Below, one piece after another: positions 1 through 64,000 of a stretch of DNA of 64,000 bases. The first letter of the stretch is position 1; each line of letters starts with the position of its first letter. The stretch covers positions 1-64,000 of the forward strand of contig CACVAS010000107.1 of assembly GCA_902727855.1 (NCBI GenBank). The letters are read 5' to 3'. Made by a program: the position numbers and the translations under genes. The stretch is from an uncultured Sulfurovum sp. (GTDB lineage Bacteria; Campylobacterota; Campylobacteria; Campylobacterales; Sulfurovaceae). Below the pieces are notes generated by a model. That model was not told where the DNA came from. It did no database searches and saw only the letters and a list, made by a program, of their open reading frames with translations.

Positions 1-110
1 CAAAATATATCACAATATTGGAGGTGATTTCAAAGAAAAATAGCTAAAAATGACAAATTCATTTTTTTAGATGCTATAATATTTGAAATCGGATGGATTC
101 TTTTGGTTTT

Positions 111-230
111 TCAGAGGGTTCTATTATCAATAAGCATTAAAAGTGCGCTTATAGCTATAAGTATCCATGCAGTTTGTTTATCTTTTAGTAGTATATTTAG
201 ACGATTTTCTTCTTTAAATGTATTTTCCAT
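111..230 (-). CDS. small membrane protein, 39 aa
   Basis: A short reading frame starts 2 bases after the stop of the upstream UbiB-like gene. An AAGGAG ribosome site lies inside the end of that gene, 10 bases before the ATG, which suggests translational coupling. The product has a charged N-terminal half (MENTFKEENRLNILLKDKQ) and one hydrophobic helix (about residues 20-33), then a short polar end. No family is recognised. It may be a real coupled small membrane protein or the remnant of a longer gene. The good ribosome site is the main support. Confidence 0.45.
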   Translation of the reverse strand: MENTFKEENRLNILLKDKQTAWILIAISALLMLIDNRTL

Positions 231-231
231 T

Positions 232-1518
232 TTACTGATGCTCCTTCATGAGTTTATTGACATATTTAGTTTCTATCTTTGCACCCATTTTTTCAAATAA
301 AGCATAGTATCCAAGGAGTGTTCGGTTGATAAATATAAATTGTTCATTGAGTTTATGTACAGAGTGATATTGTTTCTTTTGTACTTCAAATATCATCTCA
401 AAACCTCTTTTGGAAAAGTCACTATTTTCCTTGAAGTCATAGCTCTCGTTTAGTAAGGGTTCTTTATAAAGTGTGTCGAGAGGCTTGATAACTTCTATAT
501 AAAACTTTTGCATCTTTTCCTCACTTTGTTCCTCTATCATCCCTAAATCTATATATTGAGGAATGATGGATTTATCATCATGGTTTTCAACTAAATTAAG
601 ATGAAGTTGATTATACTTTTTTAAAAAATCCTCTTCGACCGTTTTGACACAACCAAAGTCAATAAGCCCAAGTTTACCCTCTGGCATAAACAAAAAGTTC
701 CCAGGGTTAGGATCTGCATGAATATGCTTCAGATGATAAAGAGAGTAGAAGAAACTGTCAAATATAAGTTGAGCATAAGCATCTTTTTCTTTTTGAGATG
801 GATTGGTTTCTAAGTAACTTTGAAAATCTAAACCCTCTAAAAAAGAGGTGCTTAGTACTTTTTCGGAAGAGAGTTTGGTGAAGACATGAGGTATGACAAT
901 GTTTACATTGTTCATATTCTCTTTAAAAAAGGTATAGTTCTTAGCTTCTAAAGTATAGTCTACTTCTTCATAGAGTCGCTCTTCTATTTCAGAAATGATG
1001 TGATCAACATTTTGACCTTTTGCAAAATGTTTGAGACCAAAATGTATAAGGCTCATATCTGAAGCTATACTTTTTTTAATACCAGGATATTGGACCTTGA
1101 CTGCTATTTTTTCACTCCCTTTGGTAGCAAGGTGTACTTGTCCTAAACTTGCAGCAGCAAAAGCATTCACATCAAAAATATCAAATACATCTTGAGGGTA
1201 AGCACCAAGCTCAACTTTGATAATTTTCCTTATTAACGCTTTGTTTATAGATGGAATATTGTTAAATGATTTACTTATCTTTTCTAAATAGGTAGGAGGT
1301 AAAAAAGGCATACCAAGTGCAACTTGCTGTGCTATCTTGACTGAAACACCCTTGAGTTCTCCTAGTGCATTGAAGATAACATCTGCTATTTCTTTATGGG
1401 TTTGTGCATGGTTACCGTTGGAGAGGAAACGTTTACTTTTTTTAGTACCTATTTTTAGTAAGGCTTTTCCTACTACTTTTCCACGAGATAATTTTCCTGT
1501 AGGTAGAGACTTATCCAT
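232..1518 (-). CDS. ABC1/UbiB-family atypical protein kinase-like protein
   Basis: 428 aa. It shows the ABC1/ADCK/UbiB fold signatures: an alanine-rich loop AAASLGQVHLA near residue 121, the ATP-site lysine in KVQYPG (about 141), the catalytic loop HADPNPGNF (267-275) and the metal-binding DFG (288). Family members bind ATP and support ubiquinone synthesis or membrane lipid homeostasis; many have weak or no kinase activity. The usual KxGQ motif reads KIAQ (about 61-64), a G-to-A change in an otherwise conserved region. It overlaps the upstream TetR gene by 8 bases and is probably co-transcribed and controlled by it. Campylobacterota use menaquinone, so a strict ubiquinone role is unlikely. 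Confidence 0.85.
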   Translation of the reverse strand: MDKSLPTGKLSRGKVVGKALLKIGTKKSKRFLSNGNHAQTHKEIADVIFNALGELKGVSVKIAQQVALGMPFLPPTYLEKISKSFNNIPSINKALIRKIIKVELGAYPQDVFDIFDVNAFAAASLGQVHLATKGSEKIAVKVQYPGIKKSIASDMSLIHFGLKHFAKGQNVDHIISEIEERLYEEVDYTLEAKNYTFFKENMNNVNIVIPHVFTKLSSEKVLSTSFLEGLDFQSYLETNPSQKEKDAYAQLIFDSFFYSLYHLKHIHADPNPGNFLFMPEGKLGLIDFGCVKTVEEDFLKKYNQLHLNLVENHDDKSIIPQYIDLGMIEEQSEEKMQKFYIEVIKPLDTLYKEPLLNESYDFKENSDFSKRGFEMIFEVQKKQYHSVHKLNEQFIFINRTLLGYYALFEKMGAKIETKYVNKLMKEHQ

Positions 1519-2248
1519 CTAAAACCTCCCCAAGTTTTCGTTTTATTTTAGAAAATGTTTCTTTTTTAGTAGCAAAGTTTTGTAAACTTGATAGCATGTG
1601 TGTTTTGAAGAAAAACATACCTAAATCGGAAGCTTTACTTAGCAAGTCTGAGTGTAGAACTACCTCAGCTAGTCCTAAAGAGTGGTCGATGAACTGTGTA
1701 GTGTTTTCAAACATTTCAGAGTCATCTTTCACCCAATAAGCAACTACTAAGACGAAGTAATCCCAAAATAGTTTTGGTAGATGTTCTTGAAATGGTGGTT
1801 GAGGTATCTCTTCTGCTTCTATGGCAATATTTAACATCTCTTCAATGGTTTCTATAAATAGGGCATTGGTCTCATAGAGTTTTCCTATCTTTAGTCCAGA
1901 AGAGTGAAAAACCATGTCTGCTATTTGAACAATAAACTCTCTATCTTCTAAGTAGAGTTCTAGTTCTGTTTCTATAAGTGTCTGTAATTGTTCTCTCAAA
2001 CTATAGGTATGGAAACTTTCTATCTCTTGTAGAATGACTATAGCTTCTTTATGTTTTTGTTCTATATAAGCATAGAGAAGTTTTTCTTTTGAAGGAAAGT
2101 AGTTGTATATGGTAGGGTTACTTACCCCTGCATTTTTTGCCATCTCTCTTAGGCTAGCATTTTCAAAGCCTTTTTCGATAATCAGGTCTACTGCTGATTG
2201 GAGTATTTTAACTTTTGTTTTTTCTTTAGCAGATTGTGATATTTTCAT
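1511..2248 (-). CDS. TetR/AcrR-family transcriptional regulator
   Basis: 245 aa. The N-terminal helix-turn-helix is clear: ASLREMAKNAGVSNPTIYNY at about residues 31-50, within the first 60 residues. The rest is an all-helical ligand/dimerisation domain typical of the family and cannot be assigned to a ligand. The gene is first in a two- or three-gene minus-strand operon with the UbiB-like gene, overlapping it by 8 bases. A perfect 7-2-7 inverted repeat lies 13 bases before the start codon, so it is likely autoregulated and likely controls the kinase-like gene. Confidence 0.9.
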   Translation of the reverse strand: MKISQSAKEKTKVKILQSAVDLIIEKGFENASLREMAKNAGVSNPTIYNYFPSKEKLLYAYIEQKHKEAIVILQEIESFHTYSLREQLQTLIETELELYLEDREFIVQIADMVFHSSGLKIGKLYETNALFIETIEEMLNIAIEAEEIPQPPFQEHLPKLFWDYFVLVVAYWVKDDSEMFENTTQFIDHSLGLAEVVLHSDLLSKASDLGMFFFKTHMLSSLQNFATKKETFSKIKRKLGEVLDG

Positions 2249-2261
2249 AATAAATCCTTAA

Positions 2262-2277
2262 ATACTTAACTAAGTAT
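2262..2277. promoter_or_regulatory. probable TetR operator (7-2-7 palindrome)
   Basis: ATACTTA-AC-TAAGTAT is a perfect inverted repeat immediately upstream of the TetR-type gene. Position and symmetry fit an autoregulatory operator; binding is inferred. Confidence 0.6.
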
Positions 2278-2449
2278 AATATAATTGGTAATATATGTCA
2301 ATATATTGTTTACTATTTTAAATATATTAATTTTTATGCATTGTTTTATAGTGATTAAAATACATAATTTTTTCAAAAATTGCTTGATATTATGGTGCTT
2401 AAGAAGGAGGGGAGAAGATACTAGTACTATTTAATAAACTAGATAATGT

Positions 2450-3067
2450 CTAAAATTGAGGTTTTTTAACACTATGACCTAGTTCGGTGGCTATGGAGTA
2501 GGCTACTAAATGTGCTATTTTCTTGAGTCTTGGTTGAAGCCAGTTTGTCTGTTTTTTACAGCTGAGTTCTCCTAGTTCAAGTAGTAAAAACTTGTCTGCT
2601 TTTATGTAGTTGTAGGCGTAGTAATATTTTAAGTTTTTAGTAAAGTTGTCTTTGTGCCACTTAAAAGGAAAATAGGTTTTGTAAAGGCTCTTCCACTTTT
2701 GAGCAAAGGCGTAAGAGTTTTGGTTTGGGTAGCCTATGGAGGCACCACTTCGGCAAGGTTTGGTAGCACCATCAAAATGAATGGAGACGGCAATGGTTGC
2801 TTTCATGGGGTATACACGTGCAGGTATACGCTTGACGTCGATATGCCAAAGTTTGAGTAAACGTGCCACCTCATCGGCAACAATGATGTTCCATTCTTCT
2901 TCCCTATAGTGTTTAGACTCAGCGCCAGTGTTTCCAGTAGTCCTCCCCTCATGCCCTGCTTGAATGATGACAGAGACAGGCTTGGTAAAACTCCAGTAGA
3001 GTATGAAGCCTATAAGAAGTAAAATAAGTACACTAAAGAACTTGGCAGCTTTGTTTTTTGTTTTCAT
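2450..3067 (-). CDS. N-acetylmuramoyl-L-alanine amidase-like protein (Amidase_3 type)
   Basis: 205 aa. An N-terminal membrane anchor (residues 9-27) is followed by a zinc-amidase-like core. His39 in IIQAGHEG, the EEEW acids near 57, His97 in AVSIHFDG and Glu164 in LLLELGELS match the H-E-H ligands and catalytic Glu of Amidase_3. The protein probably cleaves the amide bond between muramic acid and the stem peptide in the periplasm. At ~175 residues the domain is near the minimum size for the family. It stands alone, with 200 bases to the next gene. Family assignment is by motif order; substrate is inferred. Confidence 0.75.
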   Translation of the reverse strand: MKTKNKAAKFFSVLILLLIGFILYWSFTKPVSVIIQAGHEGRTTGNTGAESKHYREEEWNIIVADEVARLLKLWHIDVKRIPARVYPMKATIAVSIHFDGATKPCRSGASIGYPNQNSYAFAQKWKSLYKTYFPFKWHKDNFTKNLKYYYAYNYIKADKFLLLELGELSCKKQTNWLQPRLKKIAHLVAYSIATELGHSVKKPQF

Positions 3068-3188
3068 AGCTGAGATTATAGCAAAAGCACCCTAAGGCAT
3101 TTACCTTCAACAAGGTACATTGGGTCTTAATCTTTTATTAATATATTATGCTATATAAAAAGAGAGGTAAGACTTAGAAGGAATACAC

Positions 3189-3671
3189 ATGATAGACAAA
3201 GAACAACTCATAAAAGATATAGAAACAGCATTTGCAGATGTACATCTAAATGAAGGCATAGGCATTAACGAAGCAGACAAGATAGAGTTACGTGAAAGAG
3301 ATGCCTTTAGACAAAAAGGAAGAAACCAAGACAGGCTATGGTGGCAGTCATGGAAAGAGATAGAAGACAAGTACCCAGCTTCTTACTCTTCAGTTATGGA
3401 CTTTATGGATTCAGAAGGACTAAGATGGGTTATGCCGGTATATCTTATTTACATCATAAAGCATTATAAAGAGGGTTCTTTCTCCGTAGACTCTACTATC
3501 TACACCCTTGAAGCAGGAGGCTTAGGCACAGACGGACTAGACCTCTACACCATTGAGCAGAAAAAGGCCATCGCTAAGTTTTTACAGTTTATGGTTGAAG
3601 TAGGTGCAGAGTGGGTAGATGTAGAGTCTGCTCAGAATGCACTTGATAATGTTTGGGGAGAGTGGGTTTAA
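3189..3671 (+). CDS. hypothetical protein, possibly DUF6714 type
   Basis: 160 aa, soluble, with no signal peptide or membrane segment. It is rich in acidic and aromatic residues (RLWWQSWKEIEDKYPASY near 50; LRWVMPVYLIYIIKHY near 80). The layout resembles small DUF6714-like proteins that often accompany toxin-immunity or polymorphic loci, but this is from memory and weak. A good terminator follows 18 bases after the stop, so it is a single-gene unit. Confidence 0.65.
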   Translation: MIDKEQLIKDIETAFADVHLNEGIGINEADKIELRERDAFRQKGRNQDRLWWQSWKEIEDKYPASYSSVMDFMDSEGLRWVMPVYLIYIIKHYKEGSFSVDSTIYTLEAGGLGTDGLDLYTIEQKKAIAKFLQFMVEVGAEWVDVESAQNALDNVWGEWV

Positions 3672-3688
3672 GCCTATGACCTTTGTAG

Positions 3689-3715
3689 GGTGTTGTCCCC
3701 TGACAACACCTTTTT
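3689..3715 (+). terminator. Rho-independent terminator
   Basis: A perfect 8-bp stem (GGTGTTGT / ACAACACC) with a 6-base loop is followed by TTTTT, just after the preceding + strand gene. A second copy of the arm, in the opposite sense, lies near 3770-3780. Confidence 0.75.
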
Positions 3716-3845
3716 AATGTATGCTTCCCATGTGATATATGCTTTCTAATTTTTGCTGTTGTGAGGGCACAACACCCTAGAGGATAAGGAAATTTGAAAA
3801 CAATCACACTCTCTCCGTAAGTGTGTAAGTTTATATGACTTTATT

Positions 3846-4355
3846 TTATTGTATATTTTTCCATTCACCACATTGTGGATTTTGAAGGACGTCTCTATCT
3901 TTAACATATTTTTTATAATCATTTTCTAAGTTTTCTTTGGTGCTTATCCAAAAGTAGGAGGTAATTTCATCACTACCCTCATTTTGTGTTGTAAAGCCTC
4001 CTCCCATAGCTAACTCTTCTGCTACTCTTATACCTTTTTCTGAATAGTAATAATATTCATCATATGTTGGGATATAGTACCCTTCTTTTGAATAATTATT
4101 TAGCGAAGATGAAGTTTTTATAGTACCATTTTTAAGTACTTTTAAAAGAAAAAAATCATCCTGTTTTTCTAATGAAGAAGATCCTTTTACATTGTAAGTT
4201 ACACAAATCCATCCTTTGTATTTTTCTGGTAAAAGATATTTTATTCCCTTTTCAGGATACCAAGCATAATATATTAAGGCAAGGTAAGATGTAATAATTA
4301 TAATAAATGATATGAATATAATCTTAAATAATTTATTATTGATTAGTTTCCTCAT
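3846..4355 (-). CDS. membrane-anchored hypothetical protein (DUF6843-like)
   Basis: 169 aa with an N-terminal transmembrane helix or uncleaved signal (residues 9-30), then a soluble extracytoplasmic domain. The stretch YLLPEKYKGWICVTYNV (about 40-56) and a tyrosine-rich middle recall DUF6843 proteins of unknown role. It lies downstream of hemB on the same strand, 19 bases away. Its lower GC than hemB and atypical tyrosine runs suggest a recent arrival. No function can be given. Confidence 0.6.
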   Translation of the reverse strand: MRKLINNKLFKIIFISFIIIITSYLALIYYAWYPEKGIKYLLPEKYKGWICVTYNVKGSSSLEKQDDFFLLKVLKNGTIKTSSSLNNYSKEGYYIPTYDEYYYYSEKGIRVAEELAMGGGFTTQNEGSDEITSYFWISTKENLENDYKKYVKDRDVLQNPQCGEWKNIQ

Positions 4356-4374
4356 TTACGAATACCAAAATAGA

Positions 4375-5346
4375 TTATTCACCCAAAATCTCCGCTACTT
4401 CCTTCGCATGGTAGCTTATGATGATGTCTGCACCCGCACGTTTAAATGCTATCATGGTTTCCATCATGACTGCGTCGTAGTCTATGACGCCAGCTTTGGC
4501 AGCCATCTTTAACATACTGTACTCACCACTTACATTGTAAACTGCTAGTGGTAGGGTAGTGTTGTTTTTTACGTCGCGTACTACGTCTAGGTATGCAAGT
4601 GCGGGCTTTACCATGAGGATGTCTGCGCCTTCTTCTTCATCTGTTACAGACTCTGCTATGGCTTCGTTGCGGTTGGCTGGGTTCATTTGGTAGCTTTTTC
4701 TGTCGCCTTTACCAGGGCTAGACTCTGCTACATCTCTAAATGGTCCGTAGTAGGCTGAGGCAAATTTAGTTGAGTAGCTCATGACTGGTAAGTTCTCAAA
4801 ACCTGCACCATCAAGACCACCTCTAATGGCTTGTATCATACCGTCCATCATACCACTTGGTGCTATCATATCTACACCTGCTTTGGCGTGTACTACGGCT
4901 TGTTTTGCTAGGTTGTCTAGAGTGATGTCGTTGTCTACTGTTTCAAGTACTGGGTCTATGACTCCACAGTGTCCATGGTCTGTGTACTCACAAAAACAAA
5001 GGTCAGTAGTGACAAACATGTCTGGGTGGGCTGCTTTTACCTCTCTTACTGTTTGGGCTATAATACCGTGTTCACAGAGTGCATCAGAGCCTACAGAGTC
5101 TTTGACATCTGGTATACCAAAGAGGATGATAGACTTAATACCCAGTGTTTTAAGTACGTCACACTCTTTGACTATCTCGTCGATGCTCATCTGGAAGACA
5201 CCGGGCATAGAAGCAACTTCTTCTTTAATGCCTGTACCACTTTTAGCAAAGAGAGGGTAGATGAAGTCATTGACAGATAAGTGAGTTTCTTGGAGGAGGT
5301 CACGTAGGACTGGGTTAATTCTTTTTCGTCTAAAACGCGTAAACAT
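4375..5346 (-). CDS. hemB: delta-aminolevulinic acid dehydratase (porphobilinogen synthase)
   Basis: 323 aa, full length. It condenses two 5-aminolevulinate molecules to porphobilinogen in haem synthesis, needed here for Nap and other cytochromes. The two Schiff-base lysines are Lys194 (YSTKFASAYYGPFR) and Lys247 (MVKPALAYLDV). Cys117, Cys119 and Cys127 in DLCFCEYTDHGHCG form the zinc site of the Zn-dependent subclass. The start MFTRFRRKRINPVLRDL is standard. It diverges from ribA across a 90-base gap. Confidence 0.97.
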   Translation of the reverse strand: MFTRFRRKRINPVLRDLLQETHLSVNDFIYPLFAKSGTGIKEEVASMPGVFQMSIDEIVKECDVLKTLGIKSIILFGIPDVKDSVGSDALCEHGIIAQTVREVKAAHPDMFVTTDLCFCEYTDHGHCGVIDPVLETVDNDITLDNLAKQAVVHAKAGVDMIAPSGMMDGMIQAIRGGLDGAGFENLPVMSYSTKFASAYYGPFRDVAESSPGKGDRKSYQMNPANRNEAIAESVTDEEEGADILMVKPALAYLDVVRDVKNNTTLPLAVYNVSGEYSMLKMAAKAGVIDYDAVMMETMIAFKRAGADIIISYHAKEVAEILGE

Positions 5347-5388
5347 AATGGGCCTTAAATAAATATTTTTATTATTTTACACTAAAAA

Positions 5389-5416
5389 TTCTAATTTCTA
5401 ATTTCTAATTTCTAAT
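5389..5416. repeat. 4 x 7-bp tandem repeat in ribA promoter region
   Basis: Four perfect copies of TTCTAAT run head to tail and end 7 bases before the TATAAT box of ribA. They occupy the spacer and -35 zone, so a copy-number change would alter promoter geometry. Confidence 0.8.
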
Positions 5417-5423
5417 TTTCAAG

Positions 5424-5429
5424 TATAAT
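5424..5429 (+). promoter_or_regulatory. -10 box of ribA; transcript may be leaderless
   Basis: TATAAT ends 6 bases before the ribA ATG. A transcript from this box would begin at or next to the ATG. No ribosome site is visible, which agrees with leaderless translation. Confidence 0.5.
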
Positions 5430-5435
5430 GAATCT

Positions 5436-6005
5436 ATGACAAGTATTGAAATATCACAAGTAGCGACTTTACCAACAAAATATGGTTCTTTTAATATACA
5501 AGTATTTAAAGATGAAAAAGAAAAAGAGCATATGGCCATTTTTACCGACGACCTTTGTGACACACCCGTTATACGTATACACTCTGAATGTCTCACTGGA
5601 GATGTTATGGGGTCAGTGAAGTGTGATTGTGGTGAACAGTTGGACTATGCTTTAGCGCTTATTGCAAAAGAGGGTGGTATGGTAATTTACCACCGTCAAG
5701 AGGGCCGAAACATTGGACTGCTCAATAAAGTCAATGCTTACGCACTGCAAGACAAAGGTTTTGACACCATAGAAGCTAACCATCAGTTAGGTTTTAAAGC
5801 AGATGAACGTACCTATGAAATTGTAGAGTTTATACTCAAATATTTTGGTATAGACAAGCTGAAATTACTTACAAATAACCCTAAGAAAATAGAAAGCCTA
5901 GGAAAGATAGAAATTGTCGAAAGAGTCCCTATACAAATAGCATCTAACCCACATAATGAAGCCTATTTAGCAGTGAAGAAAAATCAGATGGGGCATATGC
6001 TATAA
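5436..6005 (+). CDS. ribA: GTP cyclohydrolase II
   Basis: 189 aa. It converts GTP to 2,5-diamino-6-ribosylamino-pyrimidinone phosphate, the first step of riboflavin synthesis. Zinc ligands Cys52, Cys63 and Cys65 lie in [31 protein letters not shown] carries the catalytic arginine region. It is the stand-alone form without RibB fused. The start is fixed by family alignment even though no Shine-Dalgarno sequence is seen. rsmG follows after 1 base. Confidence 0.97.
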
Positions 6006-6006
6006 A

Positions 6007-6597
6007 ATGAATTTAACGCAGTATTTAGACAAAGAAGAGATACACCTTACTTCTGAGATTATTGTGAAGCTTGAGGGATTTGCTACTTTGTTACATGAGT
6101 GGAATCAAGTACATAATTTGACAGGTGCTAAGAGTATAGAAGCTATTTATATCAATATTGTCGATTCACTTTTCCCACTTACTTTTATAAAAACACCCAA
6201 AACATTACTTGATGTAGGGACTGGAGCAGGGTTTCCTGGTTTGGTACTTGCCATTGCCTTGTCAGAGTGTAATGTAGTGCTTGCAGAGCCACTTAAAAAA
6301 CGTGTATCTTTTTTAAAGTATGCAGCCATAGACTTAGGGTTAGACAATGTACAAGTAGAAGCTAAGAGGGTAGAGTCTGTAGGGCATGAGCCTTTTGAAC
6401 TTGTCTCTTCACGTGCAGTGACAAACACCAAGTTATTGTTGTCTCTTACCAAGCATCTTACTACAAGTAAAACAGCCTATCTTTTTTATAAAGGTTCACG
6501 TGTTTTTGATGAGGTTGCAGATGTTGGGCATCAGTTAGATTATGATATAGTACAAAAAAATCAACGAAATTATCTCTATATAAAAGGCACATTTTGA
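6007..6597 (+). CDS. rsmG: 16S rRNA (guanine-527 N7)-methyltransferase RsmG
   Basis: 196 aa. It methylates G527 of 16S rRNA using S-adenosylmethionine. The SAM-binding loop [15 protein letters not shown] (about 67-81) and the VHNLTGAKS motif near 36 are diagnostic. It starts 1 base after the ribA stop and overlaps the next small gene by 4 bases, so it is translationally coupled within a ribA-rsmG operon. Confidence 0.96.
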
Positions 6598-6806
6598 TTT
6601 TAAAAGTGATTATATTTGCAATAGTAGGACTACTAATCTATAAATTTTTTGGAGGTCAGTTACCTTCTTTTAAAAAAAGTGCATCTCAAAAAAAACTTGA
6701 TGATGACACACTGGTAGAGTGTGCAAAGTGTGGCACCTATGTCACTGTTAAAGAGAGTGATTTGATACAAGGAAACTACTACTGCTCAAAAGAGTGTAGA
6801 CCATAG
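6594..6806 (+). CDS. PP0621-family small zinc-ribbon membrane protein
   Basis: 70 aa. One N-terminal transmembrane helix (about 3-18) is followed by a metal-binding knuckle: CAKCGTYV (Cys43, Cys46) and YYCSKEC (Cys63, Cys67). The arrangement matches the PP0621 family of unknown function, common after rsmG in Campylobacterota. TTG start overlapping the rsmG stop; a downstream GTG is possible. Confidence 0.75.
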
Positions 6807-6846
6807 TTTAGTACATAAATTTTAGTATATAAAAAGGAAGGTATAG

Positions 6847-7236
6847 ATGATAATTATAGGACACCAGTGGGTAGAGAGCCCTAAATTTCATAAGGTATAT
6901 ACACAAGCAGAGATTGAAAAATGTGCTACCAATGAAATTGCACTATTAGAACCTTTAAATCAGACACATGACCAAGCGAAGTATTGTCAAGACAATGCAA
7001 TACCTTACGCAGTCATTGCAAATACGATTACAGATGCTGTTTTTGCCAATGCCTTAGGTGCAACCTATATTGTGTGCAAATATGATGATGCGACGATGTT
7101 GCATCCTATTGCACAAGAGTATTTGTTTGATACAAATATTTTGGTTTTACTTCAGGAGTGCAATACCAAAGAGATTACCAAGGTGGCCCGTAGTGGCATT
7201 GATGGCATTATTTTTCCTGAGGCTATTATCTCTTAG
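6847..7236 (+). CDS. conserved hypothetical protein of Campylobacterota
   Basis: 129 aa, cytoplasmic, preceded by AAGGAAGG 6 bases before the ATG. The sequence alternates short strands and helices (IALLEPL, YAVIANTITDAVFANALGATYIVC, NILVLLQE, GIDGIIFPEAI), suggesting a small alpha/beta fold. The pattern recalls the N-terminal part of TIM-barrel or PdxJ-like proteins but no function can be assigned. The next gene, a rhomboid protease, starts 4 bases after the stop. Confidence 0.75.
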   Translation: MIIIGHQWVESPKFHKVYTQAEIEKCATNEIALLEPLNQTHDQAKYCQDNAIPYAVIANTITDAVFANALGATYIVCKYDDATMLHPIAQEYLFDTNILVLLQECNTKEITKVARSGIDGIIFPEAIIS

Positions 7237-7240
7237 TCTT

Positions 7241-7918
7241 ATGACCCATTTTATACAATATAAAATCACCTACACGCTTATTGTTTTAAATGTAATTATT
7301 TACATAGTATCAGCATTTTCTAGTCAATCATTGATAAATATGAATGTAGAAGTGTTGGTTGACATGGGAGCACTTTATGGTCCTTATGTGGTACTCAAGT
7401 CTGAATGGTGGCGTCTTTTTACAGCTATGTTCTTGCATGGAGGTATGACACATTTGCTTATGAACATGTTTTCGTTATACCTCATTGGTAGAGGGGCAGA
7501 GCGTTATTTTAGCACTATGGCCTATCTTGGTATTTATCTTTTTTCTGGTCTTTTAGGAGGACTGGCTTCACTCTATATGCATCAAGGTAGTGTAGGCGTA
7601 GGTGCGTCTGGGGCTATTTTTGGTGTGTTTGGTGCTTTGGCTGGGTTTTTCTTGGCACACCGTGAACAAATCGCTTCACATACAAAATCGTTTATGAAAG
7701 ACTTTGCAGTGATTATAGGGATTAACCTTGTGATAGGATTTTCTATAGAGTCCATAGATGTTTCTGCTCATGTGGGTGGACTCGTTGTTGGGTTTATTGG
7801 GGGCTATATGGTTTCTAAAAACAGTGCATGGCTTTGGCACTATAGCATAGCCATGACCCTGTGTATGGTTGCAATAATGAACTATTTACCTAGTCAATAT
7901 GCACAAGGATTTTTTTAA
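7241..7918 (+). CDS. rhomboid-family intramembrane serine protease
   Basis: 225 aa with six predicted transmembrane helices. The Ser-His dyad is Ser123 in GVGASGAIFG and His177 in VSAHVGG. HGGMTHLLMNMFSL (66-79) is the conserved second-helix motif. It cleaves membrane proteins within or near the bilayer; substrates are unknown. The frame is open for 61 codons upstream, but that part lies inside the preceding gene; ATG 7241 gives a standard N-terminus. Confidence 0.92.
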   Translation: MTHFIQYKITYTLIVLNVIIYIVSAFSSQSLINMNVEVLVDMGALYGPYVVLKSEWWRLFTAMFLHGGMTHLLMNMFSLYLIGRGAERYFSTMAYLGIYLFSGLLGGLASLYMHQGSVGVGASGAIFGVFGALAGFFLAHREQIASHTKSFMKDFAVIIGINLVIGFSIESIDVSAHVGGLVVGFIGGYMVSKNSAWLWHYSIAMTLCMVAIMNYLPSQYAQGFF

Positions 7919-7928
7919 GTACATTTCA

Positions 7929-8399
7929 TTATTCTAAAATAGGTTCTTCTCCGGCACCTACTTCTTTAAGTTCTGCTTCTTCTGCCAGGCGTGCCTCACG
8001 ATCAGCTTCATCTTCATCACCATGGTCTGTTTCTTCACCTTGTGCAGATAGTTTATCGGGGACTATTAAAGCTTTATTTACTTCTTTTTCTTCTTCTGGT
8101 ATGTCATCATTATAGGGGTCATCTTGTGTGTCTTCCTCTGTAGGTTCTGTCTCTTCTACATTTGAGTCTTCCCCATCTAAGCCTTCCTGCGTTGGCTCTT
8201 CTGCTATAGCCTCTTCTTCAGCGACTTCATTGGCTTCTTCATCTGTGACTTCTTGTTCCTCTTCGTCACTTTCGACCTCTTCATCATTTTCTACTTCTTC
8301 TACAATCTCTTCTTGTAATTCATCCTCTTCGTTAGCAATAGCAGATGTTTGAAAGAGTAATGAAAAAGAGAAAAGTAAACCCAAAATAAACTTTGACAT
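7929..8399 (-). CDS. exported, extremely acidic low-complexity protein
   Basis: 156 aa. A cleavable signal peptide (MSKFILGLLFSFSLLFQTSAIA) precedes an almost wholly disordered mature region that is mostly Glu and Asp with very few basic residues. No domain is recognised. Such polyanions can bind calcium or metals or act as periplasmic spacers, but that is speculation. It is a monocistronic gene converging with the rhomboid gene; only 10 bases separate their stops. Confidence 0.75.
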   Translation of the reverse strand: MSKFILGLLFSFSLLFQTSAIANEEDELQEEIVEEVENDEEVESDEEEQEVTDEEANEVAEEEAIAEEPTQEGLDGEDSNVEETEPTEEDTQDDPYNDDIPEEEKEVNKALIVPDKLSAQGEETDHGDEDEADREARLAEEAELKEVGAGEEPILE

Positions 8400-8445
8400 A
8401 ATAATCCTTTATAATATATTTTGAATTAAGTGTACTAAAATTTAA

Positions 8446-10179
8446 CTAAAAGGGCAAATATATTTTGTCAACTAATTCGTTATATTCACTTTTAGCATCA
8501 GAATCGATGGTGATTCCCCCGCCACTTTTGTAAAATAAAGCATGGTTTTCTTTTTCTATAAAACGTATCATCACACCTGAACGTAGAGATTTTCCGTCAA
8601 AGAGACCAAAAACACCAGTGTAAAACCCTCTGTCAAAGTTTTCTACATTGTCTATAATGTTAATAGTACTTTGTTTAGGAGTCCCTGTAATAGACCCAGC
8701 AGGTAAAAGTTGAGACAACAGGGTACCTATAGTGTCTTTCCAGTTAGGTGGAAGAGTTGCTGTAATCTTGGAACTTACCTGCAAAAGTTCTTTGTCTCCA
8801 GCCTGTATCTTCTCTACGTACCTAAATTTTTCTACCTTGACGTTTGAACCAACAATACCTAAATCATTACGCATAAGGTCTACTATCATGACATGTTCTG
8901 CCATCTCTTTTTCGTCTGCAAGTATTTTTTCTTGTGCGTAAGGTATATTGGCATCTATAGTCCCTTTCATAGGATATGTCGCGATGGTGTCATCTTCTAT
9001 TTGAACAAATCGTTCAGGTGAAAAACAGATAAACTCATTTTTATAGTAAAGTTTAAATTTTGCCTTGGCATAAGTAAAAATTTCTTTAAGTGAGAAGTTT
9101 GTCTCTATGGGAGTTTGAAACGTAAGGTTTATAAGGTAGGTATTGCCAGAGCGTATCTCTTCTAGGATGTTATCTAGCGCTTTTTTATATGTGTAAAAAT
9201 CTACAGGGCTTTTAGAAAAGGTAAACGCTTTGTCTCTTTTTTTTACAGGATAATTACGCCAATCTTCTAACTTGTAGTAGATGTCATCATCTAAATCTTG
9301 AAGCGCTTGTGCAAAGATTTTTGTTTTGTTATAAGAGACAATAAAAAGAAAAGGTGTACGTGATTTACCCAATCTATCTATGGTATCAAAGTCCTCTTTA
9401 AATGGGTCAGGCGTTGAAAATACACCATTTTTTTTCACTATTTTTGACACAAGTGACCTAGATATCCCAAGATGTTTAGCAATACTCGCTTGAGTATAGC
9501 CATCTTGCAGTGCTATACCTATAGCACTGTTTCTATCTTTGCGTCTAAAGTGCTCTTTTAGTGTTTTACTATATGCTATGGTTTTTGTATTATCGTGAGT
9601 CAGTACTTTTTGTTTTTGTATTTTAGTCAGTATCTCTAACTCTTCATCTCCTAGTGCTACACCTATCATCTCTTGTATGTTTTCATAGTCTAGCTCTAAG
9701 AGTAGTTTGGAGTCAAGTGTGCAGGGTGGGGGCGTTTGTCTGTTGGCTATACATGATGCCAGTGTATACGGGTATTCACCTACAGTAGTAGCCAGACCAG
9801 CTTCAATAGGGTTTTGTTCTATGTAGCGTATGAGTGTATAGTAGTAGGACTCTGAGTTGATGTATCTAGAGTAGAATCTGCCTTGCCAAAAATGCCCAGA
9901 ACGTTTCTGCTTTTTATTGGCATAAATGGCATAGTTACTGTTGATATGTTTCATAAAGAGTGAAAGGTTCTCTCGGTGTGTCTCTACAAGTAGATGAAAA
10001 TGATTGGACATCAGACAATAGTCATGCAATACCACAGCATACGCCTTACATGCTTTACAGACAATGCCTAAAAATACAGCATAATCAGACTCGCCTACAA
10101 ATATATCACTACGGTTTACTCCGCGGTTAATAACATGATGGTATCCTGCTAAGTCAATGCGTGGTCGTCTAGGCATCAA
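8446..10179 (-). CDS. pabB: RAYT transposase - aminodeoxychorismate synthase component I in-frame fusion
   Basis: 577 aa in one frame. Residues 1-~255 are a REP-associated tyrosine transposase (Y1/IS200-like HUH fold): NHFHLLVE carries the HxH metal site, YIEQNPIEAGL the catalytic Tyr region, and YTQASIAKHLGISRSLVSKI is a C-terminal helix-turn-helix. Residues ~265-577 are PabB, which makes 4-amino-4-deoxychorismate for folate: TYPMKGTI, AEHVMIVDLMRNDLG and PAGSITGTPKQ are chorismate-enzyme motifs. The junction (NGVFSTPDP) is encoded by an inverted repeat that also lies upstream of the transposase. No ATG exists between the junction and the PabB core, so PabB seems to depend on read-through from the transposase or a weak internal TTG. 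Confidence 0.88.
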   Translation of the reverse strand: MMPRRPRIDLAGYHHVINRGVNRSDIFVGESDYAVFLGIVCKACKAYAVVLHDYCLMSNHFHLLVETHRENLSLFMKHINSNYAIYANKKQKRSGHFWQGRFYSRYINSESYYYTLIRYIEQNPIEAGLATTVGEYPYTLASCIANRQTPPPCTLDSKLLLELDYENIQEMIGVALGDEELEILTKIQKQKVLTHDNTKTIAYSKTLKEHFRRKDRNSAIGIALQDGYTQASIAKHLGISRSLVSKIVKKNGVFSTPDPFKEDFDTIDRLGKSRTPFLFIVSYNKTKIFAQALQDLDDDIYYKLEDWRNYPVKKRDKAFTFSKSPVDFYTYKKALDNILEEIRSGNTYLINLTFQTPIETNFSLKEIFTYAKAKFKLYYKNEFICFSPERFVQIEDDTIATYPMKGTIDANIPYAQEKILADEKEMAEHVMIVDLMRNDLGIVGSNVKVEKFRYVEKIQAGDKELLQVSSKITATLPPNWKDTIGTLLSQLLPAGSITGTPKQSTINIIDNVENFDRGFYTGVFGLFDGKSLRSGVMIRFIEKENHALFYKSGGGITIDSDAKSEYNELVDKIYLPF

Positions 10180-10244
10180 GATATCCTTTTGTATTATAGG
10201 ATGATTATAGCATAAAAATAGGGTATATTTTCAACGCCTGACCC
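9404..10244 (-). mobile_element. RAYT element with inverted terminal repeats, inserted at the pabB 5' end
   Basis: GGGTCAGGCGTTGAAAATA with a few following bases occurs at 9404-9427 on the + strand and inverted at 10221-10244, bracketing the transposase domain. This defines an element of about 840 bp whose inner end is read through into pabB. A further copy of the same end lies at 10350-10373, outside the element. Confidence 0.65.
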
Positions 10245-10305
10245 TTTAACCCTTAACCGCATTAGTGGTGGGAAAGTAGTATACTAAAGAGTGAGTTCTT
10301 CAAAT

Positions 10306-10373
10306 TCAAGGGTCAGAGTGTGCCCAATTCAATTCAAGGGTCCAATTCAAGGGTCAGGCGTTGAAAATACACC
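10306..10373 (+). repeat. extra copies of the RAYT terminal motif
   Basis: TTCAAGGGTC is repeated three times (about 10306, 10333, 10346), the last running into the full motif GGGTCAGGCGTTGAAAATA and then ACACCA. This looks like a solo end or REP-like remnant of the neighbouring RAYT element. The rest of the 266-base gap between the fusion gene and the next gene shows no gene. Confidence 0.6.
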
Positions 10374-10445
10374 ACTTGTTGTATACATTCCTCTTTTTCC
10401 TTTCCTAATCTTATATAATCCCACATAACCCAAAAGCCTATCAAT

Positions 10446-10715
10446 CTATTCCTCTTTCTTCTCAGGATGAAAGGCACTGGGCCTTGCTTTGTGGGAGAAC
10501 TTGACGATGATTGCAGTGAGTACTGCACCTCCAGGGATGACCCATATGGCACCTAGACTTGTCATTTTCACAATGTCAAGTACTTGGTTTCCTGCTTTTT
10601 TGTACTCTTTGTTTTTAATGAGTTTGGGGATTTCAACAGTCTCTTTCCACTCTATATGAAGTCCATGCTTCATTCTTCGGGAAAATTTTCTAAATCTGAC
10701 TAGGCGACGTTTCAT
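10446..10715 (-). CDS. small LETM1-like protein
   Basis: 89 aa, strongly basic at the N-terminus (MKRRLVRFRKFSRRMKHG). The stretch WVIPGGAVLTAIIVKFSH followed by KARPSAF (residues ~57-81) resembles the core of the LETM1 ribosome-binding domain, where a hydrophobic segment is followed by a PStF-like motif. Probably membrane-associated; function unknown in bacteria. It follows pyrB on the same strand after 13 bases and is likely co-transcribed. Confidence 0.65.
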   Translation of the reverse strand: MKRRLVRFRKFSRRMKHGLHIEWKETVEIPKLIKNKEYKKAGNQVLDIVKMTSLGAIWVIPGGAVLTAIIVKFSHKARPSAFHPEKKEE

Positions 10716-10728
10716 GATGGGTATAATC

Positions 10729-11622
10729 CTATGCGTCTAGTAAGAGTAACTTTAAAATGGCCATTCGCATAAATACACCATTTTTCACTTGTGTGAGTAC
10801 TTTACATCTTGGGTCTTCAAGCATTTGGTCACTGATGTCTATGTTTCTCATGACAGGGCCTGGGTGTAAAAGTAAAATGTTTTTGTCGCCCATACGCTCT
10901 TTGGTAATACAGTATTGGTTTGCGTAGTCGGCATAGTCTTCAAACAGTTCTTTTTCATGGCGTTCTAGTTGGGCACGCAGACTCATGATGACATCTACTT
11001 TGTCCATGACATCTTCTAGTCTTTTGTACTGAGGTAAGTCCTGTCCTATTGGTAGGTTTTTGGGCATAAACTGTTCAGGTGCTACTAAAACAACATTAAG
11101 ACCCATACGTGTAAAAAGACGTATACCAGAACTTGCTACACGTGAACTGACGATGTCTCCTACAATAGCAACTGTTTTACCTTTAATGTTACCTTGAAAG
11201 TGTTCAACCATGGTAAAAAGATCTAGCAGTGCTTGTGTAGGGTGCGCATAATTCCCTGCACCAGCATTCATCACAGGGGTGGTTTGCATGTCTGCAAGAA
11301 GTTTTGGGGTACTATTTTTGGAATGTCTTACTATGACACCATCTGGTTCCATAGCACAGAGGTTAGCAAAAGTGTCTTCTAAGCTCTCACCTTTTTTTTC
11401 TGAAGAACGTGAAGGGTCAAGGTGTACCACAGAGGCACCAAGTCTTTTAGCAGCCACTTCAAATGAAGAGCGTGTCCGTGTTGAAGCTTCAAAAAAAAGT
11501 GTAATAAGCAGTTTGTCTTTTAGCAACTGTGCAGGAGGGTTATTTTTAAAGGTGCGAGTATCATCTAGTAGATTTTGTATTTGTAAGTCCGTGAGGTCAT
11601 TGGTATCTACTAGATGTTGCAT
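10729..11622 (-). CDS. pyrB: aspartate carbamoyltransferase catalytic subunit
   Basis: 297 aa. It forms N-carbamoyl-L-aspartate in pyrimidine synthesis. The carbamoyl-phosphate loop STRTRSSFE (about 52-60), the SSEKKGESL loop after it, HPTQALLDL and HPGPVMRN are all present. There is no adjacent pyrI. An operator-like dyad with a TATAAT in its centre lies just upstream. Confidence 0.97.
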   Translation of the reverse strand: MQHLVDTNDLTDLQIQNLLDDTRTFKNNPPAQLLKDKLLITLFFEASTRTRSSFEVAAKRLGASVVHLDPSRSSEKKGESLEDTFANLCAMEPDGVIVRHSKNSTPKLLADMQTTPVMNAGAGNYAHPTQALLDLFTMVEHFQGNIKGKTVAIVGDIVSSRVASSGIRLFTRMGLNVVLVAPEQFMPKNLPIGQDLPQYKRLEDVMDKVDVIMSLRAQLERHEKELFEDYADYANQYCITKERMGDKNILLLHPGPVMRNIDISDQMLEDPRCKVLTQVKNGVFMRMAILKLLLLDA

Positions 11623-11642
11623 AGGTATCCTTAGTTTTTATA

Positions 11643-11666
11643 TTGGTTCGTATTATAACGAATCAA
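11643..11666 (-). promoter_or_regulatory. pyrB promoter with dyad symmetry
   Basis: Arms TTGGTTCGT and ACGAATCAA (one mismatch) flank a 6-base centre. On the minus strand the centre reads TATAAT, a -10 box for pyrB. A repressor bound to the arms would cover the promoter; the regulator is unknown. Confidence 0.4.
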
Positions 11667-11694
11667 TGGTAAAAACTATAGATAAAGGGTTGTA

Positions 11695-11940
11695 TTAACC
11701 GCAGTGTCCACCACCACAACATCCACCAGAAGCAGGTTGCGGTGCTTTCATCGCAATACTAAAGTCTTGACCATTTTCGCTCAGTTCAAAACCATGCTTA
11801 CCACAAAACTTATCGTTCATATGATTTACCATGCCTAATGCTTTTATCATCGCATCATCTTTGTTATCGAAGGTAACATTGTTTTCTAGTGGACTTCTTT
11901 TAAAGCATCCACACTCTTGTGCTATATTTATTGTTGACAT
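11695..11940 (-). CDS. small cysteine-rich protein with GGCCGGGHCG tail
   Basis: 81 aa. An N-terminal CGCF, a central FCGKHGFEL (about 45-53) and a C-terminal GGCCGGGHCG give a likely metal-binding pattern. The flexible Gly/Cys/His tail resembles copper or nickel chelating tails and the ends of some metallochaperones. The body is not recognised, but such proteins are common in Campylobacterota. Single gene, 70 bases upstream of pyrB. Confidence 0.7.
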   Translation of the reverse strand: MSTINIAQECGCFKRSPLENNVTFDNKDDAMIKALGMVNHMNDKFCGKHGFELSENGQDFSIAMKAPQPASGGCCGGGHCG

Positions 11941-12050
11941 ATTAATCCTTTGGTATAATTTGTCAGATAATAACCAAGTTAGTTTAACAAAACTTGATTT
12001 TCAAGCTAAATAAGATAAATTTTCTCTTATTAGAGTAAAAAGGTATAGGT

Positions 12051-12392
12051 ATGAGAGAGCTTCCCAAACTTTTTGGAGATAAGTCGGAGAATTTGGCTAC
12101 ACAGTTTTTAGAGCAAGAGGGTTTTGTGATACTTGAGCGTAATTATTTTGCGCGTAAACTTGGTGAAGTGGACATCATAGCGATGCGTGATGATGTGTTG
12201 CATTTTATAGAAGTGAAGTCTGGTAAATCTGACTTTGATCCTGTGTATAACATGCGTCCTGCTAAGTTACGCAAAGTCATTAACGCATCGCAGTACTATA
12301 TGAAAACCAAAAAACTAGATATGGCATTTTGTATAGATGCGTTGATTGTTCGTTACGATGAAGTGGAATTTATAGAGAATGTTACGTTATAA
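12051..12392 (+). CDS. yraN: YraN/UPF0102-family endonuclease-like protein
   Basis: 113 aa. The Holliday-junction-resolvase-like fold is shown by GDKSENLATQFL, LGEVDIIAMRDDVLHFIEVKS (Asp and E-x-K catalytic pattern, about residues 38-58) and the following helix. Biological role unsettled in the family. It precedes the PhyH gene by 27 bases. Confidence 0.92.
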   Translation: MRELPKLFGDKSENLATQFLEQEGFVILERNYFARKLGEVDIIAMRDDVLHFIEVKSGKSDFDPVYNMRPAKLRKVINASQYYMKTKKLDMAFCIDALIVRYDEVEFIENVTL

Positions 12393-12419
12393 TGGCATAA
12401 CTTATATAGAGGTCCAACA

Positions 12420-13205
12420 ATGAAACTCACATCCGTACAACTTTTACAATTTCACACAGATGGGTTTATTGTTTTGCGAAACTTTTTAGATGAAAAAAGA
12501 TGTGATGCCATCCTTGAAGTTGCAAAAGTACACTTAAAAGACAAAATAGAACCCATTGAAACAGAAATAGGCTATGGAAGTAGTAGTAAAGAGCATCGTA
12601 CTTCTGTAAGTGACTATGACTCTCATGAAAAGGGTGAGGTTGTTGTAAGACGATTGCGACAGGTGTATGATAGAGACCCTCTTTTTAAGGCATGGATGCA
12701 AGAGCCAAAAATTCGTCCTATATTACAGCAGATTTTAGATGACCAAGTGGTCTTGACAACAGCACATCATAACTCTATTATGACCAAGATGCCTAACGTG
12801 AGTACTGTAACACGTTGGCATCAAGACAGACGTTATTGGCGTTTTAGTGACAACAACCTTGTAAGTGTATGGTTAGCCCTTGACAATGAAAACCATGACA
12901 ATGGCGTGCTTGAGTTTATACCCAAAAGCCATACGATGGACTTTACAGAGGCACAGTTTGATCTTAAAGAGTATTTTTTAGAAGGGTATGAAGGTAACCA
13001 AGAGACTATAGCCACAAAGGTGTCAGCCAGTTTACATAAAGGCGATGTTGTCATCTTTCACTCTTTACTTTTACATAGAGCCAATAAAAACTCAACTAAT
13101 AAGGCAAAAATTTCTTTTGTATACACGGTTAAAGGTGCCAAAACAAAAACCGTAGCTGGCACACGCTCTGCAGAGTTTCCAGAGATATTACTCGAGGTAC
13201 TTTAA
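12420..13205 (+). CDS. phytanoyl-CoA dioxygenase (PhyH)-family oxygenase
   Basis: 261 aa. A double-stranded beta-helix Fe(II)/2-oxoglutarate oxygenase: the HxD metal pair is in TRWHQDRRYWRF (about 137-148) and the distal His in HSLLLHRANKN (about 217-227), followed by the basic residue that binds 2-oxoglutarate. The N-terminal FHTDGFIVLRNFLD is typical of PhyH. Substrate cannot be deduced; relatives act on lipids or small hydroxylated metabolites. Confidence 0.88.
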   Translation: MKLTSVQLLQFHTDGFIVLRNFLDEKRCDAILEVAKVHLKDKIEPIETEIGYGSSSKEHRTSVSDYDSHEKGEVVVRRLRQVYDRDPLFKAWMQEPKIRPILQQILDDQVVLTTAHHNSIMTKMPNVSTVTRWHQDRRYWRFSDNNLVSVWLALDNENHDNGVLEFIPKSHTMDFTEAQFDLKEYFLEGYEGNQETIATKVSASLHKGDVVIFHSLLLHRANKNSTNKAKISFVYTVKGAKTKTVAGTRSAEFPEILLEVL

Positions 13206-13339
13206 AATAAGAGTCATCTAGTGCGAATAATACACAATTAATGCACATGTGATAGATATTATAAAAAATATAAGTTATGAAAATAGTTTTATAAACTAAT
13301 TACGCTATAATTTTTGAATATAAACATAAAGGAATTAAT

Positions 13340-13660
13340 ATGGCAAAATATGTAGATTTAACACAAGATAATTTTGATGCAACAATCGCTGAGGGTGTAA
13401 CAATGGTAGACTTTTGGGCACCATGGTGTGGACCTTGTAGAATGATTGCTCCAGTAGTAGAAGAACTTGCAGAAGACTTTGATGGGAAAGCAACAATCTG
13501 TAAGGTAAATACAGATGAACAACAAGAAATCGCAGTAAAATATGGTATCCGTTCTATCCCAGCAATTCTTTTCTTCAAAGATGGTGAAATGGTAGATCAA
13601 ATGGTAGGTGCAGCTTCTAAGGATGCATTTGCAGATAAAATTAATGGAATCTTAGGATAG
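13340..13660 (+). CDS. trxA: thioredoxin
   Basis: 106 aa, full length, cytoplasmic. The redox-active motif is WCGPC (Cys30, Cys33) after VDFWAP; the cis-proline is in IRSIPAIL. It reduces protein disulfides with electrons from TrxB, encoded 170 bases downstream. Confidence 0.97.
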   Translation: MAKYVDLTQDNFDATIAEGVTMVDFWAPWCGPCRMIAPVVEELAEDFDGKATICKVNTDEQQEIAVKYGIRSIPAILFFKDGEMVDQMVGAASKDAFADKINGILG

Positions 13661-13672
13661 TCTCCTACTTTA

Positions 13673-13694
13673 GTACTCCTTTTTTAGGGAGTAC
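13673..13694 (+). terminator. hairpin after trxA
   Basis: GTACTCC and GGAGTAC form a 7-bp stem with an 8-base loop that is mostly T, 12 bases after the trxA stop. There is no trailing U tract, so termination is likely but not certain. Confidence 0.45.
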
Positions 13695-13830
13695 ATCTAC
13701 ACTTCACTTAAAAGATGATAGTTCATTTTACAAACCTTAAATTACTTCTCAATAATTTAATAAGTTTTTAAGAGTATACTCTTTAGATTTATTTAATTAT
13801 TTCACTTATCTCAATATTAAGGATTTTAAC

Positions 13831-14772
13831 ATGTTAGATTGTGCAATTATTGGTGGTGGTCCTGCTGGACTTACAGCTGGACTTTATGCGACACGTGGTG
13901 GGCTTAAAAATGTATCATTATTTGAAATGGGTGTGCCTGGTGGGCAGATAACAAAAAGTTCAGAGATAGAGAATTATCCTGGATTTTTTGACAGCAGTAA
14001 AACAGGACTTGACTTTATGGAAACGTGGCAAAAGCAGTGTTTTCATTTTGGTCTCAAACATGAGATAAAAAAAGTGAATAGCATAGAAAAAATGGGAGAA
14101 CACTTTACTATTGCACTTGAAAGTGGAGATAGTGTAGAAGCAAAAACGGTAATAGTCTCTACTGGTGCAGTACCAAGACGTGCGAACTTTAAGGGTGAAG
14201 ATGAATTTTATGGACGTGGTGTAAGTACATGTGCGACTTGTGACGGGTTTTTCTACAAAGACAAGCCAGTCACTGTACTTGGTGGGGGAGATACCGCACT
14301 AGAAGAGGCGTTTTTTCTTTCTAACATCTGTTCAGAAGTCTATGTGGTACACAGAAGAGACACCTTTAGAGCTGCACCACCTACACTAGATAGGGCTGTA
14401 AGAAAAGAGAATATTCATCTTATCACCGACTCAGTAATAGAAGAGGCTGTAGGCGATGCCATGGGGCTGTCTGGCGTGGACATAAGAAATACTAAAACAG
14501 ATAAAATCACACACATGGACAATACTGGACTTTTTGTTTTTGTAGGGCAAGATGTGAAGAATGATGTACTAAAGGATGGCAATGGTGATTTTATTTGTCA
14601 GATGAGTGACTTTGGGCAAGTGGTTGTAGATTTGAAGATGCACACTTCAGTTGAGGGTCTATTTGTCGCAGGAGACCTACGTATAGATGCACCAAAACAA
14701 GTGGTGTCCGCTGCGGGTGATGGTGCTATCGCAGCGCTTCAGGTCATTTCACATTTACAAGAGCAAGCGTAA
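13831..14772 (+). CDS. trxB: thioredoxin reductase
   Basis: 313 aa FAD/NADPH enzyme. GGGPAGLTAGLYA (about 8-20) binds FAD; the redox pair is CATC (Cys134, Cys137); GGGDTALEEAFFL binds NADPH; VAGDLRI is the C-terminal FAD motif. It regenerates reduced thioredoxin. Confidence 0.96.
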   Translation: MLDCAIIGGGPAGLTAGLYATRGGLKNVSLFEMGVPGGQITKSSEIENYPGFFDSSKTGLDFMETWQKQCFHFGLKHEIKKVNSIEKMGEHFTIALESGDSVEAKTVIVSTGAVPRRANFKGEDEFYGRGVSTCATCDGFFYKDKPVTVLGGGDTALEEAFFLSNICSEVYVVHRRDTFRAAPPTLDRAVRKENIHLITDSVIEEAVGDAMGLSGVDIRNTKTDKITHMDNTGLFVFVGQDVKNDVLKDGNGDFICQMSDFGQVVVDLKMHTSVEGLFVAGDLRIDAPKQVVSAAGDGAIAALQVISHLQEQA

Positions 14773-14874
14773 TAGTGGATGTCAAAATGAGAAGAGAGAG
14801 TAGCACTTTCTCTATAACCCTCACATTAGATAATCTTCTGTATAATTCGATATATTAAACCCTTAGGATAAATA

Positions 14875-15642
14875 ATGGCAACAGTTGGTATAGTAGGAAG
14901 TACAGGTAGAGTCGGTAACCTTTTAATAGATGCATTGTTACATGATGATGTTTTACCCTTGAGTACAGTACATGTATTTGATGATTTAAAAAGAGATTTA
15001 CCCAAAGATATCCTCGTGACCAATAGCATGAAGGCACTGCTTGAAAACTGTGATGTAGTCATAGACTTTTCTGCTCCTATTGCAACTCAAACACTTTTTG
15101 AAGCTGCACTTGAAAACCCTACACCTCTTGTTGTCGCTACGACAGGCTTTACAGAGCATCAACAAAATCTTATGGATGAAGCTTCAACAAAGATGCCTGT
15201 TTTGTATGCATCAAATATGTCTGCGGGTATTGCTTTATTGAAACAACTGGTAGAACAAGTATCTCGTACTTTAAATGATTTTGATATTGAAATTGTTGAG
15301 CATCACCATCATCACAAAGTAGATGCACCTTCAGGTACTGCGTTGACGCTTGGCGAGTTTGCTGCTAAAGGTAGAGACTTAGACTTAGACAAAGTAAGAG
15401 TCTCAGGTAGAGATGGTCAAGTAGGTGCAAGAAGCAAAGATGAAATAGCTGTTATGGCACTTCGTGGTGGTGACATTGTTGGTCGCCACACAGTTGGTTT
15501 TTACAATGATGGAGAGTTTTTAGAACTTAATCATACAGCAACATCTCGTGAGACATTTTCAAAAGGTGCCATACGCGCAGCCAAATGGTTAGTCAACCAA
15601 GAGAGTGGGCTTTACTCTATTAACGACTGTTTAGGAATATAA
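14875..15642 (+). CDS. dapB: 4-hydroxy-tetrahydrodipicolinate reductase
   Basis: 255 aa. It makes tetrahydrodipicolinate for lysine and meso-diaminopimelate synthesis. GIVGSTGRVG (about 4-13) is the dinucleotide loop, EHHHHHKVDAPSGTAL is the catalytic His and Lys motif, and TTGFT precedes the mobile loop. purF begins 1 base after its stop, so the two are coupled. Confidence 0.96.
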   Translation: MATVGIVGSTGRVGNLLIDALLHDDVLPLSTVHVFDDLKRDLPKDILVTNSMKALLENCDVVIDFSAPIATQTLFEAALENPTPLVVATTGFTEHQQNLMDEASTKMPVLYASNMSAGIALLKQLVEQVSRTLNDFDIEIVEHHHHHKVDAPSGTALTLGEFAAKGRDLDLDKVRVSGRDGQVGARSKDEIAVMALRGGDIVGRHTVGFYNDGEFLELNHTATSRETFSKGAIRAAKWLVNQESGLYSINDCLGI

Positions 15643-15643
15643 C

Positions 15644-17014
15644 ATGTGTGCAATTGTCGGAGTATATGGGGCTGAAAAAGCATCTACTGTAGCGTACTAT
15701 TCGCTTTTTGCTATGCAACATAGAGGACAAGAAGGTACTGGTATATCCGTAGCAAATGGAAAAAGTATATCGGTATATAAAAAACTTGGTATGGTTGCAG
15801 ATGTCTTTTCTCAAGATACATTAAATCATCTAGAAGGGACGTGCGCTGTAGGTCACAACAGATATTCTACCGCAGGTAAGGACTCAAAAGGTGATGTACA
15901 GCCTGTGTTTGCCAAATATAAACTGGGTGAAATTTCCATCGTACATAATGGCAACCTAGTAAACAAAATGGAAGTCCGAAACAAGTTGATTGATAGAGGT
16001 GCTATTTTTCAAACAGATATGGATACAGAAAATATTATACACCTGATTGCAAAATCTGAAAAAGATTCTTTGGTAGATCGTATTAAAGATATGCTGACAA
16101 AGATTGAAGGGGCATTTTGTTTGGCTATACAGAGTCGTAAAAAAATGTTTGTGATTCGTGACCGTTTTGGCATCCGTCCATTAAGTCTTGGTAAGTTTAA
16201 AACGGGTGGTTACATGGTAGCCTCTGAGACTTGTGCTTTTGATTTGGCAGGTGCAGAATTTGTACGTGATGTGAAACCAGGGGAAATGCTTATTTTTGAA
16301 GAGGGTAAAGAGCCTCAATCTGAAATGGTTTATAAGAATGTAGACTTTCATCCTTGTGCATTTGAGTACATATATTTTGCAAGACCAGACTCTGACATTG
16401 ATGGTAAAAATGTCTATGAGACCCGTTTGGAAACGGGTAGAAAACTCGCACAAGAGACACCAGCAGAAGTAGACCTAGTACTACCAGTTCCAGACTCAGG
16501 TGTTGCAGCAGCCAAAGGATTTGCAGATGAGCTTGGTGTTCCTTTTGAGATGGGTATTGTACGAAACCACTATGTAGGACGTACATTTATTGAGCCAACC
16601 CAAGAGGTACGTGACTTAAAGGTTAAGATGAAGCTCTCACCTATTAAGCACATGATAGAAGGCAAAAGAGTAGCCATTATAGATGACTCACTTGTACGTG
16701 GTACAACCTCTAAGCAGATAGTGCGTATGTTGCTTGATGCAGGAGCTAAAGAGGTACATATGCGTATTGCTGCACCGGAGATAAAGTACCCTTGTCGTTA
16801 TGGTATAGACACGCCTACTAAAGATGAGCTAATCTCTGCAAATAACACTGTAGAAGAGATTAGAAAAAAGATAGGTGCTGCGTCACTTGGATTTTTATCG
16901 ATTGAGGGATTAAAGGAGTCATTGGGTAAGGAGAGAAACTATTCTATGGTTTCTTTTGACGGTCATTATTTTGCAGGTGGGAATGCCGATAGCCCTTCTT
17001 GTGGGGATAGTTAA
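15644..17014 (+). CDS. purF: amidophosphoribosyltransferase
   Basis: 456 aa. It makes 5-phosphoribosylamine from PRPP and glutamine, first step of purine synthesis. Cys2 (MCAIVGVYG) is the glutaminase nucleophile directly after Met, so there is no propeptide. HRGQEGTG and GHNRYST belong to the Ntn domain; VAIIDDSLVRGTTSKQ (about 343-358) binds PRPP. A bidirectional terminator separates it from hisIE. Confidence 0.97.
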   Translation: MCAIVGVYGAEKASTVAYYSLFAMQHRGQEGTGISVANGKSISVYKKLGMVADVFSQDTLNHLEGTCAVGHNRYSTAGKDSKGDVQPVFAKYKLGEISIVHNGNLVNKMEVRNKLIDRGAIFQTDMDTENIIHLIAKSEKDSLVDRIKDMLTKIEGAFCLAIQSRKKMFVIRDRFGIRPLSLGKFKTGGYMVASETCAFDLAGAEFVRDVKPGEMLIFEEGKEPQSEMVYKNVDFHPCAFEYIYFARPDSDIDGKNVYETRLETGRKLAQETPAEVDLVLPVPDSGVAAAKGFADELGVPFEMGIVRNHYVGRTFIEPTQEVRDLKVKMKLSPIKHMIEGKRVAIIDDSLVRGTTSKQIVRMLLDAGAKEVHMRIAAPEIKYPCRYGIDTPTKDELISANNTVEEIRKKIGAASLGFLSIEGLKESLGKERNYSMVSFDGHYFAGGNADSPSCGDS

Positions 17015-17025
17015 GTTATTGTCCA

Positions 17026-17049
17026 TAGGTGTGATTTTATCACATCTAT
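17026..17049. terminator. bidirectional terminator between purF and hisIE
   Basis: TAGGTGTGA and TCACATCTA pair around a short T-rich loop, with AT-rich flanks, in the 38-base gap between convergent purF and hisIE. Confidence 0.6.
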
Positions 17050-17052
17050 AAA

Positions 17053-17718
17053 TTATTTATTTCTACTCTCTTTTTCTACTATCCCAGACATATTAAATCT
17101 ACGTCCTAACTCTTGCTTGACTCTATCTGGGGAGATGTCTCTATAGCCTAAACCTACAAGCGTATGGTAGAGTAAGTCGGCACTTTCATAAATGACTTGT
17201 TCATCGTTCTCTTCGTTTATGGCTACACAGACTTCATCTGCCTCTTCACGTATTTTGGAGAGCATAAGGTCTTTGTCATCTAGTAGTTTTTTAGTCCATG
17301 ACTTGGCTTCTGCTGGTGCATTCTTACGTTCTAATATCGTGTGGTAGAGTGTATCTACCACACCATACATTTCTGTAGTATCTACTTCTTTTTCTAGAAT
17401 GACTTTACTTTGCATGACAGAAGTAAAGAAACAGCTTTTAGCTCCTGTATGACATGCAACACCATTTTGGTGTATTTTAAGTATAAGAGTGTCTGCATCA
17501 CAATCGAGTAGAATATCTTTTACCTCTTGTGTATGGTTAGAACTTTCGCCTTTTTTCCAGATGCGTTGTTTGCTTCTACTAAAATAGTGTGCATACCCTG
17601 TTGTAAGAGTCAGTGTATATGCCTCTTCATTCATATAGGCAAGCATAAGTATTTCTGAGGTTTCATAGTCTTGTGCGATGGCAGGAATGAGGGGGTTTTT
17701 GTTCCAGTCTATGGTCAT
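17053..17718 (-). CDS. hisIE: bifunctional phosphoribosyl-AMP cyclohydrolase / phosphoribosyl-ATP pyrophosphatase
   Basis: 221 aa. The HisI half (1-~110) carries DCDADTLILKIHQNGVACHT, with the Asp cluster and Cys that bind Mg and Zn. The HisE half (~115-221) is an all-helical MazG-like fold with the acidic cluster KIREEADEVCVAINEENDEQ and YESADLLYHTLV. It performs steps 2 and 3 of histidine synthesis. Confidence 0.95.
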   Translation of the reverse strand: MTIDWNKNPLIPAIAQDYETSEILMLAYMNEEAYTLTLTTGYAHYFSRSKQRIWKKGESSNHTQEVKDILLDCDADTLILKIHQNGVACHTGAKSCFFTSVMQSKVILEKEVDTTEMYGVVDTLYHTILERKNAPAEAKSWTKKLLDDKDLMLSKIREEADEVCVAINEENDEQVIYESADLLYHTLVGLGYRDISPDRVKQELGRRFNMSGIVEKESRNK

Positions 17719-17804
17719 GATAATTTCTCCAAACTCGTTCCATCTCTTTTGAGATAGAATGTATATATAAATTTAATGAAATGATTAAACTTGTGTATAC
17801 GCTA

Positions 17805-17820
17805 CACCTCGAAAGAGGTG
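17805..17820 (-). terminator. GNRA-type hairpin at the 3' end of the SPFH gene
   Basis: CACCTC-GAAA-GAGGTG is a perfect 6-bp stem 15 bases past the end of the minus-strand SPFH gene. It lacks a U tract; possible terminator or RNA stabiliser. Confidence 0.35.
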
Positions 17821-17834
17821 GAACGAGAGATGGC

Positions 17835-18947
17835 TTATTGTTGACCCATCATACGTTGTTGTTTTCCTTTTGCATCTACCCAGATATTAGGTACTGCGCC
17901 ACCAGGAGTCAGGAAGATTTGCGCATCTTTATTTACTTTAAGAGCTTCATTGAACTTCGCTTGTGTTTTAATCTGCTCAAGTTCTATAAGAGCAGGTGTC
18001 AGCGAGTGTGAAATCAGTGTATTTGCTTTGGCTTGTTCTTCAGCCTCAATACGGATTTTGTCAGCCTCACCTTGTGCCTCAATACGGTTTTTCTCAGCAA
18101 CACCACGAGCGACTTCTGCTGCTTTTTGTGCATGTTGTTTTGCTTTTTCTTTCTCTTGCTCTGCTATGGTTACATCTTGCTTTGCTGCTTGTACTTGCTC
18201 TATTTTCTCTTTAATCTTTGGAGGAAGTACAATGTTTCTAAGCTCTACAGAAGAGAGTATAACCGGTTGATTATCGAGTGCATCTACCTTTTCTGTTACT
18301 TTTGTTTGGATAGCTACGGCAATGTCATTTCTCATCTCCGGGAGTTGTTCTGCTGTGTATTGACCCACAACATCACGTACCACTTCTCTTACTTTAGAGT
18401 TAATGATTTTTTCTTCCCAACTTGCACCCCATGTAGCAATAGTGGCTGGTGCAGAAGCTGCTTTTAGACTATATTGTACTGCTAGGTCAATGTTGACTGT
18501 AAGTCCACGTTTATCTAGTACAGGGATGGCTCTATTTCTTTTAAGCCCACCTTCTAAACCACGGTACTGATCCCCTAGTTCTGATGTCATGTCGTTAGAG
18601 TAGGTGATAAGTCTGATTCGTGTATTGACAGGGATAATCTTCTGTAATACAGGAATAAAAATGTGAAAGCCTGGATTTAATGGTTCGGTTTGAAATTTAC
18701 CTGTGGTAACTTTAATACCTACTTCACCTGAGTTGATGATAGTGTAAGGTTTGAGTATGACAATGGCTAGTATAATGGCACCTATAATGATGACCCATGA
18801 AGGTAAGCCTTTTGGTAAGTTTCCTAGAGGGTTTTGCGTATTGCCTCCTCCTTGGTTACCTCCATTGCTATTGTTGTTGCTGTTGTTATTGTTATTATTT
18901 CCACTTGACTTTTTTTTCTTAAAATAGTCATTCATGTCTGCTGGCAT
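17835..18947 (-). CDS. SPFH/prohibitin-family membrane protein
   Basis: 370 aa. An Asn/Gly-rich cytoplasmic head (residues ~12-42, from a trinucleotide-repeat-like AAT/AAC run) precedes a membrane helix (about 50-66), the SPFH/band-7 domain (~70-255) and an Ala/Glu/Lys/Gln coiled coil (~240-320). Such proteins form large membrane rings that modulate FtsH-like proteases or membrane domains. The poly-Asn region resembles HflK, but the rest is closer to prohibitin. No hflC neighbour is present. Confidence 0.88.
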   Translation of the reverse strand: MPADMNDYFKKKKSSGNNNNNNSNNNSNGGNQGGGNTQNPLGNLPKGLPSWVIIIGAIILAIVILKPYTIINSGEVGIKVTTGKFQTEPLNPGFHIFIPVLQKIIPVNTRIRLITYSNDMTSELGDQYRGLEGGLKRNRAIPVLDKRGLTVNIDLAVQYSLKAASAPATIATWGASWEEKIINSKVREVVRDVVGQYTAEQLPEMRNDIAVAIQTKVTEKVDALDNQPVILSSVELRNIVLPPKIKEKIEQVQAAKQDVTIAEQEKEKAKQHAQKAAEVARGVAEKNRIEAQGEADKIRIEAEEQAKANTLISHSLTPALIELEQIKTQAKFNEALKVNKDAQIFLTPGGAVPNIWVDAKGKQQRMMGQQ

Positions 18948-18967
18948 CGTTTTTCCTTTTTAGTTGC

Positions 18968-18992
18968 TTTCCCTTCGACAGGCTCAGGGAAA
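18968..18992. repeat. hairpin variant of the CTTCGACA-GGCTCAG dispersed repeat
   Basis: TTTCCCT and AGGGAAA pair around TCGACAGGCTC, in the ilvE-SPFH gap, followed on the + strand by GTTTTTTA. It is related to the repeat at 19023-19042 and to the two after the FGE genes. Confidence 0.6.
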
Positions 18993-19022
18993 GTTTTTTA
19001 TTTTGTTATATATTTTCTTCGT

Positions 19023-19042
19023 TAGCTGAGCTTGTCGAAGCT
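19023..19042 (-). repeat. 20-base dispersed repeat overlapping the ilvE stop codon
   Basis: On the minus strand the sequence is TAGCTTCGACAAGCTCAGCT, where TAG is the ilvE stop. The identical 20-mer begins at the stop codon of both FGE genes (39026, 40680). It contains a 5-bp hairpin, AGCTT-CGAC-AAGCT. Confidence 0.8.
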
Positions 19043-19961
19043 AGTTAATATATGTTAAGTGTTGAACGTAGTCAGGATTTTTACCTGCAACTACATCAAA
19101 ATAGGCTGTTTGTAATTTTTCAGTAATGTTTCCTCGAGAACCAGAACCAATAATGCGTGCATCTACCTCACGTACAGGGGTTACTTCTGCAGCAGTTCCT
19201 GTAAGGAAACACTCATCACATATATAGATCTCTTCACGGCTAATACGGCGTCTTATAACTTCTATACCCATATCACCAGCTAGGTCAATGACAGTTTGTT
19301 GTGTGATAGACTCTAATGTATTATCTGATGGAGGCGAAATGAGCTTACCATCTCTCACCATAAAGAAACAAGCGCCTGATGCTTCGGCAATATAGCCTTG
19401 GTCATCTCTTAAAAGCGCTTCATCGTATCCAGCTTCCACCGCTTCGTACTTAGCCATTTGGCTATTAAGGTAGTTTGCTACAGCTTTTGCTTTACCCATA
19501 CTAGATGTATTTGGTGTTCTTGTCATAGAAGAAATTTTAAGACGTATTCCTTTTGCTAGACCCTCTTCACCAAGGTATGCACCCCATTTCCAAGCAGAGA
19601 TAGAGACTTGAACGGGACACTCTTTGTGGTAAAGTCCCATGACCCCATAACCAAGATAGACCAATGGTCTTATATAGGCACCATCAAAAAGTTCATTTTC
19701 TTGTAGGAGTTTGATTTGTGCTTCGTTAAGTTCTTCTAGCGTGTAAGGTACGTCCATCAGTGTCATTTTTGATGAATTTAAAAGCCTTTTTGTATGTTCA
19801 TTAAGCTTAAAAATAGCACATCTTCCATCGACAGTTTTGTAGGCTTTTGTTCCCTCTATGGCACCGTTACCGTAGTGTAAAGTATGTGTGAGGACGTGTA
19901 CTTGTGCTTCATCCCATGGAGTGAATTTACCATCCATCCAGATATATTTTGCTTTATCCAT
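19041..19961 (-). CDS. ilvE: branched-chain amino acid aminotransferase
   Basis: 306 aa PLP fold-type IV enzyme, last step of Val, Leu and Ile synthesis. HTLHYGNGAIEGTKAY (about 25-40), the PLP lysine region SMGKAKAVANYLNSQ, and EASGACFFMV are present. ATG at 19961 has GGAG 7 bases upstream and gives the standard MDKAKYIWMDGKF start; an ATG six codons upstream is less likely. Its stop codon falls in a dispersed repeat. Confidence 0.95.
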   Translation of the reverse strand: MDKAKYIWMDGKFTPWDEAQVHVLTHTLHYGNGAIEGTKAYKTVDGRCAIFKLNEHTKRLLNSSKMTLMDVPYTLEELNEAQIKLLQENELFDGAYIRPLVYLGYGVMGLYHKECPVQVSISAWKWGAYLGEEGLAKGIRLKISSMTRTPNTSSMGKAKAVANYLNSQMAKYEAVEAGYDEALLRDDQGYIAEASGACFFMVRDGKLISPPSDNTLESITQQTVIDLAGDMGIEVIRRRISREEIYICDECFLTGTAAEVTPVREVDARIIGSGSRGNITEKLQTAYFDVVAGKNPDYVQHLTYIN

Positions 19962-20098
19962 TGTTATTCTCCAAGGCATACTCTATAAAGGCAGCCAAAA
20001 TTAATGGATTATTTTAGCAAAAAATCTGTTAATAGTCGGTTATGTGTAAAATCATGAACAAATACTGAGTTTATAAAATAATTTTTAATAATATTAAA

Positions 20099-20123
20099 TT
20101 ATATCACATGGCCTATGATATAA
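20099..20123. promoter_or_regulatory. palindromic operator over the promoter of the Crp/Fnr gene
   Basis: TTATATCA-N9-TGATATAA is a perfect 8-9-8 inverted repeat 32 bases before the ATG. A TATAAT (20119-20124) overlaps its right arm. Autoregulation or control by another dimeric regulator is likely. Confidence 0.55.
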
Positions 20124-20154
20124 TTTATTGATTGACATTAAGGACTTATAATTT

Positions 20155-20814
20155 ATGTTTAAACTAAAAGATATACCACTTTTTTCATCACTAGATGATA
20201 AACAACTTACGCAGTTGCAATCAGATGTGCATATACATCAGTACGATAAAGGCAGTATTGTGTTTTATGAAGGGGATCAAAGTGAGTATCTTTACATACT
20301 GCTTGAAGGAGATGTCCGTCTTTACAAAACATCACCTAAAGGCAAACAGATACATATGCATAATTTTTTGGCTCCTGCTGCTATTGCAATATCTGTTGCT
20401 TGTGAAAAGATTCCATTTCCTGCTACTTGTGAGTTGTTAACAGATGGGTATATAGGCTTATTGCCTTTAGAAAAGTTTGATGTTTGTTTAAATAATGTTG
20501 ATTTCTCTTCAGCTATGGTTAAAGCACTTGGACAAAGAATGCAACTTGTTTCAAATTTACTACATAAAGAGACGGTCTATTCTTCAGAAGCAAAAATAGC
20601 AGATATACTTAACAGTAATCCAAGTATATTTAAACGACTGAAAAATACTGAAATAGCAGGCATGTTAAACATAACACCAGAAACCCTTTCTCGTGTTTTG
20701 ACTAAATTGAAAAAAGAAAATATTATACGTATAGACTCACATGAAGTGACTATCATGAATACTGATGCACTTCAAAAAATCATTCATACAAATGGTATAG
20801 AAAGTAAATTTTAA
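20155..20814 (+). CDS. Crp/Fnr-family transcriptional regulator
   Basis: 219 aa. A cyclic-nucleotide-binding-like beta barrel (about 5-120; GSIVFYEGDQSEYLYILLEG) is followed by a dimer helix and a winged HTH (TEIAGMLNITPETLSRVLTK, about 164-183). It lacks the N-terminal cysteine cluster of FNR, so direct Fe-S oxygen sensing is unlikely; the ligand is unknown (relatives in nap or nitrosative-stress control include NssR-like proteins). It lies directly upstream of napA, and an FNR-type box precedes napA, so it probably controls nitrate respiration. Confidence 0.9.
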   Translation: MFKLKDIPLFSSLDDKQLTQLQSDVHIHQYDKGSIVFYEGDQSEYLYILLEGDVRLYKTSPKGKQIHMHNFLAPAAIAISVACEKIPFPATCELLTDGYIGLLPLEKFDVCLNNVDFSSAMVKALGQRMQLVSNLLHKETVYSSEAKIADILNSNPSIFKRLKNTEIAGMLNITPETLSRVLTKLKKENIIRIDSHEVTIMNTDALQKIIHTNGIESKF

Positions 20815-20926
20815 GTCATCAAAGTATTCTCTTCTCTATGAAACTCCATTCTTAATTAATTATAAATACTAATTTTACTAAATAATAAATATTAATGTAA
20901 AAAAAGTTGTTAATTTTATTATTAAA

Positions 20927-20940
20927 TTGACATAAATCAA
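20927..20940 (+). promoter_or_regulatory. FNR/CRP-type box upstream of napA
   Basis: TTGACATAAATCAA differs by one base from the TTGAT-N4-ATCAA consensus and lies 60 bases before the napA ATG. The neighbouring Crp/Fnr gene product is the natural candidate to bind it. Confidence 0.6.
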
Positions 20941-20999
20941 TATATATTTCCTCAAATAGTGATACAATTAAGAGTAAACTAATTTCAAAAGGAGGAAAG

Positions 21000-23834
21000 A
21001 TGTCATTAAATAGACGAGATTTTTTGAAAAATTCAGCCGCAGTAGCAGCCGCAGGTGCAGTAGGTATAGCAGTGCCACAAGAAGCCCAGGCAGCCGCAGC
21101 TAAAGCAGAATCTAAATGGAGATGGGACAAGGCGGCTTGTCGTTTCTGTGGTACGGGGTGTGGAATCATGCTAGCAACTAAAGGTGGACGTATTGTTGCA
21201 GTGAAGGGTGACCCAGCAGCGCCTGTAAATAGAGGGCTTAACTGTATTAAAGGGTATTTTAATGCGAAGATCATGTATGGGGCAGACAGGTTAAAAAGAC
21301 CACTGCTTCGTATGAATGATAAAGGTGAATTTGACAAAAAAGGTAAGTTTAAAGCAGTAAGCTGGGAACGTGCCTTTGATGAGATGGAAGTGCACATCAA
21401 AAAAGCACTTAAACATGCAGGTCCAGAAGGTGTGGGTGTCTTTGCTTCAGGTCAATACACGGTTATGGAAGGGTATGCTGCTCAGAAGATGATGAAAGCA
21501 GGGTTCCGTTCAAATGCCCTTGACCCAAATGCACGTCACTGTATGGCTTCAGCGGTTGTTGGTTTTTACCAGACATTTGGTATTGATGAGCCAAGTGGAT
21601 GTTATGATGATATTGAGCTTACAGATACAGTTGTATCATGGGGTTCCAACATGGCAGAAATGCACCCAATTTTATGGTCACGTGTGACAGATAGAAAACT
21701 TTCTAACCCTGATAAGGTTAAAGTAGTAAACCTCTCTACCTATAGACACAGAACGTCTGACCTAGCAGATATAGAAATTATTTTTTCTCCAAATACAGAC
21801 TTAACATTATGGAACTACATCGCACGTGAGATAGTCATGAGAGATGATGCAGAAAAGATTATCGATTGGGATTTTGTAAAACAACATATGGTATTTGCAG
21901 CGGGTCCAGTCAATATCGGTTATGGTTTGAGAAGAGAAGGTGAAAAATCACTTACACCTGTAAACAAAGATGGTTCAGCAGGGAAGTACTCTGCACTTGA
22001 GATGGAAATAGTCTCTAAAGAGATGAGCAAAAAAGTCTCCGCAAAAGAAGGCCCTTCACTTGAACCTTATGGGTACAAAGAGGGTGATGTGATGAAAAAC
22101 ACGCCAGGTACACTCAAGCACTGGGAAATCTCTTTTGAAGAGTATAAAAAATCGTTAGAACCATATACATTAGAGTATACGGCAAAGATTACTAAAGGTG
22201 ATCCAAACGAAGATATAGAAGCCTATAAGAAAAAGCTTCAGTATCTTGCGGATTTGTACATCCAAAAAGGAAGAAAAGTGGTTTCTTTCTGGACGATGGG
22301 TATGAATCAACATACACGTGGTACATGGGTAAATACCTTGTCTTATAATGTACACTTCATGTTAAACAAACAAGCCAAGCCTGGTTCTGGAGCATTCTCT
22401 CTGACGGGTCAGCCTAGTGCATGTGGTACGGCAAGAGAAGTAGGGACATTCTGTCACAGACTTCCAGCAGATATGATGGTGAAAAACCCTAAACATAGAA
22501 AGATTACTGAAGCAGGGTGGAAAGTGCCAAATGGCACGATTAACCCTGTAGGTAACCAGCACATTATGAAAATTCATAGAGATATTGAAGATGGCGTGAT
22601 GAAATTCGCATGGGTGAACGTCTGTAATCCATACCAAGATACTGCGTCAGCGACGCATTGGATTAAAGCAGCAAGAGAGATGGATAACTTCATCGTAACA
22701 AGTGACGGATACCCTGGTATTTCAGCAAAAGTTTCTGACCTTGTACTCCCTTCAGCGATGATTTATGAAAAATGGGGTGCATACGGAAATGCAGAACGTC
22801 GTACACAGCACTGGAGACAGCAAGTCCTTCCTGTAGGTGACGCGATGTCTGATACATGGCAATGGATAGAGCTTTCTAAAAGATTTACCGTAGGAGACCT
22901 GTGGGGTGAATCGACGCTAAGAAATGGTAAAAAACTTCCAGATATTATAAAAGATGCCGCAAAAATGGGATACACAAAAGATACGACAATGTACGATATA
23001 TTATTTGCCAATGAAAAAGCAAAATCATACAAACTTACAGACACGTTCCCTCAAGCAGGATTTGACGACACTGAATCAAGAGGTGACAGTAGAAATGTCC
23101 TTGGCTCAGATGGTAAGCCATGGAAAGGGTATGGATTTATGATTCATGAATACCTTTTTGAAGAGTATGCATCTTTTGGTAGAGGGCATGCACATGACTT
23201 GGCACCGTTTGAAGTGTATCACAAAGTTAGAGGACTTAAGTGGCCTGTAGTCGATGGCAAAGAGACACAGTGGAGATTTAATGTGAAGTATGACCCATAT
23301 GCAGCCAAAGCAGCCAAAGAAACAGGTGCTACAGACTTTGCATTCTATGGTACATTGGCTAAAGCATTGCCTCAAGGTGATTTGCAAGGGATTAAAGACA
23401 AAAATAAAAAACCACTTCCAAATAAAGCGAAGATTTTTGCCAGACCCTATATGGATCCTCCTGAAATGCCAGATGCAGAATATGACACTTGGTTATGTAC
23501 AGGACGTGTACTTGAACACTGGCACTCAGGTACCATGACGATGAGGGTGCCTGAACTTTTCCGTGCAGTTCCAGAGGCACTTTGTTATATGCACCCAAAA
23601 GATGCAAAAGACAAAGGATTCAAACAAGGTGGACTCATTTGGGTTGACTCACGTCGTGGTAAGGTTAAAGCAAGAGTAGAGACCAGAGGGCGTAACAGAG
23701 TACCTCAAGGACTTGTCTTTGTACCATGGTTTGATGAAAAAGTCTTTATCAATAAGGTATGTCTGGATGCAACATGTCCAATGTCAAAACAAACTGACTT
23801 TAAAAAATGTGCAGTAAAACTGTATAAGGCATAA
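21000..23834 (+). CDS. napA: periplasmic nitrate reductase catalytic subunit
   Basis: 944 aa molybdenum enzyme that reduces nitrate to nitrite in the periplasm. A Tat signal (NRRDFLK, cleavage after AQA) is followed by the [4Fe-4S] site Cys47-x2-Cys50-x3-Cys54-x27-Cys82 and the Mo ligand Cys181 in [10 protein letters not shown]. The C-terminal molybdopterin domain (from ~800; [17 protein letters not shown]) is complete. AGGAGG ribosome site. Length and order match the long NapA of Campylobacterota. First gene of the nap operon. Confidence 0.98.
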
Positions 23835-23838
23835 GAAT

Positions 23839-24663
23839 ATGAAACACTCCAATGGCAGAAGAAACTTTATGGCAACAAGCGTACAGAGTGTAGGCTTGGC
23901 AGCACTTGGTGGTATGTTGTGGAGTGGCTATACTGATTCTGTAAAAGCATCACCACTGGTACTTAGACCACCAGGAGCACTGAAAGAAGAAGATTTTTTA
24001 GCAGCGTGCATTAAGTGTGGTCTATGTGCAGAAGCATGTGTCAACAGAGAAACAAATATTGACAGAGATACAGGCAAACCAAGACCAGGCACACTTCAAA
24101 TGGCAAAAGGGGGTGATTCTTTACTTATAGGAACACCTTTTTTTGTACCAACCGAAGTTCCTTGTTATATGTGTGAAGATATTCCTTGTGTACCTGTTTG
24201 TCCATCGGGGGCTTTAGATATGCCAAGTCTTATCAATGAAAAAAATGAACTTGATATCAATAAAGCATCTATGGGGTTAGCTGTGGTTCATAAAGAATCT
24301 TGTATTGCTTATTGGGGGATACAGTGTGATGCGTGTTATCGTGCTTGTCCACTCCTGGATGTGGCAATTACGCTTGAGTATCAAAAAAATCCTCGAACAG
24401 GAAAACATGCATTTTTACTTCCAGTGGTTCATGATGATCCTTGTACCGGATGTGGACTTTGTGAACAGGCCTGTGTGACTGAGGAGCCTGCTATATTTGT
24501 CTTGCCCAATGATATTGCAAAGGGTAAAACAGGAGACCACTATGTAAAAGGCTGGGACAGTAATGACCAAAAACGTGTAAAAGATGCAACATCAAAAGAG
24601 ACAAAAACAAATCTCTCTAAAGATGATGCGGATGATTATCTAAATAGTGAGGTAGCGTACTAA
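23839..24663 (+). CDS. napG: ferredoxin-type protein NapG (quinol oxidation, electron transfer to NapA)
   Basis: 274 aa with a Tat-like N-terminus (GRRNFMA). Several [4Fe-4S] motifs are seen: CIKCGLCAEAC, CYMCEDIPCVPVCP, CDACYRACP and CTGCGLCEQAC. With NapH it forms a quinol dehydrogenase that feeds NapB/NapA. It starts 4 bases after napA and ends overlapping napH. Confidence 0.96.
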   Translation: MKHSNGRRNFMATSVQSVGLAALGGMLWSGYTDSVKASPLVLRPPGALKEEDFLAACIKCGLCAEACVNRETNIDRDTGKPRPGTLQMAKGGDSLLIGTPFFVPTEVPCYMCEDIPCVPVCPSGALDMPSLINEKNELDINKASMGLAVVHKESCIAYWGIQCDACYRACPLLDVAITLEYQKNPRTGKHAFLLPVVHDDPCTGCGLCEQACVTEEPAIFVLPNDIAKGKTGDHYVKGWDSNDQKRVKDATSKETKTNLSKDDADDYLNSEVAY

Positions 24664-25469
24664 TGAAAAATGTAAAATATCTCCTTCTTAGAAGAACAAC
24701 ACAGATTGGGCTGATGTTTCTCTATTTTGCAGCCAATGCGTATGGATGGAATATCTTAGCGGGTACATTTGGTAACTCATATATATTTGGAACAATTCCT
24801 CTGGCTGACCCTTATACAACATTGCAAGTGCTGGCAACGGGGTTTGTTTTAGGTGCAGATGTTTTACTCGGAGCTGCCATCATTACACTGTTTTACTTTG
24901 TGGTTGGTGGTAGAGCATTTTGTTCTTGGGTTTGTCCTATCAACATGGTGACAGATCTTGCAAACTGGTTGAGACGCAAACTTAATCTAGACAAAGAAGA
25001 GGTCAACTACCGTTTTCTCAAAAGAGGTACACGTTACTGGATCATGGTTGTGGGGCTTATCACTTCAGCTTTGGTCGGTGTTGCTGCTTTTGAGGTCTTT
25101 AGCCCAATTACCATTATGCAAAGAGGCATTGTCTTTGGTTTTGGCATGGGTGGAGCTGTAGTTCTAGCCATATTTCTTTTTGATCTTTTTGGAGTGAAAA
25201 ATGGTTGGTGTGGACACCTTTGTCCTTTAGGTGCAGCATATTCTGTTATTGGTAGTAAAAGTCTTATAAGAGTTAAGCATAATGCTGATACCTGTACGGC
25301 ATGTATGGATTGTAAAGTAGTATGTCCTGAAAGTCAGGTACTACATATGGTCACTAAAGAGAGTATTTCTGTCACTGATGGTGAATGTACTAACTGTGGT
25401 AGATGTGTGGATGTGTGTAATGATGATGCACTTAGCTTTAGTATTCGTAATTTACGAAAAAATGATTAG
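24663..25469 (+). CDS. napH: membrane quinol dehydrogenase NapH
   Basis: 268 aa, four transmembrane segments. The CX3CP motifs CSWVCP (about 87-92) and CGHLCP (about 181-186) lie at the membrane. Two C-terminal ferredoxin motifs follow (CTACMDCKVVCP; CTNCGRCVDVC). It oxidises menaquinol with NapG. Start overlaps the napG stop by one base. Confidence 0.96.
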   Translation: MKNVKYLLLRRTTQIGLMFLYFAANAYGWNILAGTFGNSYIFGTIPLADPYTTLQVLATGFVLGADVLLGAAIITLFYFVVGGRAFCSWVCPINMVTDLANWLRRKLNLDKEEVNYRFLKRGTRYWIMVVGLITSALVGVAAFEVFSPITIMQRGIVFGFGMGGAVVLAIFLFDLFGVKNGWCGHLCPLGAAYSVIGSKSLIRVKHNADTCTACMDCKVVCPESQVLHMVTKESISVTDGECTNCGRCVDVCNDDALSFSIRNLRKND

Positions 25470-25479
25470 GAGAAAAAGT

Positions 25480-26481
25480 ATGAAAAAAATAATAACAACA
25501 GTAGCACTAGGTGCTTTATTTGCAACCAGTAGCTATGCAGTAAGTGTTGCCGGATGTACGGGGTGTCATGGACAGTACTTTGAAAAAGCGGCAATGGGAA
25601 AATCGAAGATTGTTAAAGATATGTCTTATGAAGAGATCAAAGATGCCATGATGGGGTATAAAAATGGTACCTATGGTGATACATTGAAAGGTGTTATGGA
25701 AGCACAGGTCAAACATCTTAGTGATGAGGATATTGAAGCAAAGTCATTACTTATGTCAACGCAAATAGGTGTTCCTACGCAAGCAGCAACTGAACATGCA
25801 GCAGCTGCTGCAGTAGCTGCATCAGGGGGTTCATATGTAAATTTGAATGAGGGTGCTTCAGATGATTTACGTATTCAGAAAGAAGATCTCAATAGTAAAA
25901 AATCTGTATCTGAAGAGAGTTTGGGACTTAGAAAAACAGATCTTTACTCTGAAGAGAAAACACATGATAGTCAAACAGATTATGATAGACCGGCACCTGG
26001 TGCCTCTAAGAAGTTTGAAAGAGCCTTTAAAGATGCACCACCTATGATTCCACACTCTGTTGAGGGTTTACTCCCTGTAACTAAAATGAATAACCAGTGT
26101 TTGGGGTGTCATATGCCTGAAGTGGCTTCATCAGTAGGTTCTACAGCAATACCACCGACACATTTTACCAACTATAGACCTGAGACCACAATGAAGGGTG
26201 ACATGGTTTTAAAAGAGGGGCAAGTACTTGGTTCAATGATGGCAAATACTTCAGATGTTGTCATAGCCGACGCACAACAAGGAGATACATTGTATCAAGG
26301 GCGTTTTAATTGTACACAATGTCACGCACCTCAATCCAAGGTTGAAGCATCGGTAGCTAACACCTTTAGACCGGATTATGGAGATGATGCTGATAAAGCA
26401 CACTCTTCTTTAATGGATCATATGAATGATGGTATTGACTACGAAGTATCAGAATCTGCCCCTTTTATGGAAGGTCAATAG
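25480..26481 (+). CDS. napB: cytochrome c - NapB fusion (tri-haem electron-transfer subunit)
   Basis: 333 aa, about twice the usual NapB length. A signal peptide (1-20) leads to an N-terminal mono-haem cytochrome c domain with CTGCH at 26-30 (residues ~21-100), then an Ala-rich and acidic linker (~100-180), then a standard di-haem NapB module with CLGCH (207-211) and CTQCH (278-282) plus THFTNYRPE and NTFRPDYGDD. NapB passes electrons from NapH/G to NapA; the extra haem may bring in another donor. The frame is open upstream inside napH, but ATG 25480 has AGGAG 8 bases before it and starts the signal peptide. Confidence 0.93.
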   Translation: MKKIITTVALGALFATSSYAVSVAGCTGCHGQYFEKAAMGKSKIVKDMSYEEIKDAMMGYKNGTYGDTLKGVMEAQVKHLSDEDIEAKSLLMSTQIGVPTQAATEHAAAAAVAASGGSYVNLNEGASDDLRIQKEDLNSKKSVSEESLGLRKTDLYSEEKTHDSQTDYDRPAPGASKKFERAFKDAPPMIPHSVEGLLPVTKMNNQCLGCHMPEVASSVGSTAIPPTHFTNYRPETTMKGDMVLKEGQVLGSMMANTSDVVIADAQQGDTLYQGRFNCTQCHAPQSKVEASVANTFRPDYGDDADKAHSSLMDHMNDGIDYEVSESAPFMEGQ

Positions 26482-26483
26482 CC

Positions 26484-27008
26484 GTGGCTAGTAGACGAGA
26501 TTTTTTAAATACCTTTAGAAAACCGTTGGCTCAAAATGAGGAGAACTCACCATTATTGGTGAGACCTCCTTATGGTTTGAACGAATCTCTTTTTCAAAGC
26601 GAGTGCATAGAGTGTGACTCAAAAGCATGTGTGGCTAGTTGTGATGAAAAGATTATAGTTATACAAGAAGATGGTACACCTACATTAGATTTTTCAAAGA
26701 GTGGGTGTACTTTTTGTGAGGAGTGTGCAAATGCCTGTGAATTTGAAGTATTGAGCTTAGAAAATACTTATACTTCTGAACATCTCAATGCTACGTTTCA
26801 GATATCGACTCAGGCATGTGTGGCACATCATGGTGTGATATGTTTTTCATGTAAAGAACCATGTATTGATGATGCTATACTATTTAATGGCATGTTTAAC
26901 CCTGTGATAGATGATGAAAAATGTACGGCATGTGGTTTCTGTTTGGGTCGATGTCCTACTGAAGCAATCAGCTATACCCCTAAACCTATAATGGAGAAAA
27001 CGGCATGA
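26484..27008 (+). CDS. napF: ferredoxin-type maturation protein NapF
   Basis: 174 aa, GTG start 2 bases after napB. Cysteine clusters CIECDSKACVASC, CTFCEECANAC, CFSCKEPC and CTACGFCLGRCP indicate [4Fe-4S] centres. NapF is thought to act in the cytoplasm in iron-sulfur maturation of NapA. An SRRDFLN motif at the N-terminus looks Tat-like, but no hydrophobic signal core follows. Confidence 0.93.
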   Translation: MASRRDFLNTFRKPLAQNEENSPLLVRPPYGLNESLFQSECIECDSKACVASCDEKIIVIQEDGTPTLDFSKSGCTFCEECANACEFEVLSLENTYTSEHLNATFQISTQACVAHHGVICFSCKEPCIDDAILFNGMFNPVIDDEKCTACGFCLGRCPTEAISYTPKPIMEKTA

Positions 27009-27355
27009 CAAGTCAAATGATTGAAAAGAGTTATCCAAAAATTTTTAAAAAACTTCCAAAAGATGAGATCGAATTAAGGTATCTTTTGGTGATAGATGAA
27101 AATTATGATGATGATGACTCTGATGAGTTTGATGCCATAGACCCTGAAGACTTCAATTATCTTGTTTATGTGACAGAGACACTACAAACAGTAGTAGGTG
27201 AAGACAACATTGTTTCACTGGTAAAACAACTTAAAGTACATAAGGACATAGATGAGTTTTATCTCTCTGAGGTGGATCTTTATGGGATACAGACCAATCT
27301 AGATGAAGAGGGTATTGCCATGATGATGTTAGGCATTTTAGAAGAATTAGTATGA
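27005..27355 (+). CDS. nap-operon hypothetical protein, acidic
   Basis: 116 aa, soluble, very acidic, with an Asp run after residue 30 (DENYDDDDSDEFDAIDPEDF). It overlaps napF by 4 bases and napL by 4 bases, so it is translated within the nap operon. No family is recognised. Position between napF and napL suggests a role in Nap assembly or regulation, perhaps chaperone-like as for NapD or TorD; that is inference. Confidence 0.8.
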   Translation: MTSQMIEKSYPKIFKKLPKDEIELRYLLVIDENYDDDDSDEFDAIDPEDFNYLVYVTETLQTVVGEDNIVSLVKQLKVHKDIDEFYLSEVDLYGIQTNLDEEGIAMMMLGILEELV

Positions 27356-28308
27356 TAAAAATATTTTTAATGCTTTGTTGTAGTGTTATGGGTTTATATG
27401 CAGTGAGTAGTGTATCACCGATACACGAGATAAAAGTAGATGGCATTGTCAAAGATATGACGCTACATGATGATGAACTGCTTATTGGTACAGATGCTGG
27501 TGCTTTACATGTTTATGATTATGTCAATAAAGTTTTTACAAAGCAGATACAATTAGACAAAGTAGAAGACTTTGTGGGTGATAAGATAGAAGCTCGAGTC
27601 TTTTCTGTAGATAAAATGCAAAATCGTTATTTACTTTTGAGTACAGCTGGAAAAGGTGGCTACTCGAACTTATGGATGCATGAAAATAATGTCACAACAC
27701 AACTCCTTTTCCCTGAAGATAGGCAAGCAGTTATCAAAGCTAGGTTTGTTGATAAAGGGTATATTTTACTTGGATACCTGAGTAATGAGGCAGTACTTTT
27801 TGACATTAAAAATAAAAAAGAGTTGTATAAAGTACAGCTAAGCCCGTCTAAGTTTTCAGACTTTGCACTTAATGAAGATAAAACACAAGCAGTGTTTAGT
27901 TGTGAAAGTGGGGTGCTTAGTGTGATAGAGACGAAGACGGGAAAAGTACTTCATACGCTAAAAGGACAGAATCTTGACAATGTCTATAAGGTAGACTATA
28001 AACAAGGCATAGTATCAGCCGCAGGACAAGATAGAAGAGGGGCTTTATATGACGTGATGCTTAATCAAGGCACCTACATAGAAGGTTCATTTCTTATTTA
28101 TTCTACAGCATTGAGTCCAAGCGCAAATAAAGTGGCATTTACAATGGATGAGAAGAACAACATCTCTATCTACAACCATTCAACTAAATCAAAAATTGTT
28201 GAACTTCAAGGGCAAAAGAGTACTCTTAATACGATTATATTTAAAGATGAAAATACACTCTTTTCTTCTAGTGATGATGATACGGTCATGATGTGGAGGT
28301 TAAAATAA
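27352..28308 (+). CDS. napL: periplasmic beta-propeller protein NapL
   Basis: 318 aa with a signal peptide (1-19). WD40-like repeats run through the chain (DLTLHDDELLIGTD-type blades; last blade TVMMWRLK). NapL occurs only in nap operons of Campylobacterota; its loss reduces Nap activity in relatives, but its exact job is unclear. Starts overlapping the preceding gene by 4 bases. Confidence 0.88.
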   Translation: MIKIFLMLCCSVMGLYAVSSVSPIHEIKVDGIVKDMTLHDDELLIGTDAGALHVYDYVNKVFTKQIQLDKVEDFVGDKIEARVFSVDKMQNRYLLLSTAGKGGYSNLWMHENNVTTQLLFPEDRQAVIKARFVDKGYILLGYLSNEAVLFDIKNKKELYKVQLSPSKFSDFALNEDKTQAVFSCESGVLSVIETKTGKVLHTLKGQNLDNVYKVDYKQGIVSAAGQDRRGALYDVMLNQGTYIEGSFLIYSTALSPSANKVAFTMDEKNNISIYNHSTKSKIVELQGQKSTLNTIIFKDENTLFSSSDDDTVMMWRLK

Positions 28309-28398
28309 TGCACAGTACCAGAACTATGAATAGCTCACTCTTGGCAATCTGTCAAGAGAGATTTTGTTCCTCTATAGATCAGCATAAAAGGAGTGAAA

Positions 28399-28875
28399 AT
28401 GAATACAACATTTGATATGTTTATAGAAACCGAAGTGCCTGAGCATGTCGAGATAATCTCAAGGACGGATCTTGGCGGTGTAATCACATATGCTAATGAT
28501 ACCTTTGCCAAGATCAGTGGTTATGAGGTGGATGAACTGATAGGCAAGCCACACAATATTGTTAGACACCCCGATATGCCCAAGTCAGTTTTTGCGGATA
28601 TATGGGAGACACTTGGGCGTGGAAAGAGTTGGCAGGGGTATGTGAAGAATAAACGCAAGGATAATGGATACTATTGGGTGTATGCGAACGTCTCTGGTGT
28701 TTATAAAAATGGAACGCTGGTTGAGTACAAGTCTTTACGTTCTCCGATAGATAGAGAAACAGAGATAAAGATGCAAAATACCTATGATGCATTGAGAAAA
28801 AGTGAAGAGAAGAGCTCCAGAGTCGTCTTATACGTGACAGAGAAGCAGTTAGAGCAGATTGAAAAGCTACTCTGA
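28399..28875 (+). CDS. single-PAS-domain sensor protein (Aer-like)
   Basis: 158 aa. One PAS domain (about 18-125): ISRTDLGGVITYANDTFAKI, ISGY, and IVRHPDMPKSVFADIW, the pattern of Aer-type FAD or haem-binding PAS. There is no HAMP, methyl-accepting or kinase domain, so it must signal through a partner. ATG 28399 has AAGGAG 5 bases upstream; a GTG two codons earlier is in that site. It interrupts the napL-napD order and may tune nitrate respiration or energy taxis. Confidence 0.85.
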   Translation: MNTTFDMFIETEVPEHVEIISRTDLGGVITYANDTFAKISGYEVDELIGKPHNIVRHPDMPKSVFADIWETLGRGKSWQGYVKNKRKDNGYYWVYANVSGVYKNGTLVEYKSLRSPIDRETEIKMQNTYDALRKSEEKSSRVVLYVTEKQLEQIEKLL

Positions 28876-28907
28876 TTTGGTTAAAATAAGAAAAGAAAGG
28901 TAGAAAG

Positions 28908-29270
28908 ATGAATATATCAAGCATAGTCGTACAAGTAAAACCAGAAAATTATGGTGCAGTAAAAGAGATATTGGAAAGCAGTGGTAAGTGTGAGTATCAT
29001 TTTGGGGAAAAAGAAAAAGGTAAGATGATCGTGACTGTTGAGGGTGAGGGTGTTGAAGAAGAGATCGAAAAACTCGTCTTTATCCAAAAAACGCAAGGGG
29101 TACTTGCTGCTGATATGATGCAAACGTATCAAGAAGAACTTGAAGGTGCCATCAAAGATCTTGAAGAAGCAGATGTCATACCGGATATGCTCAACATGGA
29201 CAGTGTGGATGTCCGAGACATCATCTACAATGGAGACTTAAAAAAGAAAGACTTTAAAGGTGGCGTGTAG
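28908..29270 (+). CDS. napD: NapD chaperone for the NapA Tat signal
   Basis: 120 aa. The N-terminal ferredoxin-like fold (MNISSIVVQVKPENYGAVKE; IEKLVFIQKTQGVLAADMM) matches NapD, which binds the NapA signal peptide and delays export until the cofactor is inserted. A helical C-terminal extension of ~35 residues is typical of this phylum. The next gene begins directly after the stop. Confidence 0.9.
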   Translation: MNISSIVVQVKPENYGAVKEILESSGKCEYHFGEKEKGKMIVTVEGEGVEEEIEKLVFIQKTQGVLAADMMQTYQEELEGAIKDLEEADVIPDMLNMDSVDVRDIIYNGDLKKKDFKGGV

Positions 29271-29576
29271 ATGGTTGTCATAGAGTCTGTTATTAAGTCA
29301 AATGCACTTGGACGATGGTATATCGAACTCTCAGATACACTAAAGGAAGAGAGTATGGAGATTTGTTTAGATATTAACGAATATGCAGACAAAGTGGAGA
29401 TGATGGGACAGGAATATGGTGGAGAAGTTGAGGTAGCGTGGTCAAGTGAAGATAATGTTACACCTGAACAAATTAATGAGGTACGTCAACAAATCATGGC
29501 ATATGAAGCTGAAGTAGAAGCCAAAAATAAAGAAGCAACACACATGCCTGATGGTACACCAAACTTTAGTGTGTAA
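29271..29576 (+). CDS. hypothetical protein coupled to napD
   Basis: 101 aa, acidic and soluble. It begins immediately after the napD stop codon, so translation is coupled. The first half alternates strands (VVIESVIKSNALGRWYIEL) and the second is helical (EQINEVRQQIMAYEAEVEAK). No family recognised. As last gene of the nap operon it may be an accessory factor. Confidence 0.75.
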   Translation: MVVIESVIKSNALGRWYIELSDTLKEESMEICLDINEYADKVEMMGQEYGGEVEVAWSSEDNVTPEQINEVRQQIMAYEAEVEAKNKEATHMPDGTPNFSV

Positions 29577-29633
29577 ACATTTTAAAAAATATGACAATTT
29601 GAGATATATATAACTTTGTTATCACATACTGTG

Positions 29634-29639
29634 TATAAT
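29634..29639 (+). promoter_or_regulatory. extended -10 promoter for the restriction-modification genes
   Basis: TGTGTATAAT gives an extended -10 box 34 bases upstream of the methyltransferase ATG, in an AT-rich gap after the nap operon; AAGGAAG precedes the ATG. Confidence 0.5.
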
Positions 29640-29673
29640 ATGCAAAATTAAATTTGTATAAAAGGAAGATATT

Positions 29674-30771
29674 ATGGGTGAGTCTCAGGCTATTATAGAA
29701 TCATCAAATCATTTTTCTTCTTTTATTCAACCTCTACGACACTACTCTAGTATAGAGCTTTTTGCTGGAGCCGGAGGGATGGCTTTGGGGATGGAAAAAG
29801 CAGGATTACATCATATTTTACTGAATGACTTTGATAAATATGCGACACAAACATTAAAGAAAAACCGTCCTGAATGGAATGTTGTGCATGGCGATGTAGG
29901 ACAAATAGATTTTATGACATACAAAGGTAAAGTAGACCTACTGACTGGTGGATTTCCTTGTCAAACTTTTTCATATGCAGGTAAAAAAATGGGTATGGAA
30001 GACACGAGAGGGACATTGTTTTATGAGTTCGCTAGAGCATTAAAAGAGTCTGAACCTAAGGTGTTTTTAGCTGAAAATGTCAAAGGGTTATTCTCTCATG
30101 ATAGGGGCCGTACCCTGCAAACAATGGTAGATGTCTTTGAGTCTATGGGCTATGAGGTTTTGTCACCTAAAGTGTTAAAAGCAATACATTATCATGTACC
30201 ACAAAAAAGAGAACGCGTTTTTATAGTGGGCATTAAAAAAGAGTATGCAAATAAAGTAAAGTTTGAATGGCCCAAAGAGAGTAACGTGCAGTATACACTT
30301 AAAGATGCACTTAAAAAAGGAACATTGTTTTCTTGTGATGTACCTATGTCAAAAGGACAAACCTATCCAGAAAAAAAGAAAAAAGTTCTTGATTTGGTAC
30401 CAGCAGGGGGATATTGGCGTAATTTGCCTTTGGCACTTCAAAAAGAATATATGATGAAAAGTTTTTATTTAGGTGGTGGTAAAACAGGTATAGCAAGACG
30501 CATAGCGTGGGATGAAGCATGCTTAACCTTGACGTGTTCCCCTGCACAGAAACAAACAGAACGTTGTCACCCTGATGAGACACGCCCTTTTCAAGTGAGG
30601 GAGTATGCACGTATACAGACATTTCCTGACACATGGATATTTGAAGGTTCGATGACGCAACAGTATAAACAGATAGGTAATGCTGTACCTGTTAATTTAG
30701 CCTTTGCATTAGGAACAGCATTGATTCAAACATTAAATGATATTGAAGATCTTGAGTATGCATCCGTATAA
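29674..30771 (+). CDS. DNA (cytosine-5) methyltransferase, probable GGNCC specificity
   Basis: 365 aa. All main C5 motifs occur: I ELFAGAGGMALGMEKAG (about 30-46), IV GGFPCQTFSYAG with the catalytic Cys, VI AENVKG, VIII VPQKRERVFIVG, and X QIGNAVPVNLAFALG. The target-recognition part (KSFYLGGGKTGIARRIAWD; QKQTERCHPDETRPF) resembles the HaeIII/Sau96I/Eco47II group. It protects DNA against the overlapping endonuclease gene. GGNCC is inferred from that partner. Confidence 0.92.
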   Translation: MGESQAIIESSNHFSSFIQPLRHYSSIELFAGAGGMALGMEKAGLHHILLNDFDKYATQTLKKNRPEWNVVHGDVGQIDFMTYKGKVDLLTGGFPCQTFSYAGKKMGMEDTRGTLFYEFARALKESEPKVFLAENVKGLFSHDRGRTLQTMVDVFESMGYEVLSPKVLKAIHYHVPQKRERVFIVGIKKEYANKVKFEWPKESNVQYTLKDALKKGTLFSCDVPMSKGQTYPEKKKKVLDLVPAGGYWRNLPLALQKEYMMKSFYLGGGKTGIARRIAWDEACLTLTCSPAQKQTERCHPDETRPFQVREYARIQTFPDTWIFEGSMTQQYKQIGNAVPVNLAFALGTALIQTLNDIEDLEYASV

Positions 30772-31501
30772 TTTAAGTTTTATTTCCGATGAAAATTTGT
30801 TTAAGCATGTACAAGAGACTGTGGAAAAATATCGTTTTAGTATTGATCTTAAAAAATTCAATAAGAATCTTGTTGATCCCATAAAACTGACATTTGATTC
30901 TAAAATATATGCAAAAACTTTAGAAGAGACGATAGAGTTAGAGATTATTCGTCAAATGGATAAGTCTAATACAAATCATATAGGTTATTTTCACCAAAAC
31001 ATTTTTAATTATATTGATGGGAATTGGTATGTACCTAGGCAGGGATTTGATTTAGTTAATGAAGTAGATAAATGTTATGTAGAGATGAAAAATAAACATA
31101 ATACTATGAACTCATCATCTGCACAGAAAACTTATATTTCTATGCAAAATAAAATACTCAAAGGTGCAGATGTACAATGTATGTTGGTTGAAGTCATTGC
31201 AAAGCATAGTCAAAATGTACCTTGGAAGATAAGTATTAACTCTGAATCTTTTGAACATGATAATATTCGTAGAGTCTCTATGGATAAATTTTATGAGTTA
31301 GTGACAGGTGATACAACAGCATTTAAGTCTTTATGCGAAGTCTTGCCAAAGGTTTTAGATGATGTGCTTGAAAATTTAGAACAAGAAAATATTGAAAATA
31401 CTGTTTTTACAGAATTAAATCAAATTTCTCCAAACTTATTAAAAAGTTTGTATCTTTTGTCTTTTTCAAAATATGATGGATTTGATAATTTAGAGATATA
31501 A
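30758..31501 (+). CDS. type II restriction endonuclease, Eco47II/Sau96I family
   Basis: 247 aa from ATG 30758, overlapping the methyltransferase by 14 bases (an ATG 7 codons earlier also fits). The N-terminal YNLSFISDENLFKHVQETVE, DPIKLTFDSKIY and the catalytic-looking DLVNEVDKCYVEMKNKHNT (D...ExK, residues ~95-113) fit the Eco47II family, which cuts GGNCC. AT content is higher than in the flanking housekeeping genes, consistent with transfer. Confidence 0.85.
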   Translation: MHPYNLSFISDENLFKHVQETVEKYRFSIDLKKFNKNLVDPIKLTFDSKIYAKTLEETIELEIIRQMDKSNTNHIGYFHQNIFNYIDGNWYVPRQGFDLVNEVDKCYVEMKNKHNTMNSSSAQKTYISMQNKILKGADVQCMLVEVIAKHSQNVPWKISINSESFEHDNIRRVSMDKFYELVTGDTTAFKSLCEVLPKVLDDVLENLEQENIENTVFTELNQISPNLLKSLYLLSFSKYDGFDNLEI

Positions 31502-31566
31502 TCGCAGACTAACCCCAATTTGCTATAATCATTTTTATATAAGTTAGAAATACAAAGGTATATAGT

Positions 31567-33060
31567 ATGTTTGGAATGTTTGGTAAAAAGTCAGATGCAA
31601 ATGACGTGAAAACAGAAGAGGTAATCTCTCATCAAAGGGTCATAGCCCAAGCAAAGATTTTTTTTGGTTCGTTAGCCGAAGTACGTGAAATACAATCTGA
31701 AAGATGTAGCCCTTTTGATGGTAGAGTAGTGAGTACAGCACCTATATGTGATGCAGAAGATACACATAAAACACTTAAGATTGCAAAAAATGCTACACAG
31801 GCAGCAAAAAATGCTTCATTGTCACAGCGTATTTTGTGGCTTGAAGATGTAGCAGAAAAGTTGACAGAACAAAAAGAAGACTTTGCATTGATGCTCACTA
31901 AAGAAGTGGCAAAACCAATCGCATTTTCTCGTATAGAAGTAGAGCGTTGTGTGGAGACTATACGTTTAACAGCTATGGAGTTAGCCAATTTACATGGTGA
32001 AACCATACCTACAGATGTGATGCCTTCCGGTAAGAAAACACTCTCTTACTTTAGACGTGAACCCGTGGGTGTTGTTGCATGTATCACGCCATTTAACTTT
32101 CCATTGAACCTTGTTGCACACAAAATAGCGCCAGCTTTGGGTGCAGGAAATACTGTTGTACTTAAACCTACGCCAGAAGCGCCAATGACAGCCTATATGT
32201 TTGCAAAACTTTTTGTAGACTCTGAATATGCAACAAAAGATGCACTCAGTGTAGTGTATGGGGATGCTGAGGTAGGTGCTGCGTTGGTCCAAAGTGACAT
32301 ACCTAGGGTTATCTCTTTTACAGGTTCAGTACCTGTTGGTAACATTATCACAAAACAAGCTGGCATTAAAAAAGTAAGTTTAGAGTTAGGTGGTAATGCT
32401 GCAACTTATATAGATACTTCTGCAGATTTAAAAACAGCTGCAAACCGTTGTGCTTTTGGAGCATTTTATAACTCGGGTCAAGTCTGTATATCACTCCAAC
32501 GTATTTATGTCAATGAAGATGTCTATGATGATTTTGCTCGCTATATGTCAGAAGAGACAAACAAATTAAAAGTAGGTTCTCCTTATGAAGAAGATACATT
32601 TTTAGGCCCACTCATAGATGATGAATCACGTGAACGTGCCAACGGATGGATAGACTCTGCAATTTCAGAAGGGGCTACTGTACTTACAGGTGGAGAACAA
32701 AATGAAAGCATTTTTTTACCTACAGTCATGGCAGATGTCACTGATGATATGAAAATCATTTGTGAAGAGGTCTTTGCACCGATTGTGAGTCTTGTAAAAG
32801 TGCCAAATTATGAAGTCGCCATAGAGAAGATGAATAACTCTCCGTATGGGCTACAGTTTTCTATCTTTACCAATGATTTGAAGTTGACACAGAGGTTTAT
32901 AGATGATGCCGAGTGTGGTGGTGTGGTGATTAATGACATCCCAACACTTCGTTTTGATGTACAACCTTATGGAGGCTCTAAGCTTTCAGGTGTTGGGCGT
33001 GAAGGACCTAAATGGGCACTTGAAGAGTTTACAGAAGTTAAGTCTGTTGTGATATGCTAA
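31567..33060 (+). CDS. NAD(P)-dependent aldehyde dehydrogenase
   Basis: 497 aa. The ALDH signature is complete: CITPFNFPLNLVAHKIAPAL, FTGSVPVGN, LELGGNAA (general-base Glu) and GQVCISLQRIYV (catalytic Cys). Non-acylating phosphorylating GAPN-like or lactaldehyde-type activity are both possible; the substrate is not evident. It is followed after 25 bases by a DUF420 gene. Confidence 0.9.
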   Translation: MFGMFGKKSDANDVKTEEVISHQRVIAQAKIFFGSLAEVREIQSERCSPFDGRVVSTAPICDAEDTHKTLKIAKNATQAAKNASLSQRILWLEDVAEKLTEQKEDFALMLTKEVAKPIAFSRIEVERCVETIRLTAMELANLHGETIPTDVMPSGKKTLSYFRREPVGVVACITPFNFPLNLVAHKIAPALGAGNTVVLKPTPEAPMTAYMFAKLFVDSEYATKDALSVVYGDAEVGAALVQSDIPRVISFTGSVPVGNIITKQAGIKKVSLELGGNAATYIDTSADLKTAANRCAFGAFYNSGQVCISLQRIYVNEDVYDDFARYMSEETNKLKVGSPYEEDTFLGPLIDDESRERANGWIDSAISEGATVLTGGEQNESIFLPTVMADVTDDMKIICEEVFAPIVSLVKVPNYEVAIEKMNNSPYGLQFSIFTNDLKLTQRFIDDAECGGVVINDIPTLRFDVQPYGGSKLSGVGREGPKWALEEFTEVKSVVIC

Positions 33061-33085
33061 CAAAAATTATTTTTAGGATTGTAGT

Positions 33086-33565
33086 ATGGATGTTTTATTT
33101 TCATCGGGTTTTTTAGGTACACGTGCACCACTTTTTATGGATATTGTTTCAGTGATAGTCGCAGTGTTGCCATTTTTAATATATGGGGCAATTAGCTTAG
33201 CCAAGAAAAAGAATTATCGTGGGCATGAGCTTACGCAAAAATTACTTTTTGTTATTTCTGTGATTGTCGTAGGGTTTTTTGAATTTGGTGTACGTATGGA
33301 AGGCGGATACAAGAATCTTATGGAGGGGAGTTCTGTATCGCATGACTATTTGTTGTATGTGTTAATATTTCACATTATCATCTCTGTGATTACTTTGATT
33401 TTGTGGACGATGACACTCCATTTTGCTAGACGTTACAAAAGACAAAAGACGCTTCCTGGACTCTACTCAGATGTACATAAAAAATATGGTCAACGTACCT
33501 TTATTGGTATTATCTTAACCATGTTAACTGGTGGGTGGGTGTACGCACTTTTATTTGTTTTTTAA
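33086..33565 (+). CDS. DUF420-family membrane protein
   Basis: 159 aa with four transmembrane helices. Conserved histidines in the second half (HDYLLYVLIFHIIIS; TLHFARRYKRQ; VHKKYGQRTF) match DUF420 proteins, which are often linked to cytochrome oxidase assembly. Its stop overlaps the next start (TAATG). Confidence 0.82.
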   Translation: MDVLFSSGFLGTRAPLFMDIVSVIVAVLPFLIYGAISLAKKKNYRGHELTQKLLFVISVIVVGFFEFGVRMEGGYKNLMEGSSVSHDYLLYVLIFHIIISVITLILWTMTLHFARRYKRQKTLPGLYSDVHKKYGQRTFIGIILTMLTGGWVYALLFVF

Positions 33566-34017
33566 TGACAAAAAACGTTGCCATATCAGCATGTTTGTTA
33601 GGAAATAAGTGTCGATATGATGCTAAAGACAATAAAAATGAAGATTTGTTAGAGAAACTAGAAGGGCATACACTTATCTCATTTTGCCCAGAGGAGCATG
33701 CTTTTGGTACACCCAGACCTACTATGGACTTAGTGGCATATGAAGAAGGAAATAAAGCCATATCCAATGAATCAGGCGTAGACCTCTCTGCTCCTGTACA
33801 AACATACGCCCAAAACTTTTTTGACACCCACACCAATATAGATCTTTTCATAGGTAAAGACAGAAGCCCATCATGTGGTGTCTGCTCTGCAAAACTCTAT
33901 GATAAAGAGAAAAACTTACTCTCTACTAATGAAGCTGGACTTATGGCTAAAGAGGCACTAGAAAGAGGGATAGTTTGTGTGGATGCGGAGGCGTATCTTA
34001 GCTTGTCTTGGTTATAA
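33565..34017 (+). CDS. DUF523-family protein
   Basis: 150 aa. The N-terminal ISACLLGNKCRYD, the CPE motif in FCPEEHAFGTPR, and GKDRSPSCGVCSAKLYD are hallmarks of DUF523, a conserved cysteine-containing family of unknown biochemical role. ATG overlaps the DUF420 stop, so they are coupled. Confidence 0.88.
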   Translation: MTKNVAISACLLGNKCRYDAKDNKNEDLLEKLEGHTLISFCPEEHAFGTPRPTMDLVAYEEGNKAISNESGVDLSAPVQTYAQNFFDTHTNIDLFIGKDRSPSCGVCSAKLYDKEKNLLSTNEAGLMAKEALERGIVCVDAEAYLSLSWL

Positions 34018-34047
34018 TTTATGTAAATTATATTTGAAAGGTGAGGG

Positions 34048-34356
34048 ATGAAGATAGTATCGGATAATTCAGAGTTTTTAGATAAGGTTCATAAAGAATT
34101 AAAACTGGCACATATAAAAGTGAAAAAAGAAACAAAACCTGTTGATGGTGCTATGGCTGATGAGATAACTACGGCTTTAGACTTACTTGACATGGCACAA
34201 GAAAATTGGGAAAGAGTAGCTTTTTATGTAGGCGCAGTTCGAGAGACAGCTAAATATTTAAAAGCCTCCATTAAAGTAGAAAAAAAAGATGGAACATTTA
34301 TTTCTTGGGAAGAATATGAAAAGATGACAGACGAAGAAAAAACAGAGGTTTTTTAG
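34048..34356 (+). CDS. small conflict-system component (EACC1-like)
   Basis: 102 aa. First gene of the island, 6 bases before the caspase-like gene and preceded by AAGGTGAGG. The pattern (short helix, KPVDGAMADEITTALDLL, a helical middle, then IKVEKKDGTFISW) recalls the effector-associated constant component EACC1, a small protein that recurs in vWA-MoxR conflict systems. Identification is by pattern only. It probably links sensor and effector. Confidence 0.6.
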   Translation: MKIVSDNSEFLDKVHKELKLAHIKVKKETKPVDGAMADEITTALDLLDMAQENWERVAFYVGAVRETAKYLKASIKVEKKDGTFISWEEYEKMTDEEKTEVF

Positions 34357-34361
34357 TCTAA

Positions 34362-35735
34362 ATGAAAAGAGTTGCTTTTATCTATAGTGGAGATGATACT
34401 GGATTGAACTCATTAGAACACAATAGAAATGGAGTTGCTCAAAAATTAAAAGACTTTGGTGGCTGGGAAACTACTATTAACAAAAAGCTTGATAGTGAGT
34501 TGACTTTTATAGAAGATTTAGAAAAATATCAAGATGATGATATTGATAGTCTTTTAATTTATTATACTGGACATGGTGAAATTGCTGAGCCTTTTGAGAC
34601 ATTTCAACTTAAAATCTCTGATAAACAAGGTATTACTTTAGATACTTTGTATTCAAAAGTCTATCAATGCTTTTCAAATGGAAGTAGTGCCTTACCATTA
34701 AAGTTAGCGATTGTTTTGGATGCTTGTTATAGTGGTGATACTGTTTATAAAGCTGAGCAGTTTGGAACCAGTGAAATTGTCGCATCTTCATTAGCAAGTC
34801 AACAAAGTTTTGAATTGGGTTTTCCCAAAGATAAAAATGCTCAAGAAGTTAAATCTAAAATGAGTCTTTTTTCTCACTATTTTTGCGAAGCTATTGAAAC
34901 ATTACAGACTGAATTAGAATTAATAAACCTTTTACATATTCGTAACTATATTAATGGTTATGTGAAGTTACAAACAAGTCCCTATTCTTTTAAAAGTATT
35001 TATGATGACAACCCTATGACTATTGCCAAAGGAAGTTTACAAGAAGAGTATCTAGCTGATATTGAGATGATATATGTCTATGTCTTCCCTAATGACAATC
35101 AATATGAAGTAGTTGTAAACCATGAACCAGTATTGAGTGTAGATAAAGATGAGTTTGAAACTGAAGATGTTCAGAAACAGATTATTGATAAAATTAATGC
35201 ACTTATAGTTCCTTTTGTAAATTCAAGAGTAGAGTTAATGTTACCCAAAGAGTTATATTCTAAAACGTTACCACTATGGAGAGAGCAGATAACTTCACGT
35301 TGTGAAACTATTATTCGTTCTGAGTATAAAGCATCAATGGCTGAGAACTGGTTACCTCAACTTAAGAAACGTTGGAAAGATATTTTTGATATTTGTCAAA
35401 ATAAGAGTTTTTTACATAATGATGTAACAACTAAAGTTCAAAATGAAGCTATGCAACACCCTAAACGTATATCAGTACTTGTTGAAAAACAAGTTCAAGA
35501 TGTAAAAGTATTTGATGGTATAGATCAATACTATTTTATTGCACTTTGGATTAATAGTTGTGATAATGAGGAACATTATAAAAACATGATAACAAATGTC
35601 GGAACAAAACCTTTATGTAAATTATCGGAGAATATAAGGTCACAAGTTGTTGATAATGAAAAGAATTGCAGTTCAAATATAAATTTTATGTGGGATGATC
35701 CACATACTTACCAAAAGGAGAAAAGATATGGCTAA
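34362..35735 (+). CDS. caspase-like protease with VMAP-C-like C-terminal domain
   Basis: 457 aa. Residues 1-~230 form a caspase/metacaspase (C14) fold: catalytic His71 in YYTGHGE and Cys122 in VLDACYSG. Residues ~235-457 resemble the C-terminal domain of vWA-MoxR-associated proteins (VMAP-C): FPNDNQYEVVVNHEPVLS, VELMLPKELYSKTLPLWREQ and a following helical part. In such ternary systems this protein couples the MoxR/vWA module to a toxic effector, here a protease that could kill or arrest the cell. The MoxR start codon lies inside its last codons. Confidence 0.82.
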   Translation: MKRVAFIYSGDDTGLNSLEHNRNGVAQKLKDFGGWETTINKKLDSELTFIEDLEKYQDDDIDSLLIYYTGHGEIAEPFETFQLKISDKQGITLDTLYSKVYQCFSNGSSALPLKLAIVLDACYSGDTVYKAEQFGTSEIVASSLASQQSFELGFPKDKNAQEVKSKMSLFSHYFCEAIETLQTELELINLLHIRNYINGYVKLQTSPYSFKSIYDDNPMTIAKGSLQEEYLADIEMIYVYVFPNDNQYEVVVNHEPVLSVDKDEFETEDVQKQIIDKINALIVPFVNSRVELMLPKELYSKTLPLWREQITSRCETIIRSEYKASMAENWLPQLKKRWKDIFDICQNKSFLHNDVTTKVQNEAMQHPKRISVLVEKQVQDVKVFDGIDQYYFIALWINSCDNEEHYKNMITNVGTKPLCKLSENIRSQVVDNEKNCSSNINFMWDDPHTYQKEKRYG

Positions 35736-36684
35736 TACAGACTGGTGTTACTTTCAAGGTGATAGTGAACAAAAAGAGTTTAAAGCACCCACAGCACCAC
35801 CATGGAGAATTAGAAAAAATAGAGTAAAGAGTTATTGTACCTTTTCAGATAAAGTTAAAAAGATGGTTTCAGCAGCTTTGATTTTGAGAAGACCTCTTCT
35901 TATTACAGGTAATCCTGGGATTGGTAAGTCTTCTTTGGCAGAAGCAGTTATGCATGAGTTAAAGCTAGGTGATGAGGTACTTTACTGGCGAATTGGAACA
36001 CAGAGTAAGTTAAAAGATGGTCTCTACTCTTATGATGCTTTGTCTCGTTTGCAAGATGTTCAAACAGGTGAAGAAGATTCTGAAGGTGAAAAAATCTCTA
36101 AAAAAATTGAAAACTATTTGAAATTAGAAGCTTTAGGTACAGCTTTTACTTCTAAAACACAACGTGTTGTCCTTATAGATGAGATAGATAAAAGTCCTAT
36201 TGATTTACCAAATAATTTACTGCATATATTTGAAGAGAATGAGTTTGAGATACCTGAACTAAAGCGTTTAAAGAACTATAGTTTTGACAATGGTGAAGGT
36301 TTTCATACAATCGATAATGGTCTAGTAAAATGTGATATCGATACGTTTCCACTTATCATTATGACCTCTAATGGTGAACGTGACTTCCCAATGGCATTTA
36401 TGCGTCGTTGTCTTCACTTAGAGCTTAAAGACCCAACGGACAAAGAGTTAGCTAAAATTGTCAATAAACATTTTGAACAGATAAAAGTTAAACTTGACCA
36501 AGAGAAGTTAGAGAAGATTATCAGGTCATTTATTAAACTACGAGATAGTGAAGAGAACAAAGTATATCTTTCAACAGATCAGTTGCTTAATGCTGTCTAT
36601 TTGATGGAACAAGATGAAAGTATTGACCTTACGAATGCTGATGATGAGATGATTGATGGTATTTGGAAAAATCTTTTAGGTTAG
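35728..36684 (+). CDS. MoxR-type AAA+ ATPase of the conflict system
   Basis: 318 aa. Walker A GNPGIGKSS (about 61-69), Walker B VVLIDEIDKSP (about 145-155), sensor MTSNGERDFPMAFMRRC with the arginine finger. ATG 35728 has AAGGAG upstream and overlaps the caspase gene by 8 bases. MoxR proteins remodel client complexes with vWA partners; here the vWA partner follows after 4 bases. Confidence 0.9.
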   Translation: MANTDWCYFQGDSEQKEFKAPTAPPWRIRKNRVKSYCTFSDKVKKMVSAALILRRPLLITGNPGIGKSSLAEAVMHELKLGDEVLYWRIGTQSKLKDGLYSYDALSRLQDVQTGEEDSEGEKISKKIENYLKLEALGTAFTSKTQRVVLIDEIDKSPIDLPNNLLHIFEENEFEIPELKRLKNYSFDNGEGFHTIDNGLVKCDIDTFPLIIMTSNGERDFPMAFMRRCLHLELKDPTDKELAKIVNKHFEQIKVKLDQEKLEKIIRSFIKLRDSEENKVYLSTDQLLNAVYLMEQDESIDLTNADDEMIDGIWKNLLG

Positions 36685-36688
36685 AATT

Positions 36689-39028
36689 TTGAAACAAGAA
36701 CTTGAAGAGCTAATTTCTTACTTACACCGTCTTGACCATGTAAATATGGATAAAATGGACGATGCACAATTAGCAGACATACTATGGTTGGCTACGCACA
36801 TACCAGAAGTACAAAAAGCTAGGCAAAAGAAGTCAAACAGTGAGTTTTTGAAATGGTTACGTAAGTGGTTCTCTTCTTTATTTTCAAGCAATATAAAATA
36901 TAAAGACAAAAACGAGGAAAATAAAAATAAGAACACCATTGATCAAGATGACTTGATTGTAGAGGAGTCTACGCCTCTTATTCCAAAACGATTAAAAGAT
37001 AGCAATCAATTTAGTGTTCAAATTCCTCAAAAGAGAGATTTTTTTATAAATAATGAACTTTTAAAAGCATTAGAACCTTTGAAGATTAGTCATGTTTCGA
37101 GTCAAGAGAGTTTAGAAGTTGATGTAGATGAAACTGTAGATAGTTTTGCTCAGACCAATGTACTTAAACCTAAATTTCAAGCCAAAGTTGAAAACTACTA
37201 TGATTTATATTTGATGATAGACATAAGTGAGTCGATGTATATTTGGCAAGAGAGTATCGAAGTTTTTATGAAAAAGTTAGAGATATTTTCTATCTTTAAA
37301 ACGATTAAATTTTTGTACCTTGATAGTTCGGAAAATGAAGCACAGATATATAACAATAAACACAAAACTTCCAAAGCTTCTAAGTTGTTAAATCATGAAG
37401 GACGTAGTATTCTTTTTATCATTACTGATTGTATCGCTCCTGCTTGGAGTAGGGGTGATATGATGGCGAAGCTTTATGGGTATCAGAAAAGAATGCCAAC
37501 AAGCATCATCAATATGTTACCTAGAAGAATGTGGAAAGGTACAGTACTTAGACAAACAAACATTACAAGACTAAAAAGAGAAGGTCAAGTCATAAGTTCA
37601 GATATAGATGAATTGTTACTTTCATTTGATCAAAACTACTTTAAACAAGATGTTTTAAAAGTTCCTATTGCCAACTTTTCTATAGATAACTTTAGAGCTA
37701 TGGCAAGTTTTATGAGTGGTAGAGTAGATAGCTCATGTAGAGGAATCATCGCTAGTATAGAGGAGTTTTCAAATCAACAAGAAAAAGAGTTAACTGAGGA
37801 ATTAACAGCAGATGAACGTGTTCAAGAGTTTTTTAACCACAGCTCAAGTTCTGCTCATAAATTGGCACTCTATCTCTCTGTTTGTACCCATTTAAATTTT
37901 CCTATTATGAAAATGATTCAACACAATATGCTTCCAGACTCGACGCAGTTAGATTTTGCAGAGTTTTCTGTGGGTGGGCTTTTAGATAAAAGTAAAAAAG
38001 ATGAATTTTATACATTTCATACAGGAGTAAGAGAACTATTACAAGAGAAACTGAGTCCTTACAAATCAGCAGAGATATTTGAAAGAAACTCAAGGTTTAT
38101 TGCCAAAAACTTAGGTTCATCCTTAGAGTTTTCTGCATTATTAATGGATGAGAGTAGTAATGATGAATGGACAAATAAGGATAAAATATTTGCTGAAATG
38201 TCTTTTTCTGTTTTGGAACGTTTGGGTGGTAATTATCAACAACGAGTAGAGAGAATTCGTAGAAATAGATTTGGAAATAGTCATAAGAAGAAAGATTTAC
38301 CAAAAGAGGTAATTCATGAAATAGTCTTCAATAGTGATTCTGAAGATAAAGACACCATCCACCCAAAAACCAACACCTACCAAATGGGTTCAAACACTGG
38401 AGATGACGATGAAAAACCAGTCCACCAAATCACTTTCGACTACGACTTCGCTATAGCAAAAACCCCAGTAACCTTTGAAGAGTATGACTTATATTGTGAA
38501 GATACCAAAACAAAAAAACCAGATGATGAAGGTTGGGGAAGAGGACAACGACCTGTTATAAATGTTTCGTGGAATGATGCAGAGGGATACTGTAAATGGT
38601 TAAGTAAAAAAACAAAAAAAGAGTACAGACTACCAACAGAAGCAGAGTGGGAGTATGCTTGTCGAGCTGGAACAACTACTAAGTGGAGTTTTGGAGATGA
38701 TGAAAAAGCGTTAGATAATTATGCCTGGTATACTAAAAACTCTAATAGTAAAACACACCCAGTAGGTAAAAAGTTGCCAAATCCATGGGGCTTATATGAC
38801 ATGTATGGAAATGTATGGGAATGGTGTCAAGATGACTGGTTAAATAATTACAATGATACTCCTAGAGATGGAACAGCCTATGAAGATGAAAGTACAGATA
38901 GTAAAGTTGTTCGTGGTGGGTCGTGGGTCGTTATTGCTTTCTTCACTCGGTCTGTCTATCGTATCGATGGGGATCCTTCTTATCGTTATTTCAGTGGGGG
39001 GTTTCGTCTCCTCAGAACTTTACCTTAG
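36689..39028 (+). CDS. vWA protein with C-terminal FGE-sulfatase domain bearing a DGR-type variable tip
   Basis: 779 aa, TTG start. An N-terminal helical part (1-160) leads to a vWA domain (~168-340) with MIDAS-like DISES at 178-182, then a helical middle (~340-550) and an FGE-sulfatase/C-type-lectin-fold domain (~557-779: YRLPTEAEWEYACRAG, GNVWEWCQDDW, RGGSW 742-746, GGFRLLRT). The FGE active-site cysteines are not evident, so binding rather than catalysis is expected. Residues 747-770 are the variable stretch that matches the template repeat at 39215. As third component with MoxR and the caspase-VMAP protein it is the likely sensor. A TAG in a dispersed repeat ends the gene. Confidence 0.88.
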   Translation: MKQELEELISYLHRLDHVNMDKMDDAQLADILWLATHIPEVQKARQKKSNSEFLKWLRKWFSSLFSSNIKYKDKNEENKNKNTIDQDDLIVEESTPLIPKRLKDSNQFSVQIPQKRDFFINNELLKALEPLKISHVSSQESLEVDVDETVDSFAQTNVLKPKFQAKVENYYDLYLMIDISESMYIWQESIEVFMKKLEIFSIFKTIKFLYLDSSENEAQIYNNKHKTSKASKLLNHEGRSILFIITDCIAPAWSRGDMMAKLYGYQKRMPTSIINMLPRRMWKGTVLRQTNITRLKREGQVISSDIDELLLSFDQNYFKQDVLKVPIANFSIDNFRAMASFMSGRVDSSCRGIIASIEEFSNQQEKELTEELTADERVQEFFNHSSSSAHKLALYLSVCTHLNFPIMKMIQHNMLPDSTQLDFAEFSVGGLLDKSKKDEFYTFHTGVRELLQEKLSPYKSAEIFERNSRFIAKNLGSSLEFSALLMDESSNDEWTNKDKIFAEMSFSVLERLGGNYQQRVERIRRNRFGNSHKKKDLPKEVIHEIVFNSDSEDKDTIHPKTNTYQMGSNTGDDDEKPVHQITFDYDFAIAKTPVTFEEYDLYCEDTKTKKPDDEGWGRGQRPVINVSWNDAEGYCKWLSKKTKKEYRLPTEAEWEYACRAGTTTKWSFGDDEKALDNYAWYTKNSNSKTHPVGKKLPNPWGLYDMYGNVWEWCQDDWLNNYNDTPRDGTAYEDESTDSKVVRGGSWVVIAFFTRSVYRIDGDPSYRYFSGGFRLLRTLP
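38912..39019 (+). repeat. variable repeat VR1 (DGR target) in the vWA-FGE gene
   Basis: 108 bases from the Arg codon of RGGSW to the Thr of FRLLRT. Aligned without gaps to the template at 39215, it differs between the Trp codon and GGG at 26 of 72 positions by hand count; 21 of these are adenines in the template. The flanks (CGTGGTGGGTCGTGG and GGGTTTCGTCTCCTC) are identical. Confidence 0.88.
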
Positions 39029-39120
39029 CTTCGACAAGCTCAGCTTCCGAGGTTTTTGGTCTTTTTTACCCTTGGGATTCTTTCTTTTGGTTTTTTCTTT
39101 TGCGATGAATATCGCACGAT
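39020..39120 (+). repeat. 3' tail duplicated after both FGE genes
   Basis: The sequence from the stop codon onward (TAGCTTCGACAAGCTCAGCT, then TCCGAGG and TTTACCCTTGGGATTCTT) recurs nearly unchanged at 40674-40745. The copy suggests duplication of an FGE-VR-tail unit, or conserved DNA needed for retrohoming. Confidence 0.75.
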
Positions 39121-39164
39121 AAACTTTGAATTGAATAAATGTTTTTAATTTTCTCTGTGAGATG

Positions 39165-39179
39165 GTCACACCTACGGTC
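39165..39179. repeat. 15-base dispersed repeat
   Basis: GGTCACACCTACGGT occurs here and again at 51063-51077, close to both DGR-like loci. Both copies sit in non-coding DNA. Confidence 0.5.
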
Positions 39180-39214
39180 GGCATGATTGAAATTGTTTGT
39201 GGAGGTAGTACCTT

Positions 39215-39322
39215 CGTGGTGGGTCGTGGAACAATAATGCTAACAATACACGTTCGGCTTATCGTAACAATAGGAATCCTACTAATCGTAATAACAATAG
39301 GGGGTTTCGTCTCCTCAAAACT
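39215..39322 (+). repeat. template repeat (TR) of a diversity-generating retroelement
   Basis: A non-coding 108-base copy of the FGE C-terminal tip in which the variable codons are nearly all AAC or AAT. In the VR frame it reads RGGSW, then [20 protein letters not shown] and a further Asn run, then GFRLLKT. A stop codon 9 bases upstream in that frame shows it is not translated as an FGE. 30 of 72 core bases are A. The remaining 450-base gap (39029-39480) holds no gene; no reverse transcriptase or Avd gene is nearby. Confidence 0.88.
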
Positions 39323-39337
39323 TACTGTGCCAGAGTT

Positions 39338-39355
39338 TATAACAGTGATGTTATA
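39338..39355 (+). ncRNA. hairpin just 3' of the template repeat
   Basis: TATAACA-GTGA-TGTTATA is a perfect 7-bp stem with a 4-base loop, 15 bases after the TR. It could be part of the structured DGR RNA that primes reverse transcription, or a weak terminator. Confidence 0.4.
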
Positions 39356-39480
39356 GAGCGTGCCATTTTTAAGTTCACTACCTCCTCGGCTTTGCCGTAA
39401 ACAGAGATGGTGGTGTTGGTTTTTAAATCAGCATCATCCTAAATGTGTTATAATAAATCAATAATTTAAAAGGATAGAGC

Positions 39481-39681
39481 ATGAGTTTAAATGATATTAT
39501 TAATGAAGCATTGACTTTGAAGCCACAAGAGCGTTATCTTATTATTGAAAATTTAGTTCAGAGTTTAAACCAACCTAATCCTCAGATAGACAAACTTTGG
39601 ATAGAAGAATCAATGAAGCGTGTTGAAGCTACTAAACAAGGTACATTGAAAACAGTTTCTTATGAAGATGTTTTTTCATGA
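39481..39681 (+). CDS. addiction-module antitoxin
   Basis: 66 aa. It fits the small addiction-module component family: EALTLKPQERYLIIENLVQSL followed by IDKLWIEESMKRVEA. It overlaps the toxin by 4 bases. It is proposed to neutralise the RelE/ParE-like toxin and to repress their promoter (AAAGGATAGAGC is its ribosome site). Confidence 0.85.
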   Translation: MSLNDIINEALTLKPQERYLIIENLVQSLNQPNPQIDKLWIEESMKRVEATKQGTLKTVSYEDVFS

Positions 39682-39965
39682 TGACTTTAGCATTTTCAGA
39701 GTTAGCTCAACAGGAGCTAGAAGATGCACGTGACTATTATAATTTACAACAAGAAAATCTTGGAGAAAGATTTAAAGAACATATAAAAGAGAGCATTGAT
39801 AACATTCAAGAGTTCCCTTTGCTCTACCCAAAAATTAATGATGTGCTTTATCGAGTTGTTGTACATAAGTTTCCATACAGTATTTTTTATATAGTAGATG
39901 AAAATAGAATTGTGATTATTTCTATCGCTCACCAAAACAGAAAACCTTTTTATCAGGTAGATTAA
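39678..39965 (+). CDS. RelE/ParE-family toxin
   Basis: 95 aa. The RelE/ParE pattern is clear: FSELAQQELEDARDYYN, LGERFKEHIKESIDNI, FPLLYPKI, VVVHKFPYSIFYIVDE and IISIAHQNRKP. RelE types cut mRNA at the ribosome and ParE types poison gyrase; the choice cannot be made here. The FGE gene starts directly after its stop, so it may share its transcript. Confidence 0.9.
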   Translation: MMTLAFSELAQQELEDARDYYNLQQENLGERFKEHIKESIDNIQEFPLLYPKINDVLYRVVVHKFPYSIFYIVDENRIVIISIAHQNRKPFYQVD

Positions 39966-40682
39966 ATGACAACAAAACCAAAATTTAAAGAACCAGAAAT
40001 GGTAAACATCATCCACCCAAAACCTAAAAAAAGTATGACTATAACTATGGTACATTTGCCTAAGGGTACGTTTATGTTTGGTGAAGGAAGTGGTGCTAAA
40101 AAAGTCAACATAGATGATGAGTTTGAGATAGGTAAATATCCTGTTACATTTGATGAATATGATGCTTATTGTGAAGATAAAAATATAGAAAAACCAGATG
40201 ATAGAGGTTGGGGAAGAGGAAAACGACCAGTTATAAATGTTTCGTGGCATGATGCACAGGCATACTGTAAATGGTTGAGTGACAAAACAAACAAAGAGTA
40301 CAGACTACCAACCGAAGCAGAGTGGGAATATGCTTGTCGAGCTGGAAAAAATACTAAGTGGAGCTTTGGAGATGATGAGAAAGAGTTGGGTAGGTATGCT
40401 TGGTATGATAAAAACTCTTATGATTTAGGTTCTAGTAATGAAGATTATGGAACACATCCTGTAGGCGAAAAACTGGCTAACCCATGGGGGTTACATGATA
40501 TGCATGGCAATGTATGGGAGTGGTGTGAAGATTGGTATGACAAAGATAAAAAAAGAAAAGTCCTTCGTGGTGGGTCGTGGGTCGATGATGCTAGCTTCTC
40601 TCGGTCTGCCTATCGTGTCAATTGGTATCCTACTATTCGTAATATCGATGGGGGGTTTCGTCTCCTCAGAACTTTACCTTAG
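39966..40682 (+). CDS. stand-alone FGE-sulfatase-domain protein with DGR-type variable tip
   Basis: 238 aa, beginning right after the toxin stop codon (TAAATG). It has no signal peptide. The FGE/C-type-lectin fold covers residues ~30-238: MVHLPKGTFMFGEG, YRLPTEAEWEYACRAG, GNVWEWCEDWYD, RGGSW at 201-205 and GGFRLLRT. It closely parallels the C-terminal domain of the vWA protein, so it arose by duplication. Residues 206-229 are the variable stretch. It may be an alternative sensor for the same conflict system. Confidence 0.88.
   Translation: MTTKPKFKEPEMVNIIHPKPKKSMTITMVHLPKGTFMFGEGSGAKKVNIDDEFEIGKYPVTFDEYDAYCEDKNIEKPDDRGWGRGKRPVINVSWHDAQAYCKWLSDKTNKEYRLPTEAEWEYACRAGKNTKWSFGDDEKELGRYAWYDKNSYDLGSSNEDYGTHPVGEKLANPWGLHDMHGNVWEWCEDWYDKDKKRKVLRGGSWVDDASFSRSAYRVNWYPTIRNIDGGFRLLRTLP
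40566..40673 (+). repeat. variable repeat VR2 (DGR target) in the stand-alone FGE gene
   Basis: Aligned to the template, 21 of 72 core positions differ by hand count and 17 of them are template adenines. VR1 and VR2 differ from each other at 18 positions, 17 at template adenines. The nearly identical 3' tail follows. Confidence 0.88.
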
Positions 40683-40745
40683 CTTCGACAAGCTCAGCTT
40701 CCGAGGGTTTTGGTCTTTTTTACCCTTGGGATTCTTGCTTTTGAT
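40674..40745 (+). repeat. second copy of the FGE 3' tail
   Basis: Nearly identical to 39020-39092, including the 20-mer starting at the stop codon. The following bases up to the protease gene contain no gene. Confidence 0.75.
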
Positions 40746-40857
40746 TTTTTGTATGTCGGTTTCTGTGATGCCGACAACTGTTAAACCTTACCCCATTAAC
40801 CTACAATTAGATAAAAGACTATAGAATATTTCACTAAATATAAGGAAATATCATTTA

Positions 40858-42297
40858 ATGAAATTATTTATCACAGTATTATTAAGTACGCTATTTGTAG
40901 TTGCAAATGCTTCACAAGAAGACATTACTAAACAGGCTATTGTTAAAATATATACAACATCTAAAGTTGCAAACTATTTAGAACCTTGGAACTCTTCAGT
41001 GCGTTCTAGTACGGGTTCTGGTGCTATTATAGAGGGTGGGTACATTCTTACTAATGCGCATGTGGTTGCCAACCAGTCTTTTTTAGAAGTACAACGCTAT
41101 GGTCAACGAAAACGTTATATAGCCACCGTGTACGCGGTGTCACACCAAGCTGACCTTGCGTTGTTAAAGGTGGAGGATGAGGCATTTTTTAAGGGTGTGG
41201 AAGCACTTACTTTTGGCACTCTACCAAAAGTAGAACAAAAGATTGTGGTCTATGGTTACCCTATGGGAGGGTCTACCCTTTCAGCGACTATAGGTGTGGT
41301 GTCCCGTGTAGAGCACCATACCTATGCGCATAGTGGAGAGTCTTTTTTAGCCGTACAAGTTGACGCTGCTGTGAACCCAGGAAACTCAGGTGGCCCAGCA
41401 CTTTCAAATGGAAAAATAGTAGGTGTGGTGATGCAGGTGATTAAAAAGTCACAAAATATAGGTTACCTAGTGCCTATAAGTATGGTTAAACACTTTATAG
41501 ATGACATGAAAGATGGGAAGTATAATGGATTTGCAGACTTAGGCATAAGCACACAAAAGTTAGAAAATCCTGCTTTGCGTCGTTACTATAAGTTAGATGA
41601 GAATACGTCTGGAAAACTTATTGACAAAGTGGTACATAACTCTTCTCTTAGTAAAGTTTTACAAGTGGGTGACATACTCACAGCAGTCGATGGCCATAAT
41701 GTAGAAAATGATGGTACAGTAGAGTTTCGTAAGCATGAGTACACGCATTTTCATCATTTTATTGATGCCTATCAAATGGGTGATGTAGTGAAACTAGATA
41801 TTATACGTGACCAAAAGCCTATGACGATAGAAGCAACATTAAAATACACCGCAGATGATATGTATTTGGTAAAAACAACACGTTATGATGAGATGCCTAC
41901 TTATGCCATCTATGGTGGCTATGTCTTTTCTCCTTTAACACGTAACCTTATACGTGCTACCAATAGAAATCGTTTAAAGTTAAGCTACTTAGCATCTAGA
42001 TGGAAAGAGAAAGACAAAGATGAAGTGGTGGTGCTTCTGAAGGTACTCGCTTCAGACATAAGTAGGGGAGACAACAACTTTGGTATGTGGCCTATTGAAA
42101 AAGTAAATGGAAAAACCTTTAAAAACTTTAAAGAGTTTTATGAACTGGTAGAAGCTATAACAGAGCAATACATTGTACTTGAAGACAATGATGGTGTCAA
42201 AGTGATTATTGACAAAAAAGAGGTTGAAGAGAAACAACAGAAGATACTCAAACAGTATAATATTGAGTTTGATAAATCAGAAGATTTACGTTCTTAG
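40858..42297 (+). CDS. DegP/HtrA-like periplasmic serine protease
   Basis: 479 aa. Signal peptide (1-18), trypsin-like domain with His68 (LTNAHVV), Asp99 (ADLALLKVE) and Ser177 (NPGNSGGPAL), then a PDZ region (~225-300) and a further C-terminal domain. It degrades or refolds damaged envelope proteins. It lies just downstream of the island; trypsin-like proteins also occur in conflict systems, but the signal peptide and PDZ favour a housekeeping role. Confidence 0.88.
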   Translation: MKLFITVLLSTLFVVANASQEDITKQAIVKIYTTSKVANYLEPWNSSVRSSTGSGAIIEGGYILTNAHVVANQSFLEVQRYGQRKRYIATVYAVSHQADLALLKVEDEAFFKGVEALTFGTLPKVEQKIVVYGYPMGGSTLSATIGVVSRVEHHTYAHSGESFLAVQVDAAVNPGNSGGPALSNGKIVGVVMQVIKKSQNIGYLVPISMVKHFIDDMKDGKYNGFADLGISTQKLENPALRRYYKLDENTSGKLIDKVVHNSSLSKVLQVGDILTAVDGHNVENDGTVEFRKHEYTHFHHFIDAYQMGDVVKLDIIRDQKPMTIEATLKYTADDMYLVKTTRYDEMPTYAIYGGYVFSPLTRNLIRATNRNRLKLSYLASRWKEKDKDEVVVLLKVLASDISRGDNNFGMWPIEKVNGKTFKNFKEFYELVEAITEQYIVLEDNDGVKVIIDKKEVEEKQQKILKQYNIEFDKSEDLRS

Positions 42298-42322
42298 TAT
42301 CTTTAACAGTGAGAGATAAATG

Positions 42323-42538
42323 CTAGGAGTACTTCTTAAACTGTTCTAGCCACGCCTTATCTTCATCACTGAGTTTACCTACGCGTTCTAAAAGTTTGGC
42401 TTTGGTGTTGATGAGGTCTTCTATTTCAAGGTACTCTAAAAGAGCAGGGTTAATTGTGGGTTCTTCTCTTCCATACGCGATCAGTTTTTCTATGTCTGCT
42501 AGTAGTTTTTCTTTGCTTGGTTCATTTTCAATATTCAT
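42323..42538 (-). CDS. small conserved hypothetical protein
   Basis: 71 aa, predicted all-helical, soluble and charged (SKEKLLADIEKLIAYG; LINTKAKLLERVGKLSDEDK). No family recognised. Divergent from bcp with a 36-base gap, convergent with the DegP-like gene. Confidence 0.65.
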   Translation of the reverse strand: MNIENEPSKEKLLADIEKLIAYGREEPTINPALLEYLEIEDLINTKAKLLERVGKLSDEDKAWLEQFKKYS

Positions 42539-42574
42539 TTTGCTATACTATCAAAAAATCTATAAGGATTACCC

Positions 42575-43042
42575 ATGCTAGAAGTAGGAACCCAAGCCCC
42601 AGACTTTTGTCTGCCAAACCAAGACGATGAAGAGATATGTCTAAGAGATATTAAAGGTAGATGGATAGTCCTTTACTTTTACCCAAAAGACAATACACCA
42701 GGATGTACGACACAAGCATGTGCATTTACCGAAGCAGAGCCTGAGTTTACCGGTATGAATGCCATGATTTTAGGTGTAAGCCCAGACTCGACTGAAAAAC
42801 ATAGAAAATTTATAGAGAAAAAAGAGTTAGGCATTACACTGTTAGCCGATGAAGACAAAGAGCTATGTAACCTTTTTGGTATTTGGCAACTCAAAAAGTT
42901 TATGGGTAAAGAGTACATGGGTGTAGTACGTTCAACGTTTATCATAAACCCTGAAGGTGAAATAGTAGCGACATGGACAAAAGTAAGAGTCAAAAATCAT
43001 GTAGACGAGGTGAAAGCTAAGTTGGAAGAACTTCAAAAGTAA
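42575..43042 (+). CDS. bcp: thioredoxin-dependent peroxiredoxin (BCP/PrxQ)
   Basis: 155 aa. Peroxidatic Cys44 and resolving Cys49 lie in DNTPGCTTQACAF, the atypical 2-Cys BCP arrangement. It reduces peroxides with electrons from thioredoxin. Confidence 0.95.
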   Translation: MLEVGTQAPDFCLPNQDDEEICLRDIKGRWIVLYFYPKDNTPGCTTQACAFTEAEPEFTGMNAMILGVSPDSTEKHRKFIEKKELGITLLADEDKELCNLFGIWQLKKFMGKEYMGVVRSTFIINPEGEIVATWTKVRVKNHVDEVKAKLEELQK

Positions 43043-43099
43043 TCATTTAATAGGTGGGAGTATCTTCTCTCACTTCTCAGAATCTTTCCATTTTATAAA

Positions 43100-43323
43100 A
43101 TCTTAAAAATATTTCGATATAATTGCGTTTCTTATTCCGTATGGGATATGAAAAATACACATGTAGTTATTCCTTGCACGGTTGTGTGGCTTTACTTTAA
43201 AAGCAAACATTGAGGACTACAGCGGATTAAACCTAGTGATGAAGCAAAATGTGCTTTTAACGAAATTTTTATGCAGTATGTTATTGAAAATTTTATTATG
43301 ATTATATATGTCAAGGAGACAAA
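43100..43323 (+). promoter_or_regulatory. rpsB 5' leader, possible autoregulatory RNA
   Basis: The 280-base gap before rpsB has no gene. A likely -10 region (CGATATAAT near 43115) leaves a leader of roughly 200 bases with mixed-base, structured-looking sequence, for example AAAGCAAACATTGAGG and the AAAATGTGCTTTTAACG stretch. S2 leaders bind S2 in other bacteria; that is inference here. Confidence 0.35.
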
Positions 43324-44418
43324 ATGGTAACAATGAAAGACCTATTGGAGTGTGGAGTACACTTCGGACACCAAACAAGAAGATGGAATCCAAAAATGAA
43401 AAAGTTCATTTTCGGTGCAAGAAAAAACATCTATATTATTGACCTTCAAAAAACACTTAGATATTTCAAGTATACTTACAACGTAGTAAGAGATGCAGCA
43501 GCTGAAGGACAAACAGTTCTTTTTGTTGGTACAAAAAAACAAGCTAGACAAGCAGTAAAAGAACATGCTGAAAGATGTGGTATGCCTTACGTTGCAACTA
43601 GATGGTTAGGTGGAATGTTAACAAACTACCCAACAATGAAAAAGTCTATCAGAAAACTTGAAATCATCGAGCAAATGGAAGAGAACGGTCAACTAGATAT
43701 GTTGACAAAAAAAGAAGCACTTATGCTTTTAAGAAAAAAAGAGAAACTTACTTCATACCTAGAAGGTTTCAGACACATGAAAAAACTTCCAGACATGATG
43801 TTTGTTATTGATGCAGTGAAAGAGCATATTGCAGTGAAAGAAGCAAAACGTATGGGCATGAAAGTGGTTGCGCCACTCGATACAAACTGTGATCCAGATG
43901 TAGTTGACTACCCAATTCCTGGAAATGATGATGCTATTAGATCAATTAACCTTTTCTGTAAAGAGATGGCTGAAGCTATCATTGAAGGTAAAGCAGCATA
44001 CGCTGAAGCAAATGGTGGAAGTGTTGATGAAGTAGCAGGTTCAGACGAAGTTGCAGCACTTATGGGTGAAGCAGCAGCAGAAGATGCAGCAGCACCAGCT
44101 ACAACAGAAGCAGTAGCAGCACTCAGTGCAGCAAAATCAGCACCAAAAGCAGAAGAAACAAAAGCAGAAACTGTAACAGAAGAAGCACCAAAAGCTGAAA
44201 CAGCTACAGCATCTTCAGAGGACAAAGGTGATGACCTTACTAAAATTGTAGGTGTTGGTAAAGTATACCAAGGTAAACTCAACGATGAAGGTTTCTACAC
44301 ATTTGATGATGTAGCAAACATGAACGAAGCACAGATTCAAGTAATGGAAGAAAAGTACTCTTTCAAAGGTGACTTTAAAGATGCTGTAGCATCTGCTAAA
44401 GAATTGGCAAAGGCGTAA
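43324..44418 (+). CDS. rpsB: ribosomal protein S2 with C-terminal extension
   Basis: 364 aa; S2 is usually ~230-270. Residues 1-~225 are a normal S2 ([48 protein letters not shown]). A linker rich in Ala, Glu, Lys (~226-298) connects to a helix-hairpin-helix-like domain (~299-364: [17 protein letters not shown], then [10 protein letters not shown]). Such HhH modules bind nucleic acid or protein. tsf follows after 2 bases. Confidence 0.95.
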
Positions 44419-44420
44419 TC

Positions 44421-45482
44421 ATGGCAAACTTTGGACCAAAAGACATTAAAAAACTCAGAGAAATGACTGATGCTGGAATGATGGATTGTAAAAAAGCACT
44501 TGCAGAGTCTGATGGAGACATGGACAAAGCAGTCGCTTGGTTACGTGATAAAGGTATGGGTGCAGCGGCTAAAAAAGCAGGTAAAGTTGCAGCTGAAGGT
44601 GCAATTGGCGTTAAAGTTGATGGCAAAAAAGCAGTGATTGTTGAAATTAACTCACAAACTGACTTTGTTGCTCAAAATGATAAATTTATTGCTCTTATGG
44701 ATAAAGTAGTAGGTCACGCGTATGATAACAGCATTACTGATGCAGAGGCTATTAACGCGTCTACAATAGATGGTGCACCATTTGCTGAGTACCTTACACA
44801 AGAAGTAGCAACGATTGGTGAGAAACTGGTAGTAAGAAGATCAGGACTTATCTCTGCTGATGAGAATACAGCTGTAAACGCATATGTACACTCAAACAAG
44901 CAAAATGGTGTTATTATTGAGGCAAAATGTGATTCTGCTGCTACAGCAGACGCAATGACTGCTACACTTAAAGAAGTAGCAATGCATGCAGCGGCAATGA
45001 GTCCATCTACACTTTCATACCAAGATTTTGATGCATCATTTGTTGAAGAAGAAACAAAAGGTAGAATTGTCGCTATTGAAAAAGAGAATGAAGAGCTAGT
45101 AAGACTTGGAAAACCTCTTAAAAATGTACCACAGTACATCTCTATGAGTCAGCTTACAGATGAAGTCATGGTATCTGTTGAGACTGCACTTAAAGAAGAG
45201 CTTGCTAATGAAGGTAAACCAGAAAAAATTTGGGATAAAATTCTTCCAGGTAAAATTGCAAGATTTATTTCAGATAATACAACACTTGACCAAGAGCAAT
45301 GTCTTCTTGATCAAAAGTTCGTAATGGATGACAGTAAAACAGTTGCTGAGTACATTGCTGAAAAAGCAAAAGCAGCAGGTGGAACAGCTGAAATTACTAA
45401 CTTTGTAAGACTTGAAGTGGGTGAAGGTATTGAAGTAGAAGAAGAAGACTTTGCAGCAGAAGTAGCCGCACAAATGGGCTAA
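44421..45482 (+). CDS. tsf: translation elongation factor Ts
   Basis: 353 aa. The N-terminal UBA-like region (LREMTDAGMMDCKKALAE) and the EF-Tu-contacting TDFVA motif (about 75-79) are present. It recycles EF-Tu-GDP. Operon with rpsB; a hairpin follows the stop. Confidence 0.97.
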   Translation: MANFGPKDIKKLREMTDAGMMDCKKALAESDGDMDKAVAWLRDKGMGAAAKKAGKVAAEGAIGVKVDGKKAVIVEINSQTDFVAQNDKFIALMDKVVGHAYDNSITDAEAINASTIDGAPFAEYLTQEVATIGEKLVVRRSGLISADENTAVNAYVHSNKQNGVIIEAKCDSAATADAMTATLKEVAMHAAAMSPSTLSYQDFDASFVEEETKGRIVAIEKENEELVRLGKPLKNVPQYISMSQLTDEVMVSVETALKEELANEGKPEKIWDKILPGKIARFISDNTTLDQEQCLLDQKFVMDDSKTVAEYIAEKAKAAGGTAEITNFVRLEVGEGIEVEEEDFAAEVAAQMG

Positions 45483-45510
45483 AATAGTTCTTCTATTTTG
45501 AAGCATCTTT

Positions 45511-45537
45511 GACTGAACGGCTTCGTTTCGTTCGGTC
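45511..45537. terminator. terminator-like hairpin after tsf
   Basis: GACTGAACG and CGTTCGGTC form a 9-bp stem (one G-T pair) with a 9-base loop, 28 bases after the tsf stop. No clear U tract. Confidence 0.5.
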
Positions 45538-45583
45538 ATGTACTATCCGTACACTCCCTCTCTTCACTCACGCCATTCATCCA

Positions 45584-45735
45584 AATCTACATCAAACTAG
45601 AAGACTATTAAATTTAGGGTATGCTCTCGAACAACAACTCACAAATATGCAACAAATCAGAAAACTATTAAATTTTCAGTACACTCCTTCAGCACAACCT
45701 TCAAATCTACAGCAAACTAGAAGACTATTTAATAA
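45584..45735. repeat. 60-bp tandem repeat, about 2.5-3 units
   Basis: Units start at 45584, 45644 and 45704 with an exact 60-base period. Each opens AAT-CTA/ATG-CA-CAA, then a GAAGACTATTAAAT-like block. The period is a multiple of three, and an open frame (TTG 45509 to 45769, 86 codons) reads the units as 20-residue repeats N-L-x-Q-T-R-R-L-L-N. That frame starts inside the tsf hairpin, so coding is doubtful. The gap 45483-45836 has no other feature. Confidence 0.7.
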
Positions 45736-45836
45736 ACACTTTCTTAATATTGTATATACCCGTATTTAAAATTTAAAATCACTTTACCACTTACTTTTTT
45801 ATGTTAAAATACCCCAATTGATTTAAAGGTATATCT

Positions 45837-46499
45837 ATGTCTAAAACACTTTTAGAAGCTACAAGTATCTCTCACTCTTTTGATACACTTTTATTTTCAG
45901 ATGTAGACTTTACGCTTCTTGAAGGTCAGAGTATGGCTATTGTTGGGCGTAGTGGTTCTGGCAAGTCTACATTGATGCATATTGCCTCTACATTTATAGA
46001 GCCTAAAGAAGGTAGTGTGAAACTTTTTGGTTCTGAACTCTATACGCAAAGTGAAGAGCAAATAGAACAGTTAAGACGGTATGACTTAGGTATTGTTTTT
46101 CAATCTCATTATTTGTTTAAAGGGATGAGTGTTGTAGAAAATATAAATGTTGCTACTATGCTTAGTGGAGAGAGTATTGATGAAGCATTGTTAGAAAAGT
46201 TAGAGATACAAGCGTTTATGAATCAAAAAATTTCTGAGCTCTCAGGTGGGCAACAGCAACGTGTTTCTATTGCTAGGGTATTAAGTAAAAAACCTCGTAT
46301 TATCTTTGCAGATGAGCCTACGGGTAACTTAGACAAGGCTACAGCGATGATTGTCATGGATACACTGATGTCATATGTGAAAGAGAATAAAGCAGGGCTT
46401 GTACTTGTCACACATGATGAAGAGCTATCTGCATTATGCGATATTACAGCTAGGTTAGAAGAGAAGAGACTTATTGTCTCTCATGGGGTCACTATTTAG
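45837..46499 (+). CDS. ABC transporter ATP-binding protein, LolD/FtsE-like
   Basis: 220 aa. Walker [10 protein letters not shown] (about 39-47), Q-loop, signature LSGGQQQR (about 139-146), Walker [10 protein letters not shown]. Sequence type fits LolD-like MacB-superfamily ATPases that power lipoprotein release or related export. No permease gene is adjacent. Confidence 0.88.
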
Positions 46500-47586
46500 C
46501 TTGAGCTATAAGTACACCTTCAAGAAGTTTATCTATATCTCCATCTAAAATAGCATCAACATTAGAGTATGGTATGTTGCTTCTTGTGTCTTTAACCTGT
46601 TGGTAGGGTTGCATGACATAAGAGCGTATTTGATGTCCCCAGCCGATGTCTGACTTTTCTACACCATCTAGTGCAGCTTGTTTTTTTGCCATTTCGTATT
46701 CATAAAGACGTGACTTTAACATTTTCATAGCTGAAGCTTTATTTTTATGTTGTGAGCGGTCATTTTGACACTGTACAACAATGTTGGTTTCTATGTGTGT
46801 AAGACGAATGGCTGATTCTGTTTTGTTGACATGCTGCCCACCAGCACCGCTGGCACGGTAGGTGTCCACACGTATATCTTTATCTTCTATGACAATGTCT
46901 ATGTCGTCATCTACTTCTGGTGAAACCATCACAGAAGAGAAAGAAGTGTGTCGTTTGGCATTAGAGTCAAAAGGGCTAATACGTACAAGCCTATGGATGC
47001 CATTTTCTACTTTGAGGTAACCGTAGGCATTTTCACCTTTTATCATGAAACTTACATCTTTTATACCAGCTTCATCACCTGCTTGGTAGTCAAGACTTTC
47101 TACTTTAAAACCATGACGCTCTGCCCAACGTAAGTACATACGGTAGAGCATACTTGCCCAGTCTTGACTCTCAGTACCACCAGCACCTGGGTGTATGGAG
47201 ACAATGGCATTGTTGCCGTCATGTTCACCACTTAGCATCATTTGTACTTCTAGGGCATTGGTGTTTTCATTGAGTGCGTCTGCATCGGCATAGAGCATTT
47301 CAAGGGTTTCATCATCTTTTTCTGATTTTGCCAGTTCAAAATACTCTTGTGCTTCTACTACAGAGTCATTGGCATCATGGTAGGTTGCTAGTATGCGTTC
47401 TGTTCTTGTTTTTTCTTGGGAGATTTTTCCTGCAAGTTCAGCATCATTCCAAAAGTTTGGGTCTTGTTGCATAGTATCTATCTCATCGAGCCTAGCTTGT
47501 AACACATTGGGTTTTACAATATTACCAATATTTTCCATTTTAATCGTAAGCGATTTAAGAAGTTCACTGTATTCGTACGCATCCAT
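46492..47586 (-). CDS. prfB: peptide chain release factor 2
   Basis: 364 aa. SPF tripeptide in [15 protein letters not shown] recognises UGA/UAA; GGQ in [15 protein letters not shown] triggers hydrolysis. The gene is a single uninterrupted frame without the usual +1 programmed frameshift. Its end overlaps the ABC gene end by 8 bases (convergent). Confidence 0.97.
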
Positions 47587-47782
47587 GTGAAAAAGTTCCT
47601 TTTTTTATATATTCTTCTTAAAATAGAGCAAATCTCTATTTTAATTCATCTCACTAAAGCTTCGGTTATCACCTCAGAAAATTTAGAAGTAAGTCATGAT
47701 AGTGTAATTTGGTGAGTGACTTTTTATATCCATGTTATTTTGGTATGATTTTAGCAAAATATAGCAAAATAGAGGGTTAGAG

Positions 47783-48607
47783 ATGATAATAGCTAGAACT
47801 ATTGAAGAATTGCAAGAGGCAAAAAAATCATTAACAGGTAGCATAGGCTTTGTACCTACCATGGGTGCATTACATCAAGGACACCTCTCACTCATCAGAC
47901 GAGCACGAGATGAAAATACACATCTCATTGTCTCGGTTTTTGTGAACCCTACACAGTTTTTGGAGGGTGAAGATTTAGAAGCTTATCCACGTAAAGATGA
48001 TGCCGATATTAAAATTTGTACACTCGCTGGAGTAGATATACTTTTTATGCCTTCCATAGATGTGATGTACGAAAAAGATGAACTTTGCATAGGTGCACCT
48101 GCAGTACGGGGTTATGTACTAGAAGGAGAGAAGCGTCCAGGACATTTTGACGGCATGTTACAAGTGGTGATGAAGTTGTTAAATTTAAGTGGCGCAACCC
48201 ATGCCTACTTTGGTAAAAAAGATGCCCAACAACTAGCCCTCATCATGCAGATGGTGAAGAACTATTTTATGGATGTAAACATTGTACCCTGTGACATTGT
48301 AAGAGATGAAAAAGGTTTAGCACTAAGTTCACGCAATGTCTACCTCAAAGATGATGAAGTTGAACGTGCATTAGCACTCTCTCAGTCACTTAAAAAAGCA
48401 ACCCATATGATATTGGCTAAAGAGTTTAATGTAGAGCGCATCAAAAAAGAGATGTTAAGCATTTTAAGCCAAACAGATAAAGTAGAGTACGTCGCTATAG
48501 TAAACAGAGATTTCCAAGCCATAGAAGAGATAGAAATAGGCAACACTATCATCTTAGTAGCTGCATGGGTAGGTAAGCCAAGGCTGATTGATAATTTGTG
48601 GATTTAA
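47783..48607 (+). CDS. panC: pantothenate synthetase
   Basis: 274 aa. It joins pantoate and beta-alanine with ATP. VPTMGALHQGHLSLIRRA (HxGH nucleotide motif), FVNPTQF, FGKKDAQQL and KGLALSSRN are present. Confidence 0.97.
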   Translation: MIIARTIEELQEAKKSLTGSIGFVPTMGALHQGHLSLIRRARDENTHLIVSVFVNPTQFLEGEDLEAYPRKDDADIKICTLAGVDILFMPSIDVMYEKDELCIGAPAVRGYVLEGEKRPGHFDGMLQVVMKLLNLSGATHAYFGKKDAQQLALIMQMVKNYFMDVNIVPCDIVRDEKGLALSSRNVYLKDDEVERALALSQSLKKATHMILAKEFNVERIKKEMLSILSQTDKVEYVAIVNRDFQAIEEIEIGNTIILVAAWVGKPRLIDNLWI

Positions 48608-48641
48608 GGTTTAAATATGACACCAAACTATCCAAAATCAT

Positions 48642-48668
48642 AAATTAAGTTTACCTTAAGCTTAATTT
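48642..48668. promoter_or_regulatory. inverted repeat between panC and the FISUMP gene
   Basis: AAATTAAG and CTTAATTT form perfect 8-base arms around 11 bases. It may act as panC terminator or operator for the next gene. Confidence 0.35.
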
Positions 48669-48723
48669 AAAGAGAGAGACAGCTATATGTTAGACTCATA
48701 ACAAAATATTATGAGGGTTAAAA

Positions 48724-50688
48724 ATGTTCTATCTCAAAAAACGACTACTGTCTCTCTTTCTCGTGGCTTCTATGTCGCTCACATCACTCCAAGCATCAGA
48801 AGAACATAACCTGACAGATGTTCAGTTACATGCAGTGATGGGGATTATTACTAATTTTATATTAAGTTCTAGCCCAGTAGAACCTCCTATCACGCATAAT
48901 GGCACCACTTACGATACTGTGACCTCTCCTTACACGGGTAAAGTGTGGCTAGACAGAAACCTTGGAGCCAACAGAGTATGTACAGCAGTACAAGATGCCA
49001 ACTGTTATGGTGACTACTACCAGTGGGGTAGGGGGTTTGATGGACATCAAGAAGAAGACTCTAACGAAACCAATGTGCTGGCCCCTGATGTTCATAACCC
49101 AGGTTCTAGATTCATCACGTCGTCTGTTGATACTTATGACTGGACAGCAGGTATAGATGTCAATGGTACCCAAAGAATGGAAAAATGGGCTAAAGTAGAT
49201 GGAAGCTCAGTCTGTCCTACAGGCTTTAGAGTTCCTAGTATCAATGAACTTAAAGCAGAACTCTTTGAAGAAGGTGCAGACATCAATAACAGTGCAGATG
49301 CGTATGCCAGCTTCTTAAAACTCCCTTCTGCCGACTCTCGTAGTAACACTGGAGGCACAGTAAGTCATGTATTTACAAAAGGTTCTTTATGGGCAAATTC
49401 TATCTTTAACAGTGAAGGTGCAGAGATACGGTATGATTCTTTCGATGATGCAGGTGCAGGGGCTACCTACAGAGCCTATGGTGAAAACATACGGTGTATA
49501 CAAAGTGATGTCTCACCCGTTGTAGACATACCTGTGTTTACTTCAGATGATAACATCTCAGTAGATGAGGGCGAAACAGATGCGTTCACCATAACTGCAC
49601 CTACACATGGTAGTGTCATGTATGCCCTTTACGGAGTAGACAGTAGTGCCTTTGACATCAACATGACTACAGGGGTAGTCACCTTTAAAACAGCACCAGA
49701 CTTTGCCACAAAGTCAAGCTACACTCTGCTCGTAGCTGTCACAGCATCTTCTGGTAATGTCGTGACACAAGAGGTCACCATACACATCTTAGACACCACC
49801 CCACCCACATTCACCTCAGAAGACAACAGCACAGTAGCAGAAAACCAAACCTCTGCCATTACCTTGCAAGCCACAGATGCGAGTGCTATTAGTTACGCCA
49901 TCAGTGGAGCAGACAGTGCAGACTTTGATGTCAATGCCACGAGTGGGGTAGTCACTTTTAAAGTTGCACCAGACTTTGAGACAAAAGATACGTACACCTT
50001 TACAGCCACTACTACAGACGCGTTCGGGAATGAGAGTACGCAAGAGGTGACTATAGAGATAGAGGATGTCAATGAGACTATCGTCCATAATGGTACCACC
50101 TACGGTACAGTCATCTCACCTTACACAGGTAAAGAGTGGCTAGACAGAAACTTAGGAGCCAACAGAGTCTGTACCAGTTTTGATGACACAGAGTGTTATG
50201 GAGACTACTACCAATGGGGAAGAAACTTTGATGGACACCAAGAGAGTAACTCTACTACTACAAGTACTAGGGCTACAGATGTAAACGCTACGGGGAGTAG
50301 CTTTATAATAGGTAGTAGTGACTGGGCATCAGTAGATGGTACGGGTACAACAAGAACCACCAACTGGTCTGCTTTAGATGGTTCTTCTGTTTGTCCTGTA
50401 GGCTTTAGAGTACCCACACTCATTGAATTAAGAGCAGAGTTGTTAGATGCATGGTCTGCCCAAATACAAAATAGAGATGACGCCTTCAATAGTTTCCTTG
50501 CCTTGCCGTCAGCTGGTTACCGCAGCCGCCACTCAGGCTCCTTGGGCAATATGGGTTCGTGGGGTTACCTGTGGACTAGCTCGGTCGATCGTTCTTACTC
50601 GCACAGCGTCGACTTCTACAGTAGTGGTGCGTACTCGTACAACGACTATCGTGCCTACGGTTTCACGGTACGGTGTCTGAGGGATTAG
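48724..50688 (+). CDS. secreted FISUMP/cadherin protein with a candidate DGR variable tip
   Basis: 654 aa. Signal peptide (1-25). Two FISUMP (Fibrobacter succinogenes major paralogous) domains, ~55-260 and ~455-654, share GKxWLDRNLGANRVCT and CYGDYYQWGR. Between them lie two cadherin-like Ig repeats (~270-360, ~360-450). FISUMP domains have a C-type-lectin fold. The last 60 residues (AGY, then GSWGYLWTSS, then YRAYGFTVRCLRD) follow the known layout of DGR variable regions, and the codon use shifts there to C- and G-rich codons. Likely a cell-surface adhesin or ligand-binding protein. Confidence 0.85.
   Translation: MFYLKKRLLSLFLVASMSLTSLQASEEHNLTDVQLHAVMGIITNFILSSSPVEPPITHNGTTYDTVTSPYTGKVWLDRNLGANRVCTAVQDANCYGDYYQWGRGFDGHQEEDSNETNVLAPDVHNPGSRFITSSVDTYDWTAGIDVNGTQRMEKWAKVDGSSVCPTGFRVPSINELKAELFEEGADINNSADAYASFLKLPSADSRSNTGGTVSHVFTKGSLWANSIFNSEGAEIRYDSFDDAGAGATYRAYGENIRCIQSDVSPVVDIPVFTSDDNISVDEGETDAFTITAPTHGSVMYALYGVDSSAFDINMTTGVVTFKTAPDFATKSSYTLLVAVTASSGNVVTQEVTIHILDTTPPTFTSEDNSTVAENQTSAITLQATDASAISYAISGADSADFDVNATSGVVTFKVAPDFETKDTYTFTATTTDAFGNESTQEVTIEIEDVNETIVHNGTTYGTVISPYTGKEWLDRNLGANRVCTSFDDTECYGDYYQWGRNFDGHQESNSTTTSTRATDVNATGSSFIIGSSDWASVDGTGTTRTTNWSALDGSSVCPVGFRVPTLIELRAELLDAWSAQIQNRDDAFNSFLALPSAGYRSRHSGSLGNMGSWGYLWTSSVDRSYSHSVDFYSSGAYSYNDYRAYGFTVRCLRD
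50509..50688 (+). repeat. candidate variable repeat VR3 in the FISUMP gene
   Basis: GC rises to about 56% by hand count against roughly 40% in the rest. Codons at exposed positions are mainly NNC (TAC CGC AGC CGC CAC, later CAC AGC GTC GAC TTC TAC), as expected if AAC template codons were mutagenised at A. No template is in the window, so this rests on layout and codon pattern. Confidence 0.6.
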
Positions 50689-50736
50689 GACTTGATACTT
50701 GTGCCCTGACCGTAGGGAAGAAATGCCCTTGGGGTG

Positions 50737-50750
50737 CGAGCTTCAGCTCG
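50737..50750 (+). other. small hairpin after the FISUMP gene
   Basis: CGAGC-TTCA-GCTCG, a perfect 5-bp stem 48 bases after the stop. A hairpin at this place is typical downstream of DGR variable repeats but is also common by chance. Confidence 0.4.
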
Positions 50751-50845
50751 TTCGAAATTTTTTTTCTGTTGTTGCGTTTGGGTGGTTGCATGGGTTTAGA
50801 CAGATGACTTACTCAAGGGAATTTTGTTGGATATTGGTGTGTGGT

Positions 50846-50916
50846 TTGGTGCGATGGCAATCGCCCCCTACATTTGCAAATTGAATACCTGTAGGGGGCG
50901 ATTGCCATCGCACCAA
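50846..50916. repeat. 26-bp perfect inverted repeat (MITE-like)
   Basis: Arms TTGGTGCGATGGCAATCGCC continuing to CCCTAC, and the exact complement, flank a 19-base AT-rich centre. High GC in an AT-rich gap suggests a mobile miniature element or REP-like unit. The 457-base gap 50689-51145 has no gene. Confidence 0.75.
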
Positions 50917-51062
50917 TATAAATGTGAAGAAAAAACAGACCCAAAATCCTAAACCCAAAAAAAGGATCTGGTAATAATCACAACCTAGATATAAGATAGA
51001 AATTTTTTTGATTACAATGTTACATTGGCATGTAAAATATATTGGGATTTGATGTGTGACAC

Positions 51063-51077
51063 GGTCACACCTACGGT
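51063..51077. repeat. second copy of the 15-base dispersed repeat
   Basis: GGTCACACCTACGGT, identical to 39165-39179. Here TGTGAC upstream pairs with GTCACA, forming a small hairpin. Confidence 0.5.
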
Positions 51078-51145
51078 ATGTCTTGGGGTTGATTTTTGAT
51101 TTTTGATTTTTTGACATGTTTTGATACTTTGGGTATAATCATTCT

Positions 51146-51376
51146 ATGGCAGAAATAGACGAAGTAAAAGAAATATTAAATACCTTACGTGTTGCTATGA
51201 GTATAGGGTTTGGTATATTTGTATTGATTGTAGGTAAACTTACATTGTTGTATCAAAACCATGATTTTACTGAAGTATTTTGGATAACTATTGCTGCAGC
51301 ATTATTAGATATGTTAGCTATTTTGTTTATAGTGAAAAAGATAGCGGCAAAAACAAAAGAGATAAAGGATTTATGA
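51146..51376 (+). CDS. small two-helix membrane protein
   Basis: 76 aa. Two transmembrane segments (about 17-35 and 45-63) with a short charged tail KKIAAKTKEIKDL. No family recognised. The next tiny gene overlaps its stop (ATGA), so the pair is coupled. Confidence 0.65.
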   Translation: MAEIDEVKEILNTLRVAMSIGFGIFVLIVGKLTLLYQNHDFTEVFWITIAAALLDMLAILFIVKKIAAKTKEIKDL

Positions 51377-51465
51377 TGACATTACCTATGATTGCACTTA
51401 TAACTGTGGGTGTTTTATTTTTTGCTCTATTTTTTTACAGTATTGAAAAACTTTCTGAAGGATAA
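51373..51465 (+). CDS. 30-aa membrane peptide
   Basis: MMTLPMIALITVGVLFFALF, then FYSIEKLSEG: a single membrane helix with a short tail. Start overlaps the preceding stop as ATGA. Coupling and a following terminator support it as real. Function unknown. Confidence 0.55.
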   Translation: MMTLPMIALITVGVLFFALFFYSIEKLSEG

Positions 51466-51475
51466 AGTAAAAGAA

Positions 51476-51493
51476 AAAAGCTGACAGGCTTTT
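51476..51493. terminator. bidirectional terminator
   Basis: AAAAGC-TGACAG-GCTTTT lies 11 bases after the 30-aa gene and also downstream of the convergent PBP gene. Confidence 0.6.
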
Positions 51494-51609
51494 CTAATTT
51501 GGATTGGTATATGTTTAATGTCGGGATAAGGACAACTTGACCTACAATATTGTTGAGGATATAAAGTTGCTTTGCTGAATTAATTAAAGTTATACATTGC
51601 CACAAACGC

Positions 51610-53715
51610 TTAAAACAAATCTTCAAAAAGCTCATGGGCTTCTTTAGTGTTGGACTGTATTACTTTAGGGCTGGGCTTCGGTTTAGGCTTTACTTTCACT
51701 TTTAATGGTTTCTTTTTTATAGGTTGTGGTTTTTGTGCGGGTTGTGGTTTCTTTATGTTAAAAAGCTTTTTTACAGAAGGTTTTTCAGTAGCAGGGCTTT
51801 GACTGGCGTCTTGTTCTTTCTTTGGTTGGAGTGCATTGGTACTAGGTGTTGGAGTAGGAGTAGGTTTCTCTTCTACACCAAAGAATGATGCGTCAATGCC
51901 TTTTTCAGTTGTTTCATTGGCATCTGGTGTAAGGTGTCCTTGGTTGACCAAAATGCTTACAATGTTTTTAAAGGTAGGCACTGCGGAGAGTGATGCAAAG
52001 TATTTGTAGCGTTTTTTGGCACGGATGACTAATACGCCTATGGTATATTTTTTACCTTGTTTGTCATTGGCAAATCCGTAAAAGCTACTATGGTACTCAC
52101 GGACATAACGTCCATTTTTTGCAATGTGTGCTGTACCAGTTTTTCCTCCAATTTCTAGTCCTGAGTATTGTGCTTTTACGCCTGTACCACGTTTGACTAC
52201 ATCCTGCAATATAGTCTTGACTTGATTGGCTGTTTTCTTACTGACTGCCTTTATGTCACCTACTTTGGGTTCAAGGGTGTATTGATTGCCATCTTTATCT
52301 CCAAGGTAAGAGACAATGCGAGGTGTCATAGCCATGCCCTCATTGTTAAATGCTGAGTAGGCTTTGAGAAGTTGTGAAAATGTTGCTGTCATACCATAGC
52401 CGTAAGAAGAGTTGGCTCTATGTAGTTTGTGGTTGAGTAAGTAGACTTTTTTAAGGCTTCCAGGAAGATCTCTAGAGAGGTCGAGTCCAGAAGGTTTTGC
52501 CATACCAAAGTTAATGAGACCTTTTCTAAAGGCATCACCACTTAGTTTCCAAGATATTTGAGAAATCCCGACATTTGAAGAGTGCACAATAATATCTGTC
52601 GCATTAAGCGATTCAAATTTATGATCATCAGTAATGGTACGTCTTTTGCCAATCTTCATTCTTCCATTGTAGGTATTGAACCATGTTTGAGGTGTGATGA
52701 GATTATTTTCCAGTGCAATGGCAAGGGTAATGGGTTTAACTACAGAGCCTGCTTCATGAGGGTACTCTGAAAATTTTGGGTTAAGTGCGGGGATGTCTTT
52801 TTGAAGAATATGTGCGGGGTCAAAACGTTCTGTACTTGCTAAGCTTAAGACCTTTCCTGTTTGACTCTCCATGACACCTACAAGTATTTCTTGGGCATCT
52901 AGTTTCTCTTTCATCGCATCTATCATGAGTTCTACTCTACGTTGTAGTGCCAAAGGAATGTTTAGGTGTAGGTCTAGACCATCTACGCGCTCTGAGTCAA
53001 TGCTATTTTTGTCGTGTATAACCGCACCTAGTACATCACGTTTACCTTTAAAATAGCCATCTTTTTTTGAGGTAATGTGTTCGTTGTAGTTTTTTTCTAA
53101 GCCTTTTTGTCCCTCAGGCCTTACATAACGTCCTTCTTGCTTTTTACCAATATATCCTAAAATGGGGCTCATGACATCTTTGAGTGGGAAACGTCTACTC
53201 TCTCCGTTTTCAATGATGTCTAGTCCAAAGAGTACGTTAATACCGGCACGGTTTTTAGTGGAGCGAAAGACACCTAGTCTACGTAGTTTGAGTGCTAAAG
53301 ATTTGAGTTGCATGGCAGTACTACTGTTAATGGAGTCAGATAGCGTAATATTTCTTTGTATATATTCTCCAGATTTGTAGGTTAATGATGCACGTATCTT
53401 TTTTTCGGGTATATTTGCATAGATAGAAAAAAGCTTTATAAAAACTTCTCTTTTCTCAGGCTTGATACTTGCCCCTTTGATAACAGCTTGATAGGTTTTT
53501 TGTGAGTTTGCAAGTGTGTAGTTGTCCGCTGAGATGATAGCACCACGAAAAGAACGGTCATGTAGTGTGGTGTTGTGACTAGGAATTCTTCTTTCATTGC
53601 TAATGGTTTGAATAACAGAGAGTAAAAATATACCCATACCAATGACTAAAAGCCAAAATAATATCGTAATTTTAGATTTTCGTTGGTCTATAAAATGTTT
53701 TGGACTATTTGACAT
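51610..53715 (-). CDS. penicillin-binding protein 2/FtsI-type transpeptidase
   Basis: 701 aa from ATG 53715 (AGGA upstream); a TTG five codons earlier is less likely. One N-terminal membrane helix (~17-37), dimerisation domain, then a transpeptidase domain with SVVK (324-327), SSN (379-381) and KTGTA (525-529). It crosslinks septal or lateral peptidoglycan. A long C-terminal tail (~590-701) rich in Pro, Lys and Gln is unusual. Divergent from ftsW, the usual partner. Confidence 0.9.
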   Translation of the reverse strand: MSNSPKHFIDQRKSKITILFWLLVIGMGIFLLSVIQTISNERRIPSHNTTLHDRSFRGAIISADNYTLANSQKTYQAVIKGASIKPEKREVFIKLFSIYANIPEKKIRASLTYKSGEYIQRNITLSDSINSSTAMQLKSLALKLRRLGVFRSTKNRAGINVLFGLDIIENGESRRFPLKDVMSPILGYIGKKQEGRYVRPEGQKGLEKNYNEHITSKKDGYFKGKRDVLGAVIHDKNSIDSERVDGLDLHLNIPLALQRRVELMIDAMKEKLDAQEILVGVMESQTGKVLSLASTERFDPAHILQKDIPALNPKFSEYPHEAGSVVKPITLAIALENNLITPQTWFNTYNGRMKIGKRRTITDDHKFESLNATDIIVHSSNVGISQISWKLSGDAFRKGLINFGMAKPSGLDLSRDLPGSLKKVYLLNHKLHRANSSYGYGMTATFSQLLKAYSAFNNEGMAMTPRIVSYLGDKDGNQYTLEPKVGDIKAVSKKTANQVKTILQDVVKRGTGVKAQYSGLEIGGKTGTAHIAKNGRYVREYHSSFYGFANDKQGKKYTIGVLVIRAKKRYKYFASLSAVPTFKNIVSILVNQGHLTPDANETTEKGIDASFFGVEEKPTPTPTPSTNALQPKKEQDASQSPATEKPSVKKLFNIKKPQPAQKPQPIKKKPLKVKVKPKPKPSPKVIQSNTKEAHELFEDLF

Positions 53716-53828
53716 TTTTATTCCTATCAAAATCTTGGGCTTGAATGGTTATGTGTTTGGGTGTAATTTTATATTATTTTTGATAAAATACTAATTAATA
53801 TTATAGTAAGAAATGAAAGAGAATTCAA

Positions 53829-55010
53829 ATGATTGATAAACCACTTCTTCTAAGCGTTATGACACTTTTGACACTTTCGCTTGTGATGAGCTACTCTCTG
53901 TCAACTTACACGGTGGTTTATTTAGAATATAATGATTTTCATTTTTTTAAGCGCCAAAGTATTGCGATATTTATTGGGTTTATGGTTATGGTGATATTGA
54001 GTAAATTAGAACCAGACATATGGTTTTCACGTATAGGCTTAGTACTCTTTATTGGTTTTTTTATTGTGATGATTGCCATGCCATTTTTGCCAGAAAACTT
54101 AGTGAATGAGGCAGGGGGTGCAAAGCGTTGGATACGTATAGGACCCATCTCTTTAGCACCTGTGGAGTTTTTTAAAATAGGATTTGTGTTTTTTATTGCA
54201 TGGAGTTTTACACGTAAACTATTGGGCAATCATAAGATGGGATTTTTTGAAGAATTTCGTATGTATGCGCCTTATTTGTTTATGTTTTTGATTGCTGTTT
54301 TACTTATAGCAGTGTTTCAGAAAGATTTAGGTCAAGTCGTGGTTTTAGGTGCAACGTTGATGGTGCTGTTTTTGTTCATAGGCTCATCATTAAAATTCTT
54401 TTTTACGCTGTTGTCTGCTGTATTTATGGCTTTTGTTGCACTGATATTTTTAGCACCACACCGTATGGCTCGTATTAAGTCTTGGTGGGGAACAGTACAA
54501 AATGATATACTCTCTTTGTTCCCTTTTGAATCTTTACAAACTTTGCGTGTTGAAGAAGGTAAAGAGCCTTATCAAATATCAAATTCACTGAATGCTATAC
54601 ACAATGGTGGATATTGGGGTGAAGGTTTAGGTAATGGACAGTTTAAATTGGGCTATCTCTCAGAGGTACATTCAGACTTTGTTTTAGCAGGTATTACTGA
54701 AGAGTTAGGATTTTTAGGATTATTGCTTGTTGTTGGGATTGTACTTTTTATTGTATTTCGTATTTTTATTATTGCTGCAAAAGTGAAAAACCCAGTCTAT
54801 TATTTATTTTCTATAGGAGCAGGGCTACTCATAGCATTTGCATTTTTACTAAACGCTTATGGTATTTCTGGTATCACACCGATTAAAGGAATAGCGGTAC
54901 CATTTTTAAGCTATGGCGGTTCACATATTTTAGCATCATGTGTGACAATAGGTATGATACTAATGATTTCAAAAAAAGTACCTAGAGATGTAGATGGAAG
55001 GATTATATAA
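53829..55010 (+). CDS. ftsW: FtsW/RodA-family peptidoglycan glycosyltransferase
   Basis: 393 aa, about ten transmembrane helices. SEDS motifs: GGAKRWIRIGPISLAPVEFFKI, FQKDLGQ (catalytic Asp), HSDFVLAGITEELGF and AVPFLSYGGSH. It polymerises glycan strands from lipid II. Placement before murG supports ftsW over rodA. Stop overlaps the murG start. Confidence 0.9.
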   Translation: MIDKPLLLSVMTLLTLSLVMSYSLSTYTVVYLEYNDFHFFKRQSIAIFIGFMVMVILSKLEPDIWFSRIGLVLFIGFFIVMIAMPFLPENLVNEAGGAKRWIRIGPISLAPVEFFKIGFVFFIAWSFTRKLLGNHKMGFFEEFRMYAPYLFMFLIAVLLIAVFQKDLGQVVVLGATLMVLFLFIGSSLKFFFTLLSAVFMAFVALIFLAPHRMARIKSWWGTVQNDILSLFPFESLQTLRVEEGKEPYQISNSLNAIHNGGYWGEGLGNGQFKLGYLSEVHSDFVLAGITEELGFLGLLLVVGIVLFIVFRIFIIAAKVKNPVYYLFSIGAGLLIAFAFLLNAYGISGITPIKGIAVPFLSYGGSHILASCVTIGMILMISKKVPRDVDGRII

Positions 55011-56053
55011 TGAGTATACTCATGACTGGCGGTGGTACAGGTGGTCACTTGGCTATTATTAAAGCAGTGAAGGAACAGTTAATTCTTCGACATGCTCAGG
55101 AATCGGTGGCTGAGCCTTTCGAAGTCATTTATGTTGGTTCCACAAAAGGGCAAGATAAAATGTGGTTTGAAAAAGATGAAGATTTTTTTCACAAATATTT
55201 TTTTGAGACACGTGGCGTGGTCAATCAAGGTACACTTGGTAAGATAAAGTCATTGTTTATGATGGCTAGTGCAACGTTTAAGGCCATGAAACTTATACGT
55301 AAACACAAAGTGAAAGTTGTTTTTTCTGTGGGAGGTTTTTCTGCAGCACCAATGGCATTTGCAGCTAAACTTAGTAGAACACCTTTAGTCATACATGAGC
55401 AAAATGCGGCTTTAGGGTCTTTAAATAAACTTTTGAAACCTTATGCAACACATTTTATCTCTTCCTATTTAGACGAAAGTCCTATCAAAGCGTATCCGAT
55501 CAAAGATATATTTTTTAAAAATGCTTATGTGCGTATGGAAGTAAAAACAGTCATATTTATGGGTGGGTCGCAAGGGGCAAAGGCTATTAACGCTTTAGCA
55601 CTTAAGATGGCACCAGAGCTTAAGAAAAGAGGCATTAAGATTATTCACCAAGCAGGTGAAAAGAATGTCGAAGAGGTAAAGAAATCTTATGAAGACTTGG
55701 AGATAGAAGCAGAAGTGTTTGGATTTACTACCAAATTGGCAGCCTATATGTATGAAGCAGACTTTGCAATTGCTCGCTCAGGTGCATCAACACTTTGGGA
55801 GTTAAGTGCAACAGCATTGCCAACACTCTTTATACCGTACCCCTATGCAGCCTCCGACCATCAGTATCATAATGCACAGTTTTTGGTAGAGAAAAAACTA
55901 GCATGGATTATGAGAGAAGAAGCCTTAGAGAAAGACAAAGTGCTCGCTTTGTTAGATGAAGAACTAAGTGTAGTAAGTAAAGGACTTATGGATGTCGTCA
56001 AAGAAGACGGAAGTAAAAAGATAGCCCAATTACTTCTGGGCATTGTTCAGTAG
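55010..56053 (+). CDS. murG: MurG glycosyltransferase (lipid II synthesis)
   Basis: 347 aa. GGGTGGHLAI, VGGFSAAPMAFAA, HEQNAALG and GGSQGAKAIN are typical; it adds GlcNAc to lipid I. Overlaps ftsW by 1 base and the convergent bioD by 24. Confidence 0.96.
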   Translation: MSILMTGGGTGGHLAIIKAVKEQLILRHAQESVAEPFEVIYVGSTKGQDKMWFEKDEDFFHKYFFETRGVVNQGTLGKIKSLFMMASATFKAMKLIRKHKVKVVFSVGGFSAAPMAFAAKLSRTPLVIHEQNAALGSLNKLLKPYATHFISSYLDESPIKAYPIKDIFFKNAYVRMEVKTVIFMGGSQGAKAINALALKMAPELKKRGIKIIHQAGEKNVEEVKKSYEDLEIEAEVFGFTTKLAAYMYEADFAIARSGASTLWELSATALPTLFIPYPYAASDHQYHNAQFLVEKKLAWIMREEALEKDKVLALLDEELSVVSKGLMDVVKEDGSKKIAQLLLGIVQ

Positions 56054-56689
56054 AAGTTTTGATATAAACTTTGAACTCTCTAGTCCATCTTGGATACTCC
56101 ACCAGTGAGGAAATTGTGCATCATAATAAGGTTGCGTGACTGTTGGAAACTCTTGTTTATCTTCGTGTAAATTAACACACCAATCAAACTCAATATGTCG
56201 TGCTTCTAAAGCCTCCATAGAAAGAAGTGTGTCATTGATACAACCTAAACGGCTAGGTGTAACGAGCAGTGTTTTGATGTTTAGTTTAACAATGAGATCA
56301 ATCATGTTAAATGTTTTTGTGATGGGTACATGTAAACCACCAGCACCTTCGACTAAAAGAATGTCACAAAGTTTTGCAAGTTTATGATACTTTTTTATAA
56401 TCTCTTCTATTTGTATGATATTTTTGGTATCTGCACAAAATGGGGCTGCGGGTAAAGGAAAGGTATAGGCTGTAATATCTGAAACTTTTAAAGATTTAAA
56501 GTGCTTGTTAACCTTTTGACAAGCTTGAAGTAGTATAGTTGCATCAGGAGCTGTGTGAATGACCCCTGTTTCGATGGGCTTAAAAACACCAACGTTTAAA
56601 CCTTTGGCAGCAAATGCTTCAATGAGTTTGAGTGTGACGTAGGTTTTGCCTATATCAGTGTTAGTGGCAGTGATGAAAAGTGTGTTCAT
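56030..56689 (-). CDS. bioD: dethiobiotin synthetase
   Basis: 219 aa. P-loop-like TATNTDIGKTYVTLKL, KPIETGV and VEGAGGLHVPI. It carboxylates 7,8-diaminopelargonate to dethiobiotin with CO2 and ATP. No other bio genes are near. Confidence 0.94.
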   Translation of the reverse strand: MNTLFITATNTDIGKTYVTLKLIEAFAAKGLNVGVFKPIETGVIHTAPDATILLQACQKVNKHFKSLKVSDITAYTFPLPAAPFCADTKNIIQIEEIIKKYHKLAKLCDILLVEGAGGLHVPITKTFNMIDLIVKLNIKTLLVTPSRLGCINDTLLSMEALEARHIEFDWCVNLHEDKQEFPTVTQPYYDAQFPHWWSIQDGLESSKFISKLLLNNAQK

Positions 56690-56784
56690 TCACAATTCCT
56701 TTATATATTAATAGTATCATTATATATAAAATAATATAATTTATTAGATTTGTCTTTAAATAAAGACATCAGTAAGGATAAATA

Positions 56785-57084
56785 TTGCCAAAAATTGAAG
56801 AAGAATTAGACTTAGCACTAGAACTAGAAAAACCAAAAATGTTTAAGGTACTTTTGCACAATGATGACTATACAAGTATGGATTTTGTGGTAGAGATATT
56901 GGCAGGGATTTTTCATAAAAACCAAATAGAAGCTGAGAAAATCATGTTGCAGATACATGATAAAGGCAAGGCGATATGTGGTGTGTATTCTTTTGAGATA
57001 GCACAAACAAAAACACAACAAGTAAAGCAAAAAGCAAAACAAAATGAGTTCCCGCTTTTAGCAACTATAGAAGAGGATGGATAA
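56785..57084 (+). CDS. clpS: ATP-dependent protease adaptor ClpS
   Basis: 99 aa, TTG start with AAGGAT upstream. The core LLHNDDYTSMDFVVEIL binds N-degrons (DDYT pocket). ClpS delivers such substrates to ClpA, whose gene overlaps its stop by one base. Confidence 0.95.
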   Translation: MPKIEEELDLALELEKPKMFKVLLHNDDYTSMDFVVEILAGIFHKNQIEAEKIMLQIHDKGKAICGVYSFEIAQTKTQQVKQKAKQNEFPLLATIEEDG

Positions 57085-59273
57085 TGATAAGTATAGCACT
57101 AAATGATGTATTTAAAGATGCAGTGGAACACGCAAAAGAGAATAAACATGAATATCTTACTGTTGAGCATCTTTTTTTAGCCATTGTACGGTCTAAAGAA
57201 GGTAGTGAAATATTGAGTGGACTGCATGCAGATGTTGTCGTACTTGAGTCAGGTATAGCAGAGCATATTAGAAAAACAATTCACTCTTTAGACAAAGAGG
57301 TAGAGCCTTTTGAAACGACATCATTGTCTCATGCGATTAATGACATGATGTCTCATATAAATTCTTCAGGTCGTACAGAGGCTAGTATAGGTGACATGTT
57401 GGCATCTATATTTATGCAAGAACACTCTTATGCAGTGTATCTTATGAAAAAAGAAGGACTCTCTAGAGTAGATATATTAGAGATGATATCACACCGGTAT
57501 GGTCCAGAAAATACCAATAAAGTACAAGATAATGAACAACAAACATATTTAGAACAATTTACAATAGAACTTGTTGCACTTGCTAAAACAGGTAAAATTG
57601 ATCCTGTCATAGGACGTGTAGATGAGATAGAACGTGTGATGCAGACACTTTGTCGCCGTAAAAAGAATAACCCTCTACTTGTAGGTGAACCAGGTGTTGG
57701 TAAGACAGCTATAGCTGAAGGCTTAGCACTGAATATTGCAGAAGGCACAGTGCCCCAGATACTCAAGAGTTCTTTAGTGTACGCTTTGGACATGGGAGCA
57801 CTTGTTGCGGGTACAAAATATAGAGGTGATTTTGAAAAACGTCTAAAAGGTATTATTTCTGAGATAAGTCAAATAGACGATGCAATTATGTTTATAGATG
57901 AAATACATACTATGGTAGGTGCGGGTTCAACAAGTGGGGGGAGCATGGATGCTTCTAATTTACTTAAACCTGCACTCGCACGTGGTGAACTAAAATGTAT
58001 AGGAGCAACCACATATACAGAATATAGAAACTTTTTTGACAAAGACAAAGCACTCAGTCGTAGATTTGCAAAGATAGACATAGATGAGCCAAGTGTTGAA
58101 GACACTTTTACTATTTTAAAAGGTGTACAAGACAAATACGAAAACTACCATAATATTAAGTTTACAGATGATGCATTGCAGTCGTCCATAGAGCTTTCAG
58201 TGAAATACTTACATGACAGGTTTTTACCAGATAAAGCGATGGATATTATTGATGAAGTGGGTGCACATTTTATGCTTAAAGGTAAAAGTGGTGGTACGAT
58301 TACACCTAAAGATATAGAAAGGTCCGTTGCAAAAAGTTTAAAACTTCCTTCAACAGTGATAGGCACAGACGATACACAAAAACTTAAAACCTTAGAGAAG
58401 GATCTCTCTTTTCATATTATTGGACAAGAAGAAGCGATTGGGGCAATTTCATCTGCAATAAAACGTTCATATGCAGGGCTTAATGGTGCAAATAGACCTA
58501 TTGGATCATTTCTATTTGTGGGTCCAACAGGTGTAGGTAAAACAGCACTCGCAACACAATTGGCTAGTACTATGAATGTACATTTTGAGAGATTAGATAT
58601 GTCTGAATATATGGAAGCACACACTATCAGCCGTTTAGTGGGTGCACCCCCAGGTTATGTGGGCTATGAACAGGGTGGGCTTTTGACTGAGATGATTAAA
58701 AAACATCCACATACTGTTTTATTACTTGATGAAATAGAAAAAGCCCATCCTGATATTATGAATATCTTACTTCAGGTAATGGATGGTGCTAAATTGACTG
58801 ATAATAATGGTGTGGTTAGTGATTTTAAAAATGTGATACTTATTATGACGTCAAACCTAGGAACAAAAGAGGCCAATGTGATGGGCTTTAATAAAGACAA
58901 CTCAATGAAGACAGATAAAGCATTGACTAGCTTTTTTACACCTGAGTTTAGAAATAGACTTTCAGGAACTATTACATTTAATGCACTTGATTTAAGCACA
59001 TTAGTGACCATAGTAGACAGAGAAGTAGAAAAATTAAATCTATTATTGGCACCTAAAAAAGTAACAGTAACAGTAAGTAAAAAAGCAAAAGAGCATTTGG
59101 CTAATGAAGGATACGATGAACGTTATGGAGCCAGACATATTGGACGTGTCATAGACACATACATTAAAGAGGCACTCACCGATGAGATACTTTTTGGTAA
59201 ACTTCAAAAAGGTGGTTCTGTTAAAGTGAGTTATAAAAGAGAGAAACTTGAGTTTCATTTTGAAGAGAAATAA
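57084..59273 (+). CDS. clpA: ClpA-type AAA+ unfoldase
   Basis: 729 aa. Clp N domain (1-~145), D1 ATPase with GEPGVGKTA and [12 protein letters not shown]2 ATPase with GPTGVGKTA and [12 protein letters not shown]. No middle coiled coil, so ClpA rather than ClpB. It unfolds proteins for ClpP. Confidence 0.96.
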
Positions 59274-59279
59274 AATCTA

Positions 59280-60011
59280 ATGTCTTCACATTTAGAAGAT
59301 GAGAGTTATTATATACCTTCACTTAGTGAAGATATAACACTTTTTCCAAATCCTCGTCTAGCATTAGATGAGGGCTTACTTGCTTATGGTGGGGACTTGT
59401 CACCACAGAGACTTTTAAATGCCTATAAAAAAGGTATATTCCCGTGGTATTCCAAGGATGACCCTATACTTTGGTGGTCACCCAATCCTAGACTCTTACT
59501 TTTTCCCAACAAATTTATAGTACGTAAATCATTTAAACGGATATTACGTGCTGGAAAATTTAGTGTTACTTTTGATAGATCTTTTTCTGAAGTGATTAAG
59601 CATTGTGCTTCAGTAAATAGAAAAAGTCAAGAATCTTCATGGATAGTAGAGGAGATGATAGAAGCTTACATACGTTTGCATGAAGAGGGTTTAGCGCATT
59701 CTGTAGAGGTATATAAAGAGGGTAAGCTTGTTGGAGGACTCTATGGGATTGCGTATGGAAAAGCATTTTTTGGTGAATCCATGTTCTCTCTCGTTTCGGA
59801 TGCTTCAAAAGTAGCATTTAAAGCACTAAGTGATGTTTTAGGAAGCAAAAGCTATGATTTTATAGATTGTCAAATGAAAACAGACCATATGGTAAGTATG
59901 GGTGCTGAAGTTATCGATAGAAATCTATTTTTAGATTTACTAGAAGAGACAGTGCCTAAACAGACAGATTTTGGTAAATGGAATCACTTTGAATGGAAAT
60001 ATAATGATTAA
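59280..60011 (+). CDS. aat: leucyl/phenylalanyl-tRNA-protein transferase
   Basis: 243 aa. LLAYGGDLSPQRLLNAYKKG, FPWYSKDDPILWWSPNPR, and GLYGIAYGKAFFGESMFS are family hallmarks. It adds Leu or Phe to proteins with N-terminal Lys or Arg, creating degrons for ClpS. It lies 6 bases after clpA. Confidence 0.96.
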   Translation: MSSHLEDESYYIPSLSEDITLFPNPRLALDEGLLAYGGDLSPQRLLNAYKKGIFPWYSKDDPILWWSPNPRLLLFPNKFIVRKSFKRILRAGKFSVTFDRSFSEVIKHCASVNRKSQESSWIVEEMIEAYIRLHEEGLAHSVEVYKEGKLVGGLYGIAYGKAFFGESMFSLVSDASKVAFKALSDVLGSKSYDFIDCQMKTDHMVSMGAEVIDRNLFLDLLEETVPKQTDFGKWNHFEWKYND

Positions 60012-60020
60012 GGATTTAAA

Positions 60021-61016
60021 ATGGTAAATAGAGATATAAATTTCTCTTTGTGGTTAGATTTTGTAGAGAGAGACTATTTAAAAAATGAATTTTCAAAACT
60101 GATTGAAAATGGTGTTATTAATGGTGCTACAAGTAATCCATCTATTTTTGCTTCGGCTATAACAACATCCCCTGCGTATAAAGAACAATTAGAGTCTTTA
60201 GAAGGAAAGAGTGCCAAGGAAAAGTATGAAGCTTTAGCCATAGAAGATATAAAATCAGCAGCACTCGCACTAAGAGAATCTTATGACATAGGTAATGATG
60301 GCTATATATCTATAGAAGTTGATCCTTTTTTATCTAATGATACAGAGGGTACTATTGAAGAGGGTAAGAGACTCTTTACAGCAATTGGTGAACCAAATGT
60401 CATGGTAAAAGTACCTGCTACAGAAGCTGGATACGCTGCAATGACTGAACTCTTAAGTACAGGTATTTCAGTCAATGCAACCCTTATATTCTCTCCTAAA
60501 CAAGCAAAACAATGTTTAAAGGCAATGAAAAAAGGTTTAGATGCTTTTGCCGCTTCTGGTGGTGGACGTTGTGAAGCTGTTATTTCTGTATTTGTCAGTA
60601 GATTTGATAGATTGTTAGATAGTGACTTCGAACAAGAAGGTTTAGATGTCTCTTTAACAGGCATATATAACGCTGCAAAAATTTATAATCTTATTGAGGC
60701 TAACCATACTCCTTCTGTACGTACTCTTTTTGCAAGTACAGGGGTAAAAGGTGATGCTTTAAGTGCAGAATATTATATGAAAGAGTTATTGGCTCCTCAC
60801 TCTGTCAATACTGCACCGTTGGCTACAATAGAGTCTTATGTTTCTAGTGATATATCTGCACCAAAGTTACCTATTGATGAGCAGGTACTTAATGGTTACT
60901 TTACAAAACTGGAAGATAATGGTTTTGATATGGATAAAATATATGCTCAATTATTAAAAGAAGGATTAGAAGCATTTGAAAAGTCGTTTCAAGAGATGCT
61001 AGATACATTAAAATAA
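60021..61016 (+). CDS. tal: transaldolase
   Basis: 331 aa. The Schiff-base lysine is Lys130 in NVMVKVPAT; GATSNPSIF and ISVFVSRFDRLLD fit the TalB-like or Tal/PGI-type class 2. It acts in the pentose phosphate pathway. 9 bases after aat. Confidence 0.94.
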   Translation: MVNRDINFSLWLDFVERDYLKNEFSKLIENGVINGATSNPSIFASAITTSPAYKEQLESLEGKSAKEKYEALAIEDIKSAALALRESYDIGNDGYISIEVDPFLSNDTEGTIEEGKRLFTAIGEPNVMVKVPATEAGYAAMTELLSTGISVNATLIFSPKQAKQCLKAMKKGLDAFAASGGGRCEAVISVFVSRFDRLLDSDFEQEGLDVSLTGIYNAAKIYNLIEANHTPSVRTLFASTGVKGDALSAEYYMKELLAPHSVNTAPLATIESYVSSDISAPKLPIDEQVLNGYFTKLEDNGFDMDKIYAQLLKEGLEAFEKSFQEMLDTLK

Positions 61017-61036
61017 AAGACTATTAGGATGCTATA

Positions 61037-62179
61037 TTGGTAGAAGAAAAACTTAAACTCTATTTAAAGACAATGGTTCGTAACCAAGGTTCAGATTTGC
61101 ATTTGAAATCTGGTGCTGTACCTAGAGTACGTATAGATGGCATGTTAAAAATTTTGGGCAAAGAAGTTTTAGATGCAGTGATGCTAGATAGTATTGCCCA
61201 AGCAATTATGAGTCAAGAACAGTATAGTAAGTTAAAAAATGACAAAAGTTTAGATTTTACATATATTTATAGTAAAGAGTACCGTTTCCGTGTGAATTAT
61301 TTTTATCAAATGGAAGGACTCTCTGCTGTATTTAGACTGATTCCTGTCAAGATTGCAACACTTGAAGAGTTGAAGCTTCCTAAGGTTATTGAAACATTTA
61401 CGCAAGTACAGCGTGGATTAGTATTGGTTACTGGGGTAACAGGTTCAGGTAAATCTACAACACTTGCAGCACTGATAGATAAAATAAATAATAGAGATAA
61501 TAAACATATTGTCTGTATTGAAGATCCTATTGAGTTTATACACAAAGATAAAAACTGTCTTATTAATCAAAGGGCTATTGGGCAAGATACACATTCGTTT
61601 TCTGATGCATTAAGAGCAGCACTTCGTGAAGATCCAGATATTATTTTAGTGGGTGAGATGAGGGACCTTGAGACCATAGATATTGCTTTACATGCTGCAA
61701 ATACAGGGCATTTAGTTTTTTCTACAGTACATACATTAGATGCGAAAGAAACGGTAGATAGAATAGTAGGTATGTTTAGTAAAGAAGAGCAGAACAGAAT
61801 ACGAGGTTCTTTAGCCTCTGTACTCGAAGGTGTGATTTCTCAAAGGCTCATACCTACAACACTTGGTGGCCGTGTTGCAGCCATTGAAGTGCTTAAAAAA
61901 ACAGCACGTATTGAACAACTGATTATGGAAGACCGTGACCATGAAATACCAGATGCACTCTTTGATGGAAAAGATATATACGGTACACAAACATTTGATC
62001 AGGCACTGTTAGATCTTTTACATGAAGGAAGAATTACTGAAAAGGTGACTATGGAGTATGCAACGAATCCTGCCGACATGAAATTAAAAATTGAAGGTAT
62101 TGGAAGAGGTGCTTTAGCACAAAAAAATCGTGATATTAGTGAAGACGATGTGTTTTCTTTTAAAGAAATTGAAGAATAA
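61037..62179 (+). CDS. pilT: PilT-type retraction ATPase
   Basis: 380 aa, TTG start. Walker A GVTGSGKST, Asp-box EDPIEF, Walker B REDPDIILVGEMRDLET and His box HAANTGHLVFSTVHT. It would power retraction of type IV pili or related machinery; no other pil genes are in the window. A role with a pseudopilus or competence system is equally possible. Confidence 0.9.
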   Translation: MVEEKLKLYLKTMVRNQGSDLHLKSGAVPRVRIDGMLKILGKEVLDAVMLDSIAQAIMSQEQYSKLKNDKSLDFTYIYSKEYRFRVNYFYQMEGLSAVFRLIPVKIATLEELKLPKVIETFTQVQRGLVLVTGVTGSGKSTTLAALIDKINNRDNKHIVCIEDPIEFIHKDKNCLINQRAIGQDTHSFSDALRAALREDPDIILVGEMRDLETIDIALHAANTGHLVFSTVHTLDAKETVDRIVGMFSKEEQNRIRGSLASVLEGVISQRLIPTTLGGRVAAIEVLKKTARIEQLIMEDRDHEIPDALFDGKDIYGTQTFDQALLDLLHEGRITEKVTMEYATNPADMKLKIEGIGRGALAQKNRDISEDDVFSFKEIEE

Positions 62180-62253
62180 TTCGCTATAATTCGCACCCCA
62201 TCATTTTCTTAGTAAAATGACGAATATTTAAATTAGTAAGTAAGGACAACAAT

Positions 62254-62790
62254 ATGTTAGAAGGTATCATTAGAGAGAGTATCGGAAAAGTGAATGCAAA
62301 GAAGCTTAAAAGAGATGGTTATCTAATCGCAAACATTTATGCAAATGGTGTTGAAAATATCAATGCTGCATTTAAACGTGGTGATTTTGTAAGAGCAGTG
62401 AGAGCGAAAGAGACACTTACATTCCCCGTAAAGGTTGGCGATAAGGAACTTAATGTATTTATCCAAGAATATCAAATGCATCCAGTCAATGGTGATGTAT
62501 TGCATGTGGACTTAAGAGTTGCAGTACCAGGGCAAGTAACGAATTTTCTTGTACCTGTAACAACACATGGTATCCCTAAAGGGCGTAAAAATAAGGGTGT
62601 CCTTGTGATGTCTAAAAAAAGATTAAAAGTAAGAGGTGCTATTGAAGATGTACCTGCTAAATTTGATTTTGATGTAACAGAGCTTGACAGAGATGATTCA
62701 ATTCTTGTAAGAGATGTTGAAGTACCTGCAAACTGTAGATTAATGGATAGACAAGATGTTGCTATCTGTGGTGTTATTAAAGCCAAGTAA
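62254..62790 (+). CDS. rplY: ribosomal protein L25/general stress protein Ctc
   Basis: 178 aa, two-domain (TL5/Ctc) form that binds 5S rRNA. IYANGVENINAAFKRGDF and PVNGDVLHVDLR are typical. Followed by pth after 12 bases, a conserved pair. Confidence 0.95.
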   Translation: MLEGIIRESIGKVNAKKLKRDGYLIANIYANGVENINAAFKRGDFVRAVRAKETLTFPVKVGDKELNVFIQEYQMHPVNGDVLHVDLRVAVPGQVTNFLVPVTTHGIPKGRKNKGVLVMSKKRLKVRGAIEDVPAKFDFDVTELDRDDSILVRDVEVPANCRLMDRQDVAICGVIKAK

Positions 62791-62802
62791 GTTAAAACAG
62801 TT

Positions 62803-63375
62803 ATGACACTTTTCGTAGGTCTAGGTAATCCAGGATCAAAATACGAAAATACACGACACAATATTGGTTTTAAGGTTGTTGATGCATTAGCTAACAGCCT
62901 TAATGCTAGAGATATTTCTAAAAATTCTTTTAGAGGTATCCTTTCCCGAAATACCTCCTCACTTTTTTTAAAACCTACTACATTTATGAACCTATCGGGC
63001 GATAGTGTACAAGCCGTTAAGCATTTTTTTAAAATAGAGTTAGAAAATATTATTGTCATTCATGATGATATTGACTTGCCATTTGGTGCAGTACGTTTTA
63101 AAAAAGGTGGTGGTCATGGCGGACACAATGGGCTCAAGTCTATTGATGCCCAGCTTACAAAAGAGTATATACGAGTACGTGTAGGCGTAGGGAAGCCAGA
63201 ACATCAGTCCCAAGTGGCTGACTATGTCTTACATGACTTTTCCAAAGAAGAGTTAACCCAGATTGATAAGCTTATAGAACATATTGTTCTAGCATCAAAG
63301 ATGTTGATGGAAGAAGAACTCATAGAAGTAAAATCAAAATATAGTTTAAAATCTATTGAAGGGCTTAGGCTATGA
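62803..63375 (+). CDS. pth: peptidyl-tRNA hydrolase
   Basis: 190 aa. GLGNPGSKYENTRHNIGF with catalytic His, KPTTFMNLSG, HDDIDLPFG and GGGHGGHNGLKS are diagnostic. It recycles peptidyl-tRNA dropped from ribosomes. Overlaps the next gene by 4 bases. Confidence 0.97.
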   Translation: MTLFVGLGNPGSKYENTRHNIGFKVVDALANSLNARDISKNSFRGILSRNTSSLFLKPTTFMNLSGDSVQAVKHFFKIELENIIVIHDDIDLPFGAVRFKKGGGHGGHNGLKSIDAQLTKEYIRVRVGVGKPEHQSQVADYVLHDFSKEELTQIDKLIEHIVLASKMLMEEELIEVKSKYSLKSIEGLRL

Positions 63376-64000
63376 ATTTTATAAGCCCTCCGCTATACTT
63401 TAGATATTTAGTTACATTATATGGTAAAAATTTATTGGCTGTTCTCTTTGGGCTATCTTTCGCTTTTGCATCAATTGATTATTTTCAACATATACAAAAA
63501 CTTGATGTCTCTGGCAATTATAAAATACTCTATATTTTTTATATGTGGCAAGAAGCTTTGGGATTACTCTATCCTCTCTCCATTGTTTTTGCGCTCATTA
63601 TGACAAAATTAAGTTTAGTTAAAAACAATACTATGGGTGCACTACATGCCTTTGGATATGATAAAAAGAGATTAGTGGTACCTTTTGTTTTTATTGCTCT
63701 ATTAACCTATGGTATTTTTACGTATTTGCATACGACTCAATTTTCATATGCTAAAGACAAAGCAAGTGTTTTATTAGAAAATCAATTAAATGCTTATGAT
63801 GTAAATGATCTTTTCTTTAAATATAATGATACTTTTGTCTATATCAAAAAGTTAGACCCAGTAGAGAAGAAAATTCAAGATATTACTATTTTTAAAGTTG
63901 AAGGTTATAAGGTTAAATATACAATTAATGCACCGTTAGCAACGTTTCATAATGATGAATGGACTGCAATCAATGCCATTTTAAAAACCAGTGTATATGA
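63372..64000 (+). CDS. LptF/LptG-family permease (partial, runs off the window)
   Basis: The frame opens with ATG overlapping the pth stop (ATGA) and stays open for 209 codons to the window end. Three transmembrane segments are visible early (LLAVLFGLSFAFASIDYF; ALGLLYPLSIVFALIM; PFVFIALLTYGIFTYL), followed by a periplasmic beta-rich region. This is the YjgP/YjgQ layout of the LPS-export permease. LptF versus LptG cannot be settled from this part. Confidence 0.85.
   Translation, partial: MNFISPPLYFRYLVTLYGKNLLAVLFGLSFAFASIDYFQHIQKLDVSGNYKILYIFYMWQEALGLLYPLSIVFALIMTKLSLVKNNTMGALHAFGYDKKRLVVPFVFIALLTYGIFTYLHTTQFSYAKDKASVLLENQLNAYDVNDLFFKYNDTFVYIKKLDPVEKKIQDITIFKVEGYKVKYTINAPLATFHNDEWTAINAILKTSVY

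Follow-up and report, generated by a model that had tools for sequence, protein, structure and literature searches.

A probable remnant of a diversity-generating retroelement in Sulfurovum retains its template and two targets next to a predicted ternary conflict system

The window, as we call the whole stretch of 64,000 nucleotides from an uncultured Sulfurovum sp. analysed here, contains an adenine-rich, non-coding template repeat (TR) of 108 bases that sits between two genes for FGE-domain proteins and can be aligned without gaps to the ends of both, which constitute the variable repeats VR1 and VR2 (Table 1). Both VRs lie at the 3' end of target genes whose PF03781 domain is of the C-type lectin kind, and the top PDB sequence match of the second target is Treponema denticola variable protein 1. 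As judged from their sequences, the upstream genes for the caspase-like, MoxR-type and SAV_2336/vWA-type proteins form a predicted ternary conflict system. Two hallmarks of VMAP ternary systems are found, a MoxR-type AAA ATPase with an AAA_5 domain and a SAV_2336-type protein with a variable C-terminal domain (NF041121), and the caspase-like protein is the putative third component, with a VMAP-C score just below and a caspase score just above the respective cut-off. The ATPase is named MoxR on the basis of gene order, its gene adjoining that of the vWA protein. The product of the first target gene has no match to a vWA Pfam domain, and its structure prediction is poor (mean pLDDT 44), a quality at which a vWA fold is not discernible. 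PADLOC returned no match for four of five window proteins and weak AAA matches alone for the ATPase, and did not name the system. Between TR and the second target, adjacent toxin and antitoxin genes constitute a ParDE-like pair.

Table 1. Features of the locus, with positions in the window.
Feature	Position	Strand	Remarks
Small conserved protein, operon head	34048..34356	+	No Pfam match; 59% identical homolog at the same place in L087
Caspase-like protein, VMAP-C-like C-terminus	34362..35735	+	PF00656 22.2 bits (cut-off 21.4); PF20028 VMAP-C 26.3 bits (cut-off 27)
MoxR-type AAA ATPase	35695..36684	+	PF07728 AAA_5 over cut-off; L087 homolog 83% identical
vWA/SAV_2336-type protein, C-terminal FGE (C-type lectin) domain, first diversified target	36689..39028	+	NF041121 SAV_2336_NTERM 259.7 bits (cut-off 200); PF03781
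Variable repeat VR1	38912..39019	+	27 differences from TR, 22 at template A
Spacer	39029..39200		172 bases; Avd and RT at this place in L034 (~1.9 kb) and other relatives
5' arm of TR-bracketing stem, GGAGGTAGT	39201..39209	+	Pairs with 39377-39385 in 6/6 aligned TRs
Template repeat TR, adenine-rich, non-coding	39215..39322	+	Gapless alignment to VR1 and VR2
TR 3' RNA element: AACTT/AAGTT stem and covarying apical hairpin (39336-39357)	39319..39375	+	Covariation; RNA model R1
3' arm of bracketing stem, ACTACCTCC	39377..39385	+	Pairs with 39201-39209
Antitoxin-like gene (addiction module component)	39481..39681	+	PF09720; no counterpart between TR and VR2 in L034
ParE-type toxin gene	39678..39965	+	PF05016
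Stand-alone FGE (C-type lectin) protein, second diversified target	39966..40682	+	PF03781; best PDB sequence match 2y3c
Variable repeat VR2	40566..40673	+	22 differences from TR, 18 at template A

An earlier note had read these repeats as a diversity-generating retroelement (DGR) based on hand counts of 26 differences from TR in VR1, 21 of them at template A, and 21 in VR2, 17 of them at template A. Counting over the first 97 bases of the core gives precisely these numbers, and the 18 differences between VR1 and VR2, 17 at template A, are the same in the gapless alignment of 108 bases. Over this length, which holds 34 template A, the adenine bias persists with one-sided Fisher p values of 4.4e-10 (VR1) and 5.5e-8 (VR2). 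The flanks, described in the note as identical, are so in bases 1-15 and in the 18 bases at sites 86-103, the exception being a single A-to-G difference at site 104 that precedes a common AACTT; 5' of the core, matching runs adjoining it are no longer than a few bases. AAC or AAT account for 12 of the 35 template codons, in which changes of the adenines can never give stop codons, and the reading frames of both VRs are open. Differences at template bases other than A are confined to sites 33-45, where sites 33, 39, 42 and 45, all third codon positions, differ in both VRs and site 44 in VR1 alone; the clustering of these five sites within 13 bases has a p value of 0.0008. Sites 10-45 of TR are identical to the TR of a related locus, L080. 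For the vWA-FGE protein, the comparison covered nine of 12 non-self matches (P0131, P0132 and P0133 being excluded). In these homologs, codons with a template A at position 1 or 2 encode the window's residue in 20 of 152 cases, compared to 130 of 153 for the other VR codons. For the VR2 protein there are no alleles to compare, since among the 120 matches listed of 7373 only the protein itself exceeds 76% identity.

Downstream of TR lies a structured RNA. In six aligned TRs, eight of the nine pairs of the bracketing stem are invariant, and seven of the nine pairs of the apical hairpin are altered on both sides. Throughout the TR-flanking RNA, 98.7% of cells are paired and 8 of 25 pairs have changed on both sides, values equalled in none of 500 shuffles. 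The folding energy of the whole TR region is ordinary (z -0.37), and no Rfam match was found in the window at gathering scores. Model R1, which counts the window among its six training sequences, matches the RNA element at an E value of 8e-23 and is present in 7 of 175 genomes of the family, six of which supplied the training sequences. A cognate reverse transcriptase (RT) gene adjoins the TR RNA in six of these seven genomes, the exception being the window. A class-wide search with stricter filters in 397 genomes, drawn evenly from the larger group and not including every family genome known to carry the RNA, recovered it in the own genome and in G090 only.

The RT-bearing DGRs of the same family (L034/G165, L035/G090, G134, G137, G168 and G009) resemble the window locus in their TR flanks and target domain and share its RNA fold, as seen in an alignment of six sequences, the window and five others. 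The gene order in relatives is caspase protein, MoxR ATPase, vWA-FGE protein, Avd, RT, TR and second FGE protein. L034, G134, G137 and G168 agree with the window locus in gene order, and the loci of L034/G165, G134 and G137 are complete, with TR flanks like those of the window; G009 has the order VR-Avd-RT-TR on a KAP-NTPase-FGE target. In contrast to the window, which lacks both genes, all have RT and, except for L035 that is cut by a contig end, Avd. A second distinction concerns the TR-VR differences, all 147 of which are at A in ten pairs from six RT-bearing loci, whereas in the window 38 of 47 are at A and 9 are not (Fisher p 1.5e-6 for pairs that are not independent).

The defining component of a DGR is its RT. 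No RT gene was found in the window, and no match to Avd at 33001-44000, although Avd was found in L034, L030, L080, L081 and L083; the final bases of the spacer that takes the place of both genes match the RT-TR spacer of L034. Three RTs were found in the genome, an RT-Cas1 and two DGR-type RTs of another DGR type, the latter with 39% and 37% identity to that of L034. The nearest is located on the same contig at 153 kb, in a DGR where 33 of 33 TR-VR differences are at A. The L034 RT is assigned to the DGR type on account of the neighbouring Avd gene and TR-VR pairs, since no RT model of NCBIfam exceeds its cut-off (top match group II intron, 145.5 bits versus 300). An origin of the RT clade in phages was rejected after a scan of IMG/VR, where the best 80 of 109 relatives are at most 37% identical.

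The adenine bias, the location in C-terminal FGE domains and the homologous RT-bearing DGRs in related genomes render the DGR origin proposed in the earlier note secure. Its implication of mutagenic retrohoming likely refers to the past, since the lack of an RT gene in the window and the mismatch of TR and VRs at non-A sites, unlike the ten pairs of the six RT-bearing relatives, characterize the locus as a DGR remnant rather than a demonstrated working element. We thus regard it as probable that RT and Avd were lost while the adenine-rich TR and its two targets were retained. Certain observations argue against this view. The adenines and RNA pairs of TR are kept and both VR frames are open, hence RT loss would be recent or TR still in use. 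The non-A sites are clustered in a segment where TR equals that of L080, and a single recombination patch, instead of general drift, may account for them. Moreover, the RT of L080 carries an in-frame stop, yet 28 of 28 differences are at A, so a broken RT and TR-VR mismatch need not coincide. Finally, an RT could have been missed in a fragmented assembly of 170 contigs with 9% contamination.

Among the alternatives, a use of TR in trans, with the RT-Avd of another locus in the genome, for example the DGR at 153 kb, still diversifying both VRs, appears unlikely. It would be consistent with the two further DGR-type RTs and the well-preserved TR RNA, and use in trans is reported, in excerpts of Dore et al. 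(PMC10907252), as best explanation for some Thiohalocapsa loci. However, the genome's DGR-type RTs are only 37-39% identical to the family RT, and the bracketing motif was not found at their loci. In the reported trans cases VRs equal a remote TR at every non-A site (excerpts of PMC10907252), whereas neither window VR has such a match among seven TRs. A better donor among the six relatives was rejected, as the own TR is closest to both VRs, with five and four non-A mismatches compared to 11-25 in the others, and searches of the own genome by TR DNA, pattern and RNA model revealed no second TR except for a relic on contig C105. Similarly unlikely is an extension of this idea, in which the orphan TR would be a non-autonomous mini-DGR, a selected structured RNA served in trans by RT-Avd from another DGR or from horizontal transfer, with cells switching the diversification of sensors on and off by gain and loss of the enzyme. 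We assign a still lower probability to an absence of RT from this assembly or strain only, with intact variants coexisting in the population. The fragmented assembly and the coexistence of RT-intact with RT-broken or RT-deleted variants at Thiohalocapsa loci (excerpts of PMC10907252) speak in its favour; against it, VR1, the spacer and TR all reside on one 325-kb contig and the genome holds no second full copy of the spacer, whose first 68 bases alone recur after VR2, so a collapse of repeats is not evident. FGE C-termini are generally alike, but to regard TR as the end of an FGE gene, copied by chance or left as a pseudogene, is untenable, since homology does not extend upstream of the core, the TR flanks are conserved and RT-bearing homologs exist.

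For the relatives, a course of events can be envisaged by analogy to characterized DGRs: RT and Avd would be recruited by the TR RNA, which would be copied with errors opposite adenines, and the copies would take the place of the 3' end in each target gene. Between VR1 and TR of the window, both Avd and RT are missing. Because the gene of the mutating enzyme is absent here, the predicted immune-sensor genes are probably no longer rewritten; both C-type lectin domains are predicted to keep their last versions and to change further by ordinary mutation and recombination only. The two predicted sensors are thus likely frozen, and we infer that RT was lost rather than never gained, that the element is silent and that the FGE targets act as sensors.

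VMAP ternary conflict systems are already known, from excerpts of two studies, to be diversified by DGRs (Kaur et al. 2020, PMC7159879; Dore et al. 2024, PMC10907252). As described there, they share with the window a MoxR ATPase, a vWA protein with C-terminal FGE/FGS (C-type lectin) target, a peptidase-type VMAP partner and a TR with adenine bias. The window differs by the lack of RT and Avd, by the toxin-antitoxin pair and by its host from the Sulfurovum group, the described systems being mainly from cyanobacteria, gammaproteobacteria and multicellular bacteria. In the incomplete loci 3, 4, 5 and 7 of Thiohalocapsa PB-PSB1, targets likewise remain while RT or TR is removed or broken. There, according to the same excerpts (PMC10907252), RT or TR has been disrupted or displaced by transposons or MITE-like repeats, and loci 4 and 5 have VRs that correspond to a TR at another site, whereas the window retains a local TR and its VRs exactly match no known TR at non-A sites. 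The prototypic DGR of phage BPP-1 follows the same TR/VR logic with a structured RNA 3' of TR, which recruits RT-Avd (excerpts of PMC3240598, PMC12875486). In contrast to BPP-1, TR is located downstream of RT in the window's relatives, and for the hairpin that BPP-1 requires after VR no counterpart was seen in L034 and L030, whose VRs are followed by no hairpin of note; short hairpins follow the window VRs.

Two further loci show more advanced decay: C105 of the own genome contains two VRs and a fragment of the TR 3' flank only, and G133, closest to the window in MoxR among the compared loci (83%), carries two VRs but neither TR nor RT on a contig of 6.2 kb, and its genome gave no match to RT. 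In our best reading, the window adds to a known kind, the DGR-diversified ternary conflict system, an RT-less remnant in the Sulfurovum group. Surveys that start from RT are blind to such templates and targets; the covarying TR RNA offers a probe for orphan templates, and the confinement of differences to A in RT-bearing loci could serve to date when a template last wrote its targets. With full loci, an enzyme-less template and template-less targets, a single bacterial family holds a series from intact to decayed, in which one can measure how fast and in what order DGRs decay and what becomes of frozen sensors.

The non-coding template repeat (TR) aligns without gaps over 108 bases, 34 of which are adenines, to the 3' ends of two FGE genes, which constitute the variable repeats VR1 and VR2, thus reproducing a match described in an earlier note. 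Differences to the TR are found at 27 sites of VR1, with 22 located at template A (one-sided Fisher p 4.4e-10), and at 22 sites of VR2, with 18 at template A (p 5.5e-8), while VR1 and VR2 deviate from each other at 18 positions, 17 of them template A. In the reverse reading, the adenines of VR1 and VR2 are free of TR-VR differences, and upstream of the core we detected no extended likeness between the TR segment and the FGE genes. The hand counts of TR-VR differences in the note were exact over the first 97 core bases, and both its VR1-VR2 count and the proposed adenine enrichment were recovered in the alignment. We consider it secure that the window repeats were written by a diversity-generating retroelement (DGR). 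The same claim does not extend to a complete DGR, since no reverse transcriptase (RT) is contained among the window ORFs and a genome-wide RT search places none inside the window, and the locus was for that reason not classified as such. Instead, it probably represents a remnant that lacks an RT and whose predicted sensors are frozen.

Four genes precede the TR on the same strand. They encode a small protein, a caspase protein that matches VMAP-C marginally, an ATPase of the MoxR type and the carrier of VR1, a protein with a SAV_2336 (vWA-type) region at its N-terminus and an FGE domain at its C-terminus. On the 3' side of the TR, an antitoxin and a ParE-type toxin are followed by a stand-alone FGE protein with VR2, whose best solved structure by sequence is 2y3c, the Treponema denticola variable protein 1, which we take to be a known DGR target. 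The trailers following VR1 and VR2 are 96% identical, despite only about 55% identity of the two FGE domains, which we ascribe to a recent exchange or duplication of 3' ends. Elsewhere in the window, an in-frame fusion links a Y1 transposase domain, presumably of the REP-associated type, to a chorismate-binding (PabB-like) enzyme, and a cadherin-domain protein contains a Fib_succ_major-like region below cut-off and a second such region recognized by eye.

Locations of repeats and related features in the window and in the remaining genome (G000)
Feature	Location	Description
TR	window 39215-39322	template repeat
VR1	window 38912-39019	variable repeat
VR2	window 40566-40673	variable repeat
Trailer after VR1	window 39029-39096	
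Trailer after VR2	window 40683-40750	
Transposase fusion	window 8446-10179 (-)	
Cadherin-domain protein	window 48724-50688	
L010	G000:C107:147.9-154.6 kb	DGR: TR, Avd-like gene, RT, two Lcl_C targets
L011	G000:C147:33.3-35.8 kb (L011 7287-9776)	DGR-type RT, Avd-like gene, three diverged repeat copies
L012	G000:C105:70-76 kb	second ternary system: TIR, MoxR-like, vWA-FGE and FGE genes; two VRs
RT-Cas1 fusion	G000:C130:1-3184	short contig; small Cas2-like gene adjoining (by eye)

Three RTs of the genome exceed the Pfam cut-off, one RT-Cas1 fusion and two DGR-type RTs (C107:153k and C147:34k). At L010, where the gene resembling that of the accessory protein Avd scores below cut-off (bAvd 33.7 bits, cut-off 40) and one target is a 1460-residue FG-GAP/cadherin/Ig-like surface-type protein, all TR-VR differences coincide with template A (13/13 and 20/20, 33/33 in all). 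Conversely, none of the repeat copies at L011 is adenine-biased towards the others, and its RT apparently lacks any remaining template at the locus, mirroring the window. The ternary system L012 has no TR but, as a relic, still contains 32 bases of the TR 3' flank at 94%. It is unlikely that the window template is still in use in trans; neither DGR-type RT is close to the RT family of the relatives described below. For Thiohalocapsa, loci without RT or without TR, intact variants that coexist with them and action in trans have been described (PMC10907252), and remote targets of DGRs are documented in PMC7517822.

Used as DNA query, the TR hits 4 of the 78 genomes of the genus; a longer stretch hits 13 of the 175 in the family, and both counts include the own genome. 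In a Campylobacteraceae MAG (locus L034), caspase, MoxR, vWA-FGE with VR, Avd (passing the NCBIfam Avd model), RT, TR and a second FGE with VR follow each other in the order of the window, except that VR1 and TR are separated by about 1.9 kb, in which Avd and RT are located, as against 172 bases in the window. The same order is found in G134, G137 and G168, while in G009, VR, Avd, RT and TR are arranged in a row with a KAP-NTPase-FGE target. At the G168 locus (L080), the hairpin of the TR RNA carries an insertion and the RT one in-frame stop, yet 28/28 TR-VR differences are at A; it is probably a case of very recent decay. A cognate RT (at least 66% identical to that of L034) is present in 6 of the 13 matching genomes and was not found in the own genome, G005, G072, G133, G148, G171 and G173, with the match in G148 covering only 37 bases and G005, G171 and G173 being 72-85% complete. 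The closest ternary system among the loci compared at DNA level, in G133 (MoxR 83%, vWA 65%), carries two VRs and neither TR nor RT on its 6.2-kb contig; a protein-only match (P0122) is closer (88%). In both G072 and the window, a ribosomal protein S2-like gene is found close to the system (by eye); one VR gene of G072 is frameshifted. That the missing RT reflects an assembly or strain effect appears more doubtful still than use of the template in trans. The assembly comprises 3.1 Mb in 170 contigs, and the window forms the opening 64 kb of one that is 325 kb long.

GGAGGTAGT and ACTACCTCC bracket the TR, after which come a second stem and a hairpin. In an alignment of six TRs, comprising the window and five RT-bearing loci and leaving out G168 with its insertion, 98.7% of cells pair and two-sided changes occur in 8 of the 25 pairs (values reached by 0/500 shuffles), in a structure taken from the consensus of the same sequences. 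As to the number of further pair types, 26/500 shuffles attain it; pairing falls to at most 55% upon sliding of partners and the total folding energy of the region is ordinary. As the bracket hardly varies, the covariation support resides in the hairpin. From these six sequences we built a covariance model covering the 3' part. It detects the RNA in 7 of the 175 family genomes, namely all six that supplied training sequences and, as a weak match, G168 (E 5e-4); the L012 relic is another weak match (E 0.0018). The RT adjoins the TR in six of the seven, the window being the sole exception; a class-wide draw of 397 genomes, scanned with stricter filters, yielded the RNA in the own genome and G090 only. 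In BPP-1, RT and Avd are recruited by a spacer RNA (PMC12875486) and a hairpin 3' of the VR is required (PMC3240598).

In RT-bearing loci, 147/147 TR-VR differences fall on template A (10 pairs, 6 loci, first 97 core bases), compared to the two window pairs, where 9 of 47 do not (Fisher p 1.5e-6, with pairs that are not independent). With four non-A sites common to both VRs, these reduce to five distinct sites, which lie within 13 bases (clustering p 0.0008); third codon positions account for four of the five. The TRs of the window and L080 show a single difference in sites 1-45 and 12 in sites 46-97. Given this likeness and the clustering, the simplest account is that the window TR gained a patch by recombining with another TR, at a time when the last writing of both VRs in this part had already taken place. 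The absence of later full-length writing agrees with the absence of an RT, without proving it.

Nine vWA-FGE homologs share the window's residue in 20 of 152 cases at template-A codons vs 130 of 153 at other VR codons. The closest, with 480 of its first 545 residues identical, matches at 4/17 and 13/17 codons, respectively. The pattern fits adenine-directed variation in the lineage and is silent on present activity.

FGS domains linked to DGRs in VMAP ternary systems, with the TR nearby or elsewhere, are described in PMC7159879 (eLife), which also names TvpA. By its own statement, the survey in PMC8144416 would miss DGRs that act on remote targets. In an open-licence literature collection, no paper joined diversity-generating retroelements and Sulfurovum. 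A yet untested proposal views DGR targets as antigen sensors (PMC10907252). With DGR-linked ternary systems and RT-less loci already described, the window locus is of a known kind and would be new as a remnant.
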